Shown here in pieces: positions 1 through 64,000 of a stretch of DNA of 64,000 nucleotides. A program made the position numbers and the translations under genes. Within the stretch, counting starts at the first letter, position 1, and every line of letters starts with the position of its first letter. The stretch is from a bacterium 336/3 (lineage in GTDB: Bacteria; Bacteroidota; Bacteroidia; Cytophagales; Thermonemataceae): NCBI GenBank assembly GCA_001281695.1, contig LJIE01000001.1, positions 2,875,521 to 2,939,520 on the forward strand, given 5' to 3'. The notes below the pieces were generated by a model. That model saw only the letters and a list, made by a program, of their open reading frames with translations, ran no database searches and was not told the DNA's origin.

Positions 1-172
1 GACCTTGAGCTTCTTTGGCTGCGTCATATTCGGCATTTTCAGAAAGGTCTCCTTTATCACGTGCTTCAGCTATTTGGCGAGCAATTTCTGCTCTCCCTTT
101 GGTACGCAATTCTTGTACTTCAGCCTTCAGTTTATCTAAACCCTCTTGAGTATAATACGAAATCTTTGACAT
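1..172 (-). CDS. greA: Transcription elongation factor GreA, N-terminal part (runs off the window)
   Basis: The first 57 codons of GreA read on the minus strand from the ATG at 172. GreA enters the secondary channel of RNA polymerase and stimulates cleavage of the transcript in backtracked complexes. The visible part is the coiled-coil N-terminal arm: it opens [18 protein letters not shown] and contains the acidic tip region [19 protein letters not shown], where the conserved D and E residues of the Gre tip sit. The C-terminal FKBP-like domain lies outside the window. The leader carries a good Bacteroidota promoter and, directly after it, a hairpin with a T-run, which suggests control by attenuation. 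Identification rests on strongly conserved family residues. Confidence 0.95.
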
Positions 173-212
173 AATCTTTTCGTGTATTTGATAACAACTT
201 GTATTAAAGAAT

Positions 213-241
213 AAAAAAGAACGGTCTTTGGACGACCGTTC
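213..241 (-). terminator. Promoter-proximal terminator hairpin in the greA leader
   Basis: Perfect 8-bp inverted repeat: 219-226 (GAACGGTC) pairs with 234-241 (GACCGTTC) around a 7-nt loop. On the minus strand six T residues follow directly (218-213). No gene ends upstream on this strand: the neighbour, starting near 481, is divergent. The hairpin therefore sits between the greA promoter (257-288) and the greA start (172), where it can act only as a leader terminator or attenuator. Confidence 0.75.
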
Positions 242-256
242 CTTTCTATAACAATA

Positions 257-288
257 CAAATATAGAATAAATATCTTAAAAAAACAAA
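257..288 (-). promoter_or_regulatory. Bacteroidota-type promoter for greA
   Basis: On the minus strand TTTG (288-285) is followed 20 nt later by TATATTTG (264-257). This fits the TTTG / TAnnTTTG consensus of the Bacteroidota primary sigma factor. The predicted start of transcription is about 250, so the RNA would enter the 219-241 hairpin almost at once. Confidence 0.65.
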
Positions 289-480
289 TAAAATCTACGT
301 TCATCCATAGTATTGGATATTTATAGTCTGTTTTTCAATATTTTATAAAATATATGATTCTTTATGTTTTTAAATTTATTGAGTAATAGGCTTTATCATT
401 GAAAAAATTGTAAAAAACTTAGAAATCCTTGAAATTTTATGTAGTATTGTGTGCTCAGAAATCCATTCATCTCAAATACA

Positions 481-2115
481 ATGAAAATAGATATTGAATA
501 CAACAAGAACGAGGACATCATGAAGCAACTCGTAACGCAACTCAACGCAAAACTCAAAAAAGTACATCTAGGAGGCGGAGAGAAACGTATTGCTACTCAC
601 AAAGCCAAAGGCAAACTCACAGCCAGAGAGCGTATTGAGTATTTGTTGGATAAAGATAAGCCCCAACTCGAAATGGGTGCATTTGTAGCAGAAGGCATGT
701 ACGAAGAAGAAGGTGGCTGTCCATCGGCAGGTGTAGCCATCGTGATTGGTTATATTACTGGCAGACAGTGTATTGTAGTAGCCAACGATGCAACCGTAAA
801 AGCTGGAGCATGGTTTCCTATTACAGCCAAAAAGAATTTGAGAGCTCAAGAAATCGCCATTGAAAATCGTTTGCCCATTGTATATTTGGTGGATAGTGCA
901 GGTGTGTATCTGCCTATGCAAGCAGAAGTATTTCCAGATAAAGAGCATTTTGGTAGAATTTTCAGAAATAATGCCGTCATGAGTTCTGAAGGTATTATTC
1001 AGGTGGCTGCTATTATGGGTAGCTGTGTGGCAGGTGGAGCATATTTGCCTATTATGAGTGATGAAGCCCTGATTGTAGAAGGTACTGGTTCAGTGTTTTT
1101 GGCAGGTTCGTATCTTGTAAAATCGGCTATCGGAGAAGACGTTGATAATGAAACCCTTGGTGGAGCAAGCACTCATTCCGAAATTTCAGGAGTAACTGAT
1201 AACAAGTACCCAAACGATGAAGCTTGTTTGGATGCAATTCGTGGCATATTTGAAAAATTAGGCGATTTTGATAAAGCTGGATTTAACAGAGCTGAATCTG
1301 CCTTACCTAAAAAAGAGCAAAAGGAAATTTATGGTATTCTACCTTCTGATAGAACCAAGCCCTACGATATGCGTGATATTATCGAACGCCTTGTTGATAA
1401 TTCGGAGTTCGAGGAATATAAAGAGTTGTATGGTAAAACCATTATTTGTGGAACAGCTCGTATTGATGGTTGGGCTGTCGGAATTGTTGCCAATCAACGA
1501 AAAATCATAAAAACTAAAAAAGGTGAAATGCAAATGGGTGGGGTAATCTACTCAGATTCAGCAGATAAAGCAGCTCGTTTCATTATGAATTGTAATCAAC
1601 GCAAGATACCTTTGGTATTCTTGCAAGATGTAACTGGTTTTATGGTAGGTAGTAAATCTGAACACAACGGAATCATCAAAGATGGGGCAAAAATGGTAAA
1701 TGCAATGGCAAATTGTGTAGTGCCTAAGTTTACATTTATTATTGGAAACTCTTATGGTGCAGGCAATTATGCGATGTGTGGCAAAGCTTACGACCCTCGC
1801 CTGATTTATGCTTGGCCTTCGGCTCAGTTGGCTGTAATGAGTGGAGCTTCAGCAGCCAAGACACTTTTGCAAATCAGGGTGGCAGCATTGGAATCTAAAG
1901 GACAAAAAATCACTCCTGAAGAGCAAGAACAATTACTTGCAGAAATCAAAGAAATTTATGCCAATCAGCTTTCACCTTATTATGCAGCATCTCATTTGTG
2001 GGTAGATGGCGTAATAGACCCCTTAGACACTCGTAAGGTTATTTCAATGGGGATAGAGGCAGCAAACCACGCTCCTATCACCAAACGTTATAATGTAGGG
2101 GTGATACAGGTGTAA
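481..2115 (+). CDS. Acyl-CoA carboxylase beta subunit (methylcrotonyl-/propionyl-CoA carboxylase type)
   Basis: Carboxyltransferase subunit of a biotin-dependent acyl-CoA carboxylase. It moves CO2 from biotin to an acyl-CoA, most likely 3-methylcrotonyl-CoA in leucine breakdown. Two crotonase-fold carboxyltransferase halves are visible: the N-terminal half contains KLTARERIEYLLD and an oxyanion-type GSCVAGGAYLPIM stretch; the C-terminal half contains FLQDVTGFMVG and GNSYGAGNYAMCG. Length (about 545 aa) is normal for MccB-like proteins. The frame is open back to a GTG at 451, but the ATG at 481 gives the usual N-terminus (KIDIEYNKNED), so I chose it. No biotin-carrying alpha subunit is nearby. 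The exact acyl-CoA cannot be fixed from sequence alone. Confidence 0.9.
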   Translation: MKIDIEYNKNEDIMKQLVTQLNAKLKKVHLGGGEKRIATHKAKGKLTARERIEYLLDKDKPQLEMGAFVAEGMYEEEGGCPSAGVAIVIGYITGRQCIVVANDATVKAGAWFPITAKKNLRAQEIAIENRLPIVYLVDSAGVYLPMQAEVFPDKEHFGRIFRNNAVMSSEGIIQVAAIMGSCVAGGAYLPIMSDEALIVEGTGSVFLAGSYLVKSAIGEDVDNETLGGASTHSEISGVTDNKYPNDEACLDAIRGIFEKLGDFDKAGFNRAESALPKKEQKEIYGILPSDRTKPYDMRDIIERLVDNSEFEEYKELYGKTIICGTARIDGWAVGIVANQRKIIKTKKGEMQMGGVIYSDSADKAARFIMNCNQRKIPLVFLQDVTGFMVGSKSEHNGIIKDGAKMVNAMANCVVPKFTFIIGNSYGAGNYAMCGKAYDPRLIYAWPSAQLAVMSGASAAKTLLQIRVAALESKGQKITPEEQEQLLAEIKEIYANQLSPYYAASHLWVDGVIDPLDTRKVISMGIEAANHAPITKRYNVGVIQV

Positions 2116-2138
2116 AAGAGTTATAAATTATAAGTGAT
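2114..2138. repeat. Copy A of a short dispersed intergenic repeat
   Basis: The reverse complement reads ATCACTTATAATTTATAACT and continues CTTTT. It resembles stretches at 45385-45407 and 61150-61180, which share TTATAACTCAT(C/T)ACTT and ATAATTTATAA(C/T)TC. All three lie between genes. Confidence 0.35.
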
Positions 2139-2148
2139 ATTTTTGATA

Positions 2149-2201
2149 AAAAAGGAAAAAAGATGAAAGACAAAAGACTTTTATATTCTTTTTTCCTTTT
2201 T
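2149..2201 (+). terminator. Rho-independent-type terminator after the carboxylase gene
   Basis: A perfect 15-bp inverted repeat: 2149-2163 (A-rich, with GG) pairs with 2187-2201 (T-rich, with CC) around a 23-nt loop. The 3' arm runs into more pyrimidines. It lies 33 nt after the stop of the carboxylase gene and ahead of the next plus-strand gene, which suggests separate transcription units. Confidence 0.6.
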
Positions 2202-2228
2202 CTTTTCTCCTAATAGTTCAATTTTTCT

Positions 2229-3386
2229 ATGAAAATCCTTCTTGTTCATAATCGTTATTTGCAGTATGGTGGTGAAGATGCTGTCTTTGAGGCAGAAACA
2301 AATCTGTTACGCCAAAAAGGGCATACTGTTGAACAACTCATCTTTCAAAATGTAGCTCTTGAGGGTACTTGGGATAAAATAAAAACCAGTTTTACAAGTA
2401 TTTACAATTTTGTATCTGCCAAGAAAATAAAACAGATTATTGCCTCTTTTAAACCAGATTTAATTCACGTTCATAACTTTTGGAAAGAAGCCTCCCCGTC
2501 TATCTTTTTTGAAACTCAAAGACATCATATTCCAGTAGTGATGACGCTCCACAATTACCGTCTGATATGCTCCAATGCCCTGCTGATGCGAGAAAACAAG
2601 CCTTGTGAACTATGTATCCATCAACGCTTTCCGTTTTCAGGCATCAAATATGGTTGTTTTGGTAATAAGCTCATTACAGCACAAACTACTGCTATTACGG
2701 GTATTCATAAAATGCTGGGTACTTGGAAAAATAAAATTACCCATTATATCTGCCTTACAGAATTTGCAAAACAAAAGTTTACTCATTCTTCTTTACAACT
2801 CAAAGACTCTCAGATTTCTGTAAAACCTAATTTTGTGAAAGATTTTGGTTATAATAATGCTGATTCAAGAGAGAATTTCTTTCTGTTTGTAGGCAGACTT
2901 TCTGAAGAAAAAGGCATTAAAACCCTCATAGAAGTGTGTAAAAACACATCTCAAAATGTAGAAATTATTGGTTCTGGCGATTTTGAAAAAGAAATTCAAA
3001 CGCTTTGCCAAACGTACCCAAATATCAAATTTTGGGGTTTTAAGGATAAAACGTTCATTATGGAACGCCTCAAACACTCTCAGGCTCTCCTAATGCCCTC
3101 TGTATGGTATGAAGGCTTGCCTACTACGATTTTAGAAGCTTTTAGTACAGGTACTCCTGTCATTGTTTCCGACATTGAAAACCTCAATACGATTGTAACT
3201 GATGGCTATAATGGTATTCATTTTAAAACTGCCAATCCTAAGAGTTTACAAGAAAAAATAGATAATTTTTCTAGTTCGCCTCAAAGAGAAGTTTTATACC
3301 AAAATGCTCGAAAAACATTTGAAGAGAATTATACAGAAGAAGTTGTTTATGAAAAACTCATGAAAATTTATCATCTTTGTCTATAA
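2229..3386 (+). CDS. Family 4-type glycosyltransferase (GT-B fold)
   Basis: Probable retaining glycosyltransferase that adds a sugar to a surface glycan or lipid carrier in the cytoplasm. The N-terminal domain starts MKILLVHNRYLQYGGEDAV, the nucleotide-sugar glycosyltransferase opening with a glycine-rich loop, and includes LHNYRLICSNALL. The C-terminal donor domain has FVGRLSEEKGI near residue 220 and the E-x7-E-type motif around YEGLPTTILEAFSTGTPVI near residue 295. At 385 aa it is full length. A terminator precedes it. The next gene starts inside its 3' end, so the two are probably co-transcribed and translationally coupled. Donor and acceptor are unknown. Confidence 0.85.
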   Translation: MKILLVHNRYLQYGGEDAVFEAETNLLRQKGHTVEQLIFQNVALEGTWDKIKTSFTSIYNFVSAKKIKQIIASFKPDLIHVHNFWKEASPSIFFETQRHHIPVVMTLHNYRLICSNALLMRENKPCELCIHQRFPFSGIKYGCFGNKLITAQTTAITGIHKMLGTWKNKITHYICLTEFAKQKFTHSSLQLKDSQISVKPNFVKDFGYNNADSRENFFLFVGRLSEEKGIKTLIEVCKNTSQNVEIIGSGDFEKEIQTLCQTYPNIKFWGFKDKTFIMERLKHSQALLMPSVWYEGLPTTILEAFSTGTPVIVSDIENLNTIVTDGYNGIHFKTANPKSLQEKIDNFSSSPQREVLYQNARKTFEENYTEEVVYEKLMKIYHLCL

Positions 3387-4543
3387 TTTTAAAATTACAG
3401 TATTTATTCATACTTCTTGAAAAAATAAAAAACAGGATTCGTACTTATCAGGCTTATTTTCGGTTAAAAAAAGATATTAGAAAAAAAGAGTTTCACAATA
3501 CTCCAAAAACAAAAATTGTTCTTTTTAATTTTCAGTCCATTGGGGCTACTCCTTATCAGTATGCTTTGGCAAGTTTTTTTGCAGATGCTGGATACACGAT
3601 ACTTCTTCAAAACAATGTCATTTGGCTGGGTAATTTAGGCTATATAGCCAAATTGTTTTTAAAATTTCCCCAAATAAACATCGTAAACTCTATCAAAGAC
3701 ACACAGAATGTTATTTATATCTCAGACCATTCATCTGATTTAGATTTGAACACATGGAAAAAATCATTTATTTTCAATTATAATTCTTTCAGAAGCAACC
3801 CTGATAATTATCAAAAAATGCTTTTGATGCCTTATCCTATGCATCCTCGCAATTGTGGGCAAGAAAAACATCAGGAAATCTTGGATTATAGAAAAAACCA
3901 AACCAAGATGCGAATATTTTTTTCAGGTAATCAAAATCCAGCCATTTATGATAACCCCATACTTTCAAGTCTTTTCCATCAATTAAGTAGGATTAAAATA
4001 TTAAATATTCTTCGTGAAAACTTATCAAATCAAGAAATATTTGTAATTCTACACCCTGAAGATAAATTAGTTTTAGAAAAAAACTATCAGAATAAACTCG
4101 TTCTAAATGAATGGATAAGCAGTGAACAACATAGTAATAATTTAGAAAGTCGTATCAAAAATGATGATTGGTTAAAACAGTTATCTTTTTCTGATTTCTT
4201 TTTAGCTTGCCCAGGTATGAATCAGCCTTGGTGTCATAACATTATTGAAGCCATGAGTGTAGGATGTATTCCTATCTTAGAATATGGACATCTATTTTCA
4301 CCTGTTTTAGAGCATCAAAAAAATGCTATTATTTTTGAAGGAGAAACAGATTTATTAGAAAAAATAAAATATGTGCTTTCTTTATCTCCAGATCAAATTC
4401 ACGCCATGAAAAATAAAGTCATTGAATACTATGAACAGTTTTTAGCTCCTTTACCATTTATCGAAAAATTAGAGAAAATATCTCCTAGTAGAAATGATTT
4501 GTATATTTTTGCAGAAACAGTAAGTCATCAATCTATGAAATAA
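3377..4543 (+). CDS. Glycosyltransferase-like protein
   Basis: A 388-aa protein starting at TTG (3377), 10 nt inside the end of the preceding glycosyltransferase; no in-frame ATG gives a comparable N-terminus. The C-terminal part carries ACPGMNQPWCHNIIEAMSVG and then CIPIL, the pattern of a GT-B donor-binding site (exostosin-like/GT1-like, with E in IIEAMSVG). The N-terminal half has alternating strands and helices but no motif I can name. The neighbour and the GT-B signature point to glycan synthesis. The substrate is unknown and the family assignment is moderate. Confidence 0.6.
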   Translation: MSIILKLQYLFILLEKIKNRIRTYQAYFRLKKDIRKKEFHNTPKTKIVLFNFQSIGATPYQYALASFFADAGYTILLQNNVIWLGNLGYIAKLFLKFPQINIVNSIKDTQNVIYISDHSSDLDLNTWKKSFIFNYNSFRSNPDNYQKMLLMPYPMHPRNCGQEKHQEILDYRKNQTKMRIFFSGNQNPAIYDNPILSSLFHQLSRIKILNILRENLSNQEIFVILHPEDKLVLEKNYQNKLVLNEWISSEQHSNNLESRIKNDDWLKQLSFSDFFLACPGMNQPWCHNIIEAMSVGCIPILEYGHLFSPVLEHQKNAIIFEGETDLLEKIKYVLSLSPDQIHAMKNKVIEYYEQFLAPLPFIEKLEKISPSRNDLYIFAETVSHQSMK

Positions 4544-4546
4544 CTC

Positions 4547-5383
4547 ATGATGAAAATTTTATTTTTATTCGGATTTTTATCTTGTTTTTGGGCTTGTAGA
4601 AGCAATCCTAAAACTTTTGAGGAGAAACCTACTCAAAAAGTGGCAGATTTTGATATTTTCGAAAATATTACAAAATTCGACACTACCACAAAAACCATTC
4701 ATATTCTTGTTTCACTTTGTGATAATCTGTATCAAGGCATTGTACCTGTTTCCATGAGCTTGGGGAATGGACAAAATCCTTCAAGTAATTTATATTGGGG
4801 TGCTGGTTTTGGTGTTAAGACATATTTTAAGAAAAGTAAAAGCTGGACGCTTCTTAAGACTGAAAAAGGCAGTTACCCAATTCTTGAAAGGCTTGTTTTT
4901 AAGCACAAAACTAAACCGTTTTACATTGTTGCAGACGCTTATGATGGACAACATATTTTAAAATGTACCAAAGATTTATTGTACAGTTGTTCGGCACAAA
5001 AAAGGGATACTATTCATGTTCAAAATAAAACCTTAGGTATTTATGGTAATGCAAAAATGGTGGCATATATTGGACACAATGGATTGATGGATTTTAGTTT
5101 GAAAGATAAATTTGGTAATATTGACAAGAAAAGTAGGGACTGTATTGTTTTAGCTTGCAATAGCAAGCCTTATTTTAAGGACTACTTCAAAACACTCAAA
5201 ACCAATGCATTTTTGTGGACAACAGGCTTGATGTGTCCTGAAGCATACAGCCTTCATGATGCCTTAGATGCCTATATTGCAGGTAAATCCAAATCAGAAA
5301 TACACTTAGAAGCCTCTAAAGCGTATGCCAAATATCAAAAATGCAATTTAAAAGCAGCCAAAAACCTGATTGTAGCAAATTAA
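4547..5383 (+). CDS. Lipoprotein with a caspase/CHAT-like (clan CD) His-Cys pair
   Basis: A 278-aa lipoprotein: hydrophobic signal MKILFLFGFLSCFWAC with a lipobox Cys at about residue 16, so it is probably anchored facing the periplasm or the cell surface. The C-terminal half holds a hydrophobic strand ending in His (VAYIGHNGLMDF, H177) and a second strand ending in Cys (DCIVLACNSK, C204). This is the layout of caspase, gingipain and CHAT peptidases (clan CD). The end (LHDALDAYIAGKSKSEIHLE) resembles the helical end of CHAT-type domains. Peptidase activity is inferred from the motif only. It follows two glycosyltransferase genes by 3 nt and is probably co-transcribed with them. Confidence 0.55.
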   Translation: MMKILFLFGFLSCFWACRSNPKTFEEKPTQKVADFDIFENITKFDTTTKTIHILVSLCDNLYQGIVPVSMSLGNGQNPSSNLYWGAGFGVKTYFKKSKSWTLLKTEKGSYPILERLVFKHKTKPFYIVADAYDGQHILKCTKDLLYSCSAQKRDTIHVQNKTLGIYGNAKMVAYIGHNGLMDFSLKDKFGNIDKKSRDCIVLACNSKPYFKDYFKTLKTNAFLWTTGLMCPEAYSLHDALDAYIAGKSKSEIHLEASKAYAKYQKCNLKAAKNLIVAN

Positions 5384-5414
5384 TTTTTATTCTATATTTT
5401 TAAAATTCCATACT

Positions 5415-6152
5415 ATGCAAAAAACACATTTAACTCTTGTAGCATTATTGTTCTTATTTTTAACAAACGCTTGTACTGTCACTCGTTTAAATAAAAATCC
5501 TGAATTTCTTTATAATCAGGCTGTAGCCAGTGCTGCCTATCCAGAAAAATCGAAAATTGCTACAAACCTTTTGGCTCTTTCAAAGACAACTCCAAATCTG
5601 CAATGGAAAACCATTGAAGGAGAAGAATATGTTTTGGTATCTACTTGGACAAGCGAACAGAATATAAAATACTATCCTGCTTCTGGAACATACAATACTG
5701 GAAAGTATCCAATCTGGGTAACTCTAAATCCCGAACTGAAAGAACGATATAAATCTTTTAAAATAAATAAAAAAGATGACCCAAGTCCACGACTCAAACA
5801 GTTACTGGGTTTGCCTCCCAATGTTAGTAAAACCCATTTTGTTGAGTTTTGGGTAAAACCTAGTGATGTATTTCGTCCTTGCCCAGACAATGAAATTACA
5901 GATAATTCGTGTGGTTTGTGCTTTCCTGAAAATACCTCTGAGGAATATCGCCAATGGGTTAATCAGCTTCGATTAGATTCTTATTACAATTGTAAAGGAG
6001 ATAAATACCCTTGGACACAATTAGGATATACTTATGATTGGAATCCTAAAAACAAATCTCATGTAGGTGTAAGTGAATTTGTAATCAAGCAAAATAGCAC
6101 TATTTATGTAAATAAAATTATCAAAACAGTTGAATATCTGTCAGAAAAATAG
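5415..6152 (+). CDS. Lipoprotein of unknown function
   Basis: A 245-aa lipoprotein with signal MQKTHLTLVALLFLFLTNAC (lipid-anchored Cys at residue 20). No domain is recognised. The mature part contains a Cys cluster (CPDNEITDNSCGLCF, a C-x9-C-x2-C pattern) and a later YYNCKGDKYPWTQLGYTYDW segment rich in aromatic residues. The clustered Cys residues could form disulfides or bind a metal outside the cytoplasm. It lies 31 nt after the caspase-like lipoprotein on the same strand and probably belongs to that transcription unit. Confidence 0.6.
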   Translation: MQKTHLTLVALLFLFLTNACTVTRLNKNPEFLYNQAVASAAYPEKSKIATNLLALSKTTPNLQWKTIEGEEYVLVSTWTSEQNIKYYPASGTYNTGKYPIWVTLNPELKERYKSFKINKKDDPSPRLKQLLGLPPNVSKTHFVEFWVKPSDVFRPCPDNEITDNSCGLCFPENTSEEYRQWVNQLRLDSYYNCKGDKYPWTQLGYTYDWNPKNKSHVGVSEFVIKQNSTIYVNKIIKTVEYLSEK

Positions 6153-6180
6153 TTTACACAATAAAATAGTAAAAGTATTT

Positions 6181-6297
6181 TTACATAATTTTTTCTTCAT
6201 TGGACATCAAAACTTTAGATGCTTCATAATCTATTTTCCGAGTTCCTATAAGTTCAGTAGATTTTTGTGCGAAAACACTAAAGAATAGTGAATACAA
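6181..6297 (-). pseudogene. Possible remnant of a small exported protein gene
   Basis: Reading the minus strand from 6297 gives 38 codons, TTG start then LYSLFFSVFAQKSTELIG and a charged tail, ending TAA at 6183-6181. It looks like the end of a signal peptide (VFA cleavage) plus a short mature chain. A neighbouring frame upstream has ATG followed by LVFTIL and then a stop, as if a frameshift had broken one small secreted gene. The rest of 6298-6444 shows nothing clear. This could also be chance in AT-rich DNA. Confidence 0.25.
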
Positions 6298-6444
6298 GCA
6301 TTAAGAAGAATTTTGAGAGATTTTTTATTTTTTTAGTTGAAAAATTTATTTGGGTAATTGTTGTACAACCAAAAAGGTTTCATACAAAATGAAACTCAGT
6401 ATTTTGCTTATAATCTTTTATTTACAACTAACAGATTATCAAAT

Positions 6445-6894
6445 TTATTTTTTTCTAAAAGACAAAACAAATTTGGCTTTTGCGTTAGAATCAATCAAAC
6501 CACTGCTTGTAGGAGATAGAAAATCTAATACTAAAAAGTCCCCTGAACTCACATAGCAACGATAGCTATAGTATTGTAGAAATGCTATGTGTTCATCTTT
6601 GGTATTTTTACCTGTAAAATTGAGCATCAATACGTTGGTGTCAGATTTCCACTCGTATTCAAATATATAGCTTTTACCATCTTGAAAATAAATTTCAAGG
6701 TCTCCATCTGTATCAAAATATAATTTTGAACCTTGAAACATATTGTTTACCTTTTCTATATAGCCCGAACTATCATACTCAGGAGAGCTATAACCACTAT
6801 ATAACCAGTATTTTCCTGTAAATTTTTGAGCAGAGGCATTCAAGCTTACAAGAACTAATGCAAGAGCAAATAAAGTTTTTATGAGGTTTTTCAT
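6445..6894 (-). CDS. Exported protein of unknown function
   Basis: A 149-aa protein with a clean signal peptide (MKNLIKTLFALALVLVSLNASAQ, cleavage after ASA near residue 22). The mature chain is rich in Tyr, Phe and Asp (KFTGKYWLYSGYSS; YFDTDGDLEIYFQDGK) and looks like an all-beta, lipocalin-sized domain, which I cannot assign to a named family. It is the last of a run of minus-strand exported proteins between 6445 and 11856. The 255-nt gap upstream suggests its own promoter. Confidence 0.65.
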   Translation of the reverse strand: MKNLIKTLFALALVLVSLNASAQKFTGKYWLYSGYSSPEYDSSGYIEKVNNMFQGSKLYFDTDGDLEIYFQDGKSYIFEYEWKSDTNVLMLNFTGKNTKDEHIAFLQYYSYRCYVSSGDFLVLDFLSPTSSGLIDSNAKAKFVLSFRKK

Positions 6895-6975
6895 TTTTCT
6901 ATGTATTTTTTATGAGTTTGTCCAACATTTTTTTTTAAATCAATTATATTTGAAATTGTGAGTTTTTTAGGAATG

Positions 6976-7008
6976 ATCTTCTCAAAAGTTTAAAATTTTT
7001 GAGAAGAT
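6976..7008. repeat. 12-bp inverted repeat between two exported-protein genes
   Basis: ATCTTCTCAAAA (6976-6987) pairs perfectly with TTTTGAGAAGAT (6997-7008) across 9 nt. It lies between the end of the gene at 7150 and the start of the gene ending at 6894. No T-run follows on the minus strand, so it may be a weak terminator, an operator or an mRNA-stability hairpin. Confidence 0.4.
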
Positions 7009-7149
7009 TCAGTCCTTTTTTAAGTAACACTACAAATTTTAACCGTTTCTACTTTTTTTCAACTTGAATGTTAGACAAGTTCAATGTTTGGAAAAGCTTA
7101 ATCTAAATCCCTCTTTTTTACTGATTATACATTGTATTCTTTTGGGTAT

Positions 7150-8376
7150 TTATTCATTTAAAAACTGTTCAAACTTAGTAAATATATCACTCAGTTCTTT
7201 TTTTGCATCTTGGTCATAAACCAGCATAATACTACCCTCAGCGACTTTTTCTACATTTGCTCCATCTTTATGGGAATACAAACGAGCTGTAAGTTTGTAG
7301 CTTTTACCAAGTTGGAATTTCTCTCTATTTTGGTATAAAACATAGATATATGCATAATCCCATATATTTTCTCTATGGCTAATGAGTTGGAAACCATTAT
7401 TCAAACAGAATCTGTCTTCAGCAGGTTTTTCTTTAATCATATCACTCCATTTTCTACTTTTATTTCTCAGTTCTTCTCTGCTTGTTTTGATGCCTTCCAT
7501 TTCGTACTCCATATTTCTCAGACACGTATTTCCACATGTAACTGTCATGGGCATAGGCAAATAAGCTCCCCAATAAATACTTTTTCCCATACTCTGAGAT
7601 TTCACAAAACTCTTAGAATCTTCTTTGGGTTGGTCTGTATATTGATAATTAAATACTCCAAAATTATCCACAAACACTACTTTTCCAATATTTTCTTTGT
7701 AGGTGGGGTAGTTACTCATCAAACTTTTTTTCTTCTGTTCAAACTTCTCTGAATCAGCTTGTTTCTTAAATTGATCATATTTAGCCTGAGCTGTTTCTAA
7801 ATCATAAACCTCTAATTTCGCTTTATCTTTTGCCCAAACATCCACTACTTTTTTGGCATTATCCTCATAGACAATCACTACTCCTGCTTCTGGTTGATAA
7901 AACTCTGAATTAACGTAACTACTATAATAAAAAAGTTGATTACAATCACTACATTTAAACATTGTAATGTTTTTTTCCTTCATTTTTTCATCTAAATATG
8001 GAGTATTAAACCCACCATCTTTATTGTAATACACATTCAGTTTATTCACTACTTTACCATTTTCTTTGGCTAAAAATTGTAATTTTAGGGTTTTCTGGAA
8101 AACTGTTTTATTAAATTGTATTCCTTTCAAAGCATAATATGTTCCAGAAATGCCTGTTTCATCCGTAAAATCCTGAGCATAAGGCTTAGTCAATTCAGCA
8201 ATTTTAGCTTCTTCTGCTTTTTGTCTTGCTTCCTCTTGTTTCTTTTTAGCCTCTTCCTGCTTTTTCTGCTCCTTTTCTTTCATTTTTTTCATGAGTTGGG
8301 CATGTGTTGGAACGCCTCCCAAAAATGTTATTAGAGAAAATGCAAATAGTCCTTTTACAAAAAATGATTTTTTCAT
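7150..8376 (-). CDS. Exported protein with charged coiled-coil N-terminus
   Basis: A 408-aa protein with a signal peptide (MKKSFFVKGLFAFSLITFLG, cleavage near PTHAQ), then a Lys/Glu/Gln-rich helix of about 35 residues (KKMKEKEQKKQEEAKKKQEE pattern) likely to form a coiled coil. The following 330 residues have beta-type segments and two Cys pairs (KCSDCNQLF and TCGNTCLRNM). Disulfides outside the cytoplasm are plausible. No family recognised. It sits 33 nt downstream of another exported-protein gene on the same strand, so an operon of envelope proteins is likely. Confidence 0.65.
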   Translation of the reverse strand: MKKSFFVKGLFAFSLITFLGGVPTHAQLMKKMKEKEQKKQEEAKKKQEEARQKAEEAKIAELTKPYAQDFTDETGISGTYYALKGIQFNKTVFQKTLKLQFLAKENGKVVNKLNVYYNKDGGFNTPYLDEKMKEKNITMFKCSDCNQLFYYSSYVNSEFYQPEAGVVIVYEDNAKKVVDVWAKDKAKLEVYDLETAQAKYDQFKKQADSEKFEQKKKSLMSNYPTYKENIGKVVFVDNFGVFNYQYTDQPKEDSKSFVKSQSMGKSIYWGAYLPMPMTVTCGNTCLRNMEYEMEGIKTSREELRNKSRKWSDMIKEKPAEDRFCLNNGFQLISHRENIWDYAYIYVLYQNREKFQLGKSYKLTARLYSHKDGANVEKVAEGSIMLVYDQDAKKELSDIFTKFEQFLNE

Positions 8377-8409
8377 ACTTTTTAATTTTAAAATAAGATT
8401 TATTAATTT

Positions 8410-9681
8410 TTACCAGTTTAAAGTTCTGAAACTACCGCTTGAGCCATTTGCTGCCATAATTTTGCTCTCTTTATACTTACCTCCGCTTCCGCCTCTATTC
8501 TGAACATTGATGGATAAATTAGGTGTTGTTGGGTCTTTATAGATAGTTACATCTCCTCCATTTCCTCCATTTCCAGGTGCTTTGGATTTATCACCATAAC
8601 TACCATTACCTCCATTGGCATATATGTTGATAGGTGTGTTAGGTGTTATTTTAAATTGGTGAAGCACTTTTCCCATACTACGTACTTCAAGCTGAACCAA
8701 AGAGCTACCATTTTTTTTATGCTTGGAAGGCTTTACATAAACATCTAAGTTTGTACCATTTTGCCCCCGAGCACCAGCATACACATAAATACCAGATGTT
8801 CCTCCTCTTCCCCCACTATAATTAACTTCTATCGGAGCATTATACAAAACATCAATACTTTTGGTTGTAGTAATATTTGGATGATATTTGGAAGTAGCCT
8901 TGATACGAACTTGGTCTGATGGTATTTTTGGGCAATCTGCATGAATTTGAAGTTTTTCTTCTCCAAATTCAGCCCCTTGTACTTCCACTACAAAATTCTC
9001 CCAGTCTGTTTTTCCACCCAAGTTTGGCGTTTTAAATACCTGACCATCTGAAAGTGTAGCCTGAATACCATACAAAATTTGACTAAAATGTCCCAGCTCA
9101 GTTGGTAGATTTGTAACGACTATTTCTATATTTTGTATGTTTTTACCCTTGAGTGAATATTTTATTTTTTCTGCTTCTTGTTGCTTTTGTTTATTGGTAG
9201 CTATTTGTTCTCGAGCACTTTTCTGATTTTTAAATATTCCTAAAATATAGCTATCAAGTTCTGTATTTAGACTTTTATAATCGGGTTTTGAGCAGTTTTT
9301 ACACAACACATATTTAATGGTTGCATGTTCTTGGGCATAGTTGTAATAGATTACATAATCTTTCAAAAAAGTAATTCGACTATCTCCTGAACCAAAATAT
9401 GCAGGGTAGTTTGGAATATCAGGTTGAAATACTTCCAAAACTACATTTGCTCTGTTTATTTCCACTTTTTCTATTACTTTATTATTCTCTGTATCCAGAT
9501 TAGAAGAGAAAAACAGTTTTAAAGGCCATGTTTTTGTTGCCTGAACTAAGCTTTCATTCTCAACTTTAAATACTTGATAATCTCCATCACCAAAGTTTTT
9601 TACTAAACTATTCTGATTTTGAGCAAATAGATTTTGGCTAATCACAAAAAAGAACACGTATATATATTTAATAATTTTCAT
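8410..9681 (-). CDS. Exported protein with Gly-rich C-terminal region
   Basis: A 423-aa protein with a signal peptide (MKIIKYIYVFFFVISQNLFAQ). A central stretch around residues 175-290 looks like a beta-sandwich (ADCPKIPSDQVRIKATSKY). The C-terminal 140 residues are Gly/Asn-rich with repeated GGxGG patterns (SGGRGGTSGIYVYAG, GNGGNGGDVTIY, RGGSGGKY), reminiscent of surface or matrix proteins. Function unknown. It is 30 nt downstream of the small exported protein at 9712-10023 and 33 nt upstream of the coiled-coil protein, consistent with co-transcription. Confidence 0.65.
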   Translation of the reverse strand: MKIIKYIYVFFFVISQNLFAQNQNSLVKNFGDGDYQVFKVENESLVQATKTWPLKLFFSSNLDTENNKVIEKVEINRANVVLEVFQPDIPNYPAYFGSGDSRITFLKDYVIYYNYAQEHATIKYVLCKNCSKPDYKSLNTELDSYILGIFKNQKSAREQIATNKQKQQEAEKIKYSLKGKNIQNIEIVVTNLPTELGHFSQILYGIQATLSDGQVFKTPNLGGKTDWENFVVEVQGAEFGEEKLQIHADCPKIPSDQVRIKATSKYHPNITTTKSIDVLYNAPIEVNYSGGRGGTSGIYVYAGARGQNGTNLDVYVKPSKHKKNGSSLVQLEVRSMGKVLHQFKITPNTPINIYANGGNGSYGDKSKAPGNGGNGGDVTIYKDPTTPNLSINVQNRGGSGGKYKESKIMAANGSSGSFRTLNW

Positions 9682-9711
9682 TAGATTATTTTTTAATTTA
9701 TTTGAAAAATT

Positions 9712-10023
9712 TTACAGATAAGCTGATAATTTTACCGTTTTACCACACATGGTTTCATCTATTGTGAATATCAAAGACCCTTTTTTGCCTTTATCACTTC
9801 TATAGATTTTGCGTCCAGCCTCACAAGTAACAGATGTTGAACCTCCTCCATGATAAAGCATTACATGAGCCTGACCTGTAAAAACATAAATATCTTGTTT
9901 AGTATCATTTACTATTTTTAAAGCCCCTTCTATTTTCTTAAATGAATCATCATGAACAGATGTAAAGCCAGTGTTTACAACAAAACAAACAATTAAAAAG
10001 AACGAGAATAAGATATTTTTCAT
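9712..10023 (-). CDS. Small exported protein
   Basis: A 103-aa protein with a signal peptide (MKNILFSFFLIVCFVVNTGF) and a compact mature part containing two Cys residues (TCEAGRKIY and ETMCGKTVKL) spaced as for one disulfide. No family recognised. It is the first gene of a likely three-gene set (9712-10023, 8410-9681, 7150-8376). Confidence 0.6.
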   Translation of the reverse strand: MKNILFSFFLIVCFVVNTGFTSVHDDSFKKIEGALKIVNDTKQDIYVFTGQAHVMLYHGGGSTSVTCEAGRKIYRSDKGKKGSLIFTIDETMCGKTVKLSAYL

Positions 10024-10144
10024 AAGAAATTAGGATATTTGGTTTATGATTCAAAAATGAGCATTTGAATTGATTATGTACTGAAATACTTTGTAAGCTG
10101 TTGGTTTGGATTTGTAAGTTGTAAAACACTCAAATCATATAGAA

Positions 10145-10171
10145 AAGCCCTCTTAATATTTAAGAGGGCTT
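10145..10171 (-). terminator. Terminator of the T9SS-sorted protein gene
   Basis: Perfect 12-bp inverted repeat with a 3-nt loop: 10145-10156 (AAGCCCTCTTAA) and 10160-10171 (TTAAGAGGGCTT). On the minus strand it is followed by TTTTCT and lies 6 nt after the stop codon at 10177. Confidence 0.85.
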
Positions 10172-10176
10172 CTGGA

Positions 10177-11856
10177 TTATTCTACAATTAGCTTTTTAAC
10201 TGTTTTTCTTTCTGATGTATGAATATTTACAAAATATAATCCTTTTTTCCAGTTTGCTATATTTATCATCAATTCCCCTGAAAGATTATTTTCATATACT
10301 ACTTTTCCATACTGATTGGTTATCAACACTTTACTATTCTCTGAACCACTTATAGAAACCTGTTCTTTTGCAGGGTTAGGATAAATTTTAATATCTCCAT
10401 CTTGGGTAGTATTTTGCAGGCTGAATGCCTTTTCCATTTTTTCAATTTCTTCTAAAGAGATATTTTCTGTGTATGTTTCCAATACTATATTACTCTTACC
10501 AGTAGCTGAAATATAAAATACTTGATCTGTACGTCCATAATCAGAGCAGTTATGTTTAGAAACGTGACGAACCATATAATACATATTATACTGTAAATTC
10601 GTAAATGTGTAGTTATTACCTGATACTCCTAACAATACAGGTGATGAATACCAGTTTGGAGAAGTTGTTGGAAGTGATACAGGGCTAGCAAATAAACCCC
10701 ATGTGCTATAAGGATTAGTTGGGTCTAATGCATTCACTGTTAAAGAATATCCTGTGGTATTTCCTGAATGACTATGACTAAAACCTGAATTTACATAATT
10801 GCTAAAAGTTGGTATCTGGAATACTTTTCTTACCTCTGCCCAACCACAACCTCCATTGCTTTCCCAAACGCCATGTTTAATCATATAATATCTGCCTGCA
10901 ATATTGGGTACTCTAAATTGTGCTTGATTTCCTGATAAAGTAACAGGAGCAAATGTAGGGTCTATATATTGGTCAGCTGTACTATTGACTGTCATTCGAT
11001 ACAAAATCCATTGACTATTTTGGTTTACTGCATTACCTATTACATCTATAACTGCCTGATTAGATTTTTTATCGCAATTTATAGAGTATGAATAGTCGGG
11101 ATTAAGATTGCAAGGTACTTCTGTCAATGACATATCATCTATTAAGATTCCTTCACCATTTCTTTTAGCTCTAATCTCAAAAGTTTGTTTAAAATTAAAA
11201 TATACACCATAAGAATTGTTAGGGTCATCTAATTCAATAGGGAGATTTGCGGCTGTCATCAAATCTGAAACTCTAAAAGTAGCTTCAAATAAAGTCCATT
11301 GCCCTCTTGTTGTAAATGTACCTATCAAAGGAATTGTTAAGGTTCTATCACAGATACTTGTCCATCCAGATGCTGTGTTTAATAATCTAATTTCTACACC
11401 TGAATTTGGATTGATAGGAGTATTTCCCATATTTTGTGTAGCTGTCAAAGATGCCCATATACGCACTTTGTATTCTCTTCCTAAAGCCAGAGGACTTGTA
11501 AAGTTCGATTTAATAGATTCTGCGGCATCTGATGTTTTTAAATGTACATAATTATTTCCATGACGAGGCATTAAACCGTTCGGTAAGCCTCTCGTTAAAA
11601 AATTGAAAGGCACACTGATATCTTGTGGTGTTACAGATGCACAAGTAGCTAAAATATCAGGTGTGTTGTTAGGAATATAACACCCTAAAGACCAATTACT
11701 TAATTTCCCCATTACCACATCACCTTGGTGTGTAGGGCAAGATGTAAGTGTTTCAAAACTTGGATTGGGTATGAGATTTATTTGCCCATAACCCACACTC
11801 ACAGAAAAAATCCATAGTATAAAAAGGTGGTGAAGTTTTTTTAATTTGAAGCTCAT
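10177..11856 (-). CDS. Secreted protein with C-terminal type IX secretion sorting domain
   Basis: A 559-aa protein sent out of the cell. It has a signal peptide (cleavage near SVGYGQ), a beta-sandwich N-terminal region starting INLIPNPSFETLTSCPTHQG (carbohydrate-binding-like: PNPSFE is typical of CBM-like jelly rolls), and central repeats around TPNWYSSPVLLG. The end is a canonical T9SS type A sorting tail: DIKIYPNPAKEQVSIS, then YGKVVYEN and finally KGLYFVNIHTSERKTVKKLIVE-type residues. The T9SS tail ties the organism to Bacteroidota. Its own strong terminator follows. It diverges from the sensor kinase gene at 11935 with a 78-nt gap, so shared control is possible. Confidence 0.85.
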   Translation of the reverse strand: MSFKLKKLHHLFILWIFSVSVGYGQINLIPNPSFETLTSCPTHQGDVVMGKLSNWSLGCYIPNNTPDILATCASVTPQDISVPFNFLTRGLPNGLMPRHGNNYVHLKTSDAAESIKSNFTSPLALGREYKVRIWASLTATQNMGNTPINPNSGVEIRLLNTASGWTSICDRTLTIPLIGTFTTRGQWTLFEATFRVSDLMTAANLPIELDDPNNSYGVYFNFKQTFEIRAKRNGEGILIDDMSLTEVPCNLNPDYSYSINCDKKSNQAVIDVIGNAVNQNSQWILYRMTVNSTADQYIDPTFAPVTLSGNQAQFRVPNIAGRYYMIKHGVWESNGGCGWAEVRKVFQIPTFSNYVNSGFSHSHSGNTTGYSLTVNALDPTNPYSTWGLFASPVSLPTTSPNWYSSPVLLGVSGNNYTFTNLQYNMYYMVRHVSKHNCSDYGRTDQVFYISATGKSNIVLETYTENISLEEIEKMEKAFSLQNTTQDGDIKIYPNPAKEQVSISGSENSKVLITNQYGKVVYENNLSGELMINIANWKKGLYFVNIHTSERKTVKKLIVE

Positions 11857-11934
11857 AATTTTTTTGTTTTAATTTGTGATGAATAAATAATTGTTTGGTT
11901 TGTGCTGTAAAACTATCGAAGCCCTTTTAGAGAA

Positions 11935-14862
11935 ATGGATAATAATTTACTATTGGTATGTTTCGATTTGCGAAGCGTAAAAAAGCTCTTTTGGGGAGTT
12001 TTGGGGTTATTTATTTTTTGTTATCATGTAGTAATGGCTCAGCAGCCTAATTTTCGTGCTATTACAACAGACCAAGACCTTCCTAGCAACGAAGTATATT
12101 CTATTCTACAAGATGCTCAAGGATTTATTTGGATAGGTTGTGATGCAGGATTATTCCGATATAATGGGGTAAAGTTTATTCCTTATAAAACAGCTAAACA
12201 ACGTAGCAAGTCTATTACAGGGTTGTCTCAGACACCCAACGGAAGAATTTATTGTCATAATTTTACAGGTCAGGTTTTTTACATAGAAAATGACCAAATG
12301 CATGAGTTAGAGTGTTCTGAAATCACCTATGTTTCTAACATTACTACCAATCAACAAAATGAAGTCTGGCTTGCCACCAAAGAAGGGCTTTATTACTATT
12401 CTCCCCAAATCAACAAATGTGTTCAATACCAAAATTCTAGTTTTAGCCCTAAAAATATTTCAAGAAATTTTACAGACAAACAAGATAATATTTGGTTTAC
12501 CTCTGATGATGGTGTAGGCAGATTAGATAAACAAAAAAAAATTACCATTTACCCTTTTCCACCTCAGAAAATTGATTTATTAGGGAATTTGCTCATCTGT
12601 AATACTCCTCAAAAAACGCTGTTGGTAGGCGTAACTTCTGCTAATCTCTATCAAATAACCCCACAAGGCATCAAGAGTTACTATATTCCTACTCTCAACA
12701 AAGCTCTTGAAGGAAAAAAAGTTACCAATGCATATTTAGATACCAAAGATAGGCTTTGGATAACTACTTACACAGGTGTTGTTATGTATCATACCATTAC
12801 ACAACAGATAAAAGTATATTTAGAAGAGTTTTCTTTTTCTGATATTTTAATAGACAAAGATGAATCTATTTGGCTCACAACTCTTTATGATGGCATTCTT
12901 TATATTCCCAATCTGGATTTTGAAGACTTACAAGCCATGCATAAAGTGCTTAAAATCTGCCATGATGAACAAAATATTTACTTTGGTAATACCTCTGGAC
13001 TGCTTGGTGTTTTAAATCCTCACAGTCAGGAAACTAAAATTTATGATGCTGGTTTAAAAGCAGATATTAGAAGCCTCAATTATGACTCTTCAGATAAAGC
13101 TATTTATTTCAATATGAATAGTAGTATTTATCAATTAAAAGATAATAATATTTCACTTGCTCGCTCCTTTGCACATTCAGTTAAGAGTATGATTCATGTA
13201 CCTGAAGGTTATTTAATAGCTTCTTCTATAAGAACGTATTTTGTAAAAAATCTTCAAGATACTTCTTTGCAGGTAATTAATGAACAATGGGGACGAAACA
13301 TATTGTATGATACAAAAAATAAATATGTTTGGGTGGCTACTAACAAAGGTTTATTAAAAGTTATTTATCAAGCAGGAGAATACATTGTTTTAGAAAAACT
13401 CTTACAAGACAAACAAATTTTAGATATTTGTCTTTGGGAAACGCAACAACAACTTTTTGCCGTAACTTTTGAGGGTTTTATTTATCAAATCAGCCCTTCG
13501 TTACAAATAGAACCCATAGCTCAACTCCCCAATCACATACAGGCTTATCATATTCTCTGCCATAATAATCAATTATATATTGGAACGAATAAAGGTCTTT
13601 TTATATACAATCTGCATACAAAAGATTGGCAAAAAATAGGAAAATTGGAGGGCTTAATTTCTGATAATCTATTATCATTTACATTTTTTAAAGACAAAAT
13701 CTGGATTGGTACAGAAAAAGGTGTACAGAGTATCCCTATTGCATTTAAAACGAAACAAAATCTTTCAAAAATTTTCCTAAAAAAGGTTTTGCAAAATCAG
13801 ATAGCTATTGGAGATAACGATTATCAAAAAATCAAAATGCAACCCAATGATGCTCTTAAAATATATGTAGAAGCTGTTTGCTATTCTTCTTACGACAAAT
13901 TTCGATATGCTTATCGTATCAATCAAAAATCATCTTGGAATTATTTACCAGCAAACACAGAAGCCATAGATATCAACTCTTTACCTGCTGGAGCCTTTTC
14001 CATTGAAATAATGGTAGAAGACCATCAAGGCAGATTCTCTAAAAACCTAATTGTTATAAAAGGAGAAGTTTTACCTCCTATTTGGCAAAGAGGCTGGTTT
14101 TTAAGTATCTTGTTTTTCATCATTCTCTTTAGTTTTTTTATTGGTTTTAAACTGAGAGTCAGACATCTTCAGAAGAAACAAGAGCAAGTTCTCAATCAAT
14201 TACACCTAGAAAATGAGTTAAACTCTTGGCAACAAACAGCCCTTCAGGTACAAATGAGTCCACACTTTTTATTCAATATCCTCAACTCTATCAAAGCATA
14301 CATATATGAAAATGATAAACAAAAAGCTATTACTTATCTCAATCATTTTGCCAATCTCGTAAGAAAAATCTTACAAAACAGTAATCAAAAAGAAGCTCTT
14401 TTGATTGATGAATTGGAGATTATCAAGCATTATATTGAGCTTGAGGGGATGCTTTTAGAAAAAGATTTTTCTTGGGAAATCAACATTGCCGAAAATATTG
14501 CAACAGATGAAATTTATATACCAACTCTTTTAATACAACCCTTTGTTGAAAATGCTTTTAAACATGGTTTAAGACATAAGAAAGGTGAAAAGAAACTCAC
14601 TATTTCTATTATTTCTCTATCAGAGCAGGTTATTCAACTTACAGTTGATGACAATGGTATTGGCAGAAAAGCTTCACAACTTATTAATCAAAAAAATAAG
14701 CCCTTACATCAGTCTTTTGCCATGCAAAATATCAAAAAAAGAATAGATTTATTGAATCAAAATTCTAATTTTGACATTCAAATGCAGATTCTGGATAAAG
14801 AAAATCCACTGCAAGAAGCCTTGGGAACACAAATCGTATTAACTATCAAATACCATGAATAA
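11935..14862 (+). CDS. Reg_prop propeller sensor histidine kinase (LytS/His_kinase type)
   Basis: A 975-aa membrane sensor. In order: signal/anchor helix (residues 15-35), two beta-propellers built of Reg_prop repeats (for example NEVYSILQDAQGFIWIGCDAG near 50), a Y_Y_Y-type beta-sandwich (around 640-715), one membrane helix (about 720-745), a coiled coil, then a His_kinase domain with phospho-acceptor H777 (QMSPHFLFNILNSIKAY) and an HATPase with N-box QPFVENAFKHGL and G-box DDNGIGRK. It probably senses an extracellular compound, often a glycan in this architecture, and phosphorylates the LytTR regulator whose start overlaps its last 8 nt. The start could be an internal TTG at codon 12, which gives a better signal peptide n-region. 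Confidence 0.9.
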   Translation: MDNNLLLVCFDLRSVKKLFWGVLGLFIFCYHVVMAQQPNFRAITTDQDLPSNEVYSILQDAQGFIWIGCDAGLFRYNGVKFIPYKTAKQRSKSITGLSQTPNGRIYCHNFTGQVFYIENDQMHELECSEITYVSNITTNQQNEVWLATKEGLYYYSPQINKCVQYQNSSFSPKNISRNFTDKQDNIWFTSDDGVGRLDKQKKITIYPFPPQKIDLLGNLLICNTPQKTLLVGVTSANLYQITPQGIKSYYIPTLNKALEGKKVTNAYLDTKDRLWITTYTGVVMYHTITQQIKVYLEEFSFSDILIDKDESIWLTTLYDGILYIPNLDFEDLQAMHKVLKICHDEQNIYFGNTSGLLGVLNPHSQETKIYDAGLKADIRSLNYDSSDKAIYFNMNSSIYQLKDNNISLARSFAHSVKSMIHVPEGYLIASSIRTYFVKNLQDTSLQVINEQWGRNILYDTKNKYVWVATNKGLLKVIYQAGEYIVLEKLLQDKQILDICLWETQQQLFAVTFEGFIYQISPSLQIEPIAQLPNHIQAYHILCHNNQLYIGTNKGLFIYNLHTKDWQKIGKLEGLISDNLLSFTFFKDKIWIGTEKGVQSIPIAFKTKQNLSKIFLKKVLQNQIAIGDNDYQKIKMQPNDALKIYVEAVCYSSYDKFRYAYRINQKSSWNYLPANTEAIDINSLPAGAFSIEIMVEDHQGRFSKNLIVIKGEVLPPIWQRGWFLSILFFIILFSFFIGFKLRVRHLQKKQEQVLNQLHLENELNSWQQTALQVQMSPHFLFNILNSIKAYIYENDKQKAITYLNHFANLVRKILQNSNQKEALLIDELEIIKHYIELEGMLLEKDFSWEINIAENIATDEIYIPTLLIQPFVENAFKHGLRHKKGEKKLTISIISLSEQVIQLTVDDNGIGRKASQLINQKNKPLHQSFAMQNIKKRIDLLNQNSNFDIQMQILDKENPLQEALGTQIVLTIKYHE

Positions 14863-15619
14863 ACAAGAGATAAAACTTAAAGCCATGATTGTAGATGACT
14901 CTCCACAAGCCTGTCGTTTACTTAAAATGATGATTTTAGAGGAGTCTCTTCCTGTTGATGTAGTATCTGAAGCTCATAATGCCTTTGATGCTTGGGAATC
15001 TATTCAAAACCTCAAACCTGATTTACTATTTTTAGATATCGAAATGCCTGAAAAGTCTGGTTTAGAGTTAGCTGAGCAGATTTTAGAACATGATATTAAT
15101 TGTGAAATTATTTTTACAACAGCCTACAGTGAATATGCCATTCAGGCTTTTAGGCTTTCAGCCATAGATTATCTCCTCAAACCTATTCAGGAAGGGGACT
15201 TAAAAGAATCTATCGAAAAAGTCAAATACAAAAAGAAATTAACCCACGACCAAACAAGGCTTAAAACACTTACTCAAAATTTAAAAGAAGAATCGCCTCA
15301 AAATCTTTGTGTACCCATTTTAAATGGCTACGAATACATTCAATTACAAGATATTGAATACATTGAAGCAGATGGTGCTTATGTAAACATTACTCTTTGT
15401 AATACAAAACAAATGATTGTTTCCAAAAATCTGAGGTATTTTGAGAATCTATTGGAAGGCTTTGGACACTTTTTAAGGGTACACCGTTCGTACATTGTGA
15501 ATAAAAATCATATCAAAAAAGTTCTCAAAGGCGAAAAAGCAGTAATTGTGATGCAAAGTAACCAGCAAATAGACCTTGCTCGTGATAGAAAACAAGCATT
15601 TTGGGCTGCTATGGAGTGA
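14855..15619 (+). CDS. LytTR-family response regulator
   Basis: A 254-aa cytoplasmic DNA-binding regulator. The N-terminal receiver domain has an acidic pocket (MIVDDSP), phospho-acceptor D61 (LLFLDIEMPEKSG), and a conserved Thr/Lys end (TTAYSEYAIQAF; DYLLKPI). The C-terminal LytTR domain (about 150-254) has the typical QDIEYIEADGAYVNI, FLRVHRSYIVNKNHI and a basic finish. It overlaps the propeller kinase gene by 8 nt, so the two form a cognate pair. Likely targets include the divergent T9SS protein gene, by position only. Confidence 0.92.
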   Translation: MNKQEIKLKAMIVDDSPQACRLLKMMILEESLPVDVVSEAHNAFDAWESIQNLKPDLLFLDIEMPEKSGLELAEQILEHDINCEIIFTTAYSEYAIQAFRLSAIDYLLKPIQEGDLKESIEKVKYKKKLTHDQTRLKTLTQNLKEESPQNLCVPILNGYEYIQLQDIEYIEADGAYVNITLCNTKQMIVSKNLRYFENLLEGFGHFLRVHRSYIVNKNHIKKVLKGEKAVIVMQSNQQIDLARDRKQAFWAAME

Positions 15620-15649
15620 TTATTATGCTGATTTTCAAATAATATATTT

Positions 15650-16650
15650 TTATTCAAGTGGGACTTTTTCTCTGTCTTTAATAATGTATTCTTTTATTTT
15701 TCCATTTTTATCTTTTTCTCTGACTATATCACCTTCCACAGGAACTTGTTTGTAAACCTTATCATCTTTTCTTAAGTTGTAATTATTTTTCCAGTAAGCA
15801 ATCCTAACAAGTTCTCCCTTTTCATCAAAATATTTGCATTCTTCAATACCATCATTTAAATAACTAGTTTCTTTTATGACTATTCTATTCTTATCATACA
15901 AATGAGTTTTTCCACGCATTTTGCCATAATGCATTTCATAATCAAACTTCACCAAAGTGGAATTCTTTCGATAGGTTTTCCATAAACCATCTTGTAATCC
16001 CATTTTAAAATACCCTTCACTATCATCATGTTTTATCTTCACAAGAATATACTTGTTTGAATCTAAATTATAAGGCTCTTGTAATTGATTATGAAATAAT
16101 GGTAATTTATCATATTTCTTGTTTCTTTTATGTATTTGTTGTAAGTTCTGAATATAAAGGGTATCTATATGATATATTAAATATTCTACATAAGCACGTG
16201 CTTCTTCCTCTGCAGTAAACAGTGAGTTTAGATGATTTATTACCTTATGAAGATAATCTATATTTAAAGGTGTATCTGAGCCGTTCAAATAAGATATTAT
16301 ATATTGTAATCCAGTTATAGCTCTCACATTTTTCTTGTCAATCAAAAAACACCTGTTAAATTCGATGGTAGCAGTATCTATAATACCCACATTATAATAA
16401 TTCCACGCTTTTACATAATGATTTTCAAAGGCTTTTTCTTTAGTTTCAAAATCTCATTCTGAACAAAATTACTATCTCCTTCTATTTGGGCTTTGGTTTT
16501 AACTATTCCATAGTAAAAAGGAGATAAATGATAATTCTCTTTGATTTTTTTATTCCAGTTACTATTTAAAATCAGAGATTCTTGTCCAAAAGATTGAAAA
16601 CACTTTCCTAAAAGTGTGAAACACAAAAATATGATTAATCTGTTTTTCAT
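15650..16650 (-). pseudogene. Frameshifted exported protein gene
   Basis: Two minus-strand frames make one gene. The 5' part (16650 to about 16450) starts with a signal peptide (MKNRLIIFLCFTLLGKCFQSFGQ) and then hits a stop at 16411. Near the sequence AATGAGATTTTG (about 16450-16460) a one-base change restores a second frame that reads DFETKEKAFENHYVKAWNYY and continues open to the stop at 15650. The second part is a KAFENHYVKAWNYYNVGIID-type TPR-like helix pair followed by a MORN-like region (KMGLQDGLWKTYRK; KMRGKTHLYDKN; YFDEKGELVRIAYWKN). The intact product would be about 333 aa. This may be a real mutation, programmed slippage or a sequencing error. Confidence 0.7.
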
Positions 16651-16662
16651 AGTTTCTCATTT

Positions 16663-18036
16663 TTATCTTCTAAAAACCTTTTTCCAATACTCATACAGAT
16701 ACAAAGCCTCTTTGACACACAATTTACTCATAAACTCAGGAGTCTGATTGGCGTGTATTTTTTGAATGAGGATTTCTAAATCTAAAAAACGCATTTCTTT
16801 ACCCTTCAATACATTTTTTTTGCCCCAATTATAAACAGGCTTTACTTCAATAGCCTCAATTTGTGTATGGGTATTGCCTTCTTGTGTGATACCTTTTACA
16901 ATATGCAATTTTAAAAGAGGAACCAATCTATCCAAAACAAAAATATCATAAGCTACAAAATCGGCAAGTGAATAAATAGCAACGCCCTGCTTTTGGTGTC
17001 GTGTAATAGGGCATGTAAATACATATTTTTCCATCGGTTGTGGATTATGTGGATGACTACCTAAAATCGCATCCACACCACATTCCTCAAATATTCGGTG
17101 ATAAATAGCGACTGTATGCTCCGAAGGATACATTTGGTACGCATTGCCTGTATGCAAAGAAAGCATCACCAAATCTGCTCCTTTTATGTGGGCATGCAAT
17201 ACATCTTCTTTAATTTGTTTTAAATCTACATCAGGTGTATTAAGTCTTTCAGTATTCACTAAATAAGCTTCCTGAGGAGATAATAAAAATTGATTGAGTG
17301 AATAGGTATAAGCAATAAAAGCTATTTTGATACCATTTCTTTCTAAAATTGGAAAATTTTGGCGTTCTTGAGGACTTTTGGCTGTCCCTGTATAAGCTAT
17401 ATTTTTTTGTTCTAAAAATTTGATAGTTTCTAAAACACCCTCTGCTCCCATATCCATACTATGATTATTGGCAGTAGAAAGCACATCATAACCTTTGTAT
17501 TTGCCATTACCACTAAATACTTCAAACATTTCTTCATTACCATTGAAGTGCATATCTGAAAGCATCACTTCTGGTACAAGTGAGGCTGGTTTATTGATAT
17601 CAATAGGTGTTTCTAGATTGGCAAAAACAATATCAGTACCAAAGAAAAACTCTCCTACTTCGTCCCAAAGATGTTTGGTGTAAGGCTTTTGAATCCATTC
17701 ATAAGGCATTAAGTCTCCTCCAACAGAAACAGATATTTTACTTTTTATTTCAAAGTTATTTGGCAGTATAAAATCAAAATTCTGATTCTGAAAATGTTCT
17801 ACAATATGACTAGGGTATTGATATGGAGGCTTGATATAATATTTATAGCCTAAATACAATATATCTTTGGCTTTAAAAAATGCTGGATTTTCTTCAAAAT
17901 CGGCTATTGGACTTCTCCATTTTCTAAAAAAAAGTCCTATCACAAAATATAGAATGCGTAAAATACCTACCAAAATCTTCCCTTTTGTAGAAAAAGGCAA
18001 AACTGTTGGAAATTGTATGTTTTTATTTTTCATCAT
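16663..18036 (-). CDS. CapA-family metallophosphatase-like protein
   Basis: A 457-aa protein of the CapA/PgsA (poly-gamma-glutamate capsule) family, whose domain has a calcineurin-like metallophosphoesterase fold. Motifs in order: SVGGDLMPYEW (about 105), FANLETPID (about 138), STANNHSMDMGAEG (about 187), LSLHTGNAYQMYPS (about 290) and LGSHPHNPQPMEKY (about 325). A hydrophobic stretch near the N-terminus (ILVGILRILYFVIGLFF) should anchor it in the membrane. No capB/capC partner is present, so a capsule role is not shown; in Bacteroidota such proteins are often isolated. It follows the LysE-type gene by 7 nt on the same strand. Confidence 0.85.
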   Translation of the reverse strand: MMKNKNIQFPTVLPFSTKGKILVGILRILYFVIGLFFRKWRSPIADFEENPAFFKAKDILYLGYKYYIKPPYQYPSHIVEHFQNQNFDFILPNNFEIKSKISVSVGGDLMPYEWIQKPYTKHLWDEVGEFFFGTDIVFANLETPIDINKPASLVPEVMLSDMHFNGNEEMFEVFSGNGKYKGYDVLSTANNHSMDMGAEGVLETIKFLEQKNIAYTGTAKSPQERQNFPILERNGIKIAFIAYTYSLNQFLLSPQEAYLVNTERLNTPDVDLKQIKEDVLHAHIKGADLVMLSLHTGNAYQMYPSEHTVAIYHRIFEECGVDAILGSHPHNPQPMEKYVFTCPITRHQKQGVAIYSLADFVAYDIFVLDRLVPLLKLHIVKGITQEGNTHTQIEAIEVKPVYNWGKKNVLKGKEMRFLDLEILIQKIHANQTPEFMSKLCVKEALYLYEYWKKVFRR

Positions 18037-18043
18037 TTATAAT

Positions 18044-18658
18044 TCAATATTTTGTAAAAGCATCATAGAGCAATTTTATACCAAAACCCACAAAAACCAC
18101 TCCTGAAACTACATTAATATTCCTTAAAACTTTGGCAGTAAACAATTTGCGAAGTTTAGATGCAGAAAAAGAAATACCAACCTCTGTTGAAAAAATTGCT
18201 AAAAGGCAACCTACAAAAAACAATACTCTTTCAGTTTGGGTATAATTTTCGCTGGTAAGCTTTGCAGCTATGGCTACCCAAAAGAAAAAATTTACAGGAT
18301 TGAGTACATTAAGCAAAAAACCTGTTGTAAAATAATAGATAATATTCCCGAATTTTGTTTTAGGATAGGCAATTTTAGGTTCTTTCTTAAAAACACTCAC
18401 CAAACCCAAAGCAATCAGTAGTCCTCCACCTACCAAACTAGTATAAAATGACAGATTAGGGATTGTTGGTAAGAAGCTAGTACCCAATAATGCTCCTGAA
18501 ATAAAAAGGACATCTGAAAAAATGACACCTAAAGCTATCAAAACTCCACTTTTATAGCCATAATCTACACTATTTTGTATGAGAGCAAAAAAAACTGTAC
18601 CCAGCATCAAACTAAGTACAATTCCTGTCCCAAAACCGTATATACTTGCTTCTAACAT
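18044..18658 (-). CDS. LysE/RhtB-family exporter
   Basis: A 204-aa inner-membrane protein with about six hydrophobic helices. The opening (FGTGIVLSLMLGTVFFALIQNSV) matches the LysE/RhtB pattern of a Gly-rich first helix followed by a polar re-entrant part, and FLLNVLNPVNFFFWVAIAA matches the conserved N-P-K/N-x3-F-W helix. Members export amino acids or related metabolites. Substrate unknown. It probably shares an mRNA with the CapA-family gene 7 nt downstream. Confidence 0.85.
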   Translation of the reverse strand: MLEASIYGFGTGIVLSLMLGTVFFALIQNSVDYGYKSGVLIALGVIFSDVLFISGALLGTSFLPTIPNLSFYTSLVGGGLLIALGLVSVFKKEPKIAYPKTKFGNIIYYFTTGFLLNVLNPVNFFFWVAIAAKLTSENYTQTERVLFFVGCLLAIFSTEVGISFSASKLRKLFTAKVLRNINVVSGVVFVGFGIKLLYDAFTKY

Positions 18659-18803
18659 GATTTACTTTATATCAAATTGCGTTATTTCTCATGCAAAAGA
18701 AGGGTTTTTATACTTTTTTTCAAATTTTTTTTCTAATCAATTAAACCATTCTTAAATTGAATCATCTAAATCATATATTTTCAAACTTAAAGATTAAAAG
18801 ATT

Positions 18804-19199
18804 ATGAAAAAGTTTTTCGCTTCGGCAATTGTTATGTTTTTTATGATTATTGGCACTCAAGCATTTGCTCAAGAAGGTACTTGGGAAAGAGTTGGTGTTA
18901 GAAAAGTTTCGTATGGTGTTGAAAAAGATGTAGTTATGGTTACTTCCAAAAAAGGAAAATTCACCAAATTACAACTCAAAGTAAAAGATGCTCCTGTAAA
19001 TTTCAGAGATATGAAAGTATATTTTGGTAATGGTAGCGTTCAAGATGTTTCTTTAAGAAATACCATTCCTGCTGGTGGTGAAAGCCGTGTAATTGATTTA
19101 GATGGAGGTGAGAGAACTATCATAAAAATCGAATTTATTTATGACACAAAAAATAATGCCAAAAAACGTGGCACAGTAGTAGTATTAGCAAAAGAATAA
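18804..19199 (+). CDS. Small exported protein (DUF2541-like)
   Basis: A 131-aa protein with a signal peptide (MKKFFASAIVMFFMIIGTQAFA, then QEG). The mature part is a compact all-beta unit: WERVGVRKVSYGVEKDVV, KFTKLQLKVKDAPVNFRDMK, GGERTIIKIEFIYDT. The pattern resembles the DUF2541 family of small periplasmic proteins; that name is a tentative memory-based match. It stands alone, transcribed toward the exopolysaccharide block, and ends at the shared palindromic terminator (19216-19250). Confidence 0.65.
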   Translation: MKKFFASAIVMFFMIIGTQAFAQEGTWERVGVRKVSYGVEKDVVMVTSKKGKFTKLQLKVKDAPVNFRDMKVYFGNGSVQDVSLRNTIPAGGESRVIDLDGGERTIIKIEFIYDTKNNAKKRGTVVVLAKE

Positions 19200-19215
19200 T
19201 CGTTTTGTTGTTGGG

Positions 19216-19250
19216 AATAAAAAAAGTCCTAAAAATTTTAGGACTTTTTT
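19216..19250. terminator. Bidirectional terminator; left copy of a 35-nt palindrome bounding the EPS block
   Basis: Inverted repeat 19221-19234 (AAAAAGTCCTAAAA) / 19236-19249 (TTTTAGGACTTTTT) between convergent genes, with an A-run on one side and a T-run on the other, so it can serve both strands. Positions 19216-19250 match 40378-40412 at 34 of 35 bases; the right copy lies just upstream of the first gene of the minus-strand block. Confidence 0.85.
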
Positions 19251-19268
19251 TATAAACTTATCTTTCAG

Positions 19269-20357
19269 TTAGAATTTTTGATGTTCGATTTTTTTTATTT
19301 TTTCCTGCCATTCTACTATTTGAGCATTGATTTCTAATATTTTTGAGCTAACCCAAAAGAAAAACAACATACTTACTAGCATCAATGTAAAGTTACCTAA
19401 ATTTCCTATCATTAAGCTTATAATCAACAAAATACACAATACAAATACAATCAGAATAGTTGCCATTTTATGCCCTAAACCTAAAGAAAGTACCAAATGA
19501 TGAAAATGTGTTTTATCAGCTTTGAAAGGGCTCTTTCCTTGTTTAATTCTAGCTCTATATACTCTTAGAGAATCGAAAACTGGTAGAAATAACACCCCTA
19601 TAATACTAGGAACAACTATTGATGTCTTTTCTATTTTTTGAGCAGATTGTATTAATATTATTGCTGATACAACAAATACAAATCCTAGAAATAGAGAACC
19701 AGCATCACCCATAAATATTTTTTTAGTTTTACTGAAATTATACTTCAAAAAACCAATCAGAGCTCCTATTAGTGAAAAGTAAAATATCATTAATGATTGG
19801 TTATTAGTAATCCATGCCAACCATGAAAAAACAATTAACCCAATAATTGCTAAACCAGCCACTAAACCATCTATACCATCCATTAAATTAAAAGCATTTA
19901 TCACTCCTGTTATTACTATAATAGTCAAAACATATTGCATTTCTGCTGGTATTTCATATATTCCGAGTATTCCATACATAGAAGTAATTTTAATCCCCTG
20001 TATAAAGCTAAAATGAGCTAGTAAAAGTTGAACTGCCAATTTTAATGAAGCTCGTATATCATTTTTGTCGTCTATTATTCCCACCAACAATAATATTGTT
20101 CCTCCTATCCATAGCCATTTAATTTTCAAAAAATCCTGCCAGCCTTGTATAGTTATTAGCATTGTAATTATCGAGGCTATCCATATACTAATTCCACCTA
20201 TTAAAGGTGTATTTTGGTTGTGGATTTTACGCATATTGGGTTTATCGACCAAGTTTATTTGAATAGCTATTTTTCTCAGTAAAGGGGTGATTATAAGCAC
20301 AAACATAAGAGATGTTATTACAACCATAATTTGAAGAAGCGTTTCCATAAGCATCAA
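19269..20357 (-). CDS. MraY/WecA-family undecaprenyl-phosphate sugar-1-phosphate transferase
   Basis: A 362-aa polytopic membrane enzyme that moves a sugar-1-phosphate (typically GlcNAc-1-P) from its UDP donor to undecaprenyl phosphate, the first step of exopolysaccharide or O-antigen assembly. Diagnostic motifs: VGIIDDKNDIRASLK (Mg-binding Asp pair, about 95), NAFNLMDGIDGLVAG (about 155), FMGDAGSLFLGF (about 215) and the cytoplasmic His motif KADKTHFHHLVLSLGLGH (about 280). About ten helices. It is the last gene of the locus, 3 nt after the DUF1972 glycosyltransferase. It fits the initiating enzyme for the polymer exported by the Wza/Wzc pair upstream. Confidence 0.9.
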   Translation of the reverse strand: MMLMETLLQIMVVITSLMFVLIITPLLRKIAIQINLVDKPNMRKIHNQNTPLIGGISIWIASIITMLITIQGWQDFLKIKWLWIGGTILLLVGIIDDKNDIRASLKLAVQLLLAHFSFIQGIKITSMYGILGIYEIPAEMQYVLTIIVITGVINAFNLMDGIDGLVAGLAIIGLIVFSWLAWITNNQSLMIFYFSLIGALIGFLKYNFSKTKKIFMGDAGSLFLGFVFVVSAIILIQSAQKIEKTSIVVPSIIGVLFLPVFDSLRVYRARIKQGKSPFKADKTHFHHLVLSLGLGHKMATILIVFVLCILLIISLMIGNLGNFTLMLVSMLFFFWVSSKILEINAQIVEWQEKIKKIEHQKF

Positions 20358-20360
20358 TAT

Positions 20361-21572
20361 TTAAATACCTTTCATTATTTTTAAATGAGAAATTTCTAAG
20401 TCTAATAAATCAGAATAATTCAGCCTCGTAATTTCTGTTTCTACCAATGATTTGTCTTTGATAGTAAGCACTTCTTGTATCAAGAAACTATATTTTTGAG
20501 CTATTAAAGACCATTTATATCTTTTCTCTGCTATTTGATACATCTGATAAGCCATATTTTTAAGAGTACTCATAGAAATATTTTTGATCTTATATTTCAA
20601 GTCTTCTATATCTTTAAAGTATAAAGCTTTATTCTCTGTTGTTACTTTATTATATGCCACTTCAAAAGCTATAATTGGTAACTCTAAATACATTGCTTCT
20701 ACTAAAGATGGATTTGTCCCACCTGCTGAATGTCCATGAATATATAAACTTGCATTACTACGAAGTATATCTAATTTTTCTTGTTCATAAATAGGATATA
20801 ATATTGTAATATTTGCATAGTCTTGATATTGTTCTTTAAGATCTAATCCATAAGTACTTTTATTCCAATTCCCAACTACCACCAAATGTATATTTTTGAG
20901 TTGAGCAAAGGCTTCTAGAATAATATGTACATTATTTTCTGGTTCTATTCTACAGACTTTAAAAGCATAAAAGTGATTTAGAAAAGGGTATTTTATTTCT
21001 GCTTCAGGTGTTTTTTTTACTTTTAAAACATGATCCGAGCCATATTCAATAATTCGACTAAGTGTACCATAACGGGCTGCTGTATAGTCTTGAATAGCTT
21101 CGTTATCAGAAATATCAATATGCGAGTATTTTACTGCTAAGCTCTCTGCCCAAAATAAGTACCATTTAGCGAGTATATTCCATTTACCTCGTTTCCATTC
21201 AATGCCATCTATTGAGATGATAATTTTCTTTTTAGTAAAAAGTCTCACAAAAGGAAGCAACCAAGCTCCTGCTACACCTAATATCAATAAAACATCAGCA
21301 TAAAGGACTGCATGGAGAATAGAAAGACTATCGTATATAATGCTTTGTATTCCATTTGCATCAAAGGGTAAATACTTTAGTTTAGCTCCTTTAAATGTTT
21401 TCGCTCTTTTACTTTGCTGATATTTTTTACCAGAGCAGTAAACTGTCATATCATAAGTAGAGCCTAAACACTCAACCAAATGTTCAGTAAGTGTTTCAAA
21501 ACCTCCATAATTGGCAGGTAAACCTACTGTTCCAATTATTGCTATTTTTTTCTTTTCAAAATACATAAACAT
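20361..21572 (-). CDS. DUF1972-type glycosyltransferase
   Basis: A 403-aa GT-B enzyme. The N-terminal domain matches the DUF1972 type found in rhamnosyl/galactosyl transferases: KKIAIIGTVGLPANYGGFET with the glycine-rich loop. The C-terminal donor domain includes VCRIEPENNVHIILEAF (about 205) and the conserved YIHGHSAGGTNPSLVEAMYL segment (about 280), whose Glu contacts the nucleotide sugar. It begins a new transcription unit after the 21660-21686 terminator and is followed 3 nt later by the WecA-like gene, so it may add the second sugar. The ATG at 21566 is an equally possible start. Confidence 0.85.
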   Translation of the reverse strand: MFMYFEKKKIAIIGTVGLPANYGGFETLTEHLVECLGSTYDMTVYCSGKKYQQSKRAKTFKGAKLKYLPFDANGIQSIIYDSLSILHAVLYADVLLILGVAGAWLLPFVRLFTKKKIIISIDGIEWKRGKWNILAKWYLFWAESLAVKYSHIDISDNEAIQDYTAARYGTLSRIIEYGSDHVLKVKKTPEAEIKYPFLNHFYAFKVCRIEPENNVHIILEAFAQLKNIHLVVVGNWNKSTYGLDLKEQYQDYANITILYPIYEQEKLDILRSNASLYIHGHSAGGTNPSLVEAMYLELPIIAFEVAYNKVTTENKALYFKDIEDLKYKIKNISMSTLKNMAYQMYQIAEKRYKWSLIAQKYSFLIQEVLTIKDKSLVETEITRLNYSDLLDLEISHLKIMKGI

Positions 21573-21659
21573 TCTATTTTAGTTTAAGAGTATATATCCA
21601 AGAAAGTGCCAATGTATCTAAATGGCTATTTGAACGTTTGTTAAGTGATATTTCAAAAA

Positions 21660-21686
21660 ACAATATTCCAAAAAACGGAATACTGT
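21660..21686 (-). terminator. Terminator within the EPS locus
   Basis: A 10-bp stem with one G-U pair: 21660-21669 (ACAATATTCC) and 21677-21686 (GGAATACTGT). On the minus strand the second arm runs into a T-run (21659-21654). It lies 18 nt after the stop of the glycosyltransferase gene at 21704, separating it from the DUF1972/WecA-type pair. Confidence 0.75.
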
Positions 21687-21703
21687 TTTTTTATGGAAAA
21701 ATA

Positions 21704-22783
21704 TTAAGTTAAAATCTGTAAGCTTTTTTGTGCAAAAAAATCCGCAGAAAACACTTCTATTCTTTTTTTTGAATTTTCTGAAAGGGTTGTATAATGTAGA
21801 GGATTATCTAAAACTGATTGAAGTACTCTATTAAGCATTGTCATATCTCGACTATCTACCATAAACCCAGTTTTTCCATCTTCAATAACCTCTGTAATAC
21901 CTCCAATGGCAGGAACAATTGCTGGTAATCCATATGCCATACCTTCAATAATTGTTAATCCAAAAGTTTCTATCCAACTATCTGGCTTAGATAAGTTCAG
22001 AATAATATCAGCCCACTGATAAAATGGATGTAGATTCGTTTGTACATCAAATATTTCTATATTATAAGGCATTGTTACATTTTTAAAAAATTGTTGTATT
22101 TCTGTTTGATGGGCATTAAGTACCAATTGAAAAAAATATTTAGGATTGTCAGAAGCTAATTGTATAAATTCATTTATACCTTTATATTCTTTTAAAGAAC
22201 ACACCATCAACACATTATTTTGTTTTTGTTTTTTCTCTCGATTTTTTTCGGCAATATTGAGAAAATGATTTTCTATAGAATTATAGATAATATGTGTTTT
22301 CTTATTTTTAATACAATAGTTATCAGATACATATTTTGAAACAAACACAATTTCATCTGCAAACATTTTTATCACCTTAAATAAAAACCATTTTAATATT
22401 TTAGGCTTTATACTCACCTCATGAACATGGTATATTACTTTACATCCTTTTAACTTACCCAAAAAAGCTGCTCCAAAAGGTAAAATTGTATTTACATAGA
22501 CTATATCTGTCTTTTTTACAGTTTTAAACATTTTTATCACCAACCAAATTTGGCTTAGTGTATAAAAAAACAAACGTAACCAACGATTTGAGGAGTATTT
22601 ATACCAGCCTTTATGGTAAATAACATGATTGATATCTGATAAAAAACCTTTATTTTGAGATGTATACAAATGAACACTATAACCATACGCCCCCCATGTT
22701 TTAAGAAGCTGCATTAATACTTTAGGGCTACCACTATAGTCGTTGAGCAAGTGAAAAGCGAATATTCTTTGTGTAATTTTCAT
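21704..22783 (-). CDS. Family 4-type glycosyltransferase
   Basis: A 359-aa GT-B glycosyltransferase. The N-terminal part contains FHLLNDYSGSPKVLMQLLKT (Gly/Ser loop) and VIYHVHEVSIKPKILKW. The donor domain contains VLMVCSLKEYKGINEF (about 190) and WIETFGLTIIEGMAYGLPAI (about 265), which holds the E-x7-E signature, followed by GGITEVIEDGKTGFMVD. It overlaps the preceding gene by 4 nt (ATGA), showing translational coupling. It acts in the cytoplasm on the lipid-linked EPS repeat unit; linkage unknown. Confidence 0.88.
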   Translation of the reverse strand: MKITQRIFAFHLLNDYSGSPKVLMQLLKTWGAYGYSVHLYTSQNKGFLSDINHVIYHKGWYKYSSNRWLRLFFYTLSQIWLVIKMFKTVKKTDIVYVNTILPFGAAFLGKLKGCKVIYHVHEVSIKPKILKWFLFKVIKMFADEIVFVSKYVSDNYCIKNKKTHIIYNSIENHFLNIAEKNREKKQKQNNVLMVCSLKEYKGINEFIQLASDNPKYFFQLVLNAHQTEIQQFFKNVTMPYNIEIFDVQTNLHPFYQWADIILNLSKPDSWIETFGLTIIEGMAYGLPAIVPAIGGITEVIEDGKTGFMVDSRDMTMLNRVLQSVLDNPLHYTTLSENSKKRIEVFSADFFAQKSLQILT

Positions 22784-23997
22784 AAGCTTTGATAGATTTT
22801 TTGTAATTGTTCACCTCTGATATTCCAGTGAAATTTTGTTTCAAACAGATTTCTTGCCTGATGGCTTGCAGAAGCATAGATTTTCTTATCTTTAAATATT
22901 TTCAAAATACTTTTTGCAAGATTTTGGATAGTATCCTTGTAGTTTGTAGGGGTAATAGCAAAACCACAAGACTCATCAATAAACTCCCCTGGACCTTCAT
23001 TTTTGAGACAAATTACAGGCAATCCAAAGGAAAGGGCTTCTGCAACTACCATTCCTGCACCCTCATGTGATGGGAATAAAAAAGCTGAGGAAGATTTATA
23101 GATTTCCATTAAGTCTATTCTATTAATCCAGTTTATGAACTGTACTTGTTTGTCTAAGCCACAATCATACACCATTTTCTTATACAAATCTTCTTCTTTA
23201 CCACTTCCTACTATAAGCAAACGACATTTTTGAGCTTCTTTTTCTGAAAGTGTCCGTATGAATTCATGAAAAGCCTGAATAGTTAAATCAAAACCTTTGA
23301 GAGGCACAAGCCTGCCTACAGAAATCAATGTAAATTGTTTTTGATCTTTTTGATAACCCATTCCATAGTCTTGTGTGGCTACGGATGGTATCACTGAAAA
23401 GTTGTCTTGTAAATTTAGATGAGATGCAACCTTAGAATTCATACAAATAATATGATTTGCTTTATCAATCGTATTCTTAAGAGCATTAGAAAATCTCCAA
23501 AATAGTTTCTTAATCAACCATTTTCCTTTTTCTTCTATTTGATATTTGAATGAATAAGGTTTTAAATATTCTTTTGGAATTGGTGAGTGATGTCCAACAG
23601 GTCCCCAAACAAAAGGTTTTTGTAGTTTCCATAAATAGGAAGGAGTCCAGTCATTATGAAAATTCAAGTTATGAGCAATATCAAAGTGAAGTTTTTTCTG
23701 TTTGATAAAATTCACTACTCCTTTTTGCCACATCCAATAATATAACATAGCTCCTCTTCCTCCTTTCTTCCAAAAACGCATCCAATAAGGCAAATCAAAA
23801 TAAAGGAACTGGATATTCTGATAAATCTCAGCAGGGTTCTCCTGCATGAATTTCCCAATAGTTGCTTGATTGTTTTCTCTTGTTACAACTATTACACGAT
23901 TAAATCTGGCTATTTGTAGAACAAAATTCCACCCCATACCATCTTCTGATCCTTTGTAGGGATTGATGGCGTATGCAGTCGCAAGGATTGTTTTCAT
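22780..23997 (-). CDS. Family 4-type glycosyltransferase
   Basis: A 405-aa GT-B enzyme. The N-terminus reads YAINPYKGSEDGMGWNFV, a Gly-rich acceptor-domain loop. The donor domain has LISVGRLVPLKGFDLTIQAF (about 230) and the SHEGAGMVVAEALSFGLPVI stretch (about 325) with the catalytic-site Glu residues. It overlaps both neighbours by 4 nt: the acyltransferase upstream and the next glycosyltransferase downstream. It is therefore part of the four-gene unit starting at 27079. It adds one sugar of the EPS repeat unit; the donor is not predictable from sequence. Confidence 0.88.
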   Translation of the reverse strand: MKTILATAYAINPYKGSEDGMGWNFVLQIARFNRVIVVTRENNQATIGKFMQENPAEIYQNIQFLYFDLPYWMRFWKKGGRGAMLYYWMWQKGVVNFIKQKKLHFDIAHNLNFHNDWTPSYLWKLQKPFVWGPVGHHSPIPKEYLKPYSFKYQIEEKGKWLIKKLFWRFSNALKNTIDKANHIICMNSKVASHLNLQDNFSVIPSVATQDYGMGYQKDQKQFTLISVGRLVPLKGFDLTIQAFHEFIRTLSEKEAQKCRLLIVGSGKEEDLYKKMVYDCGLDKQVQFINWINRIDLMEIYKSSSAFLFPSHEGAGMVVAEALSFGLPVICLKNEGPGEFIDESCGFAITPTNYKDTIQNLAKSILKIFKDKKIYASASHQARNLFETKFHWNIRGEQLQKIYQSL

Positions 23998-24689
23998 GCA
24001 GCTATTCTATTTTTGATTATTTTGGCAGGAACGCCACCTATAATACTATTACTTGGAAAAGATTGTGTTACAACTGCTCCTGCAGCAATAATACATCCAT
24101 CTCCTATTTCTACCCCATCCAAAATGGTTACCTTACTTCCTATCCAGCAGTTTTTTCCAATTTTGATACCTTTTCTATTCACACCCTGCCATCTGATAGA
24201 TTTTGAATAATCACTATAATGATGGTTTTCTGGGTGGCAACTAAAATATTGCCCAATAATACATTCATCTCCTATTTCTAAACCTCCTCCACCACCCAAA
24301 TAAGCAAATTCTCCTATTCCTACATGGTTTCCAATCCTGATAAATTCTCCTAAATGATGCAGTGAAGTAGATATTACAATTCTACTGAAGGATCCCAGAC
24401 TAAAATTATCTCCAATTTGTACTCCATCTTTACCTAATGCACTGATATACACATCATCTCCTAATTTCATAAACTTTCCAAATTTGATAGAAGGTGTATT
24501 GAAAAAACTTACATTTTTTCCAAGAATAGCCATTTTAGGGTTTTTAAAGCATAATAAAAGCTTGAATCCTCTTAAAAGCCCCCAGCATATATTCCAAATA
24601 AAGGAAACTAAAACCCATGATGTCAATTGAGTATCAAATGCAAATTGAGGGTTTCGTTGCTGAATCAAGTATTCTATGAACTTTTTCAT
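23994..24689 (-). CDS. Left-handed beta-helix acyltransferase
   Basis: A 231-aa acetyl/acyl-CoA-dependent O-acyltransferase of the hexapeptide-repeat (WcaF/VatD-like) superfamily, expected to decorate a sugar of the EPS repeat unit. Hexapeptide turns are clear from about residue 75 to 215 (VQIGDNFSLGSFSRIVI, IRIGNHVGIGEFAYLGG, IKIGKNCWIGSKVTIL, VEIGDGCIIAAGAVV). The loop HPENHHYSDYS (about 150) supplies the catalytic His typical of the family, and the end (IIGGVPAKIIKNR) is the family finish. It is coupled by 4-nt overlaps to the fusion kinase gene upstream and the glycosyltransferase downstream. Confidence 0.88.
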   Translation of the reverse strand: MKKFIEYLIQQRNPQFAFDTQLTSWVLVSFIWNICWGLLRGFKLLLCFKNPKMAILGKNVSFFNTPSIKFGKFMKLGDDVYISALGKDGVQIGDNFSLGSFSRIVISTSLHHLGEFIRIGNHVGIGEFAYLGGGGGLEIGDECIIGQYFSCHPENHHYSDYSKSIRWQGVNRKGIKIGKNCWIGSKVTILDGVEIGDGCIIAAGAVVTQSFPSNSIIGGVPAKIIKNRIAA

Positions 24690-27079
24690 ACTATTTTACT
24701 TGTAATTTCTTTGGTGATCGTTTTCAGTGTTTTTTGTAAATCTATATTCTCTATCACTAAATAATGATTAGGAGATTTTTTGTCTAATTGCCTAAAAAGA
24801 GTACTATATTGATGGTTTATGTGTTCTATATCTTCTTGTTTTAATTCTTTCTTACGATTTAGAATAGTATGAGCATCTGCATACAAGAAGAAGTTAAGTT
24901 GAGGTTTCAATAAGAAACAATATCCTAATTTCATAATCCATTTAGGCAGTATGATATTGCTACGAACACCATCGTTGATAAAATCAAAGTAATAACGGTC
25001 GTATAAAACCACATCACCACGTAAAATGTACTTAAAGTGAATAATAATTTGTCCTAAAAGGTAGTCTGTATAGTAATAAGCAAAACGAAGTAAAGAACTT
25101 ATTACATTTTTATTTTTACCCTGTCTTGGTAAGGTCTGAGCTGTATCTCGTTCAGCTTTTTCTTTCCCTTTTGTCCATGCACTCAAAATAGGTAAAATAG
25201 AAGGCCTGTGGCGAAGGATAATCACTCTTTTTCTTAATCTCTTCTCCAATTCTTTTTTAGATAATTCAATCACTGTAGATTTTCCAGCTCCGTCTGCTCC
25301 ACTAAATGTAATCATCATACCTTTTGAGAACATTATTCTTTTAACCACATCCATATAATAATGTACTTTATTGAGCCATTTATTCATTCCTAAATTAAAA
25401 GGTTGTCTTAGTAGATATTTTATTAAGTATCTATGATTAGTCTTGTCTTCCAAGAAAAATGGATATAATAGACTATCAACCTCCTCTGAACTTTTGCCCA
25501 AGATTTCTTCGTAAGGAGTGTATTTAGTAGGTATATTTTTACCATTTAAACCATAGAAAAAGCCAATATATCTGATAGAGTTCATTAATGATACTTTTTT
25601 GGTACCCTGTAAATCAGTATAAGCTGTTTTTAAAATTTCTTTCATATCTAGAAACTGTACTGACTTTCTTTTGAAGCTATGAATCAAGTCTATACTTAAA
25701 ATACTATTTTCTGTCGTTTGAATAAGAATATTAGAATATGTATGATTATTTGTAAAAACAGCTCTTTTTGTAAGAGAATGATTTTTTAAATATTCTACCA
25801 AAGAATTGGCTAAAGGTTTTTGTATACAAATATCTATATCTGAGTACTCTTCTAATTGTTCTGGGGAAGATTCAGGGAGTTTAAGACCTGCATATTCTTG
25901 CTTGAATAAAAAATCAAACGTATCAAGAATTAATAGTTTTCGATGAACTACATGATTTTTGAGTGCAAAACTAATAGCATCGTTCCATGTATTGAGTAGC
26001 CAATTTACTTGTTTGTGCCATTGGTGTTGTTCAGAAAAGATTTCTAAGTAGTTAATTGTATTAATAATCAGATATAAAGAAAGATATGTTCTGAAACAAA
26101 AGTCATCTTTTAGTTTAAAAGCCTTAATAGTTTTATATAATTCATTTTCTATTTCTGTCCAATTTTTATGTTCTATCAAAATTCCTTTTTGAATGATGTA
26201 ATGAAATGCATCAAAGGCTAAAGGGTAATTTTCTGATGCAAGTTCCCAATCGTATATAAAAAGTTTCTGATTGGTTGTTTTAAGCATATTCCAAGGTGTA
26301 AAATCCCCATGAGCCAATGAAACCATTATATCAGAATCATCAATAGATTGTATTAGAGATTTTAGTTTCTTAAGCATTCCTTGTGGAATAGTGAAACTTT
26401 GTTTGGTAGTAAGATTTTCCAATCTACTTTCTATTTCATGGTATTGTAAGAAGTCTTTTTTTGAAGTTTTTTTACCCATCTTCAAAAATATCTCTGTCAA
26501 TACACGATAATGAATAGTTTCAAAATTAAGTGTACGTGTTGAATTTCTTGTGCAATCTGATAATTTAATGTGTTGATTAGTTTCTCCTAGTATTTCAGGG
26601 ATATAGAAAGACTTGAAAGCGAAAGTATTTAAAGTATTGATGATATGTTTTTCTTTTAATATTAATTTTTCGGAAGCTGTATTTAAAGCTATTTTCAGAA
26701 ACAATCCTTGATTATATTGATTTCTAACATAAACCAAGTATTTTCTGTTAGGTCCAGTAGTACCTGTAAAAATAGATATATTACTCTCCCAATAGTTTTT
26801 CAATACACTATCATTTTCAGCTATTTCTGCATATACTTTCTTATGAATCCATAAAATATGTTGTAAATGTAGCCCAAATATTATTTTGCAAACCCATACA
26901 AAAAATTTAGATTTTAGAGTATTTGCATTATAAAACCTAAGAAATTCGGGTTTTTCATTATCCACAGACCATATCCAGCGAGGTGTACCATCTGGATTAA
27001 CAATGTAGTAAAAAGCTTTAGACACATTTGTTCTACTTTTTACTATTTTTAAACCTAAAACTGACATGATATTTTCCAT
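24686..27079 (-). CDS. Three-part fusion: APH-type kinase, nucleotidyltransferase-like middle, thymidylate-kinase-like C-terminus
   Basis: A 797-aa soluble protein heading an EPS sub-operon. Residues about 100-330 form an aminoglycoside/choline-kinase-like domain: catalytic loop SLAHGDFTPWNML (H257, D259, N264) and Mg-binding IYDWE (D277). Residues about 385-560 contain a SDIDICI motif (D414, D416), as in nucleotidyltransferase-fold proteins. Residues about 590-797 form a P-loop kinase of thymidylate-kinase type: FSGADGAGKST (K600) and LYDRYYFDF (D694, R695). All three sites look intact. Phosphorylation or nucleotide activation of a sugar or other EPS substituent is the likely role; the substrates are unknown. 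The start could be codon 5 (MSVLG). Confidence 0.75.
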   Translation of the reverse strand: MENIMSVLGLKIVKSRTNVSKAFYYIVNPDGTPRWIWSVDNEKPEFLRFYNANTLKSKFFVWVCKIIFGLHLQHILWIHKKVYAEIAENDSVLKNYWESNISIFTGTTGPNRKYLVYVRNQYNQGLFLKIALNTASEKLILKEKHIINTLNTFAFKSFYIPEILGETNQHIKLSDCTRNSTRTLNFETIHYRVLTEIFLKMGKKTSKKDFLQYHEIESRLENLTTKQSFTIPQGMLKKLKSLIQSIDDSDIMVSLAHGDFTPWNMLKTTNQKLFIYDWELASENYPLAFDAFHYIIQKGILIEHKNWTEIENELYKTIKAFKLKDDFCFRTYLSLYLIINTINYLEIFSEQHQWHKQVNWLLNTWNDAISFALKNHVVHRKLLILDTFDFLFKQEYAGLKLPESSPEQLEEYSDIDICIQKPLANSLVEYLKNHSLTKRAVFTNNHTYSNILIQTTENSILSIDLIHSFKRKSVQFLDMKEILKTAYTDLQGTKKVSLMNSIRYIGFFYGLNGKNIPTKYTPYEEILGKSSEEVDSLLYPFFLEDKTNHRYLIKYLLRQPFNLGMNKWLNKVHYYMDVVKRIMFSKGMMITFSGADGAGKSTVIELSKKELEKRLRKRVIILRHRPSILPILSAWTKGKEKAERDTAQTLPRQGKNKNVISSLLRFAYYYTDYLLGQIIIHFKYILRGDVVLYDRYYFDFINDGVRSNIILPKWIMKLGYCFLLKPQLNFFLYADAHTILNRKKELKQEDIEHINHQYSTLFRQLDKKSPNHYLVIENIDLQKTLKTITKEITSKIV

Positions 27080-27108
27080 AATCTAAGATGTTTATAATCA
27101 TGATATGC

Positions 27109-27136
27109 CAAACATAATACCATTTCTAAAAACAAA
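27109..27136 (-). promoter_or_regulatory. Promoter of the fusion-kinase/glycosyltransferase unit
   Basis: On the minus strand TTTG (27136-27133) precedes TATGTTTG (27116-27109), a full TAnnTTTG match, with 16 nt between them. The predicted start of transcription is about 27102, 23 nt before the ATG at 27079. The -7 element overlaps TTGGCATA (27111-27104), also seen upstream of 34194. Confidence 0.5.
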
Positions 27137-27205
27137 TGATTATCAGGCATTTAAACAAAAAAATAATTATAAAAATTCCATTTTTAGGATATATTCCATA
27201 AAAAA

Positions 27206-27226
27206 GACTTAGTAATTTACTAAGTC
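27206..27226 (-). terminator. Terminator overlapping the end of the polymerase gene
   Basis: A 10-bp perfect stem, 27206-27215 (GACTTAGTAA) and 27217-27226 (TTACTAAGTC), followed on the minus strand by six T residues. The last codons and the TAA (27211-27209) of the wzy-like gene are inside the stem, so termination is built into the coding end. Confidence 0.8.
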
Positions 27227-28507
27227 CTTTCTTCTTTTCTTTAATTGTACTCTTTGTTTAGGAGTGAGAATTGAGCTCTTTTTAAAGGAAATGTAAAGAA
27301 TCATGAGTTGATAGAACAGAATGCCATAATTGGATTCACCAAAAATGCCAAATTCTGTAAAAGAATTGATAATTAAAGGAATAAAAAGACTCAATAGCAT
27401 GAGTTTCTTCTCTTTATTCTCTCTGAAAATTCCTCGAAAAGTAAATACCATTTGAAATATTACGATTGTAAGTCCCACAAACCCTAAATTCATTAATACT
27501 TGCATGAACGTATTATGAGTCATTTTTCCTGGGTAAGTATGAGCACTCTGAAAATACTCTTTATAATCAATTCTCATAAAACCAAAGCCCAAAAGAGGCT
27601 CTCTAGGCAAACCTTCGTTGATGAGAGCTGTCCAAAATGGTAAACGCCCTGTCATACTCAATACTTCTTCCATACGGCTTGTATCACCATCTTTCAAAAC
27701 AACTTTATAGATAGCTACAGGTGATATAACCATCAATCCCACCATAATTATCATTTTTATACGTTTATTATCAGACTGCATTACATGAAATCCGATAATA
27801 AGCAATGCCCCTATCAGTGAAGAGCGAGAACCCGTTGCATACAATCCATAAAAAAGAATGATTAATTTAAAAATAGTCCATTTTCTGGAATGATTTCTTT
27901 TTAAATCAAATAATAAACCTGCAACTCCAACACCAGCCAGCATTCCTAATTCATTGGGGTTCATTAAATATCCTCCCAATCTAGCTTCTTCTCCTCCATG
28001 AGTCATCCGATAAAATACGTCAGGGTTTACCCACATTCCTATTACGAATATTAATATCAAGATAAAACAGCTATTTCCAAGTAAATTATAAAGTCTGATT
28101 TTATGATTTGGAAAGTATTCATCTAATAAATACAGGCTCTTTATAAAATAATAACAAAATACTAGTGTTTGGGTAGTCATAAACCATTGTAATGCACTAT
28201 AACCTACATTGGTACTCCAAAGAAAAGATGCTAATCCTAAAAATAAATAAATAATATAAAAAGTGGAAGAAAGAATATTATGGGTTCGAAGTGAATCTAC
28301 AGCTCCAAATCGAATAATTTTTTGATAGACTACATAAGAAAAAAATAGCATGCCCATTCGTCCTATTACTTTAATAACTCTGGTAATCACTACATTTTCA
28401 CTCCATGTAAAAAAACAAGCCACCATCAGCAACAGCAACCAAAATAGTTGTTGATCTACAAGTTTCAAGAACTTTTCTTGTTTTCTATCAAATGTTATAT
28501 TTTCCAA
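27209..28507 (-). CDS. O-antigen ligase/polymerase-type membrane protein (Wzy-like)
   Basis: A 432-aa polytopic membrane protein with about eleven hydrophobic helices and the large periplasmic loop typical of the Wzy_C/O-antigen ligase family. The loop contains GLPREPLLGFGFMRIDYKEY and then HTYPGKMTHNTFMQVLMNLG, where the conserved H-N (THNTFMQ) matches the ligase/polymerase signature. It probably polymerises flipped lipid-linked repeat units in the periplasm. It abuts the glycosyltransferase gene upstream with no gap. Its last codons lie in the terminator stem at 27206-27226. Confidence 0.85.
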   Translation of the reverse strand: MENITFDRKQEKFLKLVDQQLFWLLLLMVACFFTWSENVVITRVIKVIGRMGMLFFSYVVYQKIIRFGAVDSLRTHNILSSTFYIIYLFLGLASFLWSTNVGYSALQWFMTTQTLVFCYYFIKSLYLLDEYFPNHKIRLYNLLGNSCFILILIFVIGMWVNPDVFYRMTHGGEEARLGGYLMNPNELGMLAGVGVAGLLFDLKRNHSRKWTIFKLIILFYGLYATGSRSSLIGALLIIGFHVMQSDNKRIKMIIMVGLMVISPVAIYKVVLKDGDTSRMEEVLSMTGRLPFWTALINEGLPREPLLGFGFMRIDYKEYFQSAHTYPGKMTHNTFMQVLMNLGFVGLTIVIFQMVFTFRGIFRENKEKKLMLLSLFIPLIINSFTEFGIFGESNYGILFYQLMILYISFKKSSILTPKQRVQLKKRRKDLVNY

Positions 28508-29608
28508 TTAGCTATATAATTTATCATATTCATTCACAAGAATATCCCATGCAAATACTTCTTTGAGCATTTTTATATTGTTCATACCAAAGTGACTTAC
28601 ATTTTGGGCATCATACATTTTTTTGATTGTTTCAAAAGCCTGTACTAATTCTTGTTCTGAGTTATTTTCAATAGCTATGCCAGCATCATAATTTTGAATA
28701 TATTCTGCAATATTTGTCGCATGTGTAACCACAGAAGGAATGCCTAAAGCTGCCACTTCTAAAACAGACGATGGAAGCCCCTCATTCCTTGAAGGATGAG
28801 CAAAAACATGCATTTTACTTAATAGTTCTTCCTTTTCTTTACCAAATTTTTTACCCCAAAAAATTACATTTTGGAGCTGTTTTTCTTTTATCTGATTTTC
28901 TAAAAAGCTTCTTCCTTTTCCATCTCCAACAATCCATAATTGGGAATTTCGGTTTGTTTTTTGGAAAACTTCAAATGCATTCATTAATAAATCTAAACCT
29001 TTTGTATAAACATCTAATCTACCCATAAAGCCTATTACAAAACCTGATTGATAAGGTTGTGAACTCTTTTTATTTTCTACAAAATCAAATCCATAAGGCA
29101 ATAAGAATGATTTACTATTTGGGAAAATACTATCAAGCCCTTTCATTTCTGTTTTACCAAGAGAATGAATTTTATAAACTTTTTCTAATAGCTTTTTTTC
29201 AAAAAGATGAAAATATAGTTTTTTCATCCATTTACTTCTTTTCATGGCTATGGTATTATAAGCTCCATGAGGTGTCAAAACAAACCTAATTTGATATTTA
29301 GCAAATAAAATAGCCAAACTACTATAAATAGGTATCCATCCTCCATGTAAATGAAATACAGCTTCCTTTTTTTCCAGTATTGCTTTTTCTAAGGTTACAT
29401 CAATTTTAAAAGGATTTTTATGTATTGGAAAAAGTCTCGTTTCAAAACTTCTTTCAGGATAATTATGTGTCAAATCTTTCGATATTCCCCAAAGACTTAC
29501 TTGTTTATTAGCTTTTGATTGCTCACTTACAAGCTGATAAACAACTTTATTTACACCATTCAACCTTTCGGGATTGGCTTTGCCGAGTATTAAATGAATG
29601 ATTTCCAT
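28508..29608 (-). CDS. Family 4-type glycosyltransferase
   Basis: A 366-aa GT-B glycosyltransferase. The acceptor domain contains LNGVNKVVYQLVSEQSKANK (Gly loop, residues 15-35) and FVLTPHGAYNTIAMKRSKW. The donor domain has FVIGFMGRLDVYTKGLDLLM (about 190) and HVFAHPSRNEGLPSSVLEVA (about 275), with the conserved Glu pair. The flippase gene overlaps its start by 19 nt and the polymerase gene follows at once. It is part of the main EPS transcript starting at 34194. Confidence 0.88.
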   Translation of the reverse strand: MEIIHLILGKANPERLNGVNKVVYQLVSEQSKANKQVSLWGISKDLTHNYPERSFETRLFPIHKNPFKIDVTLEKAILEKKEAVFHLHGGWIPIYSSLAILFAKYQIRFVLTPHGAYNTIAMKRSKWMKKLYFHLFEKKLLEKVYKIHSLGKTEMKGLDSIFPNSKSFLLPYGFDFVENKKSSQPYQSGFVIGFMGRLDVYTKGLDLLMNAFEVFQKTNRNSQLWIVGDGKGRSFLENQIKEKQLQNVIFWGKKFGKEKEELLSKMHVFAHPSRNEGLPSSVLEVAALGIPSVVTHATNIAEYIQNYDAGIAIENNSEQELVQAFETIKKMYDAQNVSHFGMNNIKMLKEVFAWDILVNEYDKLYS

Positions 29609-30810
29609 ATTGAAAATTTCTTAGTGAGTAAAATAGTCTGCCAAAATAAAATTAGAATAACCTGAGAAGAAATAAGTCCAATCAATACACCTATCAAACC
29701 CCAATGTGAAAGCATAAAGTCAAATGAAACGATTGTAAATGCAAAACTGATAAGATAACCATAGAAAAAATACTGGTTTAAGATAAGCACTCTGATGGCT
29801 ATTCTAATGGGTTGATTGATAAATATCAGAATATATAAAATTACCATTCCATTGATAAGGAAAGCATGTTCTGCATATTCTACACCTCCTGCCATAACAA
29901 TTATAGACTCTGAAAACAAAGTAAAAAGTAATAGAATAAAGCCAAACCAGTAAAAAGCCTGCTTATTGGAATGGGCAAGATAACCAATAGCATGTGTGGT
30001 AGATTTTGAGAGATGATAAGAAGTTTGGGGAATAATGTAATTCTCAAACACTTGTAAAAGCATATTTAATAATCCGAAAAGACTCTGAACAAGCCTTAAA
30101 GCTCCTAAGGCTTGTACTCCTAAGTACACCCCCGAAGCTACCACGAACAAATTGGAAGCTCCCCATTGTACCAAAGAAGACATGATAAGCCATTTTCCTT
30201 CTTTAATATGATGAAACCAGTATCCTTTCCAATCCTTATAATTAAAATTGTAAGGTTTTAAATAAGTCATTAATATTAGAATAACTAATAAATAGCTAAA
30301 AGATTGATAGATACAAATGTTCTCAATAGTAAGGAGATTAGTCCAAATAAGCCATAATATGGACATTATTTGCATTAAACTTGCCAAAATATCCAGATAA
30401 AGAGTCTCCTTTAATTTATTAAGTGATAATAATATCTTCCGAGCATAATCATTGAGTGTAAAACCTACTCCAAACAGCCACAGAGATACATTTAAACTTT
30501 GCTTGGTAGGTATGAAGATAATATATAGAATTGTTGTGAGAAGTGCTACACAAACAATTTCTAACCAAAATGTAAAAGATTTGTACGTTTCCTTATTTTT
30601 TTGGTCGCTTACCTGAAAAGGCTGTATTACAAGTCCACTAATCATACTGATTACAAAGTACAATACCAAAATTACTCCTGAAAACACTCCAAAAGAGGTT
30701 TTATCTAAATTACGGGCAATAACCAATGTAGTTAAGAATGTTGTTCCACTGAATACAACCTGATCTGTAACTATGAGCCATTTTTTATTTTGATATAACT
30801 TTTGAAGCAT
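29590..30810 (-). CDS. Polysaccharide flippase (Wzx/MOP superfamily)
   Basis: A 406-aa membrane protein with about twelve hydrophobic helices and few charges. The opening (WLIVTDQVVFSGTTFLTTLVIAR) is the usual first helix of Wzx-type flippases, with the polar Asp/Gln followed by the IARNLDKTSFGVFSG turn. It would flip undecaprenyl-linked repeat units to the outer face of the inner membrane. It overlaps the chain-length gene upstream by 26 nt and the glycosyltransferase downstream by 19 nt, showing tight coupling. Assignment is by topology, the N-terminal pattern and context. Confidence 0.8.
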   Translation of the reverse strand: MLQKLYQNKKWLIVTDQVVFSGTTFLTTLVIARNLDKTSFGVFSGVILVLYFVISMISGLVIQPFQVSDQKNKETYKSFTFWLEIVCVALLTTILYIIFIPTKQSLNVSLWLFGVGFTLNDYARKILLSLNKLKETLYLDILASLMQIMSILWLIWTNLLTIENICIYQSFSYLLVILILMTYLKPYNFNYKDWKGYWFHHIKEGKWLIMSSLVQWGASNLFVVASGVYLGVQALGALRLVQSLFGLLNMLLQVFENYIIPQTSYHLSKSTTHAIGYLAHSNKQAFYWFGFILLLFTLFSESIIVMAGGVEYAEHAFLINGMVILYILIFINQPIRIAIRVLILNQYFFYGYLISFAFTIVSFDFMLSHWGLIGVLIGLISSQVILILFWQTILLTKKFSIWKSFI

Positions 30811-33004
30811 AGCTTATTTTGTTTTTTAGTGATACACATAATTCTATGGTTTTTCTAAATACTACTTTTATGTCCTTCAGCAAACTGGGATTATATCCGT
30901 ATCTATTAAGCATGAAATGTATATTGGGCAATTGGAATTCCTCCTTCATTAAATCTACCTTTAAAATACTTTTTGCTGGAGAAAGTCGAGTATCTACACA
31001 TACAAGATTTAGATCTGCAAGTGCCATTGTGGGTAGAGTCAATTGTTTCCCTATACTTTCATTCAGGATAAATACTTGCTCAAATTCAAGTGTATGGCTT
31101 TTTATGAATTCTTGAAACTTTTGATTTGAAAACCTTTTGATTTGCTGTGTATTTATATGAAGTACAGCTACATTTTCATCTATATATTCTATACTTTGAG
31201 AACTTTTAGGAGCATTAAAGTCTATCAATAAAGCTTTTCTACCTTGCAAAGCATAATTATTCAACAAATTCTTTGTTATAAAAGAAGCTCCTTCTACAAG
31301 ACTGAAACCTGTCAGACAAGTAATTCCATGATTTTTCAATAGATTTTTAATTTCTAATTGTGTGATAGTTTTTAGAAAGTAATCTTCTATTTCTTGTTTT
31401 TTTAGTTTGGGTATTGTTGCTACAATAGGTATCATAGAATTTTCTTCAATAGTTTCCTTATCGTTTACTCTTGCTTTCAAGGCATGTACTAAAAATATCA
31501 GAAGCATTGCTCCCATCATCCCTAATAGAGATGACACAATTTTAATAATTGTTTTATTAGGTGAAACAGGCTCTTTTGAAGCCATTGCAGGTGTTATAAT
31601 TTTATGAAAAGCTATTTTTGCAGCTTGAGCAATTTCTGCTTCTATCTTTTTTTCATTCAAGAAGTTGTATGTATTCTGATAAATATTAAACTCTCGATTG
31701 TAAATGGTCATCATGTACTCTTTTTCGGGTACAGGTACAAGTTCCGATGAAGCCAACACAATATCTTTGTTTAGATTATTATACTTACTTTCAAGATTTT
31801 TACGAGTATTGGTGATACTCTCTATCATGTAGCTTGTTAAATCGTTAATTTTCGAATCTATGACTTTTACTCTCTCATCATGAGAGGTATAGGTCATCAG
31901 TAAATCTCTTTTTTCTGCTTGCAAATTCTTGACTTTCTTTACAATTTCTGTTGAAAGTAAATCTGTAAATGCCTCAAAATTAGGTGCTAGTTCCAAAAAA
32001 TTATCTTTACCATTTTGGATATACTTTTCTAAATCTTTTACAGCATCCAAGCTCATTTTTAAATTGGTTTGCTGAATTTTTAGTTGAGATATAGTCCTTA
32101 GATTCGTTTCCGTTTCTTGTCTTAAATTTGTAATCCCCTTTTGATTACGATAGCTCAAAATTTGTTGTTCAGATTGAGAAAGCTTGGTTTGAATCCCCTT
32201 AATTTGGTTCCCTAGAAAATTGACAGCAGTATTGGCAGCACTATATTTAGATTCTATATAATCTTCAATATAGGCTTTGGCTAATGCATTAGGTAAAGCT
32301 GCTGCTTTGTGTGGGTGTGCTGATTTATAACTAATTCTGATAACAGGCACATCCTTATCAACGGCCATAATATTAAGGTTTTGGCTTATTTCTTTTAACA
32401 CTTTATCTTGGCTATTAACAATAAACTCATAATTATCTGTTAATTTCAAGTCTCTTCTCTGCTCAAACAAGGATTGGTTCAGCTCTAACATTAATTTTGT
32501 ATGATTTAAAATCAATGTATCTCCTATTTTTCCAAATACTTTTCTCCCAGAATTATCTTCTATGATAAAAGTCTGATTTTTTAAAAGATTGAGCTGAAAC
32601 CTTTTATCCTCGATGGTTTTTGTGGTGTTAAAAGTCTTTATCTTGAAAGGAGCGTCATCATATAATTCTACTTTCTTGATTTTACCTACTCTAAATATTT
32701 GAACGTGGAAATCAATACTTTTCAATGCTTTTTCTAAAATTGTTTGTGATTTTAAAACTTCTATTTCAGCATTAATTTTATTAGTAGAAGCAAAAACATC
32801 TAAATCTTTAAACAAATTACTATTCGGCACACCCTCTCCAATATCAGCTAAGCGTAGTTTAGCTGTACTTTCGTACATTGGTGTTACATATTTCAAATAT
32901 CTTGAAGCTATTAAATAGGTTATGACCATTAGAATTACGATAATAGGTAATCCACGCAGGTAAGGCTTTAAAAATCTTAAACTTTCTCCCATAGTTATAA
33001 TCAT
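30785..33004 (-). CDS. Wzc-like chain-length/export protein with a degenerate BY-kinase domain
   Basis: A 739-aa inner-membrane protein. Residues about 15-40 and 485-510 are the two membrane helices flanking a large periplasmic Wzz/GNVR region with coiled coils; KEPVSPNKTIIKIVSSLLG is the usual proline-rich second helix. The cytoplasmic end looks like a tyrosine kinase of the Wzc/CpsD type, but the Walker A is ruined: CLTGFSLVEGASFITKN stands where PGEGKS/T is expected. A Walker A'-like ALLIDFNAPK remains, and no Tyr cluster is seen at the C-terminus. It probably still sets length and contacts Wza but lacks kinase activity. It starts directly after the Wza-like stop (TAAATG). Confidence 0.82.
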   Translation of the reverse strand: MIITMGESLRFLKPYLRGLPIIVILMVITYLIASRYLKYVTPMYESTAKLRLADIGEGVPNSNLFKDLDVFASTNKINAEIEVLKSQTILEKALKSIDFHVQIFRVGKIKKVELYDDAPFKIKTFNTTKTIEDKRFQLNLLKNQTFIIEDNSGRKVFGKIGDTLILNHTKLMLELNQSLFEQRRDLKLTDNYEFIVNSQDKVLKEISQNLNIMAVDKDVPVIRISYKSAHPHKAAALPNALAKAYIEDYIESKYSAANTAVNFLGNQIKGIQTKLSQSEQQILSYRNQKGITNLRQETETNLRTISQLKIQQTNLKMSLDAVKDLEKYIQNGKDNFLELAPNFEAFTDLLSTEIVKKVKNLQAEKRDLLMTYTSHDERVKVIDSKINDLTSYMIESITNTRKNLESKYNNLNKDIVLASSELVPVPEKEYMMTIYNREFNIYQNTYNFLNEKKIEAEIAQAAKIAFHKIITPAMASKEPVSPNKTIIKIVSSLLGMMGAMLLIFLVHALKARVNDKETIEENSMIPIVATIPKLKKQEIEDYFLKTITQLEIKNLLKNHGITCLTGFSLVEGASFITKNLLNNYALQGRKALLIDFNAPKSSQSIEYIDENVAVLHINTQQIKRFSNQKFQEFIKSHTLEFEQVFILNESIGKQLTLPTMALADLNLVCVDTRLSPAKSILKVDLMKEEFQLPNIHFMLNRYGYNPSLLKDIKVVFRKTIELCVSLKNKISYASKVISK

Positions 33005-33757
33005 TTAAAATGCTCCTTTAAAAATAACAGCTGCTGTAAGTGCTGTTGTAAAAGGGATAATGATGGATATTCTCTTGTCAAATTCTTTATATTTTTTGGC
33101 AGGTACTACTACCACATCCCCTGGTTCTAGATTGATATTTTTCTTTAGATAATCTCCTGATTTTGTAAGATTGATGTTGGCAACATGTACATGCTCCCCT
33201 ACTTGTCTGAATACCTTAATATGCTTTACATTGGCATAAAACTCAAACCCTTTGCATTTGGCAATCATTTCAAGAAGTGTATTTTTTTCTTTATCTATTG
33301 TGATTACTTGTGGGTCTCTAACTTCTCCTATAATTGTAATTTCTCTGTTCAAGACTTTTACATCTACAATTGGATTTTTTACCCATTCACTAAACAATGT
33401 TTTTAGAGTATCTTTGAGTTGAATCAATGTTCTGTTTTTTACATAGAGTCTTCCTATTTTAGGAACTTCAATATTTCCATCACTATCTACCATCAACCAT
33501 TTGCCATATACTTCATTAGAGTTATAAATACCATAACTTGAGCCAATACCCAAATCATCTTGTTTCCATACACTGATGCTTATTTTGTCATCTTTTCGGA
33601 TGTGGTACTGATAATTTTTATTGAAGTAAAATATGCTATCTAAAGCAACTGTGCTATTATTGACTTTTTTATCTACAAATAGATTAGTAGTTTTGCATGA
33701 TGCAAAGAGTAGCAGTGCCGATAGCATATATATGGCAAATATGATGATAGACCTCAT
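33005..33757 (-). CDS. Wza-like outer-membrane polysaccharide export lipoprotein
   Basis: A 250-aa lipoprotein (lipobox LLLFASC, Cys about 21). The poly_export domain spans about 50-150 (YQYHIRKDDKISISVWKQDD; GNIEVPKIGRLYVKNRTL; NPIVDVKVLNREITIIGEV). An SLBB domain follows (about 155-230; EKNTLLEMIAKCKGFEFYAN; LEPGDVVVVPAKKYKEFDKR). A short hydrophobic C-terminal helix ends it (IIPFTTALTAAVIF), as in Wza-type barrels. It would form the outer-membrane exit for the polymer. It comes 2 nt after the receiver-protein gene and directly before the Wzc-like gene. Confidence 0.9.
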   Translation of the reverse strand: MRSIIIFAIYMLSALLLFASCKTTNLFVDKKVNNSTVALDSIFYFNKNYQYHIRKDDKISISVWKQDDLGIGSSYGIYNSNEVYGKWLMVDSDGNIEVPKIGRLYVKNRTLIQLKDTLKTLFSEWVKNPIVDVKVLNREITIIGEVRDPQVITIDKEKNTLLEMIAKCKGFEFYANVKHIKVFRQVGEHVHVANINLTKSGDYLKKNINLEPGDVVVVPAKKYKEFDKRISIIIPFTTALTAAVIFKGAF

Positions 33758-33759
33758 AA

Positions 33760-34194
33760 CTATAAATATTGAAAGATTGATTTAAAAATAGAAGGTTTGC
33801 GAGAACGGATAATTTCTTTGACTGTTACAATTTTCGTTAAAATGTTTTTTAACTGTTCTTCTAGATTTGCTCCTTTCTGAATATAGTCAAATGCCCCGTT
33901 CTTAAGTACATCGATAGCCGTTTGAATATCTTCTTGAGCTGAAATCATCACTGTGAAGATATTAGGGTCATATCTTTTGATTTTTCTAAGAACTTCATAA
34001 CCATTGTAAGTATCCATACAATGATCTAAAAATATAATATCTGGTTTTACATGAATTTGATTTAAGCAGTCTAAGCCACTTTCAAAAAGTGTTGTGTCTG
34101 TTTGACCTTGATTATGAATAATCTGTTCAACCATATTCAGATGAAATATATCATCATCTACTATAAATATTTTAAAATTTTCGCTTCTAGACAT
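33760..34194 (-). CDS. Stand-alone receiver protein at the head of the EPS operon
   Basis: A 144-aa CheY-like protein: acidic pocket (FIVDDDIFH, D13-D15), phospho-acceptor D57 (IIFLDHCMD), switch residue region TVMISAQED, and the conserved Lys in YIQKGAN. No DNA-binding output domain; the tail is a basic amphipathic stretch (RSRKPSIFKSIFQYL). It is the first gene of the main EPS transcript and the last protein of the signalling set. It may accept phosphate from the Hpt domain of the kinase at 34373-38416 and act by protein contact, for example on the export complex. Confidence 0.88.
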   Translation of the reverse strand: MSRSENFKIFIVDDDIFHLNMVEQIIHNQGQTDTTLFESGLDCLNQIHVKPDIIFLDHCMDTYNGYEVLRKIKRYDPNIFTVMISAQEDIQTAIDVLKNGAFDYIQKGANLEEQLKNILTKIVTVKEIIRSRKPSIFKSIFQYL

Positions 34195-34314
34195 AATCGT
34201 AAATATTTTAATGTTTGATTATATCTATGCCAATTAAATACCAAATAAACAAAATACTGATAATCAAAAAATTACGTATAAATTCAATTTGTTTTATTTC
34301 CATAAAAAAGCAAA

Positions 34315-34342
34315 AATCCATAATTTGGAAAAATTATGGATT
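34315..34342 (-). terminator. Terminator after the H-NOX-partner kinase gene
   Basis: A perfect 12-bp stem with a 4-nt loop: 34315-34326 (AATCCATAATTT) and 34331-34342 (AAATTATGGATT). A T-rich run follows on the minus strand. It separates the signalling operon (40306-34373) from the EPS operon (34194 onward). Confidence 0.8.
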
Positions 34343-34372
34343 AAATATGATATTCATAAAAATTTAACTTTT

Positions 34373-37300
34373 CTATACTTTTATTTTTGAGGCGACAACT
34401 CGCAATGATTCTATGATTTCTATTACTAGTGAAGTCAAATTCTGTTTATCAATATTTTCGATAGGATATTTCTCTAAAACTCTAATTTTGTCTTTTAGAG
34501 AAATTATATTCATTTGGTCTATACTAGGTTTAATTTTATGAGCTGTTTTTTGTAGAGTTACAATATCCATCTCTGATAAAGCTTTTTCAAATACTTTAGT
34601 ATTTTCCTCTACAATATTACAAAATATTTGAAGCATTTTTTGAATGAAAGCTTCATTACCTCTACTCATTTCTGTCAAATATGACAAATTAAATAATTCC
34701 TTTGGTTGTTCATCTGGTTTTGCATCTGATAATTTTTGTATAGACTGATTTAAGTAATGCTCTATTTTCCTAAAGAATTCTTGTTCATCATAAGGTTTGG
34801 TAATAAAATCGTTCATTCCTTTAGATAAATACAATTCTATATCGTGTTTAAAAGCATTGGCTGTTAGGGCTATAATAGGTATCTCTAATTTTAGGGTGTT
34901 TCGGATATATTGTGTAGCTTCTACACCATCCATTTCAGGCATCTGAATATCCATTAAAATCAAATGAAAAGATTCTTTTTTCAATATATCAACAGCTATT
35001 TGTCCATTTTCAGCCTCTACAATATCACATCCTAAATATGCCAAACTTTGTACGGCTATAAATCTGTTCATTTCATTATCTTCTGCAAGTAGTACCTTAC
35101 AACCTTTAAATTCATCTTTTTTAATGTTATTACTTTGTGTTATTAATTTTGAAGCTTCTCCAATAGGCAATTCCAGTTCAAAAGTACATTTCGTTCCTTT
35201 TCCTTTCATACTTTGCACTTCAAGTTCTCCCCCCATTAGTTTTACCAAATCATGAGAAATAGCCATTCCTAAACCAGTGCCTTCAAATTTGCGATTTGCA
35301 GAATCTTGTTCTTGAGAGAATTTATCAAAAATTCTTGAAATAAATGCTTGTGACATGCCTATTCCACTATCTTCTATTTCAAACTTGATTTTTTGTTTAT
35401 TTTCTGATATTTCTATAACATTAACTGAAAGACTCACAAAACCTTCTTCTGTAAATTTGATAGCATTTCCTATCAAGTTAATTAAGACTTGCTTTATTCT
35501 AACCTCGTCACCAATCAAAGCTGGTTTTATATCAGGACTTACCTGAAGTCTGAAATCCAACTTTTTTTCTTTTGTTTGTGAGTACAAAATACTTTGTACG
35601 TTGTATGCTAAAGCATTCAAACTAAACTCTTTATTGATAACATCTAACTCTCCAGACTCAATTTTTGCGATATCTAATATATTGTTTACAATAGTTAGTA
35701 GATGTTTAGCCGAAGATTCAGATTGTTTAACATAAAACTGTTGCTGTATATTAAGATTTTCCTTGTTGAGCTGTCGAACCATCCCAATAATTACATTTAA
35801 AGGAGTTCTAATTTCATGGCTCATATTCGCTAAAAACAATTCTTTAGCTTTAGCTGCTGCTTCCGCAAACGATTTAGCTTCTGCAAGCTGTTTTTCAAGA
35901 ATTTTTTGTTCTGTTATATCCAGATGAATCCCTATACTTCCTATCAATTGCCCTTTATCATTGTAGTTAGGTGCTCCACTGATAAACCACCAACGTTTTT
36001 CACCTTTTTTATTAAAAACTTCTAACTCATAACTATCCGAAATACCATGCTCTCGAGCTTTATTTTTTGTAGCTATCATCTCTTTTTTATCCGCCTCAAT
36101 AAACTTTTCTGATGCTTTACACCCTTTCAGTTCGTTTAAGGTATATCCTGACATTTCACAGAAACTCTGGTTAGCAAAAATGATGGTATCATCATTATCT
36201 ACTTCCAAAAGCCCCAAATTCATGTTTGCGATAATATTTCTAAATTTCTCTTCTTGAATAGTTAATTGTTTCTCCCATTTCTGTCTATTTCTGATATTGA
36301 TGAGCATTTGTCCAAAAAGAAACAATAATCTTTTTTCTTTTTCAGAGTATTCATGATGTTTTTGTACAGAATCGAAACCCACAAAACCTACCAATGTTTT
36401 ACCATCTATCATAGGAATTGAGATTAAACTTTTTATACCTTGAGGCTCTAAAATAGATTTAAGTCCACCTTCTCCATCATCTTCAAGAGCTAATACATCT
36501 GGAACATAGAAAGGTTCACCTTTTTTATGTTTTTCTACCCATTGAGGAAAGAACTCAATAGGAACATCTTGAAGGTTATTAATTTCTGCACTTATATTGT
36601 TATAACACCATTCATAAGTATTGGAAGTAGTATTATTATCAAAATCGTAGTCAAAAATATAAGCTCTGTCAGCTTCCACAAAAAGCCCTAATTTCTCTAA
36701 AGATTTATTGATAGTAGTTTCTACTTGTCCCAAGTCCAGATTGATATAAGTAGAAGCAATATCTATTAGAATTTCTTGCAATCTTACCTCTTGAATCAAG
36801 TTATCTTCTGCAAAAAACTGTGAAGTTCTATCTACCAATACTCCATCTATACGAATAGGTTCACCTTTTTCATTATAAATAATTTTTCCTTTATTTCTTA
36901 CCCATTTTACTTCGCCTGTGTTGGTTACTACACGATGCTTTACAGTATATTCTCCATACTGTTTGAGTGTTTCTAAAACTAAAGATATAATAGATAAATC
37001 GTTTGGGTGAATAGCCTTTTCCCACCATTTTGGAGTATCAAACCAATAATCTAATTTTTCACCCAGTAATTTTTCAACAGAAGGGGTAGCAAAAATAAGT
37101 TTATAGTCAGGTAAACTTGCTGACCAAACTACATCTGTCATTTCATTAAAAATACTTTCTAATTTTTGTTTAGCATCAAGTAATTGGTTTTCAGCAAATT
37201 TTCGTTCTGTAATGTCTCTTGAGTTAGCTACTACAAAACCTTTTCCAGCTATTTCCAAATATTGGACAGTTACTTCCACAGGAAAATATTTTTGAGTAGC

Positions 37301-38416
37301 TTGGTTTGTATTGACACCCTCTATAACCAGTGTTTTATTAGATTTAAGATAGTTTATATGTTTTTCCCATTCTCCTTCTTTTCTGAAAATCGCCTCAAAA
37401 TCTTGAACTTTGTATTTACTACATTCTTCTTGTTTGATTCCTAAACGTTCTTCTGCAATTTTATTGATATAATAAAGTTCTCCTGTTTCTGTTGAAATTT
37501 GGAATGCATCAGATGTATTATTAATTAAATTTGAAAGAAGCTCTAAACGTCTGTTGGTCTCAATAAGAGCAAATTCACTTAATTTTTGTTTTGTAATATC
37601 AATGGCTAGAGCTACAAGTTCTATTTTTTCCTGATTGTAAGACAATTGTACACTTTGTCCAAGCCATCTTTCATCTCCCTCTTTCGTCAGAATCGGAAAT
37701 TCAGAATAAGAGGAGTTAACATTTTTATCTATTTGGTTTTCTAACTTTTCTACAATTTGTTCTTTGAAATCACTTCGTATAATATCTTTTACTTTTTTTG
37801 TTAAAATTTCTTGTGAGCTATAACCTAAAATACCTTCTGCTGCAGGATTCACATAAATAAAATCTAATTCTGCATTAATTTTATAAATAATATCAGAAGC
37901 CTTATCAAGCATACTTCTATATTGAGCTTCAGACTTCTTAATTTGCTCAGACTGAGCCTTTAACCTACTTAAAAGTAATTTTATTTCATCATTGTTAATC
38001 TCTATTTGCTTGAATATATGTAAAAAATCGAAAGTAGGGTCGTGTAATGCAAAGTCTTGTAAATAGAGTTTTTTTTCTTTGAGAAAATCTATGTTTTTTA
38101 CCCAAGGTGAACCTATAAATAAGAGTGTATCCTTTTCATAAACTTGCTCAAATTGTCCTCTAAAAATTATATCATCAGTTTTATATCGAATGAAGAAGAC
38201 TTGTCTGATATTTTCAGAAATATCTTTTACCCCCCAATTTGTGATATAGGGACGTTCTAAAATAAATTCAGAAGTAAATAAACTTCCAGTAATATCTCCA
38301 AACAGTTTTTCACTACTAATTCCTTGCGAAACAATAGCCCCTTGTGCATCAAATTCGATATAAAATGGAAATAGTTTATCTAATTGTTCTTTCGAAAATT
38401 TTATATTTAGTTCCAT
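34373..38416 (-). CDS. Hybrid histidine kinase with N-terminal HNOBA domain (H-NOX partner)
   Basis: A 1347-aa cytoplasmic kinase; no membrane helix is seen. Residues about 12-145 form an HNOBA (H-NOX-associated) domain, as in soluble guanylate cyclase: FPFYIEFDAQGAIVSQGIS, DTLLFIGSPWVKNIDFL and LYLQDFALHDPTFDFLHIF. Then come a coiled coil, three PAS domains (about 165-545), a GAF domain (about 555-710), a fourth PAS (about 715-840), HisKA with H867 (MSHEIRTPLN), HATPase (GNAIKFTEEG; DSGIGM; EGTGLGMAI), a receiver with D1156 (LMDIQMPEMDG) and an Hpt with H1293 (KTAHKIKPS). The gene overlaps the H-NOX gene by 10 nt. It almost certainly reads H-NOX state and feeds the sigma-54 activator and/or the lone receiver. 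Confidence 0.93.
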   Translation of the reverse strand: MELNIKFSKEQLDKLFPFYIEFDAQGAIVSQGISSEKLFGDITGSLFTSEFILERPYITNWGVKDISENIRQVFFIRYKTDDIIFRGQFEQVYEKDTLLFIGSPWVKNIDFLKEKKLYLQDFALHDPTFDFLHIFKQIEINNDEIKLLLSRLKAQSEQIKKSEAQYRSMLDKASDIIYKINAELDFIYVNPAAEGILGYSSQEILTKKVKDIIRSDFKEQIVEKLENQIDKNVNSSYSEFPILTKEGDERWLGQSVQLSYNQEKIELVALAIDITKQKLSEFALIETNRRLELLSNLINNTSDAFQISTETGELYYINKIAEERLGIKQEECSKYKVQDFEAIFRKEGEWEKHINYLKSNKTLVIEGVNTNQATQKYFPVEVTVQYLEIAGKGFVVANSRDITERKFAENQLLDAKQKLESIFNEMTDVVWSASLPDYKLIFATPSVEKLLGEKLDYWFDTPKWWEKAIHPNDLSIISLVLETLKQYGEYTVKHRVVTNTGEVKWVRNKGKIIYNEKGEPIRIDGVLVDRTSQFFAEDNLIQEVRLQEILIDIASTYINLDLGQVETTINKSLEKLGLFVEADRAYIFDYDFDNNTTSNTYEWCYNNISAEINNLQDVPIEFFPQWVEKHKKGEPFYVPDVLALEDDGEGGLKSILEPQGIKSLISIPMIDGKTLVGFVGFDSVQKHHEYSEKEKRLLFLFGQMLINIRNRQKWEKQLTIQEEKFRNIIANMNLGLLEVDNDDTIIFANQSFCEMSGYTLNELKGCKASEKFIEADKKEMIATKNKAREHGISDSYELEVFNKKGEKRWWFISGAPNYNDKGQLIGSIGIHLDITEQKILEKQLAEAKSFAEAAAKAKELFLANMSHEIRTPLNVIIGMVRQLNKENLNIQQQFYVKQSESSAKHLLTIVNNILDIAKIESGELDVINKEFSLNALAYNVQSILYSQTKEKKLDFRLQVSPDIKPALIGDEVRIKQVLINLIGNAIKFTEEGFVSLSVNVIEISENKQKIKFEIEDSGIGMSQAFISRIFDKFSQEQDSANRKFEGTGLGMAISHDLVKLMGGELEVQSMKGKGTKCTFELELPIGEASKLITQSNNIKKDEFKGCKVLLAEDNEMNRFIAVQSLAYLGCDIVEAENGQIAVDILKKESFHLILMDIQMPEMDGVEATQYIRNTLKLEIPIIALTANAFKHDIELYLSKGMNDFITKPYDEQEFFRKIEHYLNQSIQKLSDAKPDEQPKELFNLSYLTEMSRGNEAFIQKMLQIFCNIVEENTKVFEKALSEMDIVTLQKTAHKIKPSIDQMNIISLKDKIRVLEKYPIENIDKQNLTSLVIEIIESLRVVASKIKV

Positions 38417-38952
38417 ACAACTTTGAAGACCTTGTGTGTATATTTTTCATTTTTGGTTTCAATGAGTTCTAAAGCAATAGGCACATCATAGAATTTGCCT
38501 AAACCTGTCAGAAGCCCATGAACAAAGTCTGTAAGCCCTATACGTTTTGAAATGTAATGTACATGTAAACTATTTTCTGTAATATCACTGATTTTAAACT
38601 CAGGAGGAGTCAGCTTTGGATATATCATCATGACCCGATTATGAAATAGTGGTAAGTTTATTAGAAAATCTCTAAGTGAATTTCCACCACTTTCCATCAG
38701 ATAACCATATTTTTCTTTTCCAGTCCTTAATATCCACCATTCACCAAAAGCCTTCAAGACATCCGAAATAGATATATTCATTTCATCAGAAACAGCAGTA
38801 GCTAATTTAAAAGTCACCTCATCATCATAAGGCTCATTACTGATAAAAAAGTCAACATCTACCCCACTGCGTTCTTTGACAGATTCCCATTTTTCAGAAC
38901 CGAAATTTTCAACAACCAATTCTTCAATTGCCTTATTTACAATACCATACAT
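38407..38952 (-). CDS. H-NOX haem-binding NO/O2 sensor
   Basis: A 181-aa haem nitric oxide/oxygen binding protein. The start MYGIVNKAIEELVVENFGSE is the family opening. The proximal haem ligand is H104 (NLPLFHNRVMMIYPKL) and the haem-propionate clamp Y-x-S-x-R is intact (Y133, S135, R137 in HYISKR). Length matches stand-alone bacterial H-NOX proteins. Whether it binds O2 as well as NO depends on a distal Tyr that I cannot place with confidence. It lies 4 nt after the sigma-54 activator gene and overlaps the HNOBA kinase gene, so all three are one operon. Ligand binding should change kinase activity through the HNOBA contact. Confidence 0.95.
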   Translation of the reverse strand: MYGIVNKAIEELVVENFGSEKWESVKERSGVDVDFFISNEPYDDEVTFKLATAVSDEMNISISDVLKAFGEWWILRTGKEKYGYLMESGGNSLRDFLINLPLFHNRVMMIYPKLTPPEFKISDITENSLHVHYISKRIGLTDFVHGLLTGLGKFYDVPIALELIETKNEKYTHKVFKVVWN

Positions 38953-38956
38953 AATC

Positions 38957-40306
38957 TTAGTCTATTTTGATTTCACCATTTTTGATAAGATTATAAATTT
39001 TAGATTTGCCAATATCCAATTTTTCAGCCACCAACAACACATTACTATCATATTTCTTTAGATAGTGGCTAATAATTTCGTTTTCGTATTCTTTTAAAGT
39101 TTTTTCAGTCAATGAATAAGTTGGATTATTATTCAATTGGTAAAAAGTAATATCTTCTGCTTTGATTTCATTGTTATTACACATTACACAAGCCAAGTCT
39201 ATCACAGCTTTTAATTCTCTGACATTACCAGGGAAAGTATATTTTTTAAGCTTTGTTTTAGCATCTTCAGACAAGCTAATAGATTTTATTTTATTTTGTT
39301 TGCCATATTCATCTATAAAATATTTAGCCAAAATCAATACATCATTTTGCCGTTCTCGTAATGGAGGTAGTTCAATAGGTAAACCTACTACTCTAAAAAA
39401 TAAATCTTCTCTAAAATTTCCCTTTTTTACTTCTTCTGCAAGATTTTTATGAGTTGCCGTAATCAGTCTTATATCTATAGATATGGGCTTGTTGCTTCCT
39501 ACTTTTACAATTTCTCTTTCCTGAATTACTCTTAAAAGTTTACTTTGTAAAGAGAGTTCAAGTTCTCCAATCTCATCTAAGAATAATGTTCCTCCATGAG
39601 CTTCCTCAAATTTCCCTTTTTTTGTGTTTAAAGCTCCTGTAAAAGCACCTTTTTCATACCCAAATAGTTCACTTTCTACTAAATTGGAAGGTATAGCAGC
39701 CATATTTATTGTAATAAAAGGCTTTTTCTTTCTTTCACTATGATAGTGGATAGTCTTGGCAAAAACTTCTTTTCCAGTTCCTGTTTCGCCTGTTAAGGAC
39801 ACATTAATATTTGATTGAATTGCCTTTTGAACTAATGAGAATGTTTTTTTGATGGCATCACTTTTTCCTATTATACTATCTTCTAAAGCATATTTATGTT
39901 CTAGTTGTTCTTTTAGTTCTTCTACCTCTTTTTTAAGTGAAATATTCTCTCTGATATTGATAACAGACTTCCAAAGTAGGTCTTTGGTATGCTCATCTTT
40001 GATAATATAATCTTTAGCTCCTGTTTTGAGTAGATTAACAGCCACAACAATGTCTTCTTGTCCACTTATAATAATAACTGGAATATTTTTATTTCTATTC
40101 TGGATTTCTTTGAGGAGTTTTTCACCTGTCATATCAGGCAAACCAAAATCCATACAAACTAAATCAGGTAGCTTATACAAGTTATTGAGTAAATCTTTGG
40201 CTGTTACAAACAAAGATATTTCATAATCAGGGTTTAATGAAAGATGATGTTGCAATAATTGCCCATACCAAGGGTCATCTTCTACAATAAAAACTTTAAA
40301 ATTCAT
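38957..40306 (-). CDS. NtrC-type sigma-54-dependent response regulator
   Basis: A 449-aa activator. The receiver domain (1-120) has an acidic pocket (FIVEDDPW) and phospho-acceptor D53 (LVCMDFGLPD). The AAA+ sigma-54 domain (about 145-370) has Walker A GETGTGKEVF, the sigma-54 contact loop GAFTGA, Walker B GGTLFLDEIGEL and an R-finger region (FREDLFFRVVGLPIELPPLRER). A Fis-type helix-turn-helix closes the protein (LLVAEKLDIGKSKIYNLIKN). It is the first gene of the H-NOX operon and the obvious output of the HNOBA kinase. Probable targets are the EPS operons downstream. Sigma-54 itself is not in the window. Confidence 0.93.
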   Translation of the reverse strand: MNFKVFIVEDDPWYGQLLQHHLSLNPDYEISLFVTAKDLLNNLYKLPDLVCMDFGLPDMTGEKLLKEIQNRNKNIPVIIISGQEDIVVAVNLLKTGAKDYIIKDEHTKDLLWKSVINIRENISLKKEVEELKEQLEHKYALEDSIIGKSDAIKKTFSLVQKAIQSNINVSLTGETGTGKEVFAKTIHYHSERKKKPFITINMAAIPSNLVESELFGYEKGAFTGALNTKKGKFEEAHGGTLFLDEIGELELSLQSKLLRVIQEREIVKVGSNKPISIDIRLITATHKNLAEEVKKGNFREDLFFRVVGLPIELPPLRERQNDVLILAKYFIDEYGKQNKIKSISLSEDAKTKLKKYTFPGNVRELKAVIDLACVMCNNNEIKAEDITFYQLNNNPTYSLTEKTLKEYENEIISHYLKKYDSNVLLVAEKLDIGKSKIYNLIKNGEIKID

Positions 40307-40377
40307 AGTGGTGTTTTAAAGCATACAAGTATATCTTAATTGAATAAACCAATATATGCTTTAATTATTGAAATCAC

Positions 40378-40412
40378 AATAAAAAAAGTCCTAAAAAATT
40401 TAGGACTTTTTT
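40378..40412 (-). terminator. Terminator; right copy of the 35-nt palindrome bounding the EPS block
   Basis: Stem AAAAAAGTCCTAAA (40382-40395) / TTTAGGACTTTTTT (40399-40412), followed on the minus strand by a T-run. It ends the small gene at 40423 and lies 71 nt upstream of the first gene of the signalling/EPS block. It differs at one of 35 positions from 19216-19250 at the other end of the block. Confidence 0.85.
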
Positions 40413-40422
40413 ACATTTTAGG

Positions 40423-40770
40423 CTAAACATTCCCTAGTTCTTGCCTTAGGAAATATACATTGGGGTTATAATCAGCTAGGTTGCTCAAATCATTTACTTT
40501 CTTGCTTACTAAGTTTTCTATATCTTCTTCATTATAAGATTCCAAATTATAACTATTTCCAAGAAAAGCATTCTCTTGAGAAATTTTAGAAATACTCTTA
40601 GCTGGTAGCTTATCTACTTTATAAAAATATTTCATGCTTTCATTTTCCAATGAGTTTCTCCATGTAGAGTACACCAACCCTTCTAACTCTTGGCTTGAGG
40701 AATTCACTAGATACAAGTCATTATTAACTTTCAAGAAAAATATAATGTCTTCTTTTTCTAACTCTTTCAT
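40423..40770 (-). CDS. Small cytoplasmic protein of unknown function
   Basis: A 115-residue protein starting at the ATG at 40770 (MKELEKEDIIFFLKVNNDLY). The frame stays open to 40842, but the added N-terminus (LLTFFTECLDYFVTVNHTKH) looks non-coding and the internal ATG opens a more typical protein. No signal peptide, no membrane helix, acidic, with a helix-rich C-terminal half (EEDIENLVSKKVNDLSNLAD). No family recognised. It has its own terminator (40378-40412) and no close neighbour. Confidence 0.5.
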   Translation of the reverse strand: MKELEKEDIIFFLKVNNDLYLVNSSSQELEGLVYSTWRNSLENESMKYFYKVDKLPAKSISKISQENAFLGNSYNLESYNEEDIENLVSKKVNDLSNLADYNPNVYFLRQELGNV

Positions 40771-40902
40771 ATTTGTATTGTGTTTGGTGTGATTAACTGT
40801 AACAAAGTAATCTAAACACTCCGTAAAAAATGTGAGGAGCAAACAAGATATTTTAAGAAGTTTTATTAGATGTGAAAACTACCCGACTTTTTATCAAAAA
40901 AA

Positions 40903-40937
40903 GTAAGGAAGAAAGGCATATATCCTTCATTCCTTAC
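40903..40937 (-). terminator. Terminator of the exported protein gene at 40971
   Basis: Imperfect stem with GTAAGGAA (40903-40910) pairing TTCCTTAC (40930-40937) and further inner pairs (GAAAGG with CCTTC). On the minus strand the stem runs into a run of T residues. It lies 33 nt after the stop codon. Confidence 0.7.
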
Positions 40938-40970
40938 TCATTTCTAAACACTTGACAGACAAAATAATAT

Positions 40971-41489
40971 TTATTTGGGTATGAATTTTACAAACTTATA
41001 TTTATCTGAGATAATGGCTGTTCCCCATTTTTGGGCATCAGCTAACGGGATGGCATTTACTTCGTACCAAGCACCCTTTTTATTGATGATTTTAGTATAG
41101 TAAAAATCATCATCATATACATCTGCCTTATATCCACTATCTTGTAGAGACTTTTTTAAGCTTTCTTTGATTTTATTGTATTCTGCTTTTTTTGAACGCA
41201 AGTAGTAACTATATATTTGTGTTTCCACCCACTTTCCTTTTGAGTCATAAACTACTACACTGGCTCTATCATGGTCTCCAATGGTTATATAACCATTTTC
41301 ATGTTCATAAGTATAAAAATCTGATTCAATTTTAATTCGTTTTTTAGCATCAGATAATATTTTATCAGATTTATATTCGTAATTTTTGACAGGCTTACCA
41401 TATTTATCAAAAGCTTCATACAATATTTGAGCAGAAGCTTGATAAACAAACAAGAAAACAAGCATAAAGCTTACAAAAACATTTTTCAT
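40971..41489 (-). CDS. Exported protein of unknown function
   Basis: A 172-aa protein with a signal peptide (MKNVFVSFMLVFLFVYQASA, then QILYEAF). The mature part is rich in Lys and Tyr, with a helix (KKAEYNKIKESLKKSLQDSG) between beta-type segments and KIINKKGAWYEVNAIPLADA near the end. No family recognised. The ends are defined by a good terminator downstream and a 49-nt gap from the macro-domain gene upstream. Confidence 0.65.
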   Translation of the reverse strand: MKNVFVSFMLVFLFVYQASAQILYEAFDKYGKPVKNYEYKSDKILSDAKKRIKIESDFYTYEHENGYITIGDHDRASVVVYDSKGKWVETQIYSYYLRSKKAEYNKIKESLKKSLQDSGYKADVYDDDFYYTKIINKKGAWYEVNAIPLADAQKWGTAIISDKYKFVKFIPK

Positions 41490-41538
41490 AGTGTTACGAA
41501 TTTAGATGTAAAATTTTATAAAATGAAAACTACAAATA

Positions 41539-42015
41539 TCATTCAAAATCGTAAATTGTTGTAGAAATATTATTGGCAATCAGTGTTTTTTCAATGAGAG
41601 GCTCTATTTTCTCCCATTTACCACCTGCAAGCCCACAGCCAATTCGGGGCATGTGTACTGATGCACCCAGTTCTAAAGCTTTTTCTGCTAGTTTTTCCAA
41701 ACATTCTTCTACAGCTTCGTAACGAATCGGGACACCATTGCTACCCGTTTTGATACCTTGTTGTCCTATCATATTGGCTACATAGATGTATTCTTCTACT
41801 TGTACAATTTGGATACTACCCAGTTTAAAATCGTTGCTGGCTCTATCTCTGTGCCATTTTCTGTAAGCTTCTTCTGGTTCTTCCCATCTTTTGGAAATGG
41901 CTACTACAAAACCTTTTCCCCAGCCTCCTATATTATTACAAATATGAGCAATAATTTTAATGCCTTTCGCCTGTGGAGATGTCGCATCTCCTTTGATGTA
42001 ATTAATCTGAAGCAT
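41539..42015 (-). CDS. Macro-domain (ADP-ribose-binding) protein
   Basis: A 158-aa single macro domain of the Appr-1''-p-processing/TARG1-like group. It starts INYIKGDATSPQAKGIKIIA (first strand plus the Asp that holds adenine), then HICNNIGGWGKGFVVAISKR (ribose/phosphate loop with conserved Asn and Gly), and later HMPRIGCGLAGGKWEKIEPL, the second phosphate loop. Such proteins bind ADP-ribose and often remove it from proteins, nucleic acids or O-acetyl-ADP-ribose. The substrate is not known here. The gene starts 1 nt after the stop of the unknown gene upstream, so the two are probably one operon. Confidence 0.88.
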   Translation of the reverse strand: MLQINYIKGDATSPQAKGIKIIAHICNNIGGWGKGFVVAISKRWEEPEEAYRKWHRDRASNDFKLGSIQIVQVEEYIYVANMIGQQGIKTGSNGVPIRYEAVEECLEKLAEKALELGASVHMPRIGCGLAGGKWEKIEPLIEKTLIANNISTTIYDFE

Positions 42016-42016
42016 T

Positions 42017-42613
42017 TTAAATGATTATTTGATATAACTTGTAGATAAAAATAGGGTTTTCTTTTGATATATGTAATTGATTCAAAGATGAATTTGAAGC
42101 ATTCATAAACTCCTCTGTTTTTAGAAAAATTTGAGCATCTTTATGGGCATCAAATAATTTATTTTCATTGAGTTTAGATGCATGATAGTGAAGTGATAAA
42201 TATTCTAAAATATTACACTCTTCAAATCTAACTGCCAAGTTAGGAAATCTATCATATCCTCTCCAAAATATAAGAGAATGCAGTTGAGTATCACATACAT
42301 CGTAACCTAAAAAAACCGTCTGCTCATTTTGATATTTTAATTTTACATCTTGTTCTGAAACATTTATACATTCCACCACATCAAAATCTTCACCCAATGT
42401 TTTAAATTCTTTCGCAATTTTAATAGCATCAGATTTTTCTTCAAAAAAACCTCGCTCATCACTTTGATTAGCAGCTTCTAACCAAAATTTCCATTTATCT
42501 AAATCTTGCTCTGTAATAGAATTATTTCGAAATAAACCAGCCCGACATATCCCTTTATAACTCGTAGATATGGTTTTATCTACATAATTAAGCAGCAATA
42601 AATATTTTTTCAT
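42017..42613 (-). CDS. Protein of unknown function coupled to the macro-domain gene
   Basis: A 198-aa cytoplasmic protein. No signal peptide, no membrane helix, acidic and aromatic-rich: LDKWKFWLEAANQSDERGFF, SDAIKIAKEFKTLGEDFDVV, DTQLHSLIFWRGYDRFPNLA. I recognise no family. I looked for the catalytic signatures of DNA or protein ADP-ribosyltransferases (which can pair with macro domains) and did not see them. Its stop is 1 nt from the start of the macro-domain gene, so the link between the two is by operon structure only. Confidence 0.55.
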   Translation of the reverse strand: MKKYLLLLNYVDKTISTSYKGICRAGLFRNNSITEQDLDKWKFWLEAANQSDERGFFEEKSDAIKIAKEFKTLGEDFDVVECINVSEQDVKLKYQNEQTVFLGYDVCDTQLHSLIFWRGYDRFPNLAVRFEECNILEYLSLHYHASKLNENKLFDAHKDAQIFLKTEEFMNASNSSLNQLHISKENPIFIYKLYQIII

Positions 42614-42637
42614 GTCAAATGTTGGAAAAACTCTTCC

Positions 42638-43204
42638 TTATTTTTTTCTTAATTCATATTTGAATCCTAAACCTATAAAATAAGTTTTTAGTTCTTCCCA
42701 TTTCTGACGATCAAAACTATATTTTCTTTCATCATCTTCAAGCTGATAGTTCCGGCAGTTAAAACAAATATTGATATAAGAAGTTTTTCCTTCTAAAAAC
42801 AGAATAATCGCATGGTGAGGTTCAAAACAAAACGATGTAAAATCTGTTTCTGGCTTATTGTCTTTTGCAAGAATATGAATAAGCCTTACTCTACTTTTAT
42901 TGGATATTTTGATATACTCTCTCACTACACTTTTATTTATTTGATTCTCTTTTACTATTGGTTCTGAACCTATACCAAAAGATGTATGACTAATTAAAAA
43001 CACACTATCAGCTTCTTTGATAGCCTTTACCATTTCTTTATTTTGGTTATATTTTGCAGTATCTATGCTCAGAGAATCTTGTAAAGGAAGTTCCCTAAAT
43101 ATCTTTTTTGCTATATATTTCTGATGACTTTGTGGGTTTTTATCATCAGAACATCCAAAAAATATAAAAATAAAAACTATCCATTTTATCAAAAGTCCTT
43201 TCAT
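42638..43204 (-). CDS. Lipoprotein of unknown function
   Basis: A 188-aa lipoprotein: MKGLLIKWIVFIFIFFGCSD has a lipobox (FFGC, Cys 18). The mature part is charged and contains two Cys near CFEPHHAIILFLEGK and INICFNCRNYQLEDDE (a C-x2-C). No family recognised. It lies 24 nt upstream of the unknown gene at 42017-42613 and 24 nt downstream of the LRR gene, so it may share a transcript with either. Confidence 0.6.
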   Translation of the reverse strand: MKGLLIKWIVFIFIFFGCSDDKNPQSHQKYIAKKIFRELPLQDSLSIDTAKYNQNKEMVKAIKEADSVFLISHTSFGIGSEPIVKENQINKSVVREYIKISNKSRVRLIHILAKDNKPETDFTSFCFEPHHAIILFLEGKTSYINICFNCRNYQLEDDERKYSFDRQKWEELKTYFIGLGFKYELRKK

Positions 43205-43228
43205 GGCTTATAGAATTAACTAGTTTTT

Positions 43229-44257
43229 TTATAGAACAATATTCTCCCAATCTTGTAGTTCTTCTGTAAGGATTGGGTTTCCATATACATAGATTTTACA
43301 TTTATCTAAACTTTTAAGTTCCTTTGGAAGCGTTTTGAGTTGATTATTTTCTAAATATAATTTTCGTAGATTTTGTAACTGACCGATTTCTGCTGGCAGA
43401 TATTGCAACTGGTTATCTTGTAGTGTCAATTTCTCTAGATTTTGTAACATCGTTATCTCCAAAGGCAGTTTTTCTATATTATTTCCAGAAAAATTAAGTT
43501 CTTGTAAATGTTGTAATTGACTAATTTCTGCTGGTATCAGGTGTATAGAATTATCTTGGATAAAAAGTCGTTTTAAACTCTTTAGCTCACAAATTACCAT
43601 CGGAAACTCATCGAATTGGTTTTCAGACAAATCTAAGCCTTGTAATTTTTGCAGAGAACCGATTTCTTCGGGTAAATTTTGGAGTCTGTTTTCTCTTAAA
43701 GTCAGATTTTTTAAATTTTGTAGCCTTCCTATTTCGGGAGGTATAATGGATATCTGATTACCAGTCAAATACAACTCTTGTAATTTTATCAGTTCACAAA
43801 TCTCTGTTGGCAGATACTGTATCAGATTATGCCCTAAATACAGTATTTCTAAGTTTTTTAGCTCTTTTATCTCTGAAGGGATCGCCTGTAACTCATTGTA
43901 CACCAAATCTAATATCCGAAGGTGATTCTGTTCTTTTATTTGAAAAGGTAATATTTTTAGCTGATTATCTGCCAGATTCAGATAATGAAGATTTTTGAGC
44001 AAAAAGATAGATTTGGGGTATTCTTGTAAGCCCTTACTCAATAAATTTAATCTTTGAATTTTGTTAAAAGGTGTTTCAAAATCCCATGCTTCATTTTCTA
44101 TCAGAAAAGCCATTAAAGCTTCATATTCTTCGAGTTTTACTTTAAAGTGTACTTCAAATTCAGTTTCATGGTTTTTTAACAACAGAAAAGCCAAACGAAT
44201 ATTTTCGCTATCACCACTTTTTAGTAAATTTAGTATGTTCTCAAACTCTAGAGACAT
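43229..44257 (-). CDS. Leucine-rich-repeat protein
   Basis: A 342-aa protein made of about eleven 23-residue leucine-rich repeats of the bacterial LxxLxLxxNxLxxLPxxIxxLxx type (NLHYLNLADNQLKILPFQIK; NLEILYLGHNLIQYLPTEIC; NLEKLTLQDNQLQYLPAEIG), preceded by a helical cap of about 70 residues and closed by a short cap (LKSLDKCKIYVYGNPILTEE). No signal peptide is seen, so it is probably cytoplasmic. LRRs make protein-protein contacts; the partner is unknown. A short possible gene overlaps its start. Confidence 0.85.
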   Translation of the reverse strand: MSLEFENILNLLKSGDSENIRLAFLLLKNHETEFEVHFKVKLEEYEALMAFLIENEAWDFETPFNKIQRLNLLSKGLQEYPKSIFLLKNLHYLNLADNQLKILPFQIKEQNHLRILDLVYNELQAIPSEIKELKNLEILYLGHNLIQYLPTEICELIKLQELYLTGNQISIIPPEIGRLQNLKNLTLRENRLQNLPEEIGSLQKLQGLDLSENQFDEFPMVICELKSLKRLFIQDNSIHLIPAEISQLQHLQELNFSGNNIEKLPLEITMLQNLEKLTLQDNQLQYLPAEIGQLQNLRKLYLENNQLKTLPKELKSLDKCKIYVYGNPILTEELQDWENIVL

Positions 44258-44355
44258 CTTTCTAATATTACTTCTATAATATAAGTTTCTTCAAACACAG
44301 TACGAACATTCATTCTTAGTTTATCGTAACTCATTTGATTAACTTCTTTTCCCAT
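44248..44355 (-). CDS. Candidate 35-codon gene overlapping the LRR gene start
   Basis: From ATG at 44355 the minus strand reads MGKEVNQMSYDKLRMNVRTV, then FEETYIIEVILERCL and TAG at 44250-44248. The product would be 35 residues with an amphipathic helix. Codon use is coding-like, and the stop lies just past the LRR start at 44257 (10-nt overlap), the usual picture of translational coupling. It is too short for confident recognition and could be a leader peptide, a real microprotein or chance. Confidence 0.35.
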   Translation of the reverse strand: MGKEVNQMSYDKLRMNVRTVFEETYIIEVILERCL

Positions 44356-44366
44356 ATAGTAATTCT

Positions 44367-45320
44367 CTATAATGTTGAAACTAATTCTTCTATAGCCTCT
44401 TTAACAGTTGGTACATGAGTACATACTCTAGGATCCATGAAATTTCCTCCAAACCCACTGTCCTCTTCAGAAGCTGTCAAACTTATTTTTTGTAGTTTTT
44501 CTTTTAGTTCTTTTGGTTTTAGCTCCCTCAGACTCCAAATACACATCACTTGTAAAAAAGGTGGTGTTTCTTTATTTTCTATAAATTTCATTAAAATATT
44601 TTTACTTTCTTGTGTATTATAAGCTATTAAAGCCCTAACTGCTGATATTTGCAAATGAGGGTTATCTTCAAAATCAACAAATGGATTAATTTTTTCAAAA
44701 AAACCTGTTAAACGAAGATGATAGATACACTCTAATGCCACATGTTGATAATAAAAAGTTTCCATATTCTCTTTACTTGGTTTGACAGGCTGTATTCCTA
44801 AATATTTATCTATCAAGCTATTTATATATTTTTTATCGTAAGATTGGTTATGATAATTATTAAAAATAGCTATCATTGTTTTTTCATATGTTTCAATGTC
44901 TATCAATGCTTGATGATAACTGTGGCGATAAGTTGCAGCAACTTTATTTTCATAAATATACGCAAAACCAGATGTGGGTGTGGGTATTTCATAGTTTCCT
45001 TTTTTATCTTGTTTTATAAAAAGATAAAGCTCATCATTTGTCTCAAATTTAAATTCTGGTCCATGCCCTCCTGACATACTACAAATTCTAAGTAAGTAAA
45101 AACCAGAAATAAATATTTCTTTATCAAGTTTACTTCCTGCTAATTGTTTTATTATCTTGATTCTCATCCCTTTTTCTTCATCAACTGATAAAACTTTTGC
45201 AAATACAAAATAATCAGCTTCTTTCATTATTTTATCTTGCCAAGGCTCATCCCAAGTAGTAGCAAATACAGACTGCCACATTAAACAAAAAGCTATCCAT
45301 AAGGATTTTATTAATTTCAT
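44367..45320 (-). CDS. Exported HEAT-repeat-like protein
   Basis: A 317-aa protein with a signal peptide (MKLIKSLWIAFCLMWQSVFA). Residues about 25-120 look like a beta-rich domain (EADYFVFAKVLSVDEEKG; KEIFISGFYLLRICSMSGGHG). From about 190 onward there are helix pairs of the HEAT type (YYQHVALECIYHLRLTGFFE; HLQISAVRALIAYNTQESKN; PPFLQVMCIWSLRELKPKEL). Role unknown; HEAT repeats usually serve as a protein-binding scaffold. It follows the ddl-type gene after a strong terminator, so it should have its own promoter. Confidence 0.65.
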   Translation of the reverse strand: MKLIKSLWIAFCLMWQSVFATTWDEPWQDKIMKEADYFVFAKVLSVDEEKGMRIKIIKQLAGSKLDKEIFISGFYLLRICSMSGGHGPEFKFETNDELYLFIKQDKKGNYEIPTPTSGFAYIYENKVAATYRHSYHQALIDIETYEKTMIAIFNNYHNQSYDKKYINSLIDKYLGIQPVKPSKENMETFYYQHVALECIYHLRLTGFFEKINPFVDFEDNPHLQISAVRALIAYNTQESKNILMKFIENKETPPFLQVMCIWSLRELKPKELKEKLQKISLTASEEDSGFGGNFMDPRVCTHVPTVKEAIEELVSTL

Positions 45321-45351
45321 ATCACTAAAATTTTATGCTTTTAAATATAAA

Positions 45352-45381
45352 AAAAGGAGTTTGAATATTCAAACTCCTTTT
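45352..45381 (-). terminator. Terminator of the tandem ligase gene
   Basis: A perfect 14-bp inverted repeat with a TA centre: 45352-45365 (AAAAGGAGTTTGAA) and 45368-45381 (TTCAAACTCCTTTT), followed on the minus strand by more T residues. It lies 30 nt after the stop at 45411. Confidence 0.85.
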
Positions 45382-45384
45382 AAT

Positions 45385-45407
45385 TTATAACTCATCACTT
45401 ATAACTC
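45385..45407. repeat. Copy B of a short dispersed intergenic repeat
   Basis: TTATAACTCATCACTTATAA and then CTC, between the ligase stop and its terminator. It shares the 11-nt core TTATAACTCAT and the following ACTT with 61150-61180; a related sequence lies reversed at 2114-2138. Confidence 0.35.
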
Positions 45408-45410
45408 AAA

Positions 45411-48110
45411 TTACATTCCTCTGCCGTATTCCAAGATTTTATCTATAAATTGGTAGGGTTTGTAGTTTTCGAGGGCTGCCTGATGGAAAATGCAGGTAGC
45501 AGGCGTCATGCCTGGCAGAGAGTTTATTTCAATAATAATTGTTTCCACCCTTCCGTCTGCATACACACGCACAAAGGCATCAATACGACAATAGCCTTCT
45601 ACATTCAATATTTCAGCCGTTTTCTGGAGGGTTTTACGTACTTCTGCCGAAATTCGCTTGTTTTCGTCAAGTGTTTTGGCAAATCTGGCAGGTGTAATAT
45701 TCTGCCCCTCTCCTGCCAAAAATTTCTCTTCAAGGCTCAACACCTCACCTGTGGCAAGCGTTTCGGAAGGCTCAAAAACATCATAGTTTCTGCTTCCATC
45801 TGCGTTGCGTGTAGTGAGCATCCCTCCTGTTATTTCCAAGAAATGAACAGCCTCTTTCTTCTCAATCAGTTCCTCTACTAAAAAGTATGTACGCTTTGGG
45901 AATTCCTCTCCTGTTTTAAGTTTCAAAACCTGACTGGGTTGTGGTAAAAAGGCATCCATATCCCTGAAACTCATTTCAGCATAAGCCAGTAACTCCTCTC
46001 TCGATTTGATTTTCTTCACAGCAGAGCTACAACCATCATCAGCTGGTTTGGCTATGATTGGATAACCAAATTCCTTTTCCAAAATATCTATTTGTTCACT
46101 CTGATTTTCAAACCACTTATCTTTAAAAACAAGCTGATGTTTGGCTACCAAAATACCTTTTTTAGCTAATATCTCGTTGGTTTCGTACTTATTGATGGTA
46201 ATTTGAGAGCTTTCTACTCCTGAGCCGTTATAAGGTAAGCCTACTTTAATGAGTTCTTTTTGTAAAGCACCATCTTCACCTGGTCTGCCATGTAAGGCGA
46301 TAAATACTTCATCTACAAGGTTTTTAAGGTCTTGATATGATATTCTTTGAGCATCAAAAATAACTTTTTGAGCATACTTTTGGGTTATTTCTTTGGCTTC
46401 GATTCTAATTTTCTCTAAAATTTCATGTTTTTTAGTATGCTGAGCTTTTTCCTTGATGTCATCAGCATTGTCTTTGAGCATCACATTAATCGGAATCAGA
46501 TATAATTCGTGGTGTTCGTCATTACCTGTCAGAAACACAGGTATCGGCTCATATTTGCCAGAAGAAGCAAGTTTTTCGTAGATATTTCTACCACTTTCCA
46601 CAGAAATATGCCTTTCTGATGAATATCCACCCATCACAACAGCCACCTTGATTTTGGGTGTTGGGTTATTCTGGTTATTTAAAATACCTTTGTCTAAAGC
46701 CTCTAATTGCTTGGTAATGAAATAATTATTTTTAGGCGTCTTTGCCCTTGCTGCCAGCGAAGTTCTAATAATATAAGTCAGGAATTGAGAAGGATTTAGC
46801 CCTATCTCTGCCGCCTGATGAAAAAAGAAAGAGGAAGGCAACATTCCTGATGTAGTGTTGGGGTCGTTGAGATAGATTTCTCCCAAAGCATTGATGAAAC
46901 CATCAATACGAGCATATACATCAGCTTTGATATTTTTGAATAATTTGCAACATTCTTGTCTGATAGCTTCTATTTGTTCTTTGGGCAAATCTATAGGTGT
47001 TACTTTTCGGCTGATACCAGGTAGATATTTTGCTCTGTAATCAAATAAATCAGCTTTTTTAACAATTTCGGTAGGTGGTAATGCTACAGGTTCACCATTT
47101 TCGTCTTCAATGACAATACACGAAAACTCTTTTCCAATAATGAAACGCTCAATCAGGATGCTTTCTTCGTGGCTTACAGCCATCAAAACTGCCTTGTAAT
47201 GATTTTCTGTAAGTAATACGTCCAACTGTTTCCAAAGCTCTTCAGGATGGTAAATAATGCCTGCATCTTTGAGATGATCTCTTGTACCATCTAAATTTTG
47301 AGCTATCAAGTGTAATTCTAGTGGAAAGCCTACACCTTCACGAATATCTGTAATATGTGTAATAAATGCCCAACGTTCTTGTTCTGAATAGTTTTTCCAT
47401 TTTCTACCAGAAATTTCTTCAATAAAAAACGCTTTGGAAATCAGTTGATGAAAAGCATGATTATCTTTTTCGTTGAGAATCGAAATACCAATAGAAGAAC
47501 CCTGATTCGGTGCTTTAATCACCATTGGCAAGCCAATTTTAGCTACGAGCCACTCTAAAATATCGCCTTTATAAAAATTTTTCAGATAATCTTTTTTCTT
47601 AATAGTCAGATATTTGGGACGCCTGAAACCATACTGAGCCAGTAAATCTGCTTGTACGCTTTTATCTGTTCCGATAGCTGAGGGTAATATTCCACAACCC
47701 GAATAAGGTAAGCCATACCACTCCAAAAGCCCTTGAATAGCCCCATCTTCGCCTTGTGAGCCATGAAGAGCCAAAAAAGCAAAATCGAAAAGGTTTTTAA
47801 ATTCGTGGGGTTCTATTTTCTTGCCTACTTCCGAAATAATATTTTGCAGTTTTGCATCATCCAAGTTTTGCACAGATTCCAAATAAATCTGAAAATTTTT
47901 GGGCTGATAAGCTGTAGGTGGGAAAAAATCTCTGATTGTTCCTTTGTATAAATACTGCCAGTCTAATAATATAAAATTGCCTAAACTATCTACAAAAATA
48001 GGAATAGGCTCAAAAAGTTCTTTGTTGAGGTTATCATAAACGGTTCTTCCACCAGCAAAAGCTATTTCACGCTCTCTGGACTGCCCCCCGAAGAAAATAC
48101 CAATTCGCAT
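45411..48110 (-). CDS. Tandem (two-domain) D-alanine--D-alanine-ligase-like protein
   Basis: An 899-aa protein with two full ligase units, each a pre-ATP-grasp domain plus an ATP-grasp domain. Unit 1 (about 1-470) opens RIGIFFGGQSREREIAFAGG (E13 as the catalytic Glu), has PNQGSSIGISIL and ends NDPNTTSGMLPSSFFFHQAA, where the usual E-x-N-T-x-P-G metal site is changed to D-P-N-T-T-S-G. Unit 2 (about 485-899) opens KVAVVMGGYSSERHISVESG (E499), has ADDGCSSAVKK and ends with the regular EINSLPGMTPATCIFHQAAL. Ordinary Ddl is about 300-360 aa, so this is a fusion of two paralogues. Unit 2 probably makes D-Ala-D-Ala for peptidoglycan; unit 1 may be regulatory or use another substrate. Confidence 0.82.
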   Translation of the reverse strand: MRIGIFFGGQSREREIAFAGGRTVYDNLNKELFEPIPIFVDSLGNFILLDWQYLYKGTIRDFFPPTAYQPKNFQIYLESVQNLDDAKLQNIISEVGKKIEPHEFKNLFDFAFLALHGSQGEDGAIQGLLEWYGLPYSGCGILPSAIGTDKSVQADLLAQYGFRRPKYLTIKKKDYLKNFYKGDILEWLVAKIGLPMVIKAPNQGSSIGISILNEKDNHAFHQLISKAFFIEEISGRKWKNYSEQERWAFITHITDIREGVGFPLELHLIAQNLDGTRDHLKDAGIIYHPEELWKQLDVLLTENHYKAVLMAVSHEESILIERFIIGKEFSCIVIEDENGEPVALPPTEIVKKADLFDYRAKYLPGISRKVTPIDLPKEQIEAIRQECCKLFKNIKADVYARIDGFINALGEIYLNDPNTTSGMLPSSFFFHQAAEIGLNPSQFLTYIIRTSLAARAKTPKNNYFITKQLEALDKGILNNQNNPTPKIKVAVVMGGYSSERHISVESGRNIYEKLASSGKYEPIPVFLTGNDEHHELYLIPINVMLKDNADDIKEKAQHTKKHEILEKIRIEAKEITQKYAQKVIFDAQRISYQDLKNLVDEVFIALHGRPGEDGALQKELIKVGLPYNGSGVESSQITINKYETNEILAKKGILVAKHQLVFKDKWFENQSEQIDILEKEFGYPIIAKPADDGCSSAVKKIKSREELLAYAEMSFRDMDAFLPQPSQVLKLKTGEEFPKRTYFLVEELIEKKEAVHFLEITGGMLTTRNADGSRNYDVFEPSETLATGEVLSLEEKFLAGEGQNITPARFAKTLDENKRISAEVRKTLQKTAEILNVEGYCRIDAFVRVYADGRVETIIIEINSLPGMTPATCIFHQAALENYKPYQFIDKILEYGRGM

Positions 48111-48213
48111 AAACGAGTTCTGATTTATAAATGAAGAGATTTGTGTGTTTTATTTATTGAACTCGCAAGTTATGAATTTTTTCAGGAAAAAGACAAGAAA
48201 ACTATTTTTACAC

Positions 48214-48927
48214 CTAATCAAGCCCTAAAACAACCATTTTAAACAATTCAAATTCTTCAAGGCTTACATCTTTTGCCCAAGATGTTTGGGATAACTCTAA
48301 AAAACTGAGGTCTTTTTTCTTGAAAAGTCTAGCATAAATTACCATAGAAGCCAAAATGCTTGCTTTTTTGGTTGGATGTAAGCCGTCTGTTTCGTAAAAC
48401 GCCACATCAGGCATTTTTTCCCATACTTTCTTCCAAGCAAGCCCTACAGAACTCAATGAGGCATTCACAAATTTAGCAGCTTCTGTATAAGAATATATCA
48501 CATTGTCAAAATCGAAAAAACGAGATTTCATAGCCCAAACCATATACAGATTTAATTCTGTTCCATATTTTTTACACTCATTAGCATATTTTTGAGTATA
48601 GTTTTTAAGCATCTGTTGCGATTCGGGTAAGGCAGAAGAGCCTTGTTGGGCTACCATAAAATCGAAATGCTCTTTTTGAAGGGCATTTTGAACTTTCCCT
48701 TCATTCCAATGGTCTTCTAAAGAATAATCGGGATTTGTAAAACTGGTAGTTTTTATTTTCTGGTTATCTATTTTTCCAATTTCTTCAAGTAGTTTAGGAA
48801 TATTATGATAATAAGTAAGACTATTGCCTACAAAAATGATTTTTATAGTTTTTTTAGTTTGCTTTTTCTGAGCATAGATTTGCCCAAATGCTACTGATAA
48901 GAAAATAAGGATGTAGAGTTTTTTCAT
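48214..48927 (-). CDS. Exported SGNH/GDSL-type hydrolase-like protein
   Basis: A 237-aa protein with a signal peptide (MKKLYILIFLSVAFGQIYAQ). Block I is KIIFVGNSLTYYHNIPKLLE (GNSLT in place of GDSL; catalytic Ser about 36), an oxyanion-type VAQQGSSALPES follows (about 92), and the Asp-His pair is in ETDGLHPTKKASIL (about 190). These are the landmarks of SGNH esterases that deacylate sugars or lipids outside the cytoplasm. Substrate unknown. It lies 103 nt upstream of the tandem ligase gene. Confidence 0.8.
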   Translation of the reverse strand: MKKLYILIFLSVAFGQIYAQKKQTKKTIKIIFVGNSLTYYHNIPKLLEEIGKIDNQKIKTTSFTNPDYSLEDHWNEGKVQNALQKEHFDFMVAQQGSSALPESQQMLKNYTQKYANECKKYGTELNLYMVWAMKSRFFDFDNVIYSYTEAAKFVNASLSSVGLAWKKVWEKMPDVAFYETDGLHPTKKASILASMVIYARLFKKKDLSFLELSQTSWAKDVSLEEFELFKMVVLGLD

Positions 48928-49061
48928 ACAAAAGGTTTATTTTTATAACGTTCAAGAGTATTTGAATATTTTTTTCCTTAGAAATTTTATACATTTATGT
49001 AGTTTTCAGCGTTGTATCTAAGATATTTGTTATTATTTTTTATATTTTTTCAACTATTTCT

Positions 49062-50447
49062 ATGGGAAACTCTACAAACAAAGGAGTTGTTATTTGGGAA
49101 ACATTTAAACAGGCTATCAGGGGTGGTCATCAAGATTATACCACAGGTTCTATCCGAAAAGCTATTTTTCTACTCGCCATACCCATGATTTTAGAACTCT
49201 CTTTGGAGAGTGTTTTTGCTTTGGTGGATATTTTCTTTGTGAGTAAACTTGGCGAAAATGCCATTGCTACTGTGGGACTTACAGAAGCAGTTATTACTAT
49301 TATCTACTCTATTGGTATGGGGCTTAGTACAGCAGCTACGGCAGTAGTAGCTCGAAGAGTAGGCGAAAAAAATTATAAAGACGCTGCTCATGCAGGAGCT
49401 CAAGCCCTAATTATTGCTGTCATTGCTTCTATTGTTTTGAGTATTTTTGGAATTGCGTATGCTCCTGAGCTTTTGGATATGATGGGAGCTACAGATGCTG
49501 TGGTAAAAGAAGGTGCTAATTTTACAAGAATTTCATTGGGTAGTAGCATTTCTATTATGCTGTTGTTTTTGATTAACGGAATATTTAGAGGTGCTGGAGA
49601 TGCTTCTATTGCCATGAAAAGCCTTTGGATAGCCAGTATTTTAAATATCATTCTTTGTCCAATTCTTATTCATTTTTTTGGTTTGGAAGGAGCAGCCATG
49701 GCAACAGCCACAGGACGAAGTGTGGGTGTTGTGTATCAATGTTATCATTTGTTTAAAGGTAGTGGGCTTTTAAAATTTCATATACCACAGTTTACTTTCA
49801 ACAAAACCATTGTTTCCAATCTGGTAGAAGTGGCTTTGCCTGCCACCATGCAGTTTATGATTGCCAGTGGTAGCTGGATTATTCTTACCAAATTTGTTGC
49901 TGAAATCGGCAGTACACCTGCTTCGGCTGGTTATCAGATTGCCATTAGAAACGTGATTTTCTTTATTTTACCTGCTTGGGGGCTTAGCAATGCTGCTGCA
50001 ACACTCGTTGGGCAGAATTTAGGTGCTAATGAACTCAAGAGAGCAGAGCAAAGTGTGATACTTACTACTAAATACAACGCCATTTTCATGGCATTTGTGA
50101 TGTTGTTGTTTCTGTTTTTTTCTGTACCCATCATGAGTATTTTTTCCAAAGAAAAACCTATTATTGAGTATGGAGCTCAAGCCTTGCAAATCATTGGCTC
50201 TGGTTATATTTTTTATGGAATTGGCATGGTGATGATGCAAGCTCTGAATGGAGCTGGTTATACAAAAATTCCTACTATTATCAATTTGGTGAGTTATTGG
50301 CTTTTTCAAATACCTTTGGCTTATTTTCTTTCTTTGGAATGGGGGCTTGTGGGCATTTATGTGGCTATTCCAATGGCAGAAACATTTGCTGCAATCTTAG
50401 CATGGTATCATTTTAAACGTGGGAAATGGAAAGAGATAAAAGTTTAA
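49062..50447 (+). CDS. MATE-family efflux transporter
   Basis: A 461-aa inner-membrane protein with two MatE halves of six helices each. The first half contains FLLAIPMILELSLESVFALV and DIFFVSKLGENAIATVGLTE (the conserved Gly-x-x-x-Ile-Ala-Thr-Val turn); the second contains AGYQIAIRNVIFFILPAWGL and LVGQNLGANELKRAEQSVIL, the matching G-Q-x-x-G-A motif. MATE proteins expel cationic drugs or metabolites using Na+ or H+ gradients. An N-terminal extension of about 30 polar residues precedes the first helix. Confidence 0.9.
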   Translation: MGNSTNKGVVIWETFKQAIRGGHQDYTTGSIRKAIFLLAIPMILELSLESVFALVDIFFVSKLGENAIATVGLTEAVITIIYSIGMGLSTAATAVVARRVGEKNYKDAAHAGAQALIIAVIASIVLSIFGIAYAPELLDMMGATDAVVKEGANFTRISLGSSISIMLLFLINGIFRGAGDASIAMKSLWIASILNIILCPILIHFFGLEGAAMATATGRSVGVVYQCYHLFKGSGLLKFHIPQFTFNKTIVSNLVEVALPATMQFMIASGSWIILTKFVAEIGSTPASAGYQIAIRNVIFFILPAWGLSNAAATLVGQNLGANELKRAEQSVILTTKYNAIFMAFVMLLFLFFSVPIMSIFSKEKPIIEYGAQALQIIGSGYIFYGIGMVMMQALNGAGYTKIPTIINLVSYWLFQIPLAYFLSLEWGLVGIYVAIPMAETFAAILAWYHFKRGKWKEIKV

Positions 50448-50489
50448 AATAAATCTAAGCCTTTACTTCAAAGATTTTATTGAATTGAT

Positions 50490-50497
50490 TACCTTTG
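50490..50497 (+). promoter_or_regulatory. Possible -7 element for the DHHW gene
   Basis: TACCTTTG fits TAnnTTTG and lies 22 nt before the ATG at 50520. No TTTG/TTG at the usual upstream distance is seen, so only the -7 half is supported. Confidence 0.3.
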
Positions 50498-50519
50498 CAA
50501 ACAAAAATTATACCCTTCC

Positions 50520-51860
50520 ATGCATTCTAAATTACTTCTCATACGCTTTGGTACTTTCGCATTTGCTATTTCTTTGGCTTTATTTGGAGTTCTTTTTTTC
50601 ATTCTTCCCAAAAAAGAAATTTCTGAATATGAAAAAAGGAAATTAGCCCAAATGCCTACATTCCATTGGAAAGATTTCTGGAGTGGAAAATACCTAAAGG
50701 ATGTCGATATGTATGTAGCTGATAATTTCCCATTTAGAGATGGTTTTGTACAAACCAATTTTGTTATCAGCCAAAATAGAGGTCTCAAGAATGAAGAAGT
50801 AGGTTTCTACAAACAAGAAGTAGTAACCAATGGAGGTATGGATAAAACAGATAGCACCAACAAAGAAGTAGAAAAACGTCCTGAAGATGAGATTATTGAA
50901 GGTGAAGCAGATAAATCACCTGTAAAAGGTGTAATGATTTACAAATCTATGGCTATTCAGATGTTTGGAGGTAATGAGCAAGCAGCAAAGTATTGTGCTG
51001 ACGTAATAAATTTCTATCAAGAAACCCTCAAAGATAAAGCTCAAGTATATTCGGTAGTTGTACCTACACATGGAGAGTTTTATTTACCTCACAAATATCG
51101 TTATACATCCGAAAAGAAAAATATTGAGTATTTGTATTCACAACTCAACGAAAAAGTCATTTCTGTGGATGTTACAAGCTCTTTGTACAAACACAAAGAC
51201 GAATATATTTTCTTCAATACTGACCACCATTGGACAGGACTTGGAGCTTATTATGCCTACCAAGAATTCTGTAAAAAAGCTGGTTTTGATGCTGTACCTT
51301 TAGAGAAAATGGAGAAAAAAGTAATCAATGGCTTTTTGGGCTCTTTGTATTGGATAACTCGTGACAAGCGTCTCAAAGAAAACATTGATTCTGTGATTTA
51401 TTACAAGCCTTCAGTGAAATATACGGCTTTCAGTCATGCAAAGAAAAACCCTGATAAACGTTCGGGTGGGGCTTTGTTGTTTGTAGAATATGCCAAAGGA
51501 CCCAATGCGTATAGTGTTTATTTTGGAGATGATTTTTCTTTGGTAGAAGTAGATACAGATGTAAAAAATGGCAGAAGAGCCATGATTATCAAAAACTCTT
51601 TTGGAAACGCTTTTTCACCTTATTTGGCTTCTCATTTCGAAAAACTGCTTGTTGTAGATTATCGCTATTGGAATAAAAATTTGCTAAAAATGATTAATGA
51701 CCATAAAATTACAGATGTGATTATTTTTCATTATTCGTTTTCAGCAAATACAATCCCTGATTTACAAAGAACAAAAAAACTCTTGACTGAATTTGGTGGT
51801 ACAAACGCTAAACCAGAAACACCCAAGAAAAAAGTATCCAAAGACACCCTCAAACAATAA
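50520..51860 (+). CDS. DHHW-family exported protein (SGNH/AlgX-like)
   Basis: A 446-aa protein anchored by one N-terminal helix (FGTFAFAISLALFGVLFFILP). It has the DHHW motif in NTDHHWTGLGAYYAYQEFCK (about 240), the AlgX-type YVADNFPFRDGFVQTNFVIS near residue 75, and IKNSFGNAFSPYLASHFEK (about 360), which carries a candidate Ser in the position seen in this family. DHHW and AlgJ/AlgX proteins act with acyltransferases that decorate polysaccharides; no MBOAT gene is near, so the substrate is unknown. A Lys-rich tail ends it. It is followed 6 nt later by a methyltransferase gene. Confidence 0.75.
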   Translation: MHSKLLLIRFGTFAFAISLALFGVLFFILPKKEISEYEKRKLAQMPTFHWKDFWSGKYLKDVDMYVADNFPFRDGFVQTNFVISQNRGLKNEEVGFYKQEVVTNGGMDKTDSTNKEVEKRPEDEIIEGEADKSPVKGVMIYKSMAIQMFGGNEQAAKYCADVINFYQETLKDKAQVYSVVVPTHGEFYLPHKYRYTSEKKNIEYLYSQLNEKVISVDVTSSLYKHKDEYIFFNTDHHWTGLGAYYAYQEFCKKAGFDAVPLEKMEKKVINGFLGSLYWITRDKRLKENIDSVIYYKPSVKYTAFSHAKKNPDKRSGGALLFVEYAKGPNAYSVYFGDDFSLVEVDTDVKNGRRAMIIKNSFGNAFSPYLASHFEKLLVVDYRYWNKNLLKMINDHKITDVIIFHYSFSANTIPDLQRTKKLLTEFGGTNAKPETPKKKVSKDTLKQ

Positions 51861-51866
51861 ATCAAC

Positions 51867-52556
51867 TTGCAGAGATCTTATCAATTAGAACTACTAGATA
51901 ATCCCAATATTCCTACCCCCGATTTGTACAGAAATCTATACGAATTGGAAGTGATTAATACTTATTTGGGTGGTTATCAGATTACTCTCAAAGGGCTTTC
52001 TAAGTTTTTATTGCATAAAAATATTTCTAAAACAGTCCGTATTGTAGATATTGGCTCTGGAGCTGGTGATACGCTCAGAAAAATGGCTCAATGGTGTAGA
52101 AAAAAGCACATCAAAGCAGAGCTGATAGGTATTGATTTGAAAGATGATTGTATTGCCTATGCTCAAGAAAAAAGCAAAGATTTCCCTGAAATATCATTTA
52201 TTCAGTCCGATTATCAAGATGTTTCTATAGAATCAGATTTAATTACCTCTGCTCTATTTTGTCATCATTTATCAGATGAGCAACTTGTATTTTATTTGAA
52301 ATGGTGCAAGAAAAATGCACAAATGGGCTTTATTATCAATGATTTACAAAGGCATATTTTGGCTTGTAAAAGTATTGGACTTTTAACTCAGCTTTTTTCA
52401 AAATCTTATTTAGTCAAAAATGATGCTCCTCTTTCTGTGAGAAGGTCTTTACTTAAAAATGAATGGGTGAATATTCTCCAAAAAGCTGACATTACTAATT
52501 CTCAAATCAGTTGGGAATGGGCTTTTCGTTGGCTTGTCATAGGCAAAAATCAATAA
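51867..52556 (+). CDS. SAM-dependent methyltransferase
   Basis: A 229-aa class I methyltransferase starting at TTG (51867), 6 nt after the DHHW gene. SAM-binding motif I is VRIVDIGSGAGDTLRKMAQW (about 60), the acidic end of strand 2 is LIGIDLKDDCIAYAQ (about 92) and a motif near SDLITSALFCHHLSDEQL (about 130) resembles methyltransferases that act next to type III polyketide or lipid pathways. Substrate not known. The next gene starts within its stop (TAATG), so the two are coupled. Confidence 0.8.
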   Translation: MQRSYQLELLDNPNIPTPDLYRNLYELEVINTYLGGYQITLKGLSKFLLHKNISKTVRIVDIGSGAGDTLRKMAQWCRKKHIKAELIGIDLKDDCIAYAQEKSKDFPEISFIQSDYQDVSIESDLITSALFCHHLSDEQLVFYLKWCKKNAQMGFIINDLQRHILACKSIGLLTQLFSKSYLVKNDAPLSVRRSLLKNEWVNILQKADITNSQISWEWAFRWLVIGKNQ

Positions 52557-53656
52557 TGAAAGATTTTCGTATTTTTTACGGTTCATTAGCTTTTTTAATC
52601 ATCATTTTATGGTGGTTTGTTTCCAAAAATGGCTTTGGAAGTACTGTAGATGCTCAAGCGTATTGGTATGCAGCCCAAAGCCTCCAAAGTAAAGGAGAAC
52701 TTTTAACCCCACATGGTTATTATACCAACTGGACACCTTTATTTCCTGCAATTCTAAGTGTTTTAGGAATAAGAATAACACTTTTTATAACACTCATTAC
52801 CAATCTGATACTTCTTTTTAAGCTCAATAAAAGTGTTTTTGATTCACAGCTCAATACTTGGAGTAGTTCTTTGGCTTATAGCCATACACTTTTAGGAATT
52901 ACTTTTATCCTCATTCATTTTTTTGTATGGTCTGAGGCAGGTTTTATGGCTTTACTGATTGCTTGTATTTTATCTATACAAAAATTGCATAAAACTCAAG
53001 ATTGGGCTATTCTGATTATCTTAAGCAATTTTTTATGCATGCAACGCATGGCAGGAGTATTTTTTATAGCTATTTTTTATATTTGGATTTGGAAACAACA
53101 TACTTGGAAAAAGGCTTTTCTGTATGGATTTCTTGCTTCTTTGAGTTTAATAGTTTGGTTTACAAGAAACTTTTTCATCCAGAATAAACCCGATTTCATA
53201 GAAAACATCTTTATGGTTTCTTTTGAAAGTAGCCTTATTGGTTATTCAGAAGCTATTTTAAATATTTTCTTACCTTCTCATTTTCTCCCCAATATATTTA
53301 AAATCATACTTTTAGGAATATTTTTATTTGTACTGATATATATTTTATGGTCAGATAACACCTCTATTTCAAAACTGCTTTCAAGCTTGATAATAGGTTA
53401 TTTATCCATCATGCTTTTTCTAAGAATGAATGTAGAGGGCGAAAGTGAACGTTACATAGCTCCTATTATCCCATTGATTATTTTTTTATTTTGGAAACAG
53501 ATTTCTTTACTTTTTCATAAAAAAAGCCACTTATATTGGCGTATAAGTGGCTTTTCAATAGCTTTTTTGATTCTTGCCTATAATATTTTTAGGACGTATA
53601 AAAATGTATATCAGTGGGTTACAACCCCTCCAGATTTAATTTCTATACATTTTTAG
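52556..53656 (+). CDS. Polytopic membrane protein, possibly a GT-C glycosyltransferase
   Basis: A 366-aa membrane protein with about ten helices. I use the ATG at 52556, which overlaps the methyltransferase stop (TAATG); a longer frame from 52511 is less likely. The first periplasmic loop reads [19 protein letters not shown] and then [15 protein letters not shown]: an Asp in the first loop and a P-L-F-P turn are features of GT-C enzymes that use polyprenyl-phosphate sugars. That is an inference from topology. Near its 3' end the coding sequence contains a strong hairpin (53522-53555) that serves the convergent pyrD gene. Its end overlaps pyrD by 14 nt. Confidence 0.6.
53522..53555 (-). terminator. 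pyrD terminator inside the convergent gene's coding sequence
   Basis: A perfect 14-bp stem, 53522-53535 (AAAAGCCACTTATA) and 53542-53555 (TATAAGTGGCTTTT), with a 6-nt loop. On the minus strand it ends in seven T residues. It lies 88 nt past the pyrD stop (53643) but inside the last third of the plus-strand membrane protein gene, where it encodes [11 protein letters not shown]. Confidence 0.8.
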
Positions 53657-54671
53657 CAATTGCTTGATTAATTTGTTTAATTAGGCTTGGTCCTTCATAC
53701 ACAAAACCTGTATAGAGTTGTATAAGGTCTGCTCCTGCTTTTATTTTATCTAATGCATCTTGTGGACTATGAATCCCTCCTACACCAACAATAACAAACT
53801 TTTTTTGAGAACGTTGAGCTAAATAAGCTATCACCTCTGTTGAACGTTTGGCTAAAGGCTTTCCACTTAAACCACCTGTTTCTTTTGTCTGATTCTCAGG
53901 ACTTTTTAGATTTTCTCTACTCAATGTGGTGTTAGTAGCTATTACACCTGCAATTTTAGTTTCTAACACAATTTCAACTATGTCATCTAACTGACTTTCA
54001 TTCAAATCAGGGGCAATTTTCAGTAGAATAGGCTTTGGCTTCTTCTTTTCGTTATTTTTTTGTTGGAGTGTATGCAAAATATTTTTGAGAGGTTCTTTTT
54101 CTTGTAATGCTCGCAGATTGGGCGTATTGGGCGAACTTACATTCACTACAAAATAGTCTACATACTCAAATAAGTGCTCAAAACCATACAAGTAATCATC
54201 TAAGGCTTGTTCGTTAGGGGTATCTTTATTTTTACCAATATTTCCACCCACAATAATAGAGCTTTTTCTTGTTTTGAGGTGTTTGATAGCTTCCTGCACA
54301 CCATCATTATTAAATCCCATTCTATTAATAATTGCCTCATCAGAAAGCAATCTGAACAAACGAGGCTGTGGATTTCCTGCTTGAGGTTTAGGTGTAAGCG
54401 TACCAATTTCTACAAACCCAAAGCCTAAAGTAGCCATTTCGTCTATGGCTATGGCATTTTTATCGAAGCCTGCTGCAAGCCCCACAGGATTGGGGAATGT
54501 AAGTCCCATCAGTTTACGTTCTAATTTGGCATTTTTATAATTGAACAAGGCTTTGGCTATACTTTTAGCAAATGGAAGTTTAAGAATGGTTTTAAGCCAC
54601 GAAAAGGTAAAATAATGAGCCTTTTCGGCATTCATCGAAAATAAAAATGGGCGTATAAATATTTTGTACAT
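53643..54671 (-). CDS. pyrD: Dihydroorotate dehydrogenase (quinone), class 2
   Basis: A 342-aa membrane-associated flavoenzyme that oxidises dihydroorotate to orotate in pyrimidine synthesis and passes electrons to quinone. Class 2 features: an N-terminal amphipathic helix ([20 protein letters not shown]), [45 protein letters not shown] (with catalytic Ser), [14 protein letters not shown], and the FMN-phosphate loops GGLSGKPL and VGVGGI. Length is standard. Its end overlaps the convergent membrane-protein gene by 14 nt and its terminator lies within that gene. Confidence 0.95.
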
Positions 54672-54696
54672 GATGGTTAGATGGTATTAATACAAC

Positions 54697-54726
54697 AAAT
54701 GCCACCACTTTGAAGTGATGGCATTT
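54697..54726 (-). terminator. secG terminator
   Basis: Stem AAATGCCACCACTT (54697-54710) with AAGTGATGGCATTT (54713-54726); one wobble pair and a tight loop. On the minus strand it leads to TTGTTGTATT. It lies between secG (54748) and pyrD (54671). Confidence 0.6.
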
Positions 54727-54747
54727 ATATTTAAAGATTTTTAGGTA

Positions 54748-54969
54748 TTAAAGAATATGTGTAAGTAATGATAACACAAAAATCCCTATCATCAAACCCC
54801 AAGTAATTTTTTCTAAAAGGTCTGTGGTTTTTTTCACACCAATAAGCTGATTTGCTCCACTTGCCATAGAACCCGTAAGTCCACCACCTTTACTAGAGCT
54901 TTGAGGTAAAATAACAATGATGAGTAATACAGCCACAAGCATCATCAATCCAATAACAGCAACTAACAT
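54748..54969 (-). CDS. secG: Preprotein translocase subunit SecG
   Basis: A 73-aa membrane protein with two helices (LVAVIGLMMLVAVLLIIVIL and TWGLMIGIFVLSLLT) and the family loop PQSSSKGGGLTGSMASGANQ between them. SecG helps the SecYEG channel move proteins across the inner membrane. It lies 19 nt downstream of the TPR gene (54989-56305), with lptE upstream of that; lptE / TPR protein / secG is a conserved Bacteroidota order, which supports the call. Confidence 0.95.
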   Translation of the reverse strand: MLVAVIGLMMLVAVLLIIVILPQSSSKGGGLTGSMASGANQLIGVKKTTDLLEKITWGLMIGIFVLSLLTHIL

Positions 54970-54988
54970 ATTTTTTTATTGATTAGGT

Positions 54989-56305
54989 TTAACTTTCTAA
55001 AATTTCGATTTGAGATGCAAAGTACGCTTTTTTATCTGGATTTTGCAACATCAATTGTTTATAAATTTCAACAGCCTCTGGTATTTTTCCTTCATTAAAA
55101 TATGTAAGAGCTTGTTGTTCAGTTACTTCATTTTCAGGTTTTACTTCTTCAAACAGTTTTTCTTCTGTATTTTTTTCAAATGGTTCAGGCGTTTTTTCTT
55201 CTTCTTTTTCCTCATTATAATTTAATATTTTTTCTAAAGCTTCCTGTTTTTCAACCACTTCTTCTTTTATTTCTACACTTTCTATTTTTGTGTCTTGTAC
55301 TTCTTCTTTGATGATAGGCGTTTCTAAGAAATCCTGCAATGTATCTTCATCTTTTAATTCGATAGCAGAAAAATCCATTTTAAAAATATCTATTTGGCTT
55401 TGATAATAGCCTGCTTTATCTGGAGATATTTCTTTGAGTTTCTCATATACTTCTACAGCTTCTTTGGTATTACCATCATTAAACAGCCTGATAGCTTCTT
55501 CTTCTGTAACTTCTTGATTAATAGAAAAATTTTGGATTTCACTAACAGTTTCTTGCTTTTCTACAATTTCAGTAACAGGTTCTTGAACTTCCTCTTTTAC
55601 ACCTTCTATGTTATCTGGTAATTCTTGAATCATAGAAGAATTTTGGATTTCACTAACAGTTTCTTGCTTTTCTACAATTTCAGTAACAGATTCTTGAACT
55701 TCCTCTTTTATATCCTCTATATTATCTGGTAATTCTTCGTCCTGTGGAGCTTCGTCTGTTAATTTTTTCTCTTTTTTGAAGAGGTCTGATTTTAAAAACT
55801 CATCAATCAAAAGACCTTGTTCTTTCTGAACTTCTGTTTTATCTACAGGTGTTTCATCTACAATTTTATTCGCTTCTTCTGTAGTATAATCTTTTGGCAA
55901 ATAGGATTCTGTGATGTTTGCAAGCTCCTTGTCTAATTCTTCAATAGAAGCATTTTCTATTTTTTTATCGAAAGCATCTATTTCTTGTTGAATATTTTCA
56001 AAGAGTTTCTTATGGACAGGCTCTTGTTCCTGATTGTTCTGTTCTTCCATAACATTCACAGGTTGTGTGGACGCCCCATTTAAAATAAATTTCTTCAAAA
56101 GAGACCTATTATAAACATACAAAGAGGCTTTTCGAATTTTCTGAAGAGCCAAGCTACTATTTTTTTCTTGTAAAAGTCGTGCAACCAATACATGAGGCAA
56201 ATGAAAATATGGATATTTTTGGACTATTTCCTCCAATTCTTCTAAATGGTCTTCTGTCAGATTATTTGGATTTTCTAAAAGACCTGCTAGCACTTGTTTA
56301 TCCAT
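54989..56305 (-). CDS. TPR protein with acidic repeat region, between lptE and secG
   Basis: A 438-aa protein. The N-terminal helical part (NLTEDHLEELEEIVQKYPYF) is followed by a long Glu/Val-rich acidic stretch with coiled-coil character. Two TPR-like units sit at about 275-315 (EEEAIRLFNDGNTKEAVEVY) and at the C-terminus (EQQALTYFNEGKIPEAVEIY). A 37-residue unit (EVQEPVTEIVEKQETVSEIQ plus flanks) is duplicated in tandem. No signal peptide. The conserved place between lptE and secG suggests a role in envelope protein traffic, but the function is not known. Confidence 0.75.
   Translation of the reverse strand: MDKQVLAGLLENPNNLTEDHLEELEEIVQKYPYFHLPHVLVARLLQEKNSSLALQKIRKASLYVYNRSLLKKFILNGASTQPVNVMEEQNNQEQEPVHKKLFENIQQEIDAFDKKIENASIEELDKELANITESYLPKDYTTEEANKIVDETPVDKTEVQKEQGLLIDEFLKSDLFKKEKKLTDEAPQDEELPDNIEDIKEEVQESVTEIVEKQETVSEIQNSSMIQELPDNIEGVKEEVQEPVTEIVEKQETVSEIQNFSINQEVTEEEAIRLFNDGNTKEAVEVYEKLKEISPDKAGYYQSQIDIFKMDFSAIELKDEDTLQDFLETPIIKEEVQDTKIESVEIKEEVVEKQEALEKILNYNEEKEEEKTPEPFEKNTEEKLFEEVKPENEVTEQQALTYFNEGKIPEAVEIYKQLMLQNPDKKAYFASQIEILES
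55521..55737. repeat. Tandem 111-nt duplication inside the TPR gene
   Basis: Bases 55521-55626 recur at 55632-55737 with a 111-nt offset (37 codons) and only a few differences, for example atagaaaaatttt versus atagaagaatttt. The reading frame is kept. It looks like a recent in-frame duplication in the acidic linker of the encoded protein. Confidence 0.85.
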
Positions 56306-56364
56306 TTTACTTGATTCAATTTTAAATTAAAACATAAACGCTAATCTATAATATTTTTTTTAAT

Positions 56365-56865
56365 CTACCAATTTGCAACTGTTTTTTGAAAAATATCAAA
56401 AATTATTTTATCAAAAATCTCTTGTACTTTTTGGGTTTCAGCAGCAGCTAAACTGGTTGTTTGCGGAAAATCTGCATAATTGGAGAAACTTTGTTCAAAA
56501 TTATTACTAATTTCTTTATTATCTGTAAACCTAACTTTTACAGTAATAGTAATGCGTGTTTGGGCTGCTTGATCTTGGGCTGTTGGAGCTAATGGTGTGA
56601 CTTGATAGCCTACTACATCTCCTTCCACAATATAATCAGCTTCTGAATTTGTAATTCGTAATCTTGAGTTTTGTAGATAATAAGATTTTAAATCTTCCGT
56701 TAATTTCTGAGATAAGTTAGGAGGACCATTTCCTGCTATATTATTGAAATTTACTACTTGTATTGTACCAGAAGCCGTAGAACCTGAAAGTGTATAAGAA
56801 ACATTTTTACAAGTAGTAGCTCCTAAGAGTATAAAAAGTATGATTACTTTGATTTTTATTTGCAT
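56365..56865 (-). CDS. lptE: LptE-family outer-membrane lipoprotein
   Basis: A 166-aa lipoprotein: signal VIILFILLGATTC with the lipid Cys at about 19. The mature chain has the Bacteroidota LptE pattern: SYTLSGSTASGTIQVVNFNN, LSQKLTEDLKSYYLQNSRLR, YIVEGDVVGYQVTPLAPTAQ, RITITVKVRFTDNKE and VQEIFDKIIFDIF. LptE plugs the LptD barrel and helps LPS reach the outer leaflet. The neighbouring TPR protein and secG follow on the same strand, the usual Bacteroidota order. Confidence 0.85.
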   Translation of the reverse strand: MQIKIKVIILFILLGATTCKNVSYTLSGSTASGTIQVVNFNNIAGNGPPNLSQKLTEDLKSYYLQNSRLRITNSEADYIVEGDVVGYQVTPLAPTAQDQAAQTRITITVKVRFTDNKEISNNFEQSFSNYADFPQTTSLAAAETQKVQEIFDKIIFDIFQKTVANW

Positions 56866-56884
56866 ATTGACCTAAATATGGTTA

Positions 56885-56892
56885 CAAATATA
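56885..56892 (-). promoter_or_regulatory. Probable -7 element of the lptE operon
   Basis: TATATTTG on the minus strand (56892-56885) is a full TAnnTTTG match, 20 nt ahead of the lptE ATG. A TTG lies about 24 nt further upstream (56919-56917), somewhat beyond the usual spacing and inside the divergent ABC gene. Confidence 0.4.
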
Positions 56893-56909
56893 TAACTTTT
56901 TCAATATAT

Positions 56910-57608
56910 ATGGAAACAATTTTACAATTAAGTGATGTGATCAAAACATATTCCACAGAACAAATATCTAACAATGCTCTCAATGGTATTAATTTAGAGA
57001 TTCGAAAAGGCGATTTTTTAGCTGTTATGGGACCTTCGGGTTGTGGAAAATCTACTTTACTCAATATGATGGGATTACTTGATATCCCAACCAAAGGGGA
57101 TATTTTATTTTTAGGTCAGAAAATTTTAAATTATAACGAAAAAAAAAGAGCGGAGCTTAGGAAAAGAAATATTGGTTTTGTATTTCAGAATTTTAATTTG
57201 ATAGATGATTTAACTGTTTTTGAAAACATTGAACTTCCTCTAATTTATCTCAAACTCTCTGCCAAAGAAAGAAAGGAGCTTGTTTATAATGTCATGGCTA
57301 AACTCAAAATCAGCCATAGAGCTACTTACTTTCCAAGACAACTTTCAGGTGGACAGCAACAACGTGTTGCTATTTGTAGAGCTTTGGTCGCTCAACCCTC
57401 TTTATTACTTGCAGATGAGCCTACAGGCAATCTCGATTCAAGAAATCGAGAAGAGGTTATGCAAATTTTATGGCAACTTAACCAAGAAGGTGTAACAATT
57501 GTCATTGTAACACACTCCTCTCAGGATGCCGATTATGCTCATGGTATTATTCATCTCTTAGACGGACAAATTGTAGGTCAGAAGATTAAGAATCAGATTT
57601 TAAGTTAG
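56910..57608 (+). CDS. ABC transporter ATP-binding protein (LolD/MacB type)
   Basis: A 232-aa ATPase: Walker A GPSGCGKSTLLN, Q-loop FVFQNFNLIDDLTVFENIEL, signature LSGGQQQR, Walker B LLLADEPTGNLD and switch His IVIVTHSS. The EPTGNLD extension and length are typical of the MacB/LolD/FtsE group, which power lipoprotein release or peptide export rather than import. No permease gene is next to it. The next gene, 41 nt downstream, is unknown. It diverges from lptE with a 44-nt gap. Confidence 0.9.
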   Translation: METILQLSDVIKTYSTEQISNNALNGINLEIRKGDFLAVMGPSGCGKSTLLNMMGLLDIPTKGDILFLGQKILNYNEKKRAELRKRNIGFVFQNFNLIDDLTVFENIELPLIYLKLSAKERKELVYNVMAKLKISHRATYFPRQLSGGQQQRVAICRALVAQPSLLLADEPTGNLDSRNREEVMQILWQLNQEGVTIVIVTHSSQDADYAHGIIHLLDGQIVGQKIKNQILS

Positions 57609-57649
57609 TTTTTATTACTATTCTTTAACATTTTTTCTAAAATTACAGC

Positions 57650-58069
57650 ATGAGTAGAAAAAAATATAATTGGCACAAAACAGACCATAATAATATTTTA
57701 TTTGGAATGGATTTAGCGAAGAAAGTAGCAACTTATTTACTACAAGGTAATCAGATTGCCCACACACACAGAGATTATTGTGGTATGGCATTAGCCTACT
57801 ATCGTGAGCAGTTTGTATATGGTTTTGTTCAGGATGGTTATGATTTCTATATTGAACAAACTTTTCCATCACAAACAGCCTTTGAGAACTGGCTTGCAAG
57901 CCAGTCTGATGAAAGTTTGAGTGGTAAGGAATTGGAAGATAGCTGGTTTCAGGATAATCAAAGAATTTATCAAAAACGATTAGAAGAGTCTATATCTACG
58001 CCTAATCCTCAAACAACTATGGGCAATTTTTTTATAAAAAAAGGGAGTGATTGGGAAATTTTACCCTAA
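57650..58069 (+). CDS. Protein of unknown function
   Basis: A 139-aa cytoplasmic protein rich in aromatics and Gln (TDHNNILFGMDLAKKVATYL; HRDYCGMALAYYREQFVYGF; YIEQTFPSQTAFENWLASQS). No signal peptide, membrane helix or motif that I recognise. It follows the ABC ATPase by 41 nt on the same strand, so co-transcription is likely. Its stop codon directly abuts the stop of the convergent WG-repeat gene (58070) with no base between. Confidence 0.55.
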   Translation: MSRKKYNWHKTDHNNILFGMDLAKKVATYLLQGNQIAHTHRDYCGMALAYYREQFVYGFVQDGYDFYIEQTFPSQTAFENWLASQSDESLSGKELEDSWFQDNQRIYQKRLEESISTPNPQTTMGNFFIKKGSDWEILP

Positions 58070-59833
58070 TTACTCAAAATACTCTGTGCCATCTAAACTA
58101 ACAAAGCCCATTTTATCTCCTTTTTTGACTAAATAATATGGTTTATTACCTACTTGAATAGGATATCTGTTCGCATTATCTATTATAAATTCTGTGTATT
58201 TGGGTGTTATGAGTTGCTTTTCAGCATTTCTTAAGCCAAATAAATCTTTTTCCTGAATAATAAATATTTCTGTGTAAAAATCCATTTTGATATTATCATA
58301 TTGACAAGGAATAATGAATTTTCCTTTTTTATCTAAAACCCCAATCTTATTATTCAAAGAAACTCTTACAAAATTTTCTCCTAATGTGCCAAAGCCTACA
58401 TATTCATAATCATCAAATTCTTCCTTGTGGATTCTTTTGCCCAAACTATCAAAAAGAACCTGTTTTTTATTTTCTTGTAGACCAAAATATATTTGATGAA
58501 AGTTTGATATACGTTTGTATTGGCAAGGGATTATTTCTTCTCCTTTTGCATTGATAACCCCTTGCAAGTCTTGGGTATTTGTAACAGAAAAAGTCATGGG
58601 TTTTGAACCATAATTCTCTTTAACTTCTTTATAATCAAGTTTTTTTAATACATTATTTTGCATATCAATGACCAAAAGTTTATCATTTTTGTTCACGATA
58701 ACCTTTTGATTATCTAATGTCTGGGTGTAAATGGTTTTGTATACAATAGGAATTACTATTTTTCCATCATAATCTATCATTCCAGATAAGCCATTGATGG
58801 TAATTTGCCAAAAACCAGCATTACCATTCATAGCAAGAAAAACTGGCTTTTCTGTTAAGGTAAGCGGGTGAGTATATTTTAAGGTTTTAAGGTTGATTAA
58901 ACCATATTTTTCATTTTTATAAACAATCAGTTGATTCACTTCTGGAGTAATACTATTAAACTTCTCTGGCAAGGCTTGTTTTTGGGTTTTGTTATCAATG
59001 AGTGTATATAAGAGTTCATGATTGGATGCACTTTCCATTTTTAAAGTATAACCTTCTATAAAATTACTGTTTTCTTCAACATAAGGCATTTTTTGAAGAA
59101 CTTGTCCTTTTTTGTTAATGAGAACTCTTTGTCCATTTTTTATCACAATAGCTTTTCCATTTTCAAAACAGCCCATACCTCCTGGGTTATGTTCAAATAT
59201 AAAAGGAATGACCACTTGGTTTTTATCATTTACAAATCCAAATTTTCCGTTTTTACCTATTCCAAAAAGTCCTTCACTATAACAATATTCTGTAACAGGC
59301 GACCAAATATCATATTGGAATGGAATCAGTATTTTTCCATCTCTATTAATAAAACCTGTTTTTTCATTGATAGACGCATAAGCTATTCCATTTTTATCGA
59401 AACCTCGCCAATTGAACAAACCGTTCAGTTTAAGAAGTTCTTTTCCCTCTTGATTGAGCATAATAAAAGAACCTTTACCTATTTCATAATTCCCTTCCTG
59501 AATATAAAACCGTCCATGTTCTCTATCCCAAATCATAGGTTCTTTATATTTTGCTGGAATGAGCCATTTATTTTGTAGGTCAATCAACCCCCATTTACCT
59601 TGAAATTTCACATTGGCAAACGTGATTGTTTTTTTTGTGACAAGATTTGAATCTGATATAAAATGTTCTACCTCATCATATAAGGTTGGAATAATAATTT
59701 TTTTGGAAACATCCGAAAACCCCCATTTACCGTTTTTATTGTAAGGGATAAGGCTTTGAGGTTCGTTGATTCTGAGCAATAATTCAAAAAAGAAGAGAAA
59801 ATGCAGCATAAGCGTTTTTTGTTTGGATTTCAA
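58070..59833 (-). CDS. WG-repeat protein
   Basis: A 587-aa protein made of WG repeats of about 30-50 residues with the core (K/N)-W/F/Y-G-(F/L/V)-(I/V)-(D/N) (GKWGFSDVSKKIIIPTLYDE; GKWGLIDLQNKWLIPAKY; GKFGFVNDKNQVVIPFIF; DLFGLRNAEKQLITPKY). A hydrophobic N-terminus (LMLHFLFFFELLLRI) suggests export or anchoring. It starts at TTG (59833), which supplies a KSKQK n-region; ATG at 59809 is the alternative. WG repeats form beta-structures for binding; the ligand is unknown. A hairpin sits 19 nt before the start. Confidence 0.82.
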   Translation of the reverse strand: MKSKQKTLMLHFLFFFELLLRINEPQSLIPYNKNGKWGFSDVSKKIIIPTLYDEVEHFISDSNLVTKKTITFANVKFQGKWGLIDLQNKWLIPAKYKEPMIWDREHGRFYIQEGNYEIGKGSFIMLNQEGKELLKLNGLFNWRGFDKNGIAYASINEKTGFINRDGKILIPFQYDIWSPVTEYCYSEGLFGIGKNGKFGFVNDKNQVVIPFIFEHNPGGMGCFENGKAIVIKNGQRVLINKKGQVLQKMPYVEENSNFIEGYTLKMESASNHELLYTLIDNKTQKQALPEKFNSITPEVNQLIVYKNEKYGLINLKTLKYTHPLTLTEKPVFLAMNGNAGFWQITINGLSGMIDYDGKIVIPIVYKTIYTQTLDNQKVIVNKNDKLLVIDMQNNVLKKLDYKEVKENYGSKPMTFSVTNTQDLQGVINAKGEEIIPCQYKRISNFHQIYFGLQENKKQVLFDSLGKRIHKEEFDDYEYVGFGTLGENFVRVSLNNKIGVLDKKGKFIIPCQYDNIKMDFYTEIFIIQEKDLFGLRNAEKQLITPKYTEFIIDNANRYPIQVGNKPYYLVKKGDKMGFVSLDGTEYFE

Positions 59834-59851
59834 AATACTATACTACAAAAA

Positions 59852-59881
59852 AGATGCAACTTTTTATAGTAAGTTGCATCT
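59852..59881 (-). terminator. Second hairpin, between the phasin-like and WG-repeat genes
   Basis: A perfect 11-bp stem: 59852-59862 (AGATGCAACTT) and 59871-59881 (AAGTTGCATCT) with an 8-nt loop. A T-run follows on the minus strand. It comes right after the 59892-59911 terminator and 19 nt before the WG-repeat gene start, so it is either a back-up terminator or a leader element. Confidence 0.6.
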
Positions 59882-59891
59882 AAAAAATAAA

Positions 59892-59911
59892 AGCCAGAAT
59901 TTCTTCTGGCT
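59892..59911 (-). terminator. Terminator of the phasin-like gene
   Basis: An 8-bp stem AGCCAGAA (59892-59899) / TTCTGGCT (59904-59911) with a 4-nt loop, followed on the minus strand by TTTATTTTTTA. It lies 6 nt after the stop codon at 59918. Confidence 0.8.
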
Positions 59912-59917
59912 CTTTAA

Positions 59918-60247
59918 TTATGCTTTCACAGTTTTCTTAGTGGCTACTTTATCGGCATTATCCTTACCTTCTAAAGCTTCTACTCTTTTCAACACTTCCT
60001 GCAATTCGTTTTCTGTTACAAACTTAAAACGAGAAGTTACTTTTTCTACCAATTTGCTCAATTGGTCTTCAAATTCTTTCTTTTTAGATTCTGTATTTTT
60101 TGTAAATTCATCTAAAAGTTTCTTTCCTTCATCACCAGAAAGTTTACTTTCTTCTACTAATTTCTCTACTGTGCTTTTTAAAGTTTCAGCAGTGATAGAG
60201 ATAAAACCGATACCAGTGTAAATGAATTTTTTAAATAAATCTTGCAT
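59918..60247 (-). CDS. Phasin-like helical protein
   Basis: A 109-aa all-helical protein. The start MQDLFKKFIYTGIGFISITA has an amphipathic first helix, and KSTVEKLVEESKLSGDEGKK plus EFTKNTESKKKEFEDQLSKL match the PhaF/phasin-type pattern of polyhydroxyalkanoate-granule-associated proteins; ENELQEVLKRVEALEGK forms a short C-terminal coiled coil, followed by a Lys-rich tail (ATKKTVKA). Such proteins coat PHA granules or act as small coiled-coil adaptors. PHA synthesis genes are not in the window, so the role is inferred. Confidence 0.7.
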   Translation of the reverse strand: MQDLFKKFIYTGIGFISITAETLKSTVEKLVEESKLSGDEGKKLLDEFTKNTESKKKEFEDQLSKLVEKVTSRFKFVTENELQEVLKRVEALEGKDNADKVATKKTVKA

Positions 60248-60286
60248 ATTTGTAGGGATTTGGAGATTGTTGTGTTTTTCTTGCTA

Positions 60287-60294
60287 CAAAGATA
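60287..60294 (-). promoter_or_regulatory. Probable -7 element of the phasin-like gene
   Basis: TATCTTTG on the minus strand (60294-60287) is a full TAnnTTTG match, 40 nt before the ATG at 60247. No TTG lies at the usual upstream distance. Confidence 0.35.
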
Positions 60295-60419
60295 ATATGC
60301 ATGCTGAGTATATTGTTATTTTTTTGTCGAAAAAATTTACTTTTTTACTAAAAAAAATGCTTTTTTTGCATTTTATAAACTTAAATTTTGTACTTTTTAA
60401 AGAAATATAGAATTACATC

Positions 60420-61088
60420 ATGGATTTTGAAAAAGGAGAAGTATTGTTAATAGATAAACCTTTGGGCTGGACATCTTTTCAGGCTCTCAAAAAATTACGT
60501 TATCAGCTAAAAATCAAAAAAATAGGACATGCAGGCACATTAGACCCCCTTGCAACTGGTTTACTGATACTTTGCACAGGCAAAAAAACCAAAGAAATAG
60601 ATTCTTATCAAGCTCAAGAAAAAGAATACACTGGAACATTTGTGTTGGGTAAAACTACCCCCTCCATAGATTTAGAAACAGATTTTGATGCTGAATATGA
60701 CATCACACATCTCCATGCTGAAAATATTTCATCAATTATTCCTCAGTTTGTAGGCGAAATAGACCAAACACCTCCTATTTTTTCAGCCATCAAGCAAGAT
60801 GGTAAACGCCTTTATGAATTGGCACGTAAAGGACAAGATACTGAAATTAAATCAAGAAAAATTCTCATTTCAGAACTTGAATTTACTGATATTTCTCGTT
60901 TTCCTGAAGTAGACTTTAGAGTAGTTTGTTCAAAAGGTACTTATATTCGTAGTCTTGCTCGTGATATAGGTGTAGCTTTGGGGGCTGGGGCTTATTTAAA
61001 AGCTTTGTGTAGAACACGCATTGGAGAATTTAAGCTCGAAGATGCTTGGCAAATTCAAGACCTTATAGATCAAGTAAAAAGTGTATAA
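60420..61088 (+). CDS. truB: tRNA pseudouridine(55) synthase TruB
   Basis: A 222-aa enzyme that turns U55 of tRNA into pseudouridine in the T-loop. Motifs: LLIDKPLGWTSFQALKKLRY, the catalytic loop KKIGHAGTLDPLATGLLILC with the nucleophilic Asp in TLDPLA, the Tyr/Arg motif VVCSKGTYIRSLARDIG and QTPPIFSAIKQDGKRLYELA. It has normal length for the core enzyme and lacks a PUA tail, as is usual in Bacteroidota. It is followed after about 100 nt by the UDP-sugar dehydrogenase gene. Confidence 0.95.
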   Translation: MDFEKGEVLLIDKPLGWTSFQALKKLRYQLKIKKIGHAGTLDPLATGLLILCTGKKTKEIDSYQAQEKEYTGTFVLGKTTPSIDLETDFDAEYDITHLHAENISSIIPQFVGEIDQTPPIFSAIKQDGKRLYELARKGQDTEIKSRKILISELEFTDISRFPEVDFRVVCSKGTYIRSLARDIGVALGAGAYLKALCRTRIGEFKLEDAWQIQDLIDQVKSV

Positions 61089-61149
61089 TTTTACTACTGT
61101 TTATTTTTTTTTAGATTTGTAGTCACTAAACATTGAATGCCTAAACTAT

Positions 61150-61180
61150 TTATAACTCATTACTTCATAATTTATAATTC
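61150..61180. repeat. Copy C of a short dispersed intergenic repeat
   Basis: TTATAACTCATTACTTCATA and then ATTTATAATTC, just ahead of the UDP-sugar dehydrogenase start. It shares TTATAACTCAT-ACTT with 45385-45407 and ATAATTTATAA with the reverse of 2114-2138. Confidence 0.35.
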
Positions 61181-61185
61181 TTTTT

Positions 61186-62481
61186 ATGTCTATTTATCAA
61201 AATATCATTGAAAAAAATACCAGTGTTGCAGTAATTGGTTTAGGTTATGTAGGTTTACCCATTGCTTTGGCTTTTGCCAGAAAAATAAAAGTGATTGGTT
61301 TTGACATCAATGAGGCTCGTGTAAAAATGATGCAAAATAACCAAGATCCCAGTAACGAACTAGATTCTTCAGAATTTGAAGGTTGTGATATTACTTTTAC
61401 AAATCAACTCTCCGATTTACAAAAAGCTACTTTTTTTATTGTAGCAGTTCCTACGCCTATTGATGAACATACCCAACCCAATTTACATCCTTTGCTTTCT
61501 GCCTCTACAACAGTTGGTAAAGCCTTGAAAAAAGGTGATTATGTGGTTTTTGAGTCCACAGTGTATCCTGGTTGTACTGAAGAAGACTGTATTCCTATTC
61601 TTGAAAAAGAGTCAGGTTTAAAATTTGGTGTGGATTTTAAAGTAGGTTATTCTCCTGAACGCATCAACCCTGGGGATAAAGAACACACTTTGGCAAGTAT
61701 TACCAAAGTAGTTTCGGGTTCGGATGCAGAAAGTTTAGAAAATATTGCCAAAATGTATGAATTAGTGGTGAAAGCAGGTGTACACAAAGCCTCTTCTATC
61801 AAAGTTGCTGAAGCTGCTAAAATCATTGAAAATACGCAAAGGGATTTAAACATTGCCCTGATGAACGAACTTTCTCTTATTTTTGATAAAATGAATATCA
61901 ATACCTATGAAGTTTTGGAGGCTGCAGGAACAAAATGGAATTTTTTGAAATTTGTACCAGGGCTTGTAGGTGGGCATTGTATTGGTGTTGATCCTTATTA
62001 TCTTACTTACAAAGCCAAAGAATTAGGCTACAATCCTGCTGTGATATTGAGTGGTAGAGCCATCAATGATAGCATGGGGGCTTATATTGCAAAGAAAACT
62101 GTTCAGAAAATTATTAAACAGGGTAAAAGCCCCTCCGAAACTCGTGTACTTGTGATGGGTGTGACTTTCAAGGAAAATGTGAGTGACATTAGAAACTCAA
62201 AAGTAGCTGATGTGATAAGAGAATTGCAATCATTCAGTTTACAAGTAGATGCCATTGACCCTCATGCAGATGCTCTTGAGTTTGAAGAAGAATATGGGCT
62301 TTCTCTGGCTAAAAACCCACAAGGGACTTATGATGCTATTGTTTTAGCCGTCAATCATAAAGAATATTTACAACTGTCAGATATGGCTTTTAGCACTTTA
62401 GCAAAAGAAAAAGCTCTTTTTGTAGATGTAAAAGGCATTTTCAGGAATAAAATACAAAACATGGAGTATTGGAGTTTGTAG
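61186..62481 (+). CDS. UDP-sugar 6-dehydrogenase (WbpA/TviB-like)
   Basis: A 431-aa NAD-dependent enzyme that oxidises C6 of a UDP-sugar to the uronic acid; the WbpA/TviB-type length and motifs fit UDP-HexNAc dehydrogenases. The Rossmann start is VAVIGLGYVGLPIALAFARK; FIVAVPTPIDEHTQPNLHPL and FESTVYPGCTEEDC follow; the catalytic Cys is in GLVGGHCIGVDPYYLTYKAK; the C-terminal domain has VLVMGVTFKENVSDIRNSKV. It probably supplies an acidic sugar for surface glycans, such as those made by the glycosyltransferases in this window; that link is by function only. Confidence 0.9.
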   Translation: MSIYQNIIEKNTSVAVIGLGYVGLPIALAFARKIKVIGFDINEARVKMMQNNQDPSNELDSSEFEGCDITFTNQLSDLQKATFFIVAVPTPIDEHTQPNLHPLLSASTTVGKALKKGDYVVFESTVYPGCTEEDCIPILEKESGLKFGVDFKVGYSPERINPGDKEHTLASITKVVSGSDAESLENIAKMYELVVKAGVHKASSIKVAEAAKIIENTQRDLNIALMNELSLIFDKMNINTYEVLEAAGTKWNFLKFVPGLVGGHCIGVDPYYLTYKAKELGYNPAVILSGRAINDSMGAYIAKKTVQKIIKQGKSPSETRVLVMGVTFKENVSDIRNSKVADVIRELQSFSLQVDAIDPHADALEFEEEYGLSLAKNPQGTYDAIVLAVNHKEYLQLSDMAFSTLAKEKALFVDVKGIFRNKIQNMEYWSL

Positions 62482-62492
62482 AAGTTTTCTTT

Positions 62493-62531
62493 AAATAAAA
62501 AGACTCATAAAAATTATGAGTCTTTTTATTT
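62493..62531. terminator. Bidirectional terminator between convergent genes
   Basis: A perfect 18-bp inverted repeat: 62493-62510 (AAATAAAAAGACTCATAA) and 62514-62531 (TTATGAGTCTTTTTATTT), with a 3-nt loop. A- and T-runs on both sides let it end the dehydrogenase gene (62481, plus) and the flavoprotein gene (62558, minus). Confidence 0.85.
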
Positions 62532-62557
62532 AGTAATGTAGGCATTGAATTATTTTA

Positions 62558-63763
62558 TCATCCCAATTGTGAGGCTATCCAAGCTGTTGTCCAAGCTGAT
62601 TGAAAATTGAAGCCTCCTGTAATTCCGTCTATATCAAGCACTTCACCAGTAAAATACAAATCAGGGTAACGTTTGCTTGACATGGTTTGGGCATTCATCT
62701 CTAAAAGGTTTATACCTCCACAAGTAACAAACTCTTCTTTGAAAGTCGTTTTTCCATTTATAACATAGTTATCATACAATAAAACATTTACCAAAGCATT
62801 AATTTCTTGCTTTTTTACATCTGCCCATTTCTGATTTTCCTGAATGCCTGCTTTAGCTAGTAAAAAATTCCACAATCGTTTAGGCAGTTCTGTAAAATTG
62901 GTATTGGCAATTAAACTTGCTCCTCTCTGATTTTTTAGAGTCATGATTTGTTCTCTCAAAGCATCTTCTTTACTATCAATCCATGCTATTTCTGCTTCAA
63001 ACTGGTATTTTTTTTCAGCAAGTATCCTTGCTCCCCAAGCTGAAAGCCTTAAAATTACAGGCCCACTCATTCCCCAATGTGTAATGAGCAATGCCCCTTT
63101 CTCTTGTAGTTTTGTATCTTTGATGCGTACAGATGCTTTTGTGCTTACCCCCATAAGTTCTGTAATGGGGTTCTTAGGCATATTAAATGTAAATAGAGAA
63201 GGAACTGGTGGCTCAACCAATAATTCTAGTTTACTTAAAAAATTGAAATTCTCTACTTTTGTTTGCCCCCCAACAGCCACAATCACCTTATCAAAATGTA
63301 TTTTTTTAGGATTATTCTTAAACTCTAATAAAAAACCTTTTTCTTGTGGTATGATAGATATTATTTCTGTTTGTATTTGTATTTGAACTTTGTTTTTATG
63401 AGCTTCTTTTAAAAAACAATCTATAATAGTTTGAGAAGAATCTGTAACAGGAAATATTCTCCCATCTCCTTCTACTTTAAGGCGAACACCTCTTTCCTCA
63501 AGCCATGTACACATTTGTGTGGGACTAAACTCATGGAACAATGACTTTAAAAATTTTGAGCCTCTAGGATAAAATTTTGCCAATTCTGAGGGTTTGTGGC
63601 AGTCATGGGTCACATTACATCTGCCTCCACCTGAAACTGCCACTTTTGAAAGTAGTTTAGTTGTTTTTTCAAACAAAAAAACTTGAGCTTGAGGATGATG
63701 AGTACGAATATTAATTGCTGAAAAAAAACCTCCTGCCCCACCACCAATGACTGCTATTTTCAT
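62558..63763 (-). CDS. HI0933/BaiN-family FAD-dependent oxidoreductase
   Basis: A 401-aa flavoprotein of the HI0933 (YhiN/BaiN-like) family. The N-terminal FAD site is KIAVIGGGAGGFFSAINIRT, and the family motif KVAVSGGGRCNVTH is present at about 40. The middle holds an inserted beta-domain (about 190-330), and the C-terminus has FTGEVLDIDGITGGFNFQSA, the second FAD contact. The physiological reaction is not settled; some members reduce bile acids or act on aminoacetone. It lies 6 nt after the smpB stop on the same strand. Confidence 0.88.
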   Translation of the reverse strand: MKIAVIGGGAGGFFSAINIRTHHPQAQVFLFEKTTKLLSKVAVSGGGRCNVTHDCHKPSELAKFYPRGSKFLKSLFHEFSPTQMCTWLEERGVRLKVEGDGRIFPVTDSSQTIIDCFLKEAHKNKVQIQIQTEIISIIPQEKGFLLEFKNNPKKIHFDKVIVAVGGQTKVENFNFLSKLELLVEPPVPSLFTFNMPKNPITELMGVSTKASVRIKDTKLQEKGALLITHWGMSGPVILRLSAWGARILAEKKYQFEAEIAWIDSKEDALREQIMTLKNQRGASLIANTNFTELPKRLWNFLLAKAGIQENQKWADVKKQEINALVNVLLYDNYVINGKTTFKEEFVTCGGINLLEMNAQTMSSKRYPDLYFTGEVLDIDGITGGFNFQSAWTTAWIASQLG

Positions 63764-63769
63764 AGTTTT

Positions 63770-64000
63770 CTAAAATTTAGTCTTTTCCAGCTCTTTTTTA
63801 GCGTCTTTGGCTTTGAGGTCTTCACGTTTATCATAGAGTTTTTTACCTTTCGCCAGAGCTATTTCCATTTTAGCAAAACCTCTGTCATTGATAAAAAGCC
63901 TTACAGGTATAATCGTAAGCCCTTTATCTTCTAAACCTTTTTCTAATTTTCTGATTTCCTTCTTTTTAAGCAATAATTTTCTTTTACGTAAAGGCTCATG
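63770..64000 (-). CDS. smpB: SsrA-binding protein SmpB, C-terminal part (runs off the window)
   Basis: The last 76 codons of SmpB read from the window edge. SmpB delivers tmRNA to stalled ribosomes in trans-translation. The frame is open to base 64000 ([20 protein letters not shown]), then [20 protein letters not shown] and [20 protein letters not shown], which are hallmark SmpB segments (the KKxYDKR end feeds into the decoding-site tail). A TTG at 63973 is not the real start. The N-terminal part lies beyond the window. Confidence 0.95.

Follow-up and report, generated by a model that had tools for sequence, protein, structure and literature searches.

Two described systems offer precedents for the locus analysed, likened to it by reaction and not by family. 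For pseudomycoidin, a kinase and a nucleotidyltransferase give a phospho-hexose in vivo, a reaction described as not tested in vitro (review, PMC8498205); the pair yields a phospho-sugar link, but its substrate is a peptide and no TMK-like part is mentioned in the account used. In Campylobacter, Cj1415-Cj1418 are required for CDP-phosphoramidate 3'-phosphate, the nucleotide-activated phospho-donor for capsule decoration, made from glutamine, ATP and CTP (PMC11800397), but they are separate genes, unlike the fusion of this locus. The open-access literature matches listed included neither a publication about a kinase/nucleotidyltransferase/TMK fusion or its EPS operon nor a characterised homologue of the fusion, in agreement with the initial annotation, which knew of no characterised enzyme with this make-up.

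The protein and its parts lie as follows in the window (the whole stretch of 64,000 nucleotides that was analysed):

24686..27079, (-) strand: three-domain protein, 797 aa (APH - NT - TMK-like), from the ORF list and fold model
25964..27079, (-) strand: residues 1-372, conserved N-terminal extension (R34, W35, F46-Y50) and APH-type kinase, from fold and alignment
25328..25954, (-) strand: residues 376-584, nucleotidyltransferase of the polymerase-beta type (triad D414, D416, D464), followed by a helical linker that varies, from fold and alignment
24689..25327, (-) strand: residues 585-797, TMK-like P-loop kinase, from fold and alignment

The initial annotation had read this ORF as a kinase, nucleotidyltransferase-like and thymidylate-kinase-like fusion with a 4-nt overlap (24686-24689) with an acyltransferase gene, and the ORF, its length and strand, the overlap and every residue it cited (H257-G-D259, N264, D277, D414, D416, K600, D694-R695) are as claimed. 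The full-length model (797 aa, pLDDT 90.6, pTM 0.89) has three folded, catalytically intact domains, an APH-type kinase (~100-372), a nucleotidyltransferase of the polymerase-beta type (376-518) and a P-loop kinase resembling thymidylate kinase (585-797). These folds and the invariant catalytic residues bear out all three assignments, the APH and TMK folds being matched in the full model and that of the middle domain when it was folded alone. The order APH-NT-TMK recurs in 63 aligned relatives at 32-45% identity, and this conservation, with the fold, rules out a chance motif match. One such protein, HSW_RS00875, carries the annotation 'hypothetical protein'.

Conservation was assessed in a 64-row alignment, A1, made up of the window and 63 rows hand-picked from 88 (the 25 left out comprised the copy from the window itself, duplicated rows, close relatives of loci already represented and one contig-truncated copy; row L079 contains masked letters). 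D259, N264, D277, D414, D416, K600, D694 and R695 are each present in 64/64 rows, as is D464, the third nucleotidyltransferase carboxylate, which was absent from the initial annotation; H257 is found in 61/64, the remaining three having Q. When the alignment is widened to 88 rows and the window, the 88 including a second copy of the window's protein, a few duplicates and a copy truncated by a contig end, conservation of the catalytic columns ranges from 92% (H257) to 100%. Of the three parts, TMK is the best conserved, averaging 57% identity to the window, versus 33% for APH and NT. Split forms, distant matches and an aberrant copy, G012 (locus L010), lie outside both alignments. Inspected by eye, the latter has no P-loop and carries E and N in two of the NT carboxylate positions, as might be expected if the protein were mostly structural with some of its sites out of use. 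This copy may be decaying, however, since most operon genes are missing nearby and the operon's polymerase finds no match in that genome; moreover, the catalytic residues are kept in the 64 aligned rows and the TMK part is the most conserved, and we consider a mostly structural role very improbable.

Foldseek, run with the full model, identified the APH-type domain, and among the matches listed LicA choline kinase and macrolide phosphotransferases have the nearest folds of APH type. Its motifs comprise a G-loop (105-113), K129, E143, HGDFTPWN (257-264), DWE (277-279), D290 and H293, and the HGDxxxxN and metal-site D of APH phosphotransferases (PF01636) are present across the 64-row alignment (H257 in 61/64). 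While it shares this fold and the HGD...N...D motif with LicA-type and macrolide enzymes, the protein differs from them in its conserved N-terminal extension, in its fusion to two more domains and in a PF01636 score (15.4) below the cut-off (23.2); the separate APH genes of Leisingera (24.4) and Agrobacterium (24.2) score above it and the separate gene G155 (21.9) below it. The sequence match to LicA-type choline kinase has an E of 0.035.

The middle domain, folded alone with a pLDDT of 96.4, matches polymerase-beta-type nucleotidyltransferases (4ok0, Foldseek 8.6e-5; polymerase-beta-type fold match in VIA, Z 11.0, rmsd 4.2, 154 aligned). In a Pfam scan of the 64 members, PF14907 (NTP_transf_5) matches 10 at E<=1 (best 1.8e-4), the window's protein not among them, and the next-best family matches 3. 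The domain has the fold and three carboxylates of PF14907 and of polymerase-beta-type enzymes such as JHP933, ANT(2'')-Ia and MenT1, but is fused to kinases and encoded in an EPS operon. FKRP and other polymerase-beta-fold enzymes also appear in its Foldseek list; FKRP is not among the 50 VIA rows listed, which excludes nothing.

The C-terminal domain has the P-loop kinase fold with GxDGxGK[ST] and DR, and aligns with the thymidylate kinase fold (VIA Z 18.7, with 181 residues at rmsd 2.9), in agreement with Foldseek on the full model. Its motifs are G594-x-D-G-x-G-K600, RHRP (623-626), D672, DRYYFDFI (694-701), D703, R706 and RKxE (742-745). Although fold, P-loop and DR motif are common to it and thymidylate kinases (PF02223/TIGR00041), it lacks the [ST]xxAY that follows DR at the thymidine site, the combined motif occurring in 0/64 aligned rows with a pattern that does match the motif letters of Thermotoga TMK, L104 and L105; it has motifs of its own (DRYYFDFI.D in 63/64 and RHRP in 64/64 rows), and it scores far under the dTMP-kinase cut-off (TIGR00041, 29 versus 83.25 bits). 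The label 'thymidylate-kinase-like' hence holds for the fold, whereas a dTMP kinase role is unsupported because the thymidine-site motif is absent. Nucleotide housekeeping, with this part serving as the cell's thymidylate (or other NMP) kinase, could be argued from a PF02223 (Thymidylate_kin) score narrowly over the cut-off (27.8 versus 27 bits) and from the lack of any TIGR00041 match at E<=1e-5 in the window's genome. But TIGR00041 may simply overlook TMKs of Bacteroidota, since Bacteroides ihuae, the one control genome not listed with a match, lacks a listed match as well, and 14 of 19 genomes (self plus relatives) have no PF02223 match above the cut-off and therefore neither a protein of this type nor a TMK recognised by PF02223. 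With this survey, the TIGR00041 score and the missing thymidine motif against it, housekeeping was rejected as the main reading and appears to us the least credible of those weighed.

The gene sits in an operon preceded by regulatory genes, listed here by coordinate:

19269..20357, (-) strand: PF00953 polyprenyl-phosphate sugar-phosphate transferase, likely initiator
20361..21572, (-) strand: DUF1972 glycosyltransferase GTc3, with homologues in the Leisingera and Agrobacterium loci
21704..22783, (-) strand: GT4-type glycosyltransferase GTb7, with a homologue in the Agrobacterium locus
22780..23997, (-) strand: GT4-type glycosyltransferase GTa2
23994..24689, (-) strand: hexapeptide acyltransferase, the next gene, with the 4-nt overlap
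27209..28507, (-) strand: Wzy_C-type polymerase POL5
28508..29608, (-) strand: GT4-type glycosyltransferase GTu4
29590..30810, (-) strand: probable Wzx flippase, by position and length only (no clear Pfam family)
30785..33004, (-) strand: Wzc-type co-polymerase, its C-terminal kinase-like part seemingly without the P-loop lysine
33005..33757, (-) strand: Wza-type export protein (Poly_export, SLBB)
33760..34194, (-) strand: response-regulator receiver protein
34373..38416, (-) strand: PAS/GAF hybrid histidine kinase with HNOBA region, upstream of the operon
38407..38952, (-) strand: haem-NO-binding (H-NOX type) protein, adjoining the histidine kinase
38957..40306, (-) strand: sigma-54-type response regulator (best NCBIfam score PEP_resp_reg, below cut-off)

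The EPS setting first proposed is supported: the gene belongs to one conserved Wzx/Wzy-type EPS operon, whose order is nearly unchanged across many Bacteroidota lineages, with the acyltransferase cluster after the focal gene in 67 of 82 loci. The operon set comprises 80 of 115 confirmed loci, many of which end at contig ends, and its counts are biased towards loci with the focal protein, as loci were found using that protein itself. Besides the acyltransferase, no enzyme for non-sugar groups was found among the operon genes scanned, nor could any operon product be recognised as a separate transferase plainly devoted to a phospho-group.

The kinase sites might instead control polymerisation or chain ending by modifying lipid-linked intermediates or EPS-machine proteins, replacing a degenerate Wzc kinase. 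The window's Wzc seemingly lacks the P-loop lysine, and among Wzc-cluster proteins of at least 650 aa (shorter members were left out) 40 of 57, the window's included, lack GK[ST] after residue 480; yet 13 of the 57 keep EGK[ST] beside the same focal family. Chain capping, as by WbdD, is known from ABC-transporter pathways, whereas this locus has Wzy, Wzc and Wza. Because the locus is of the Wzx/Wzy type, capping, which the initial annotation had entertained, is less likely for the focal protein and was set aside as a main reading, to be kept only as part of this alternative, which we hold to be improbable overall.

Of 395 genomes sampled, 9 contain POL5, and exactly these 9 have the focal protein, 8 of them as a fusion and 1 as separate genes inside the operon. 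This co-occurrence is inflated by operon linkage, as the operon may move as a unit; in Hymenobacter swuensis it is plasmid-borne. Split forms (L096, in the same operon, L097, L098, Leisingera L101 and Agrobacterium L102) break between APH and NT-TMK, and both genes remain in one EPS cluster. Outside Bacteroidota, where sampling covered plasmid records, separate NT-TMK and separate APH occur on the same five alphaproteobacterial records (5/5; 72,556 searched), which amount to only two independent cases as four are close Leisingera relatives. Lone parts are a TMK-like protein, G183, amid unrelated genes, and a 44-residue APH-type match in Nonomuraea with the rest of the fusion absent. A GTa2 homologue, aligned over 409-415 columns, is present in all four distant split loci examined, which would fit synthesis of an unusual NDP-sugar for GTa2, with APH as an anomeric sugar kinase, NT as the activating enzyme and the TMK part supplying or modifying the nucleotide. 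A precedent for such a pairing, with an APH-type kinase acting first and a nucleotidyltransferase second, is AmgK/MurU. The usual NDP-sugar pyrophosphorylases, however, have a fold other than the polymerase-beta type of the middle domain, and such a scheme has no need of a TMK-like step; we judge it unlikely, if still worth serious consideration.

Our preferred reading, put forward tentatively, is of a three-site cytoplasmic enzyme dedicated to one conserved Bacteroidota EPS, which may make a phosphorus-containing, nucleotide-activated group for the repeat unit. In its favour we count the conserved catalytic residues, the conserved operon, the co-occurrence with POL5, the shared EPS cluster of the split genes, the lack of other enzymes for non-sugar groups among the operon genes scanned, and the two precedents; against it stand the failure to recognise a transferase for a phospho-group and the parts that occur alone (G183, the Nonomuraea match and the altered copy G012). 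The roles suggested in the initial annotation, to phosphorylate a substituent, activate it with a nucleotide and recycle the nucleotide, are proposals of the same kind. In the scheme, whose substrates, step order, product and cellular location we infer, the APH domain would use ATP to phosphorylate a hydroxyl of a small alcohol or sugar, the nucleotidyltransferase would couple a nucleotide (or sugar-phosphate) to the new phosphate, and the TMK-like domain, of a fold class that acts on phosphate groups of nucleotides, would phosphorylate the intermediate or released nucleotide. A glycosyltransferase, most likely GTa2, would lastly use or receive the product, so that the repeat unit would have the activated group incorporated in it or attached to it by the time it is flipped. 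A bolder version, which we regard as speculative and rather doubtful, is that this one polypeptide makes a doubly phosphorylated nucleotide donor (3'-phospho-activated, like PAPS or CDP-phosphoramidate 3'-phosphate). The donor would serve a phosphate-linked decoration as the defining feature of an EPS common across Bacteroidota, with related polymers encoded by some plasmids of alphaproteobacteria. If true, the TMK-like clade would constitute a novel class of kinase acting on nucleotide conjugates.

Gene content and order commonly vary a great deal between EPS loci; this operon has a near-constant gene order, and 9/9 sampled genomes with POL5 have the focal enzyme, fused or split. The reaction, once solved, would explain the chemistry behind a polymer widespread in the environment and give functions both to a TMK-like kinase clade that by signature is not thymidylate kinase and to proteins annotated like HSW_RS00875.

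The gene under study and the neighbouring features of the window are:

16663-18036, downstream of the operon, protein weakly resembling the MslH epimerase model (E 1.7e-11, well under the cut-off)
20361-21572, DUF1972 glycosyltransferase (GTc3)
21704-22783, glycosyltransferase GTb7
22780-23997, glycosyltransferase GTa2
24686-27079, minus strand, fusion of an APH-type kinase, a nucleotidyltransferase (NT) and a thymidylate-kinase-like (TMK-like) part
27209-28507, polymerase Wzy
28508-29608, glycosyltransferase GTu4
30785-33004, Wzc-type protein
34373-40306, upstream of the operon, haem-NO-binding protein (H-NOX type, PF07700), hybrid histidine kinase with an HNOBA region and sigma-54-type regulator

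The fusion ORF is genuine, codes for a protein of 797 aa and shares 4 nt with the acyltransferase gene; its product is the only match to its own sequence in the window's genome (E<=0.01). Every residue named in the initial annotation was found in it, and the three domain types proposed there were borne out by the predicted folds and by the active sites in an alignment of the protein with 63 relatives. The APH residues D259, N264, D277, E279, D290 and H293, the NT residues D414, D416 and D464, and G594, D596, G597, G599, K600, T602, D694 and R695 of the P-loop kinase are each present in 64/64 rows, and H257 in 61/64. Mean identity to the window's protein was 57% for the TMK-like part versus 33% for both APH and NT.

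An AlphaFold2 model of the full protein built with the 64-row alignment (pTM 0.89, mean pLDDT 90.6) matched, in a Foldseek search of the PDB, thymidylate kinases (3hjn, E 3.5e-6) and the APH-type kinases macrolide phosphotransferase 8ixi (E 4.9e-6) and LicA 4r77 (E 1.1e-5). Its C-terminal part aligned with Thermus TMK by VIA (Z 18.7, rmsd 2.9 across 181 residues). The middle domain, modelled alone with a pLDDT of 96.4, matched JHP933 (4ok0) by both VIA (Z 11.0, rmsd 4.2, 154 aligned) and Foldseek (E 8.6e-5), and ANT(2'')-Ia and MenT1 at Z 8.7 each, close to the caution level of VIA. Ten of the 64 members, the window's protein not among them, match Pfam NTP_transf_5 (best E 1.8e-4), and the next family matches three.

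The TMK type stood as regards fold, P-loop and DR pair, but not as regards the thymidylate-kinase signature. The motif DR...[ST]..AY, a pattern that matches Thermotoga TMK and the L104 and L105 sequences, occurs in 0/64 rows, 63 of which carry DRYYFDFI.D; the dTMP-kinase model scored 29 (cut-off 83), and the broader Pfam TMK model was barely passed (27.8, cut-off 27). Judged by signature, the TMK-like part is thus no thymidylate kinase. The window's genome (99% complete) gave no TIGR00041 dTMP-kinase match at E<=1e-5, and its best PF02223 match outside the window was a guanylate kinase. TIGR00041 matched 13 of 14 control genomes and, since the exception was Bacteroides ihuae, Bacteroidota dTMP kinases may be too divergent for this model.

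Searching genome contigs with the fusion protein confirmed 115 related loci, of which 80 were retained, and automatic clustering of neighbour genes, whose labels are approximate, revealed one predominant arrangement: Wza, Wzc, flippase, glycosyltransferase, Wzy, fusion gene, acyltransferase, two glycosyltransferases, DUF1972 glycosyltransferase and PF00953 initiator, with a histidine kinase and regulators close by. Within the retained set of 80, in which many loci are truncated where their contig stops, presence was 73 for GTa2, 70 for the DUF1972 glycosyltransferase, 66 each for polymerase and acyltransferase, 59 for Wzc and 55 each for Wza and initiator; having been found through the fusion protein, these loci say nothing on operons that lack it. 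When the window and L096-L100 were added to the 80, giving 86 loci, the gene directly before the fusion gene was the polymerase in 53/81 and that directly after it the acyltransferase in 67/82. Hymenobacter and other loci showed partial rearrangement or additional genes. One contig labelled Limnohabitans (L024) carries the Bacteroidota operon; the label is probably wrong, since the matches in a sample from that genome's phylum coincide in position with those in the Bacteroidota sample.

Among 395 Bacteroidota genomes, 13 matched the protein (1e-5): eight with full-length fusions, including the window's, G037 with a split form, G012 with a partial copy, and G155, G179 and G183 with distant matches. 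The operon polymerase occurred in nine (1e-15), precisely the eight fused and G037, although operon linkage and joint transfer would produce the same co-occurrence. Wzy of the window shares 63-68% identity, seemingly high for a polymerase, with six of the eight other genomes having it (50% and 43% in the remaining two); the adjacent fusion protein shares 41-43% with the same six. The kinase-like C-terminus of the Wzc-type protein reads TGFSLVEGASF, by eye with A where the P-loop lysine is expected. GK[ST] after residue 480 is absent from 40/57 Wzc cluster members of at least 650 aa and EGK[ST] kept in 13/57, and a pseudokinase Wzc may, from these motifs, be common in the operon. Given the H-NOX type protein, HNOBA histidine kinase and sigma-54-type regulator upstream, EPS in the window's genome may be responsive to nitric oxide or some other gas.

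Two matches depart from this pattern. In G183 only a TMK-like protein is found, among neighbours with xanthine-dehydrogenase-type and antiporter domains, and therefore the TMK-like clade is not strictly EPS-bound. The G012 copy (L100:9238-11142) retains an intact APH motif, but by eye E and N occupy two of the NT carboxylate positions and the P-loop is missing; most of the operon is missing around it, glycosyltransferase homologues and regulators adjoin, and its genome gave no polymerase match in the 395-genome search (1e-15). Either this copy is decaying or it represents a form using the kinase alone.

Separate APH and NT-TMK genes adjoin inside the same operon in G037 and are adjacent among polysaccharide genes in G155 and G179, and on plasmids of Leisingera sp. 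M658 and Agrobacterium leguminum they share an EPS cluster that also holds dTDP-rhamnose genes. In a search of 72,556 plasmid records, NT-TMK of Leisingera matched four Leisingera, one Agrobacterium and one Hymenobacter (fused), and its APH the same four Leisingera and the same Agrobacterium; the four Leisingera copies being 89-100% identical, these count as two independent cases. The window's protein matched a lone 44-residue APH-type piece in Nonomuraea. By eye, split forms keep the NT triad, P-loop, DR and APH HxD...N and DWE, with HRD in G179 and Y at the H293 position in G155. NT-TMK thus seems the older unit, and the recurrence of both genes together in different EPS clusters argues that APH and NT-TMK serve one pathway.

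Each of the four distant clusters contains a GTa2 homologue (23.5-29.6% identity over 409-415 columns), both alphaproteobacterial ones a GTc3 homologue (43.6-44.5%) and that of Agrobacterium a GTb7 homologue (34.6%); GTu4 matches, found in all four, are weaker or shorter except in L098. The chief alternative to the preferred reading given below is that an unusual NDP-sugar would be synthesised for GTa2. Existing annotation reads 'hypothetical protein' for the fused Hymenobacter swuensis protein and for the separate NT-TMK genes, and 'phosphotransferase' for the separate APH genes of Leisingera and Agrobacterium; the open-access literature searched yielded no publication on either the fusion or its operon. 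Each domain is of a known kind and, as far as searched, their combination and the operon are uncharacterised. Comparable combinations have precedents in pseudomycoidin, whose phospho-hexose was demonstrated in vivo (PMC8498205), and in Campylobacter, where CDP-phosphoramidate 3'-phosphate is made for the capsule (PMC11800397). Our preferred, still tentative reading, with chances somewhat short of even, is that the fusion protein would provide the repeat unit with a group that is phosphorylated and activated with a nucleotide.
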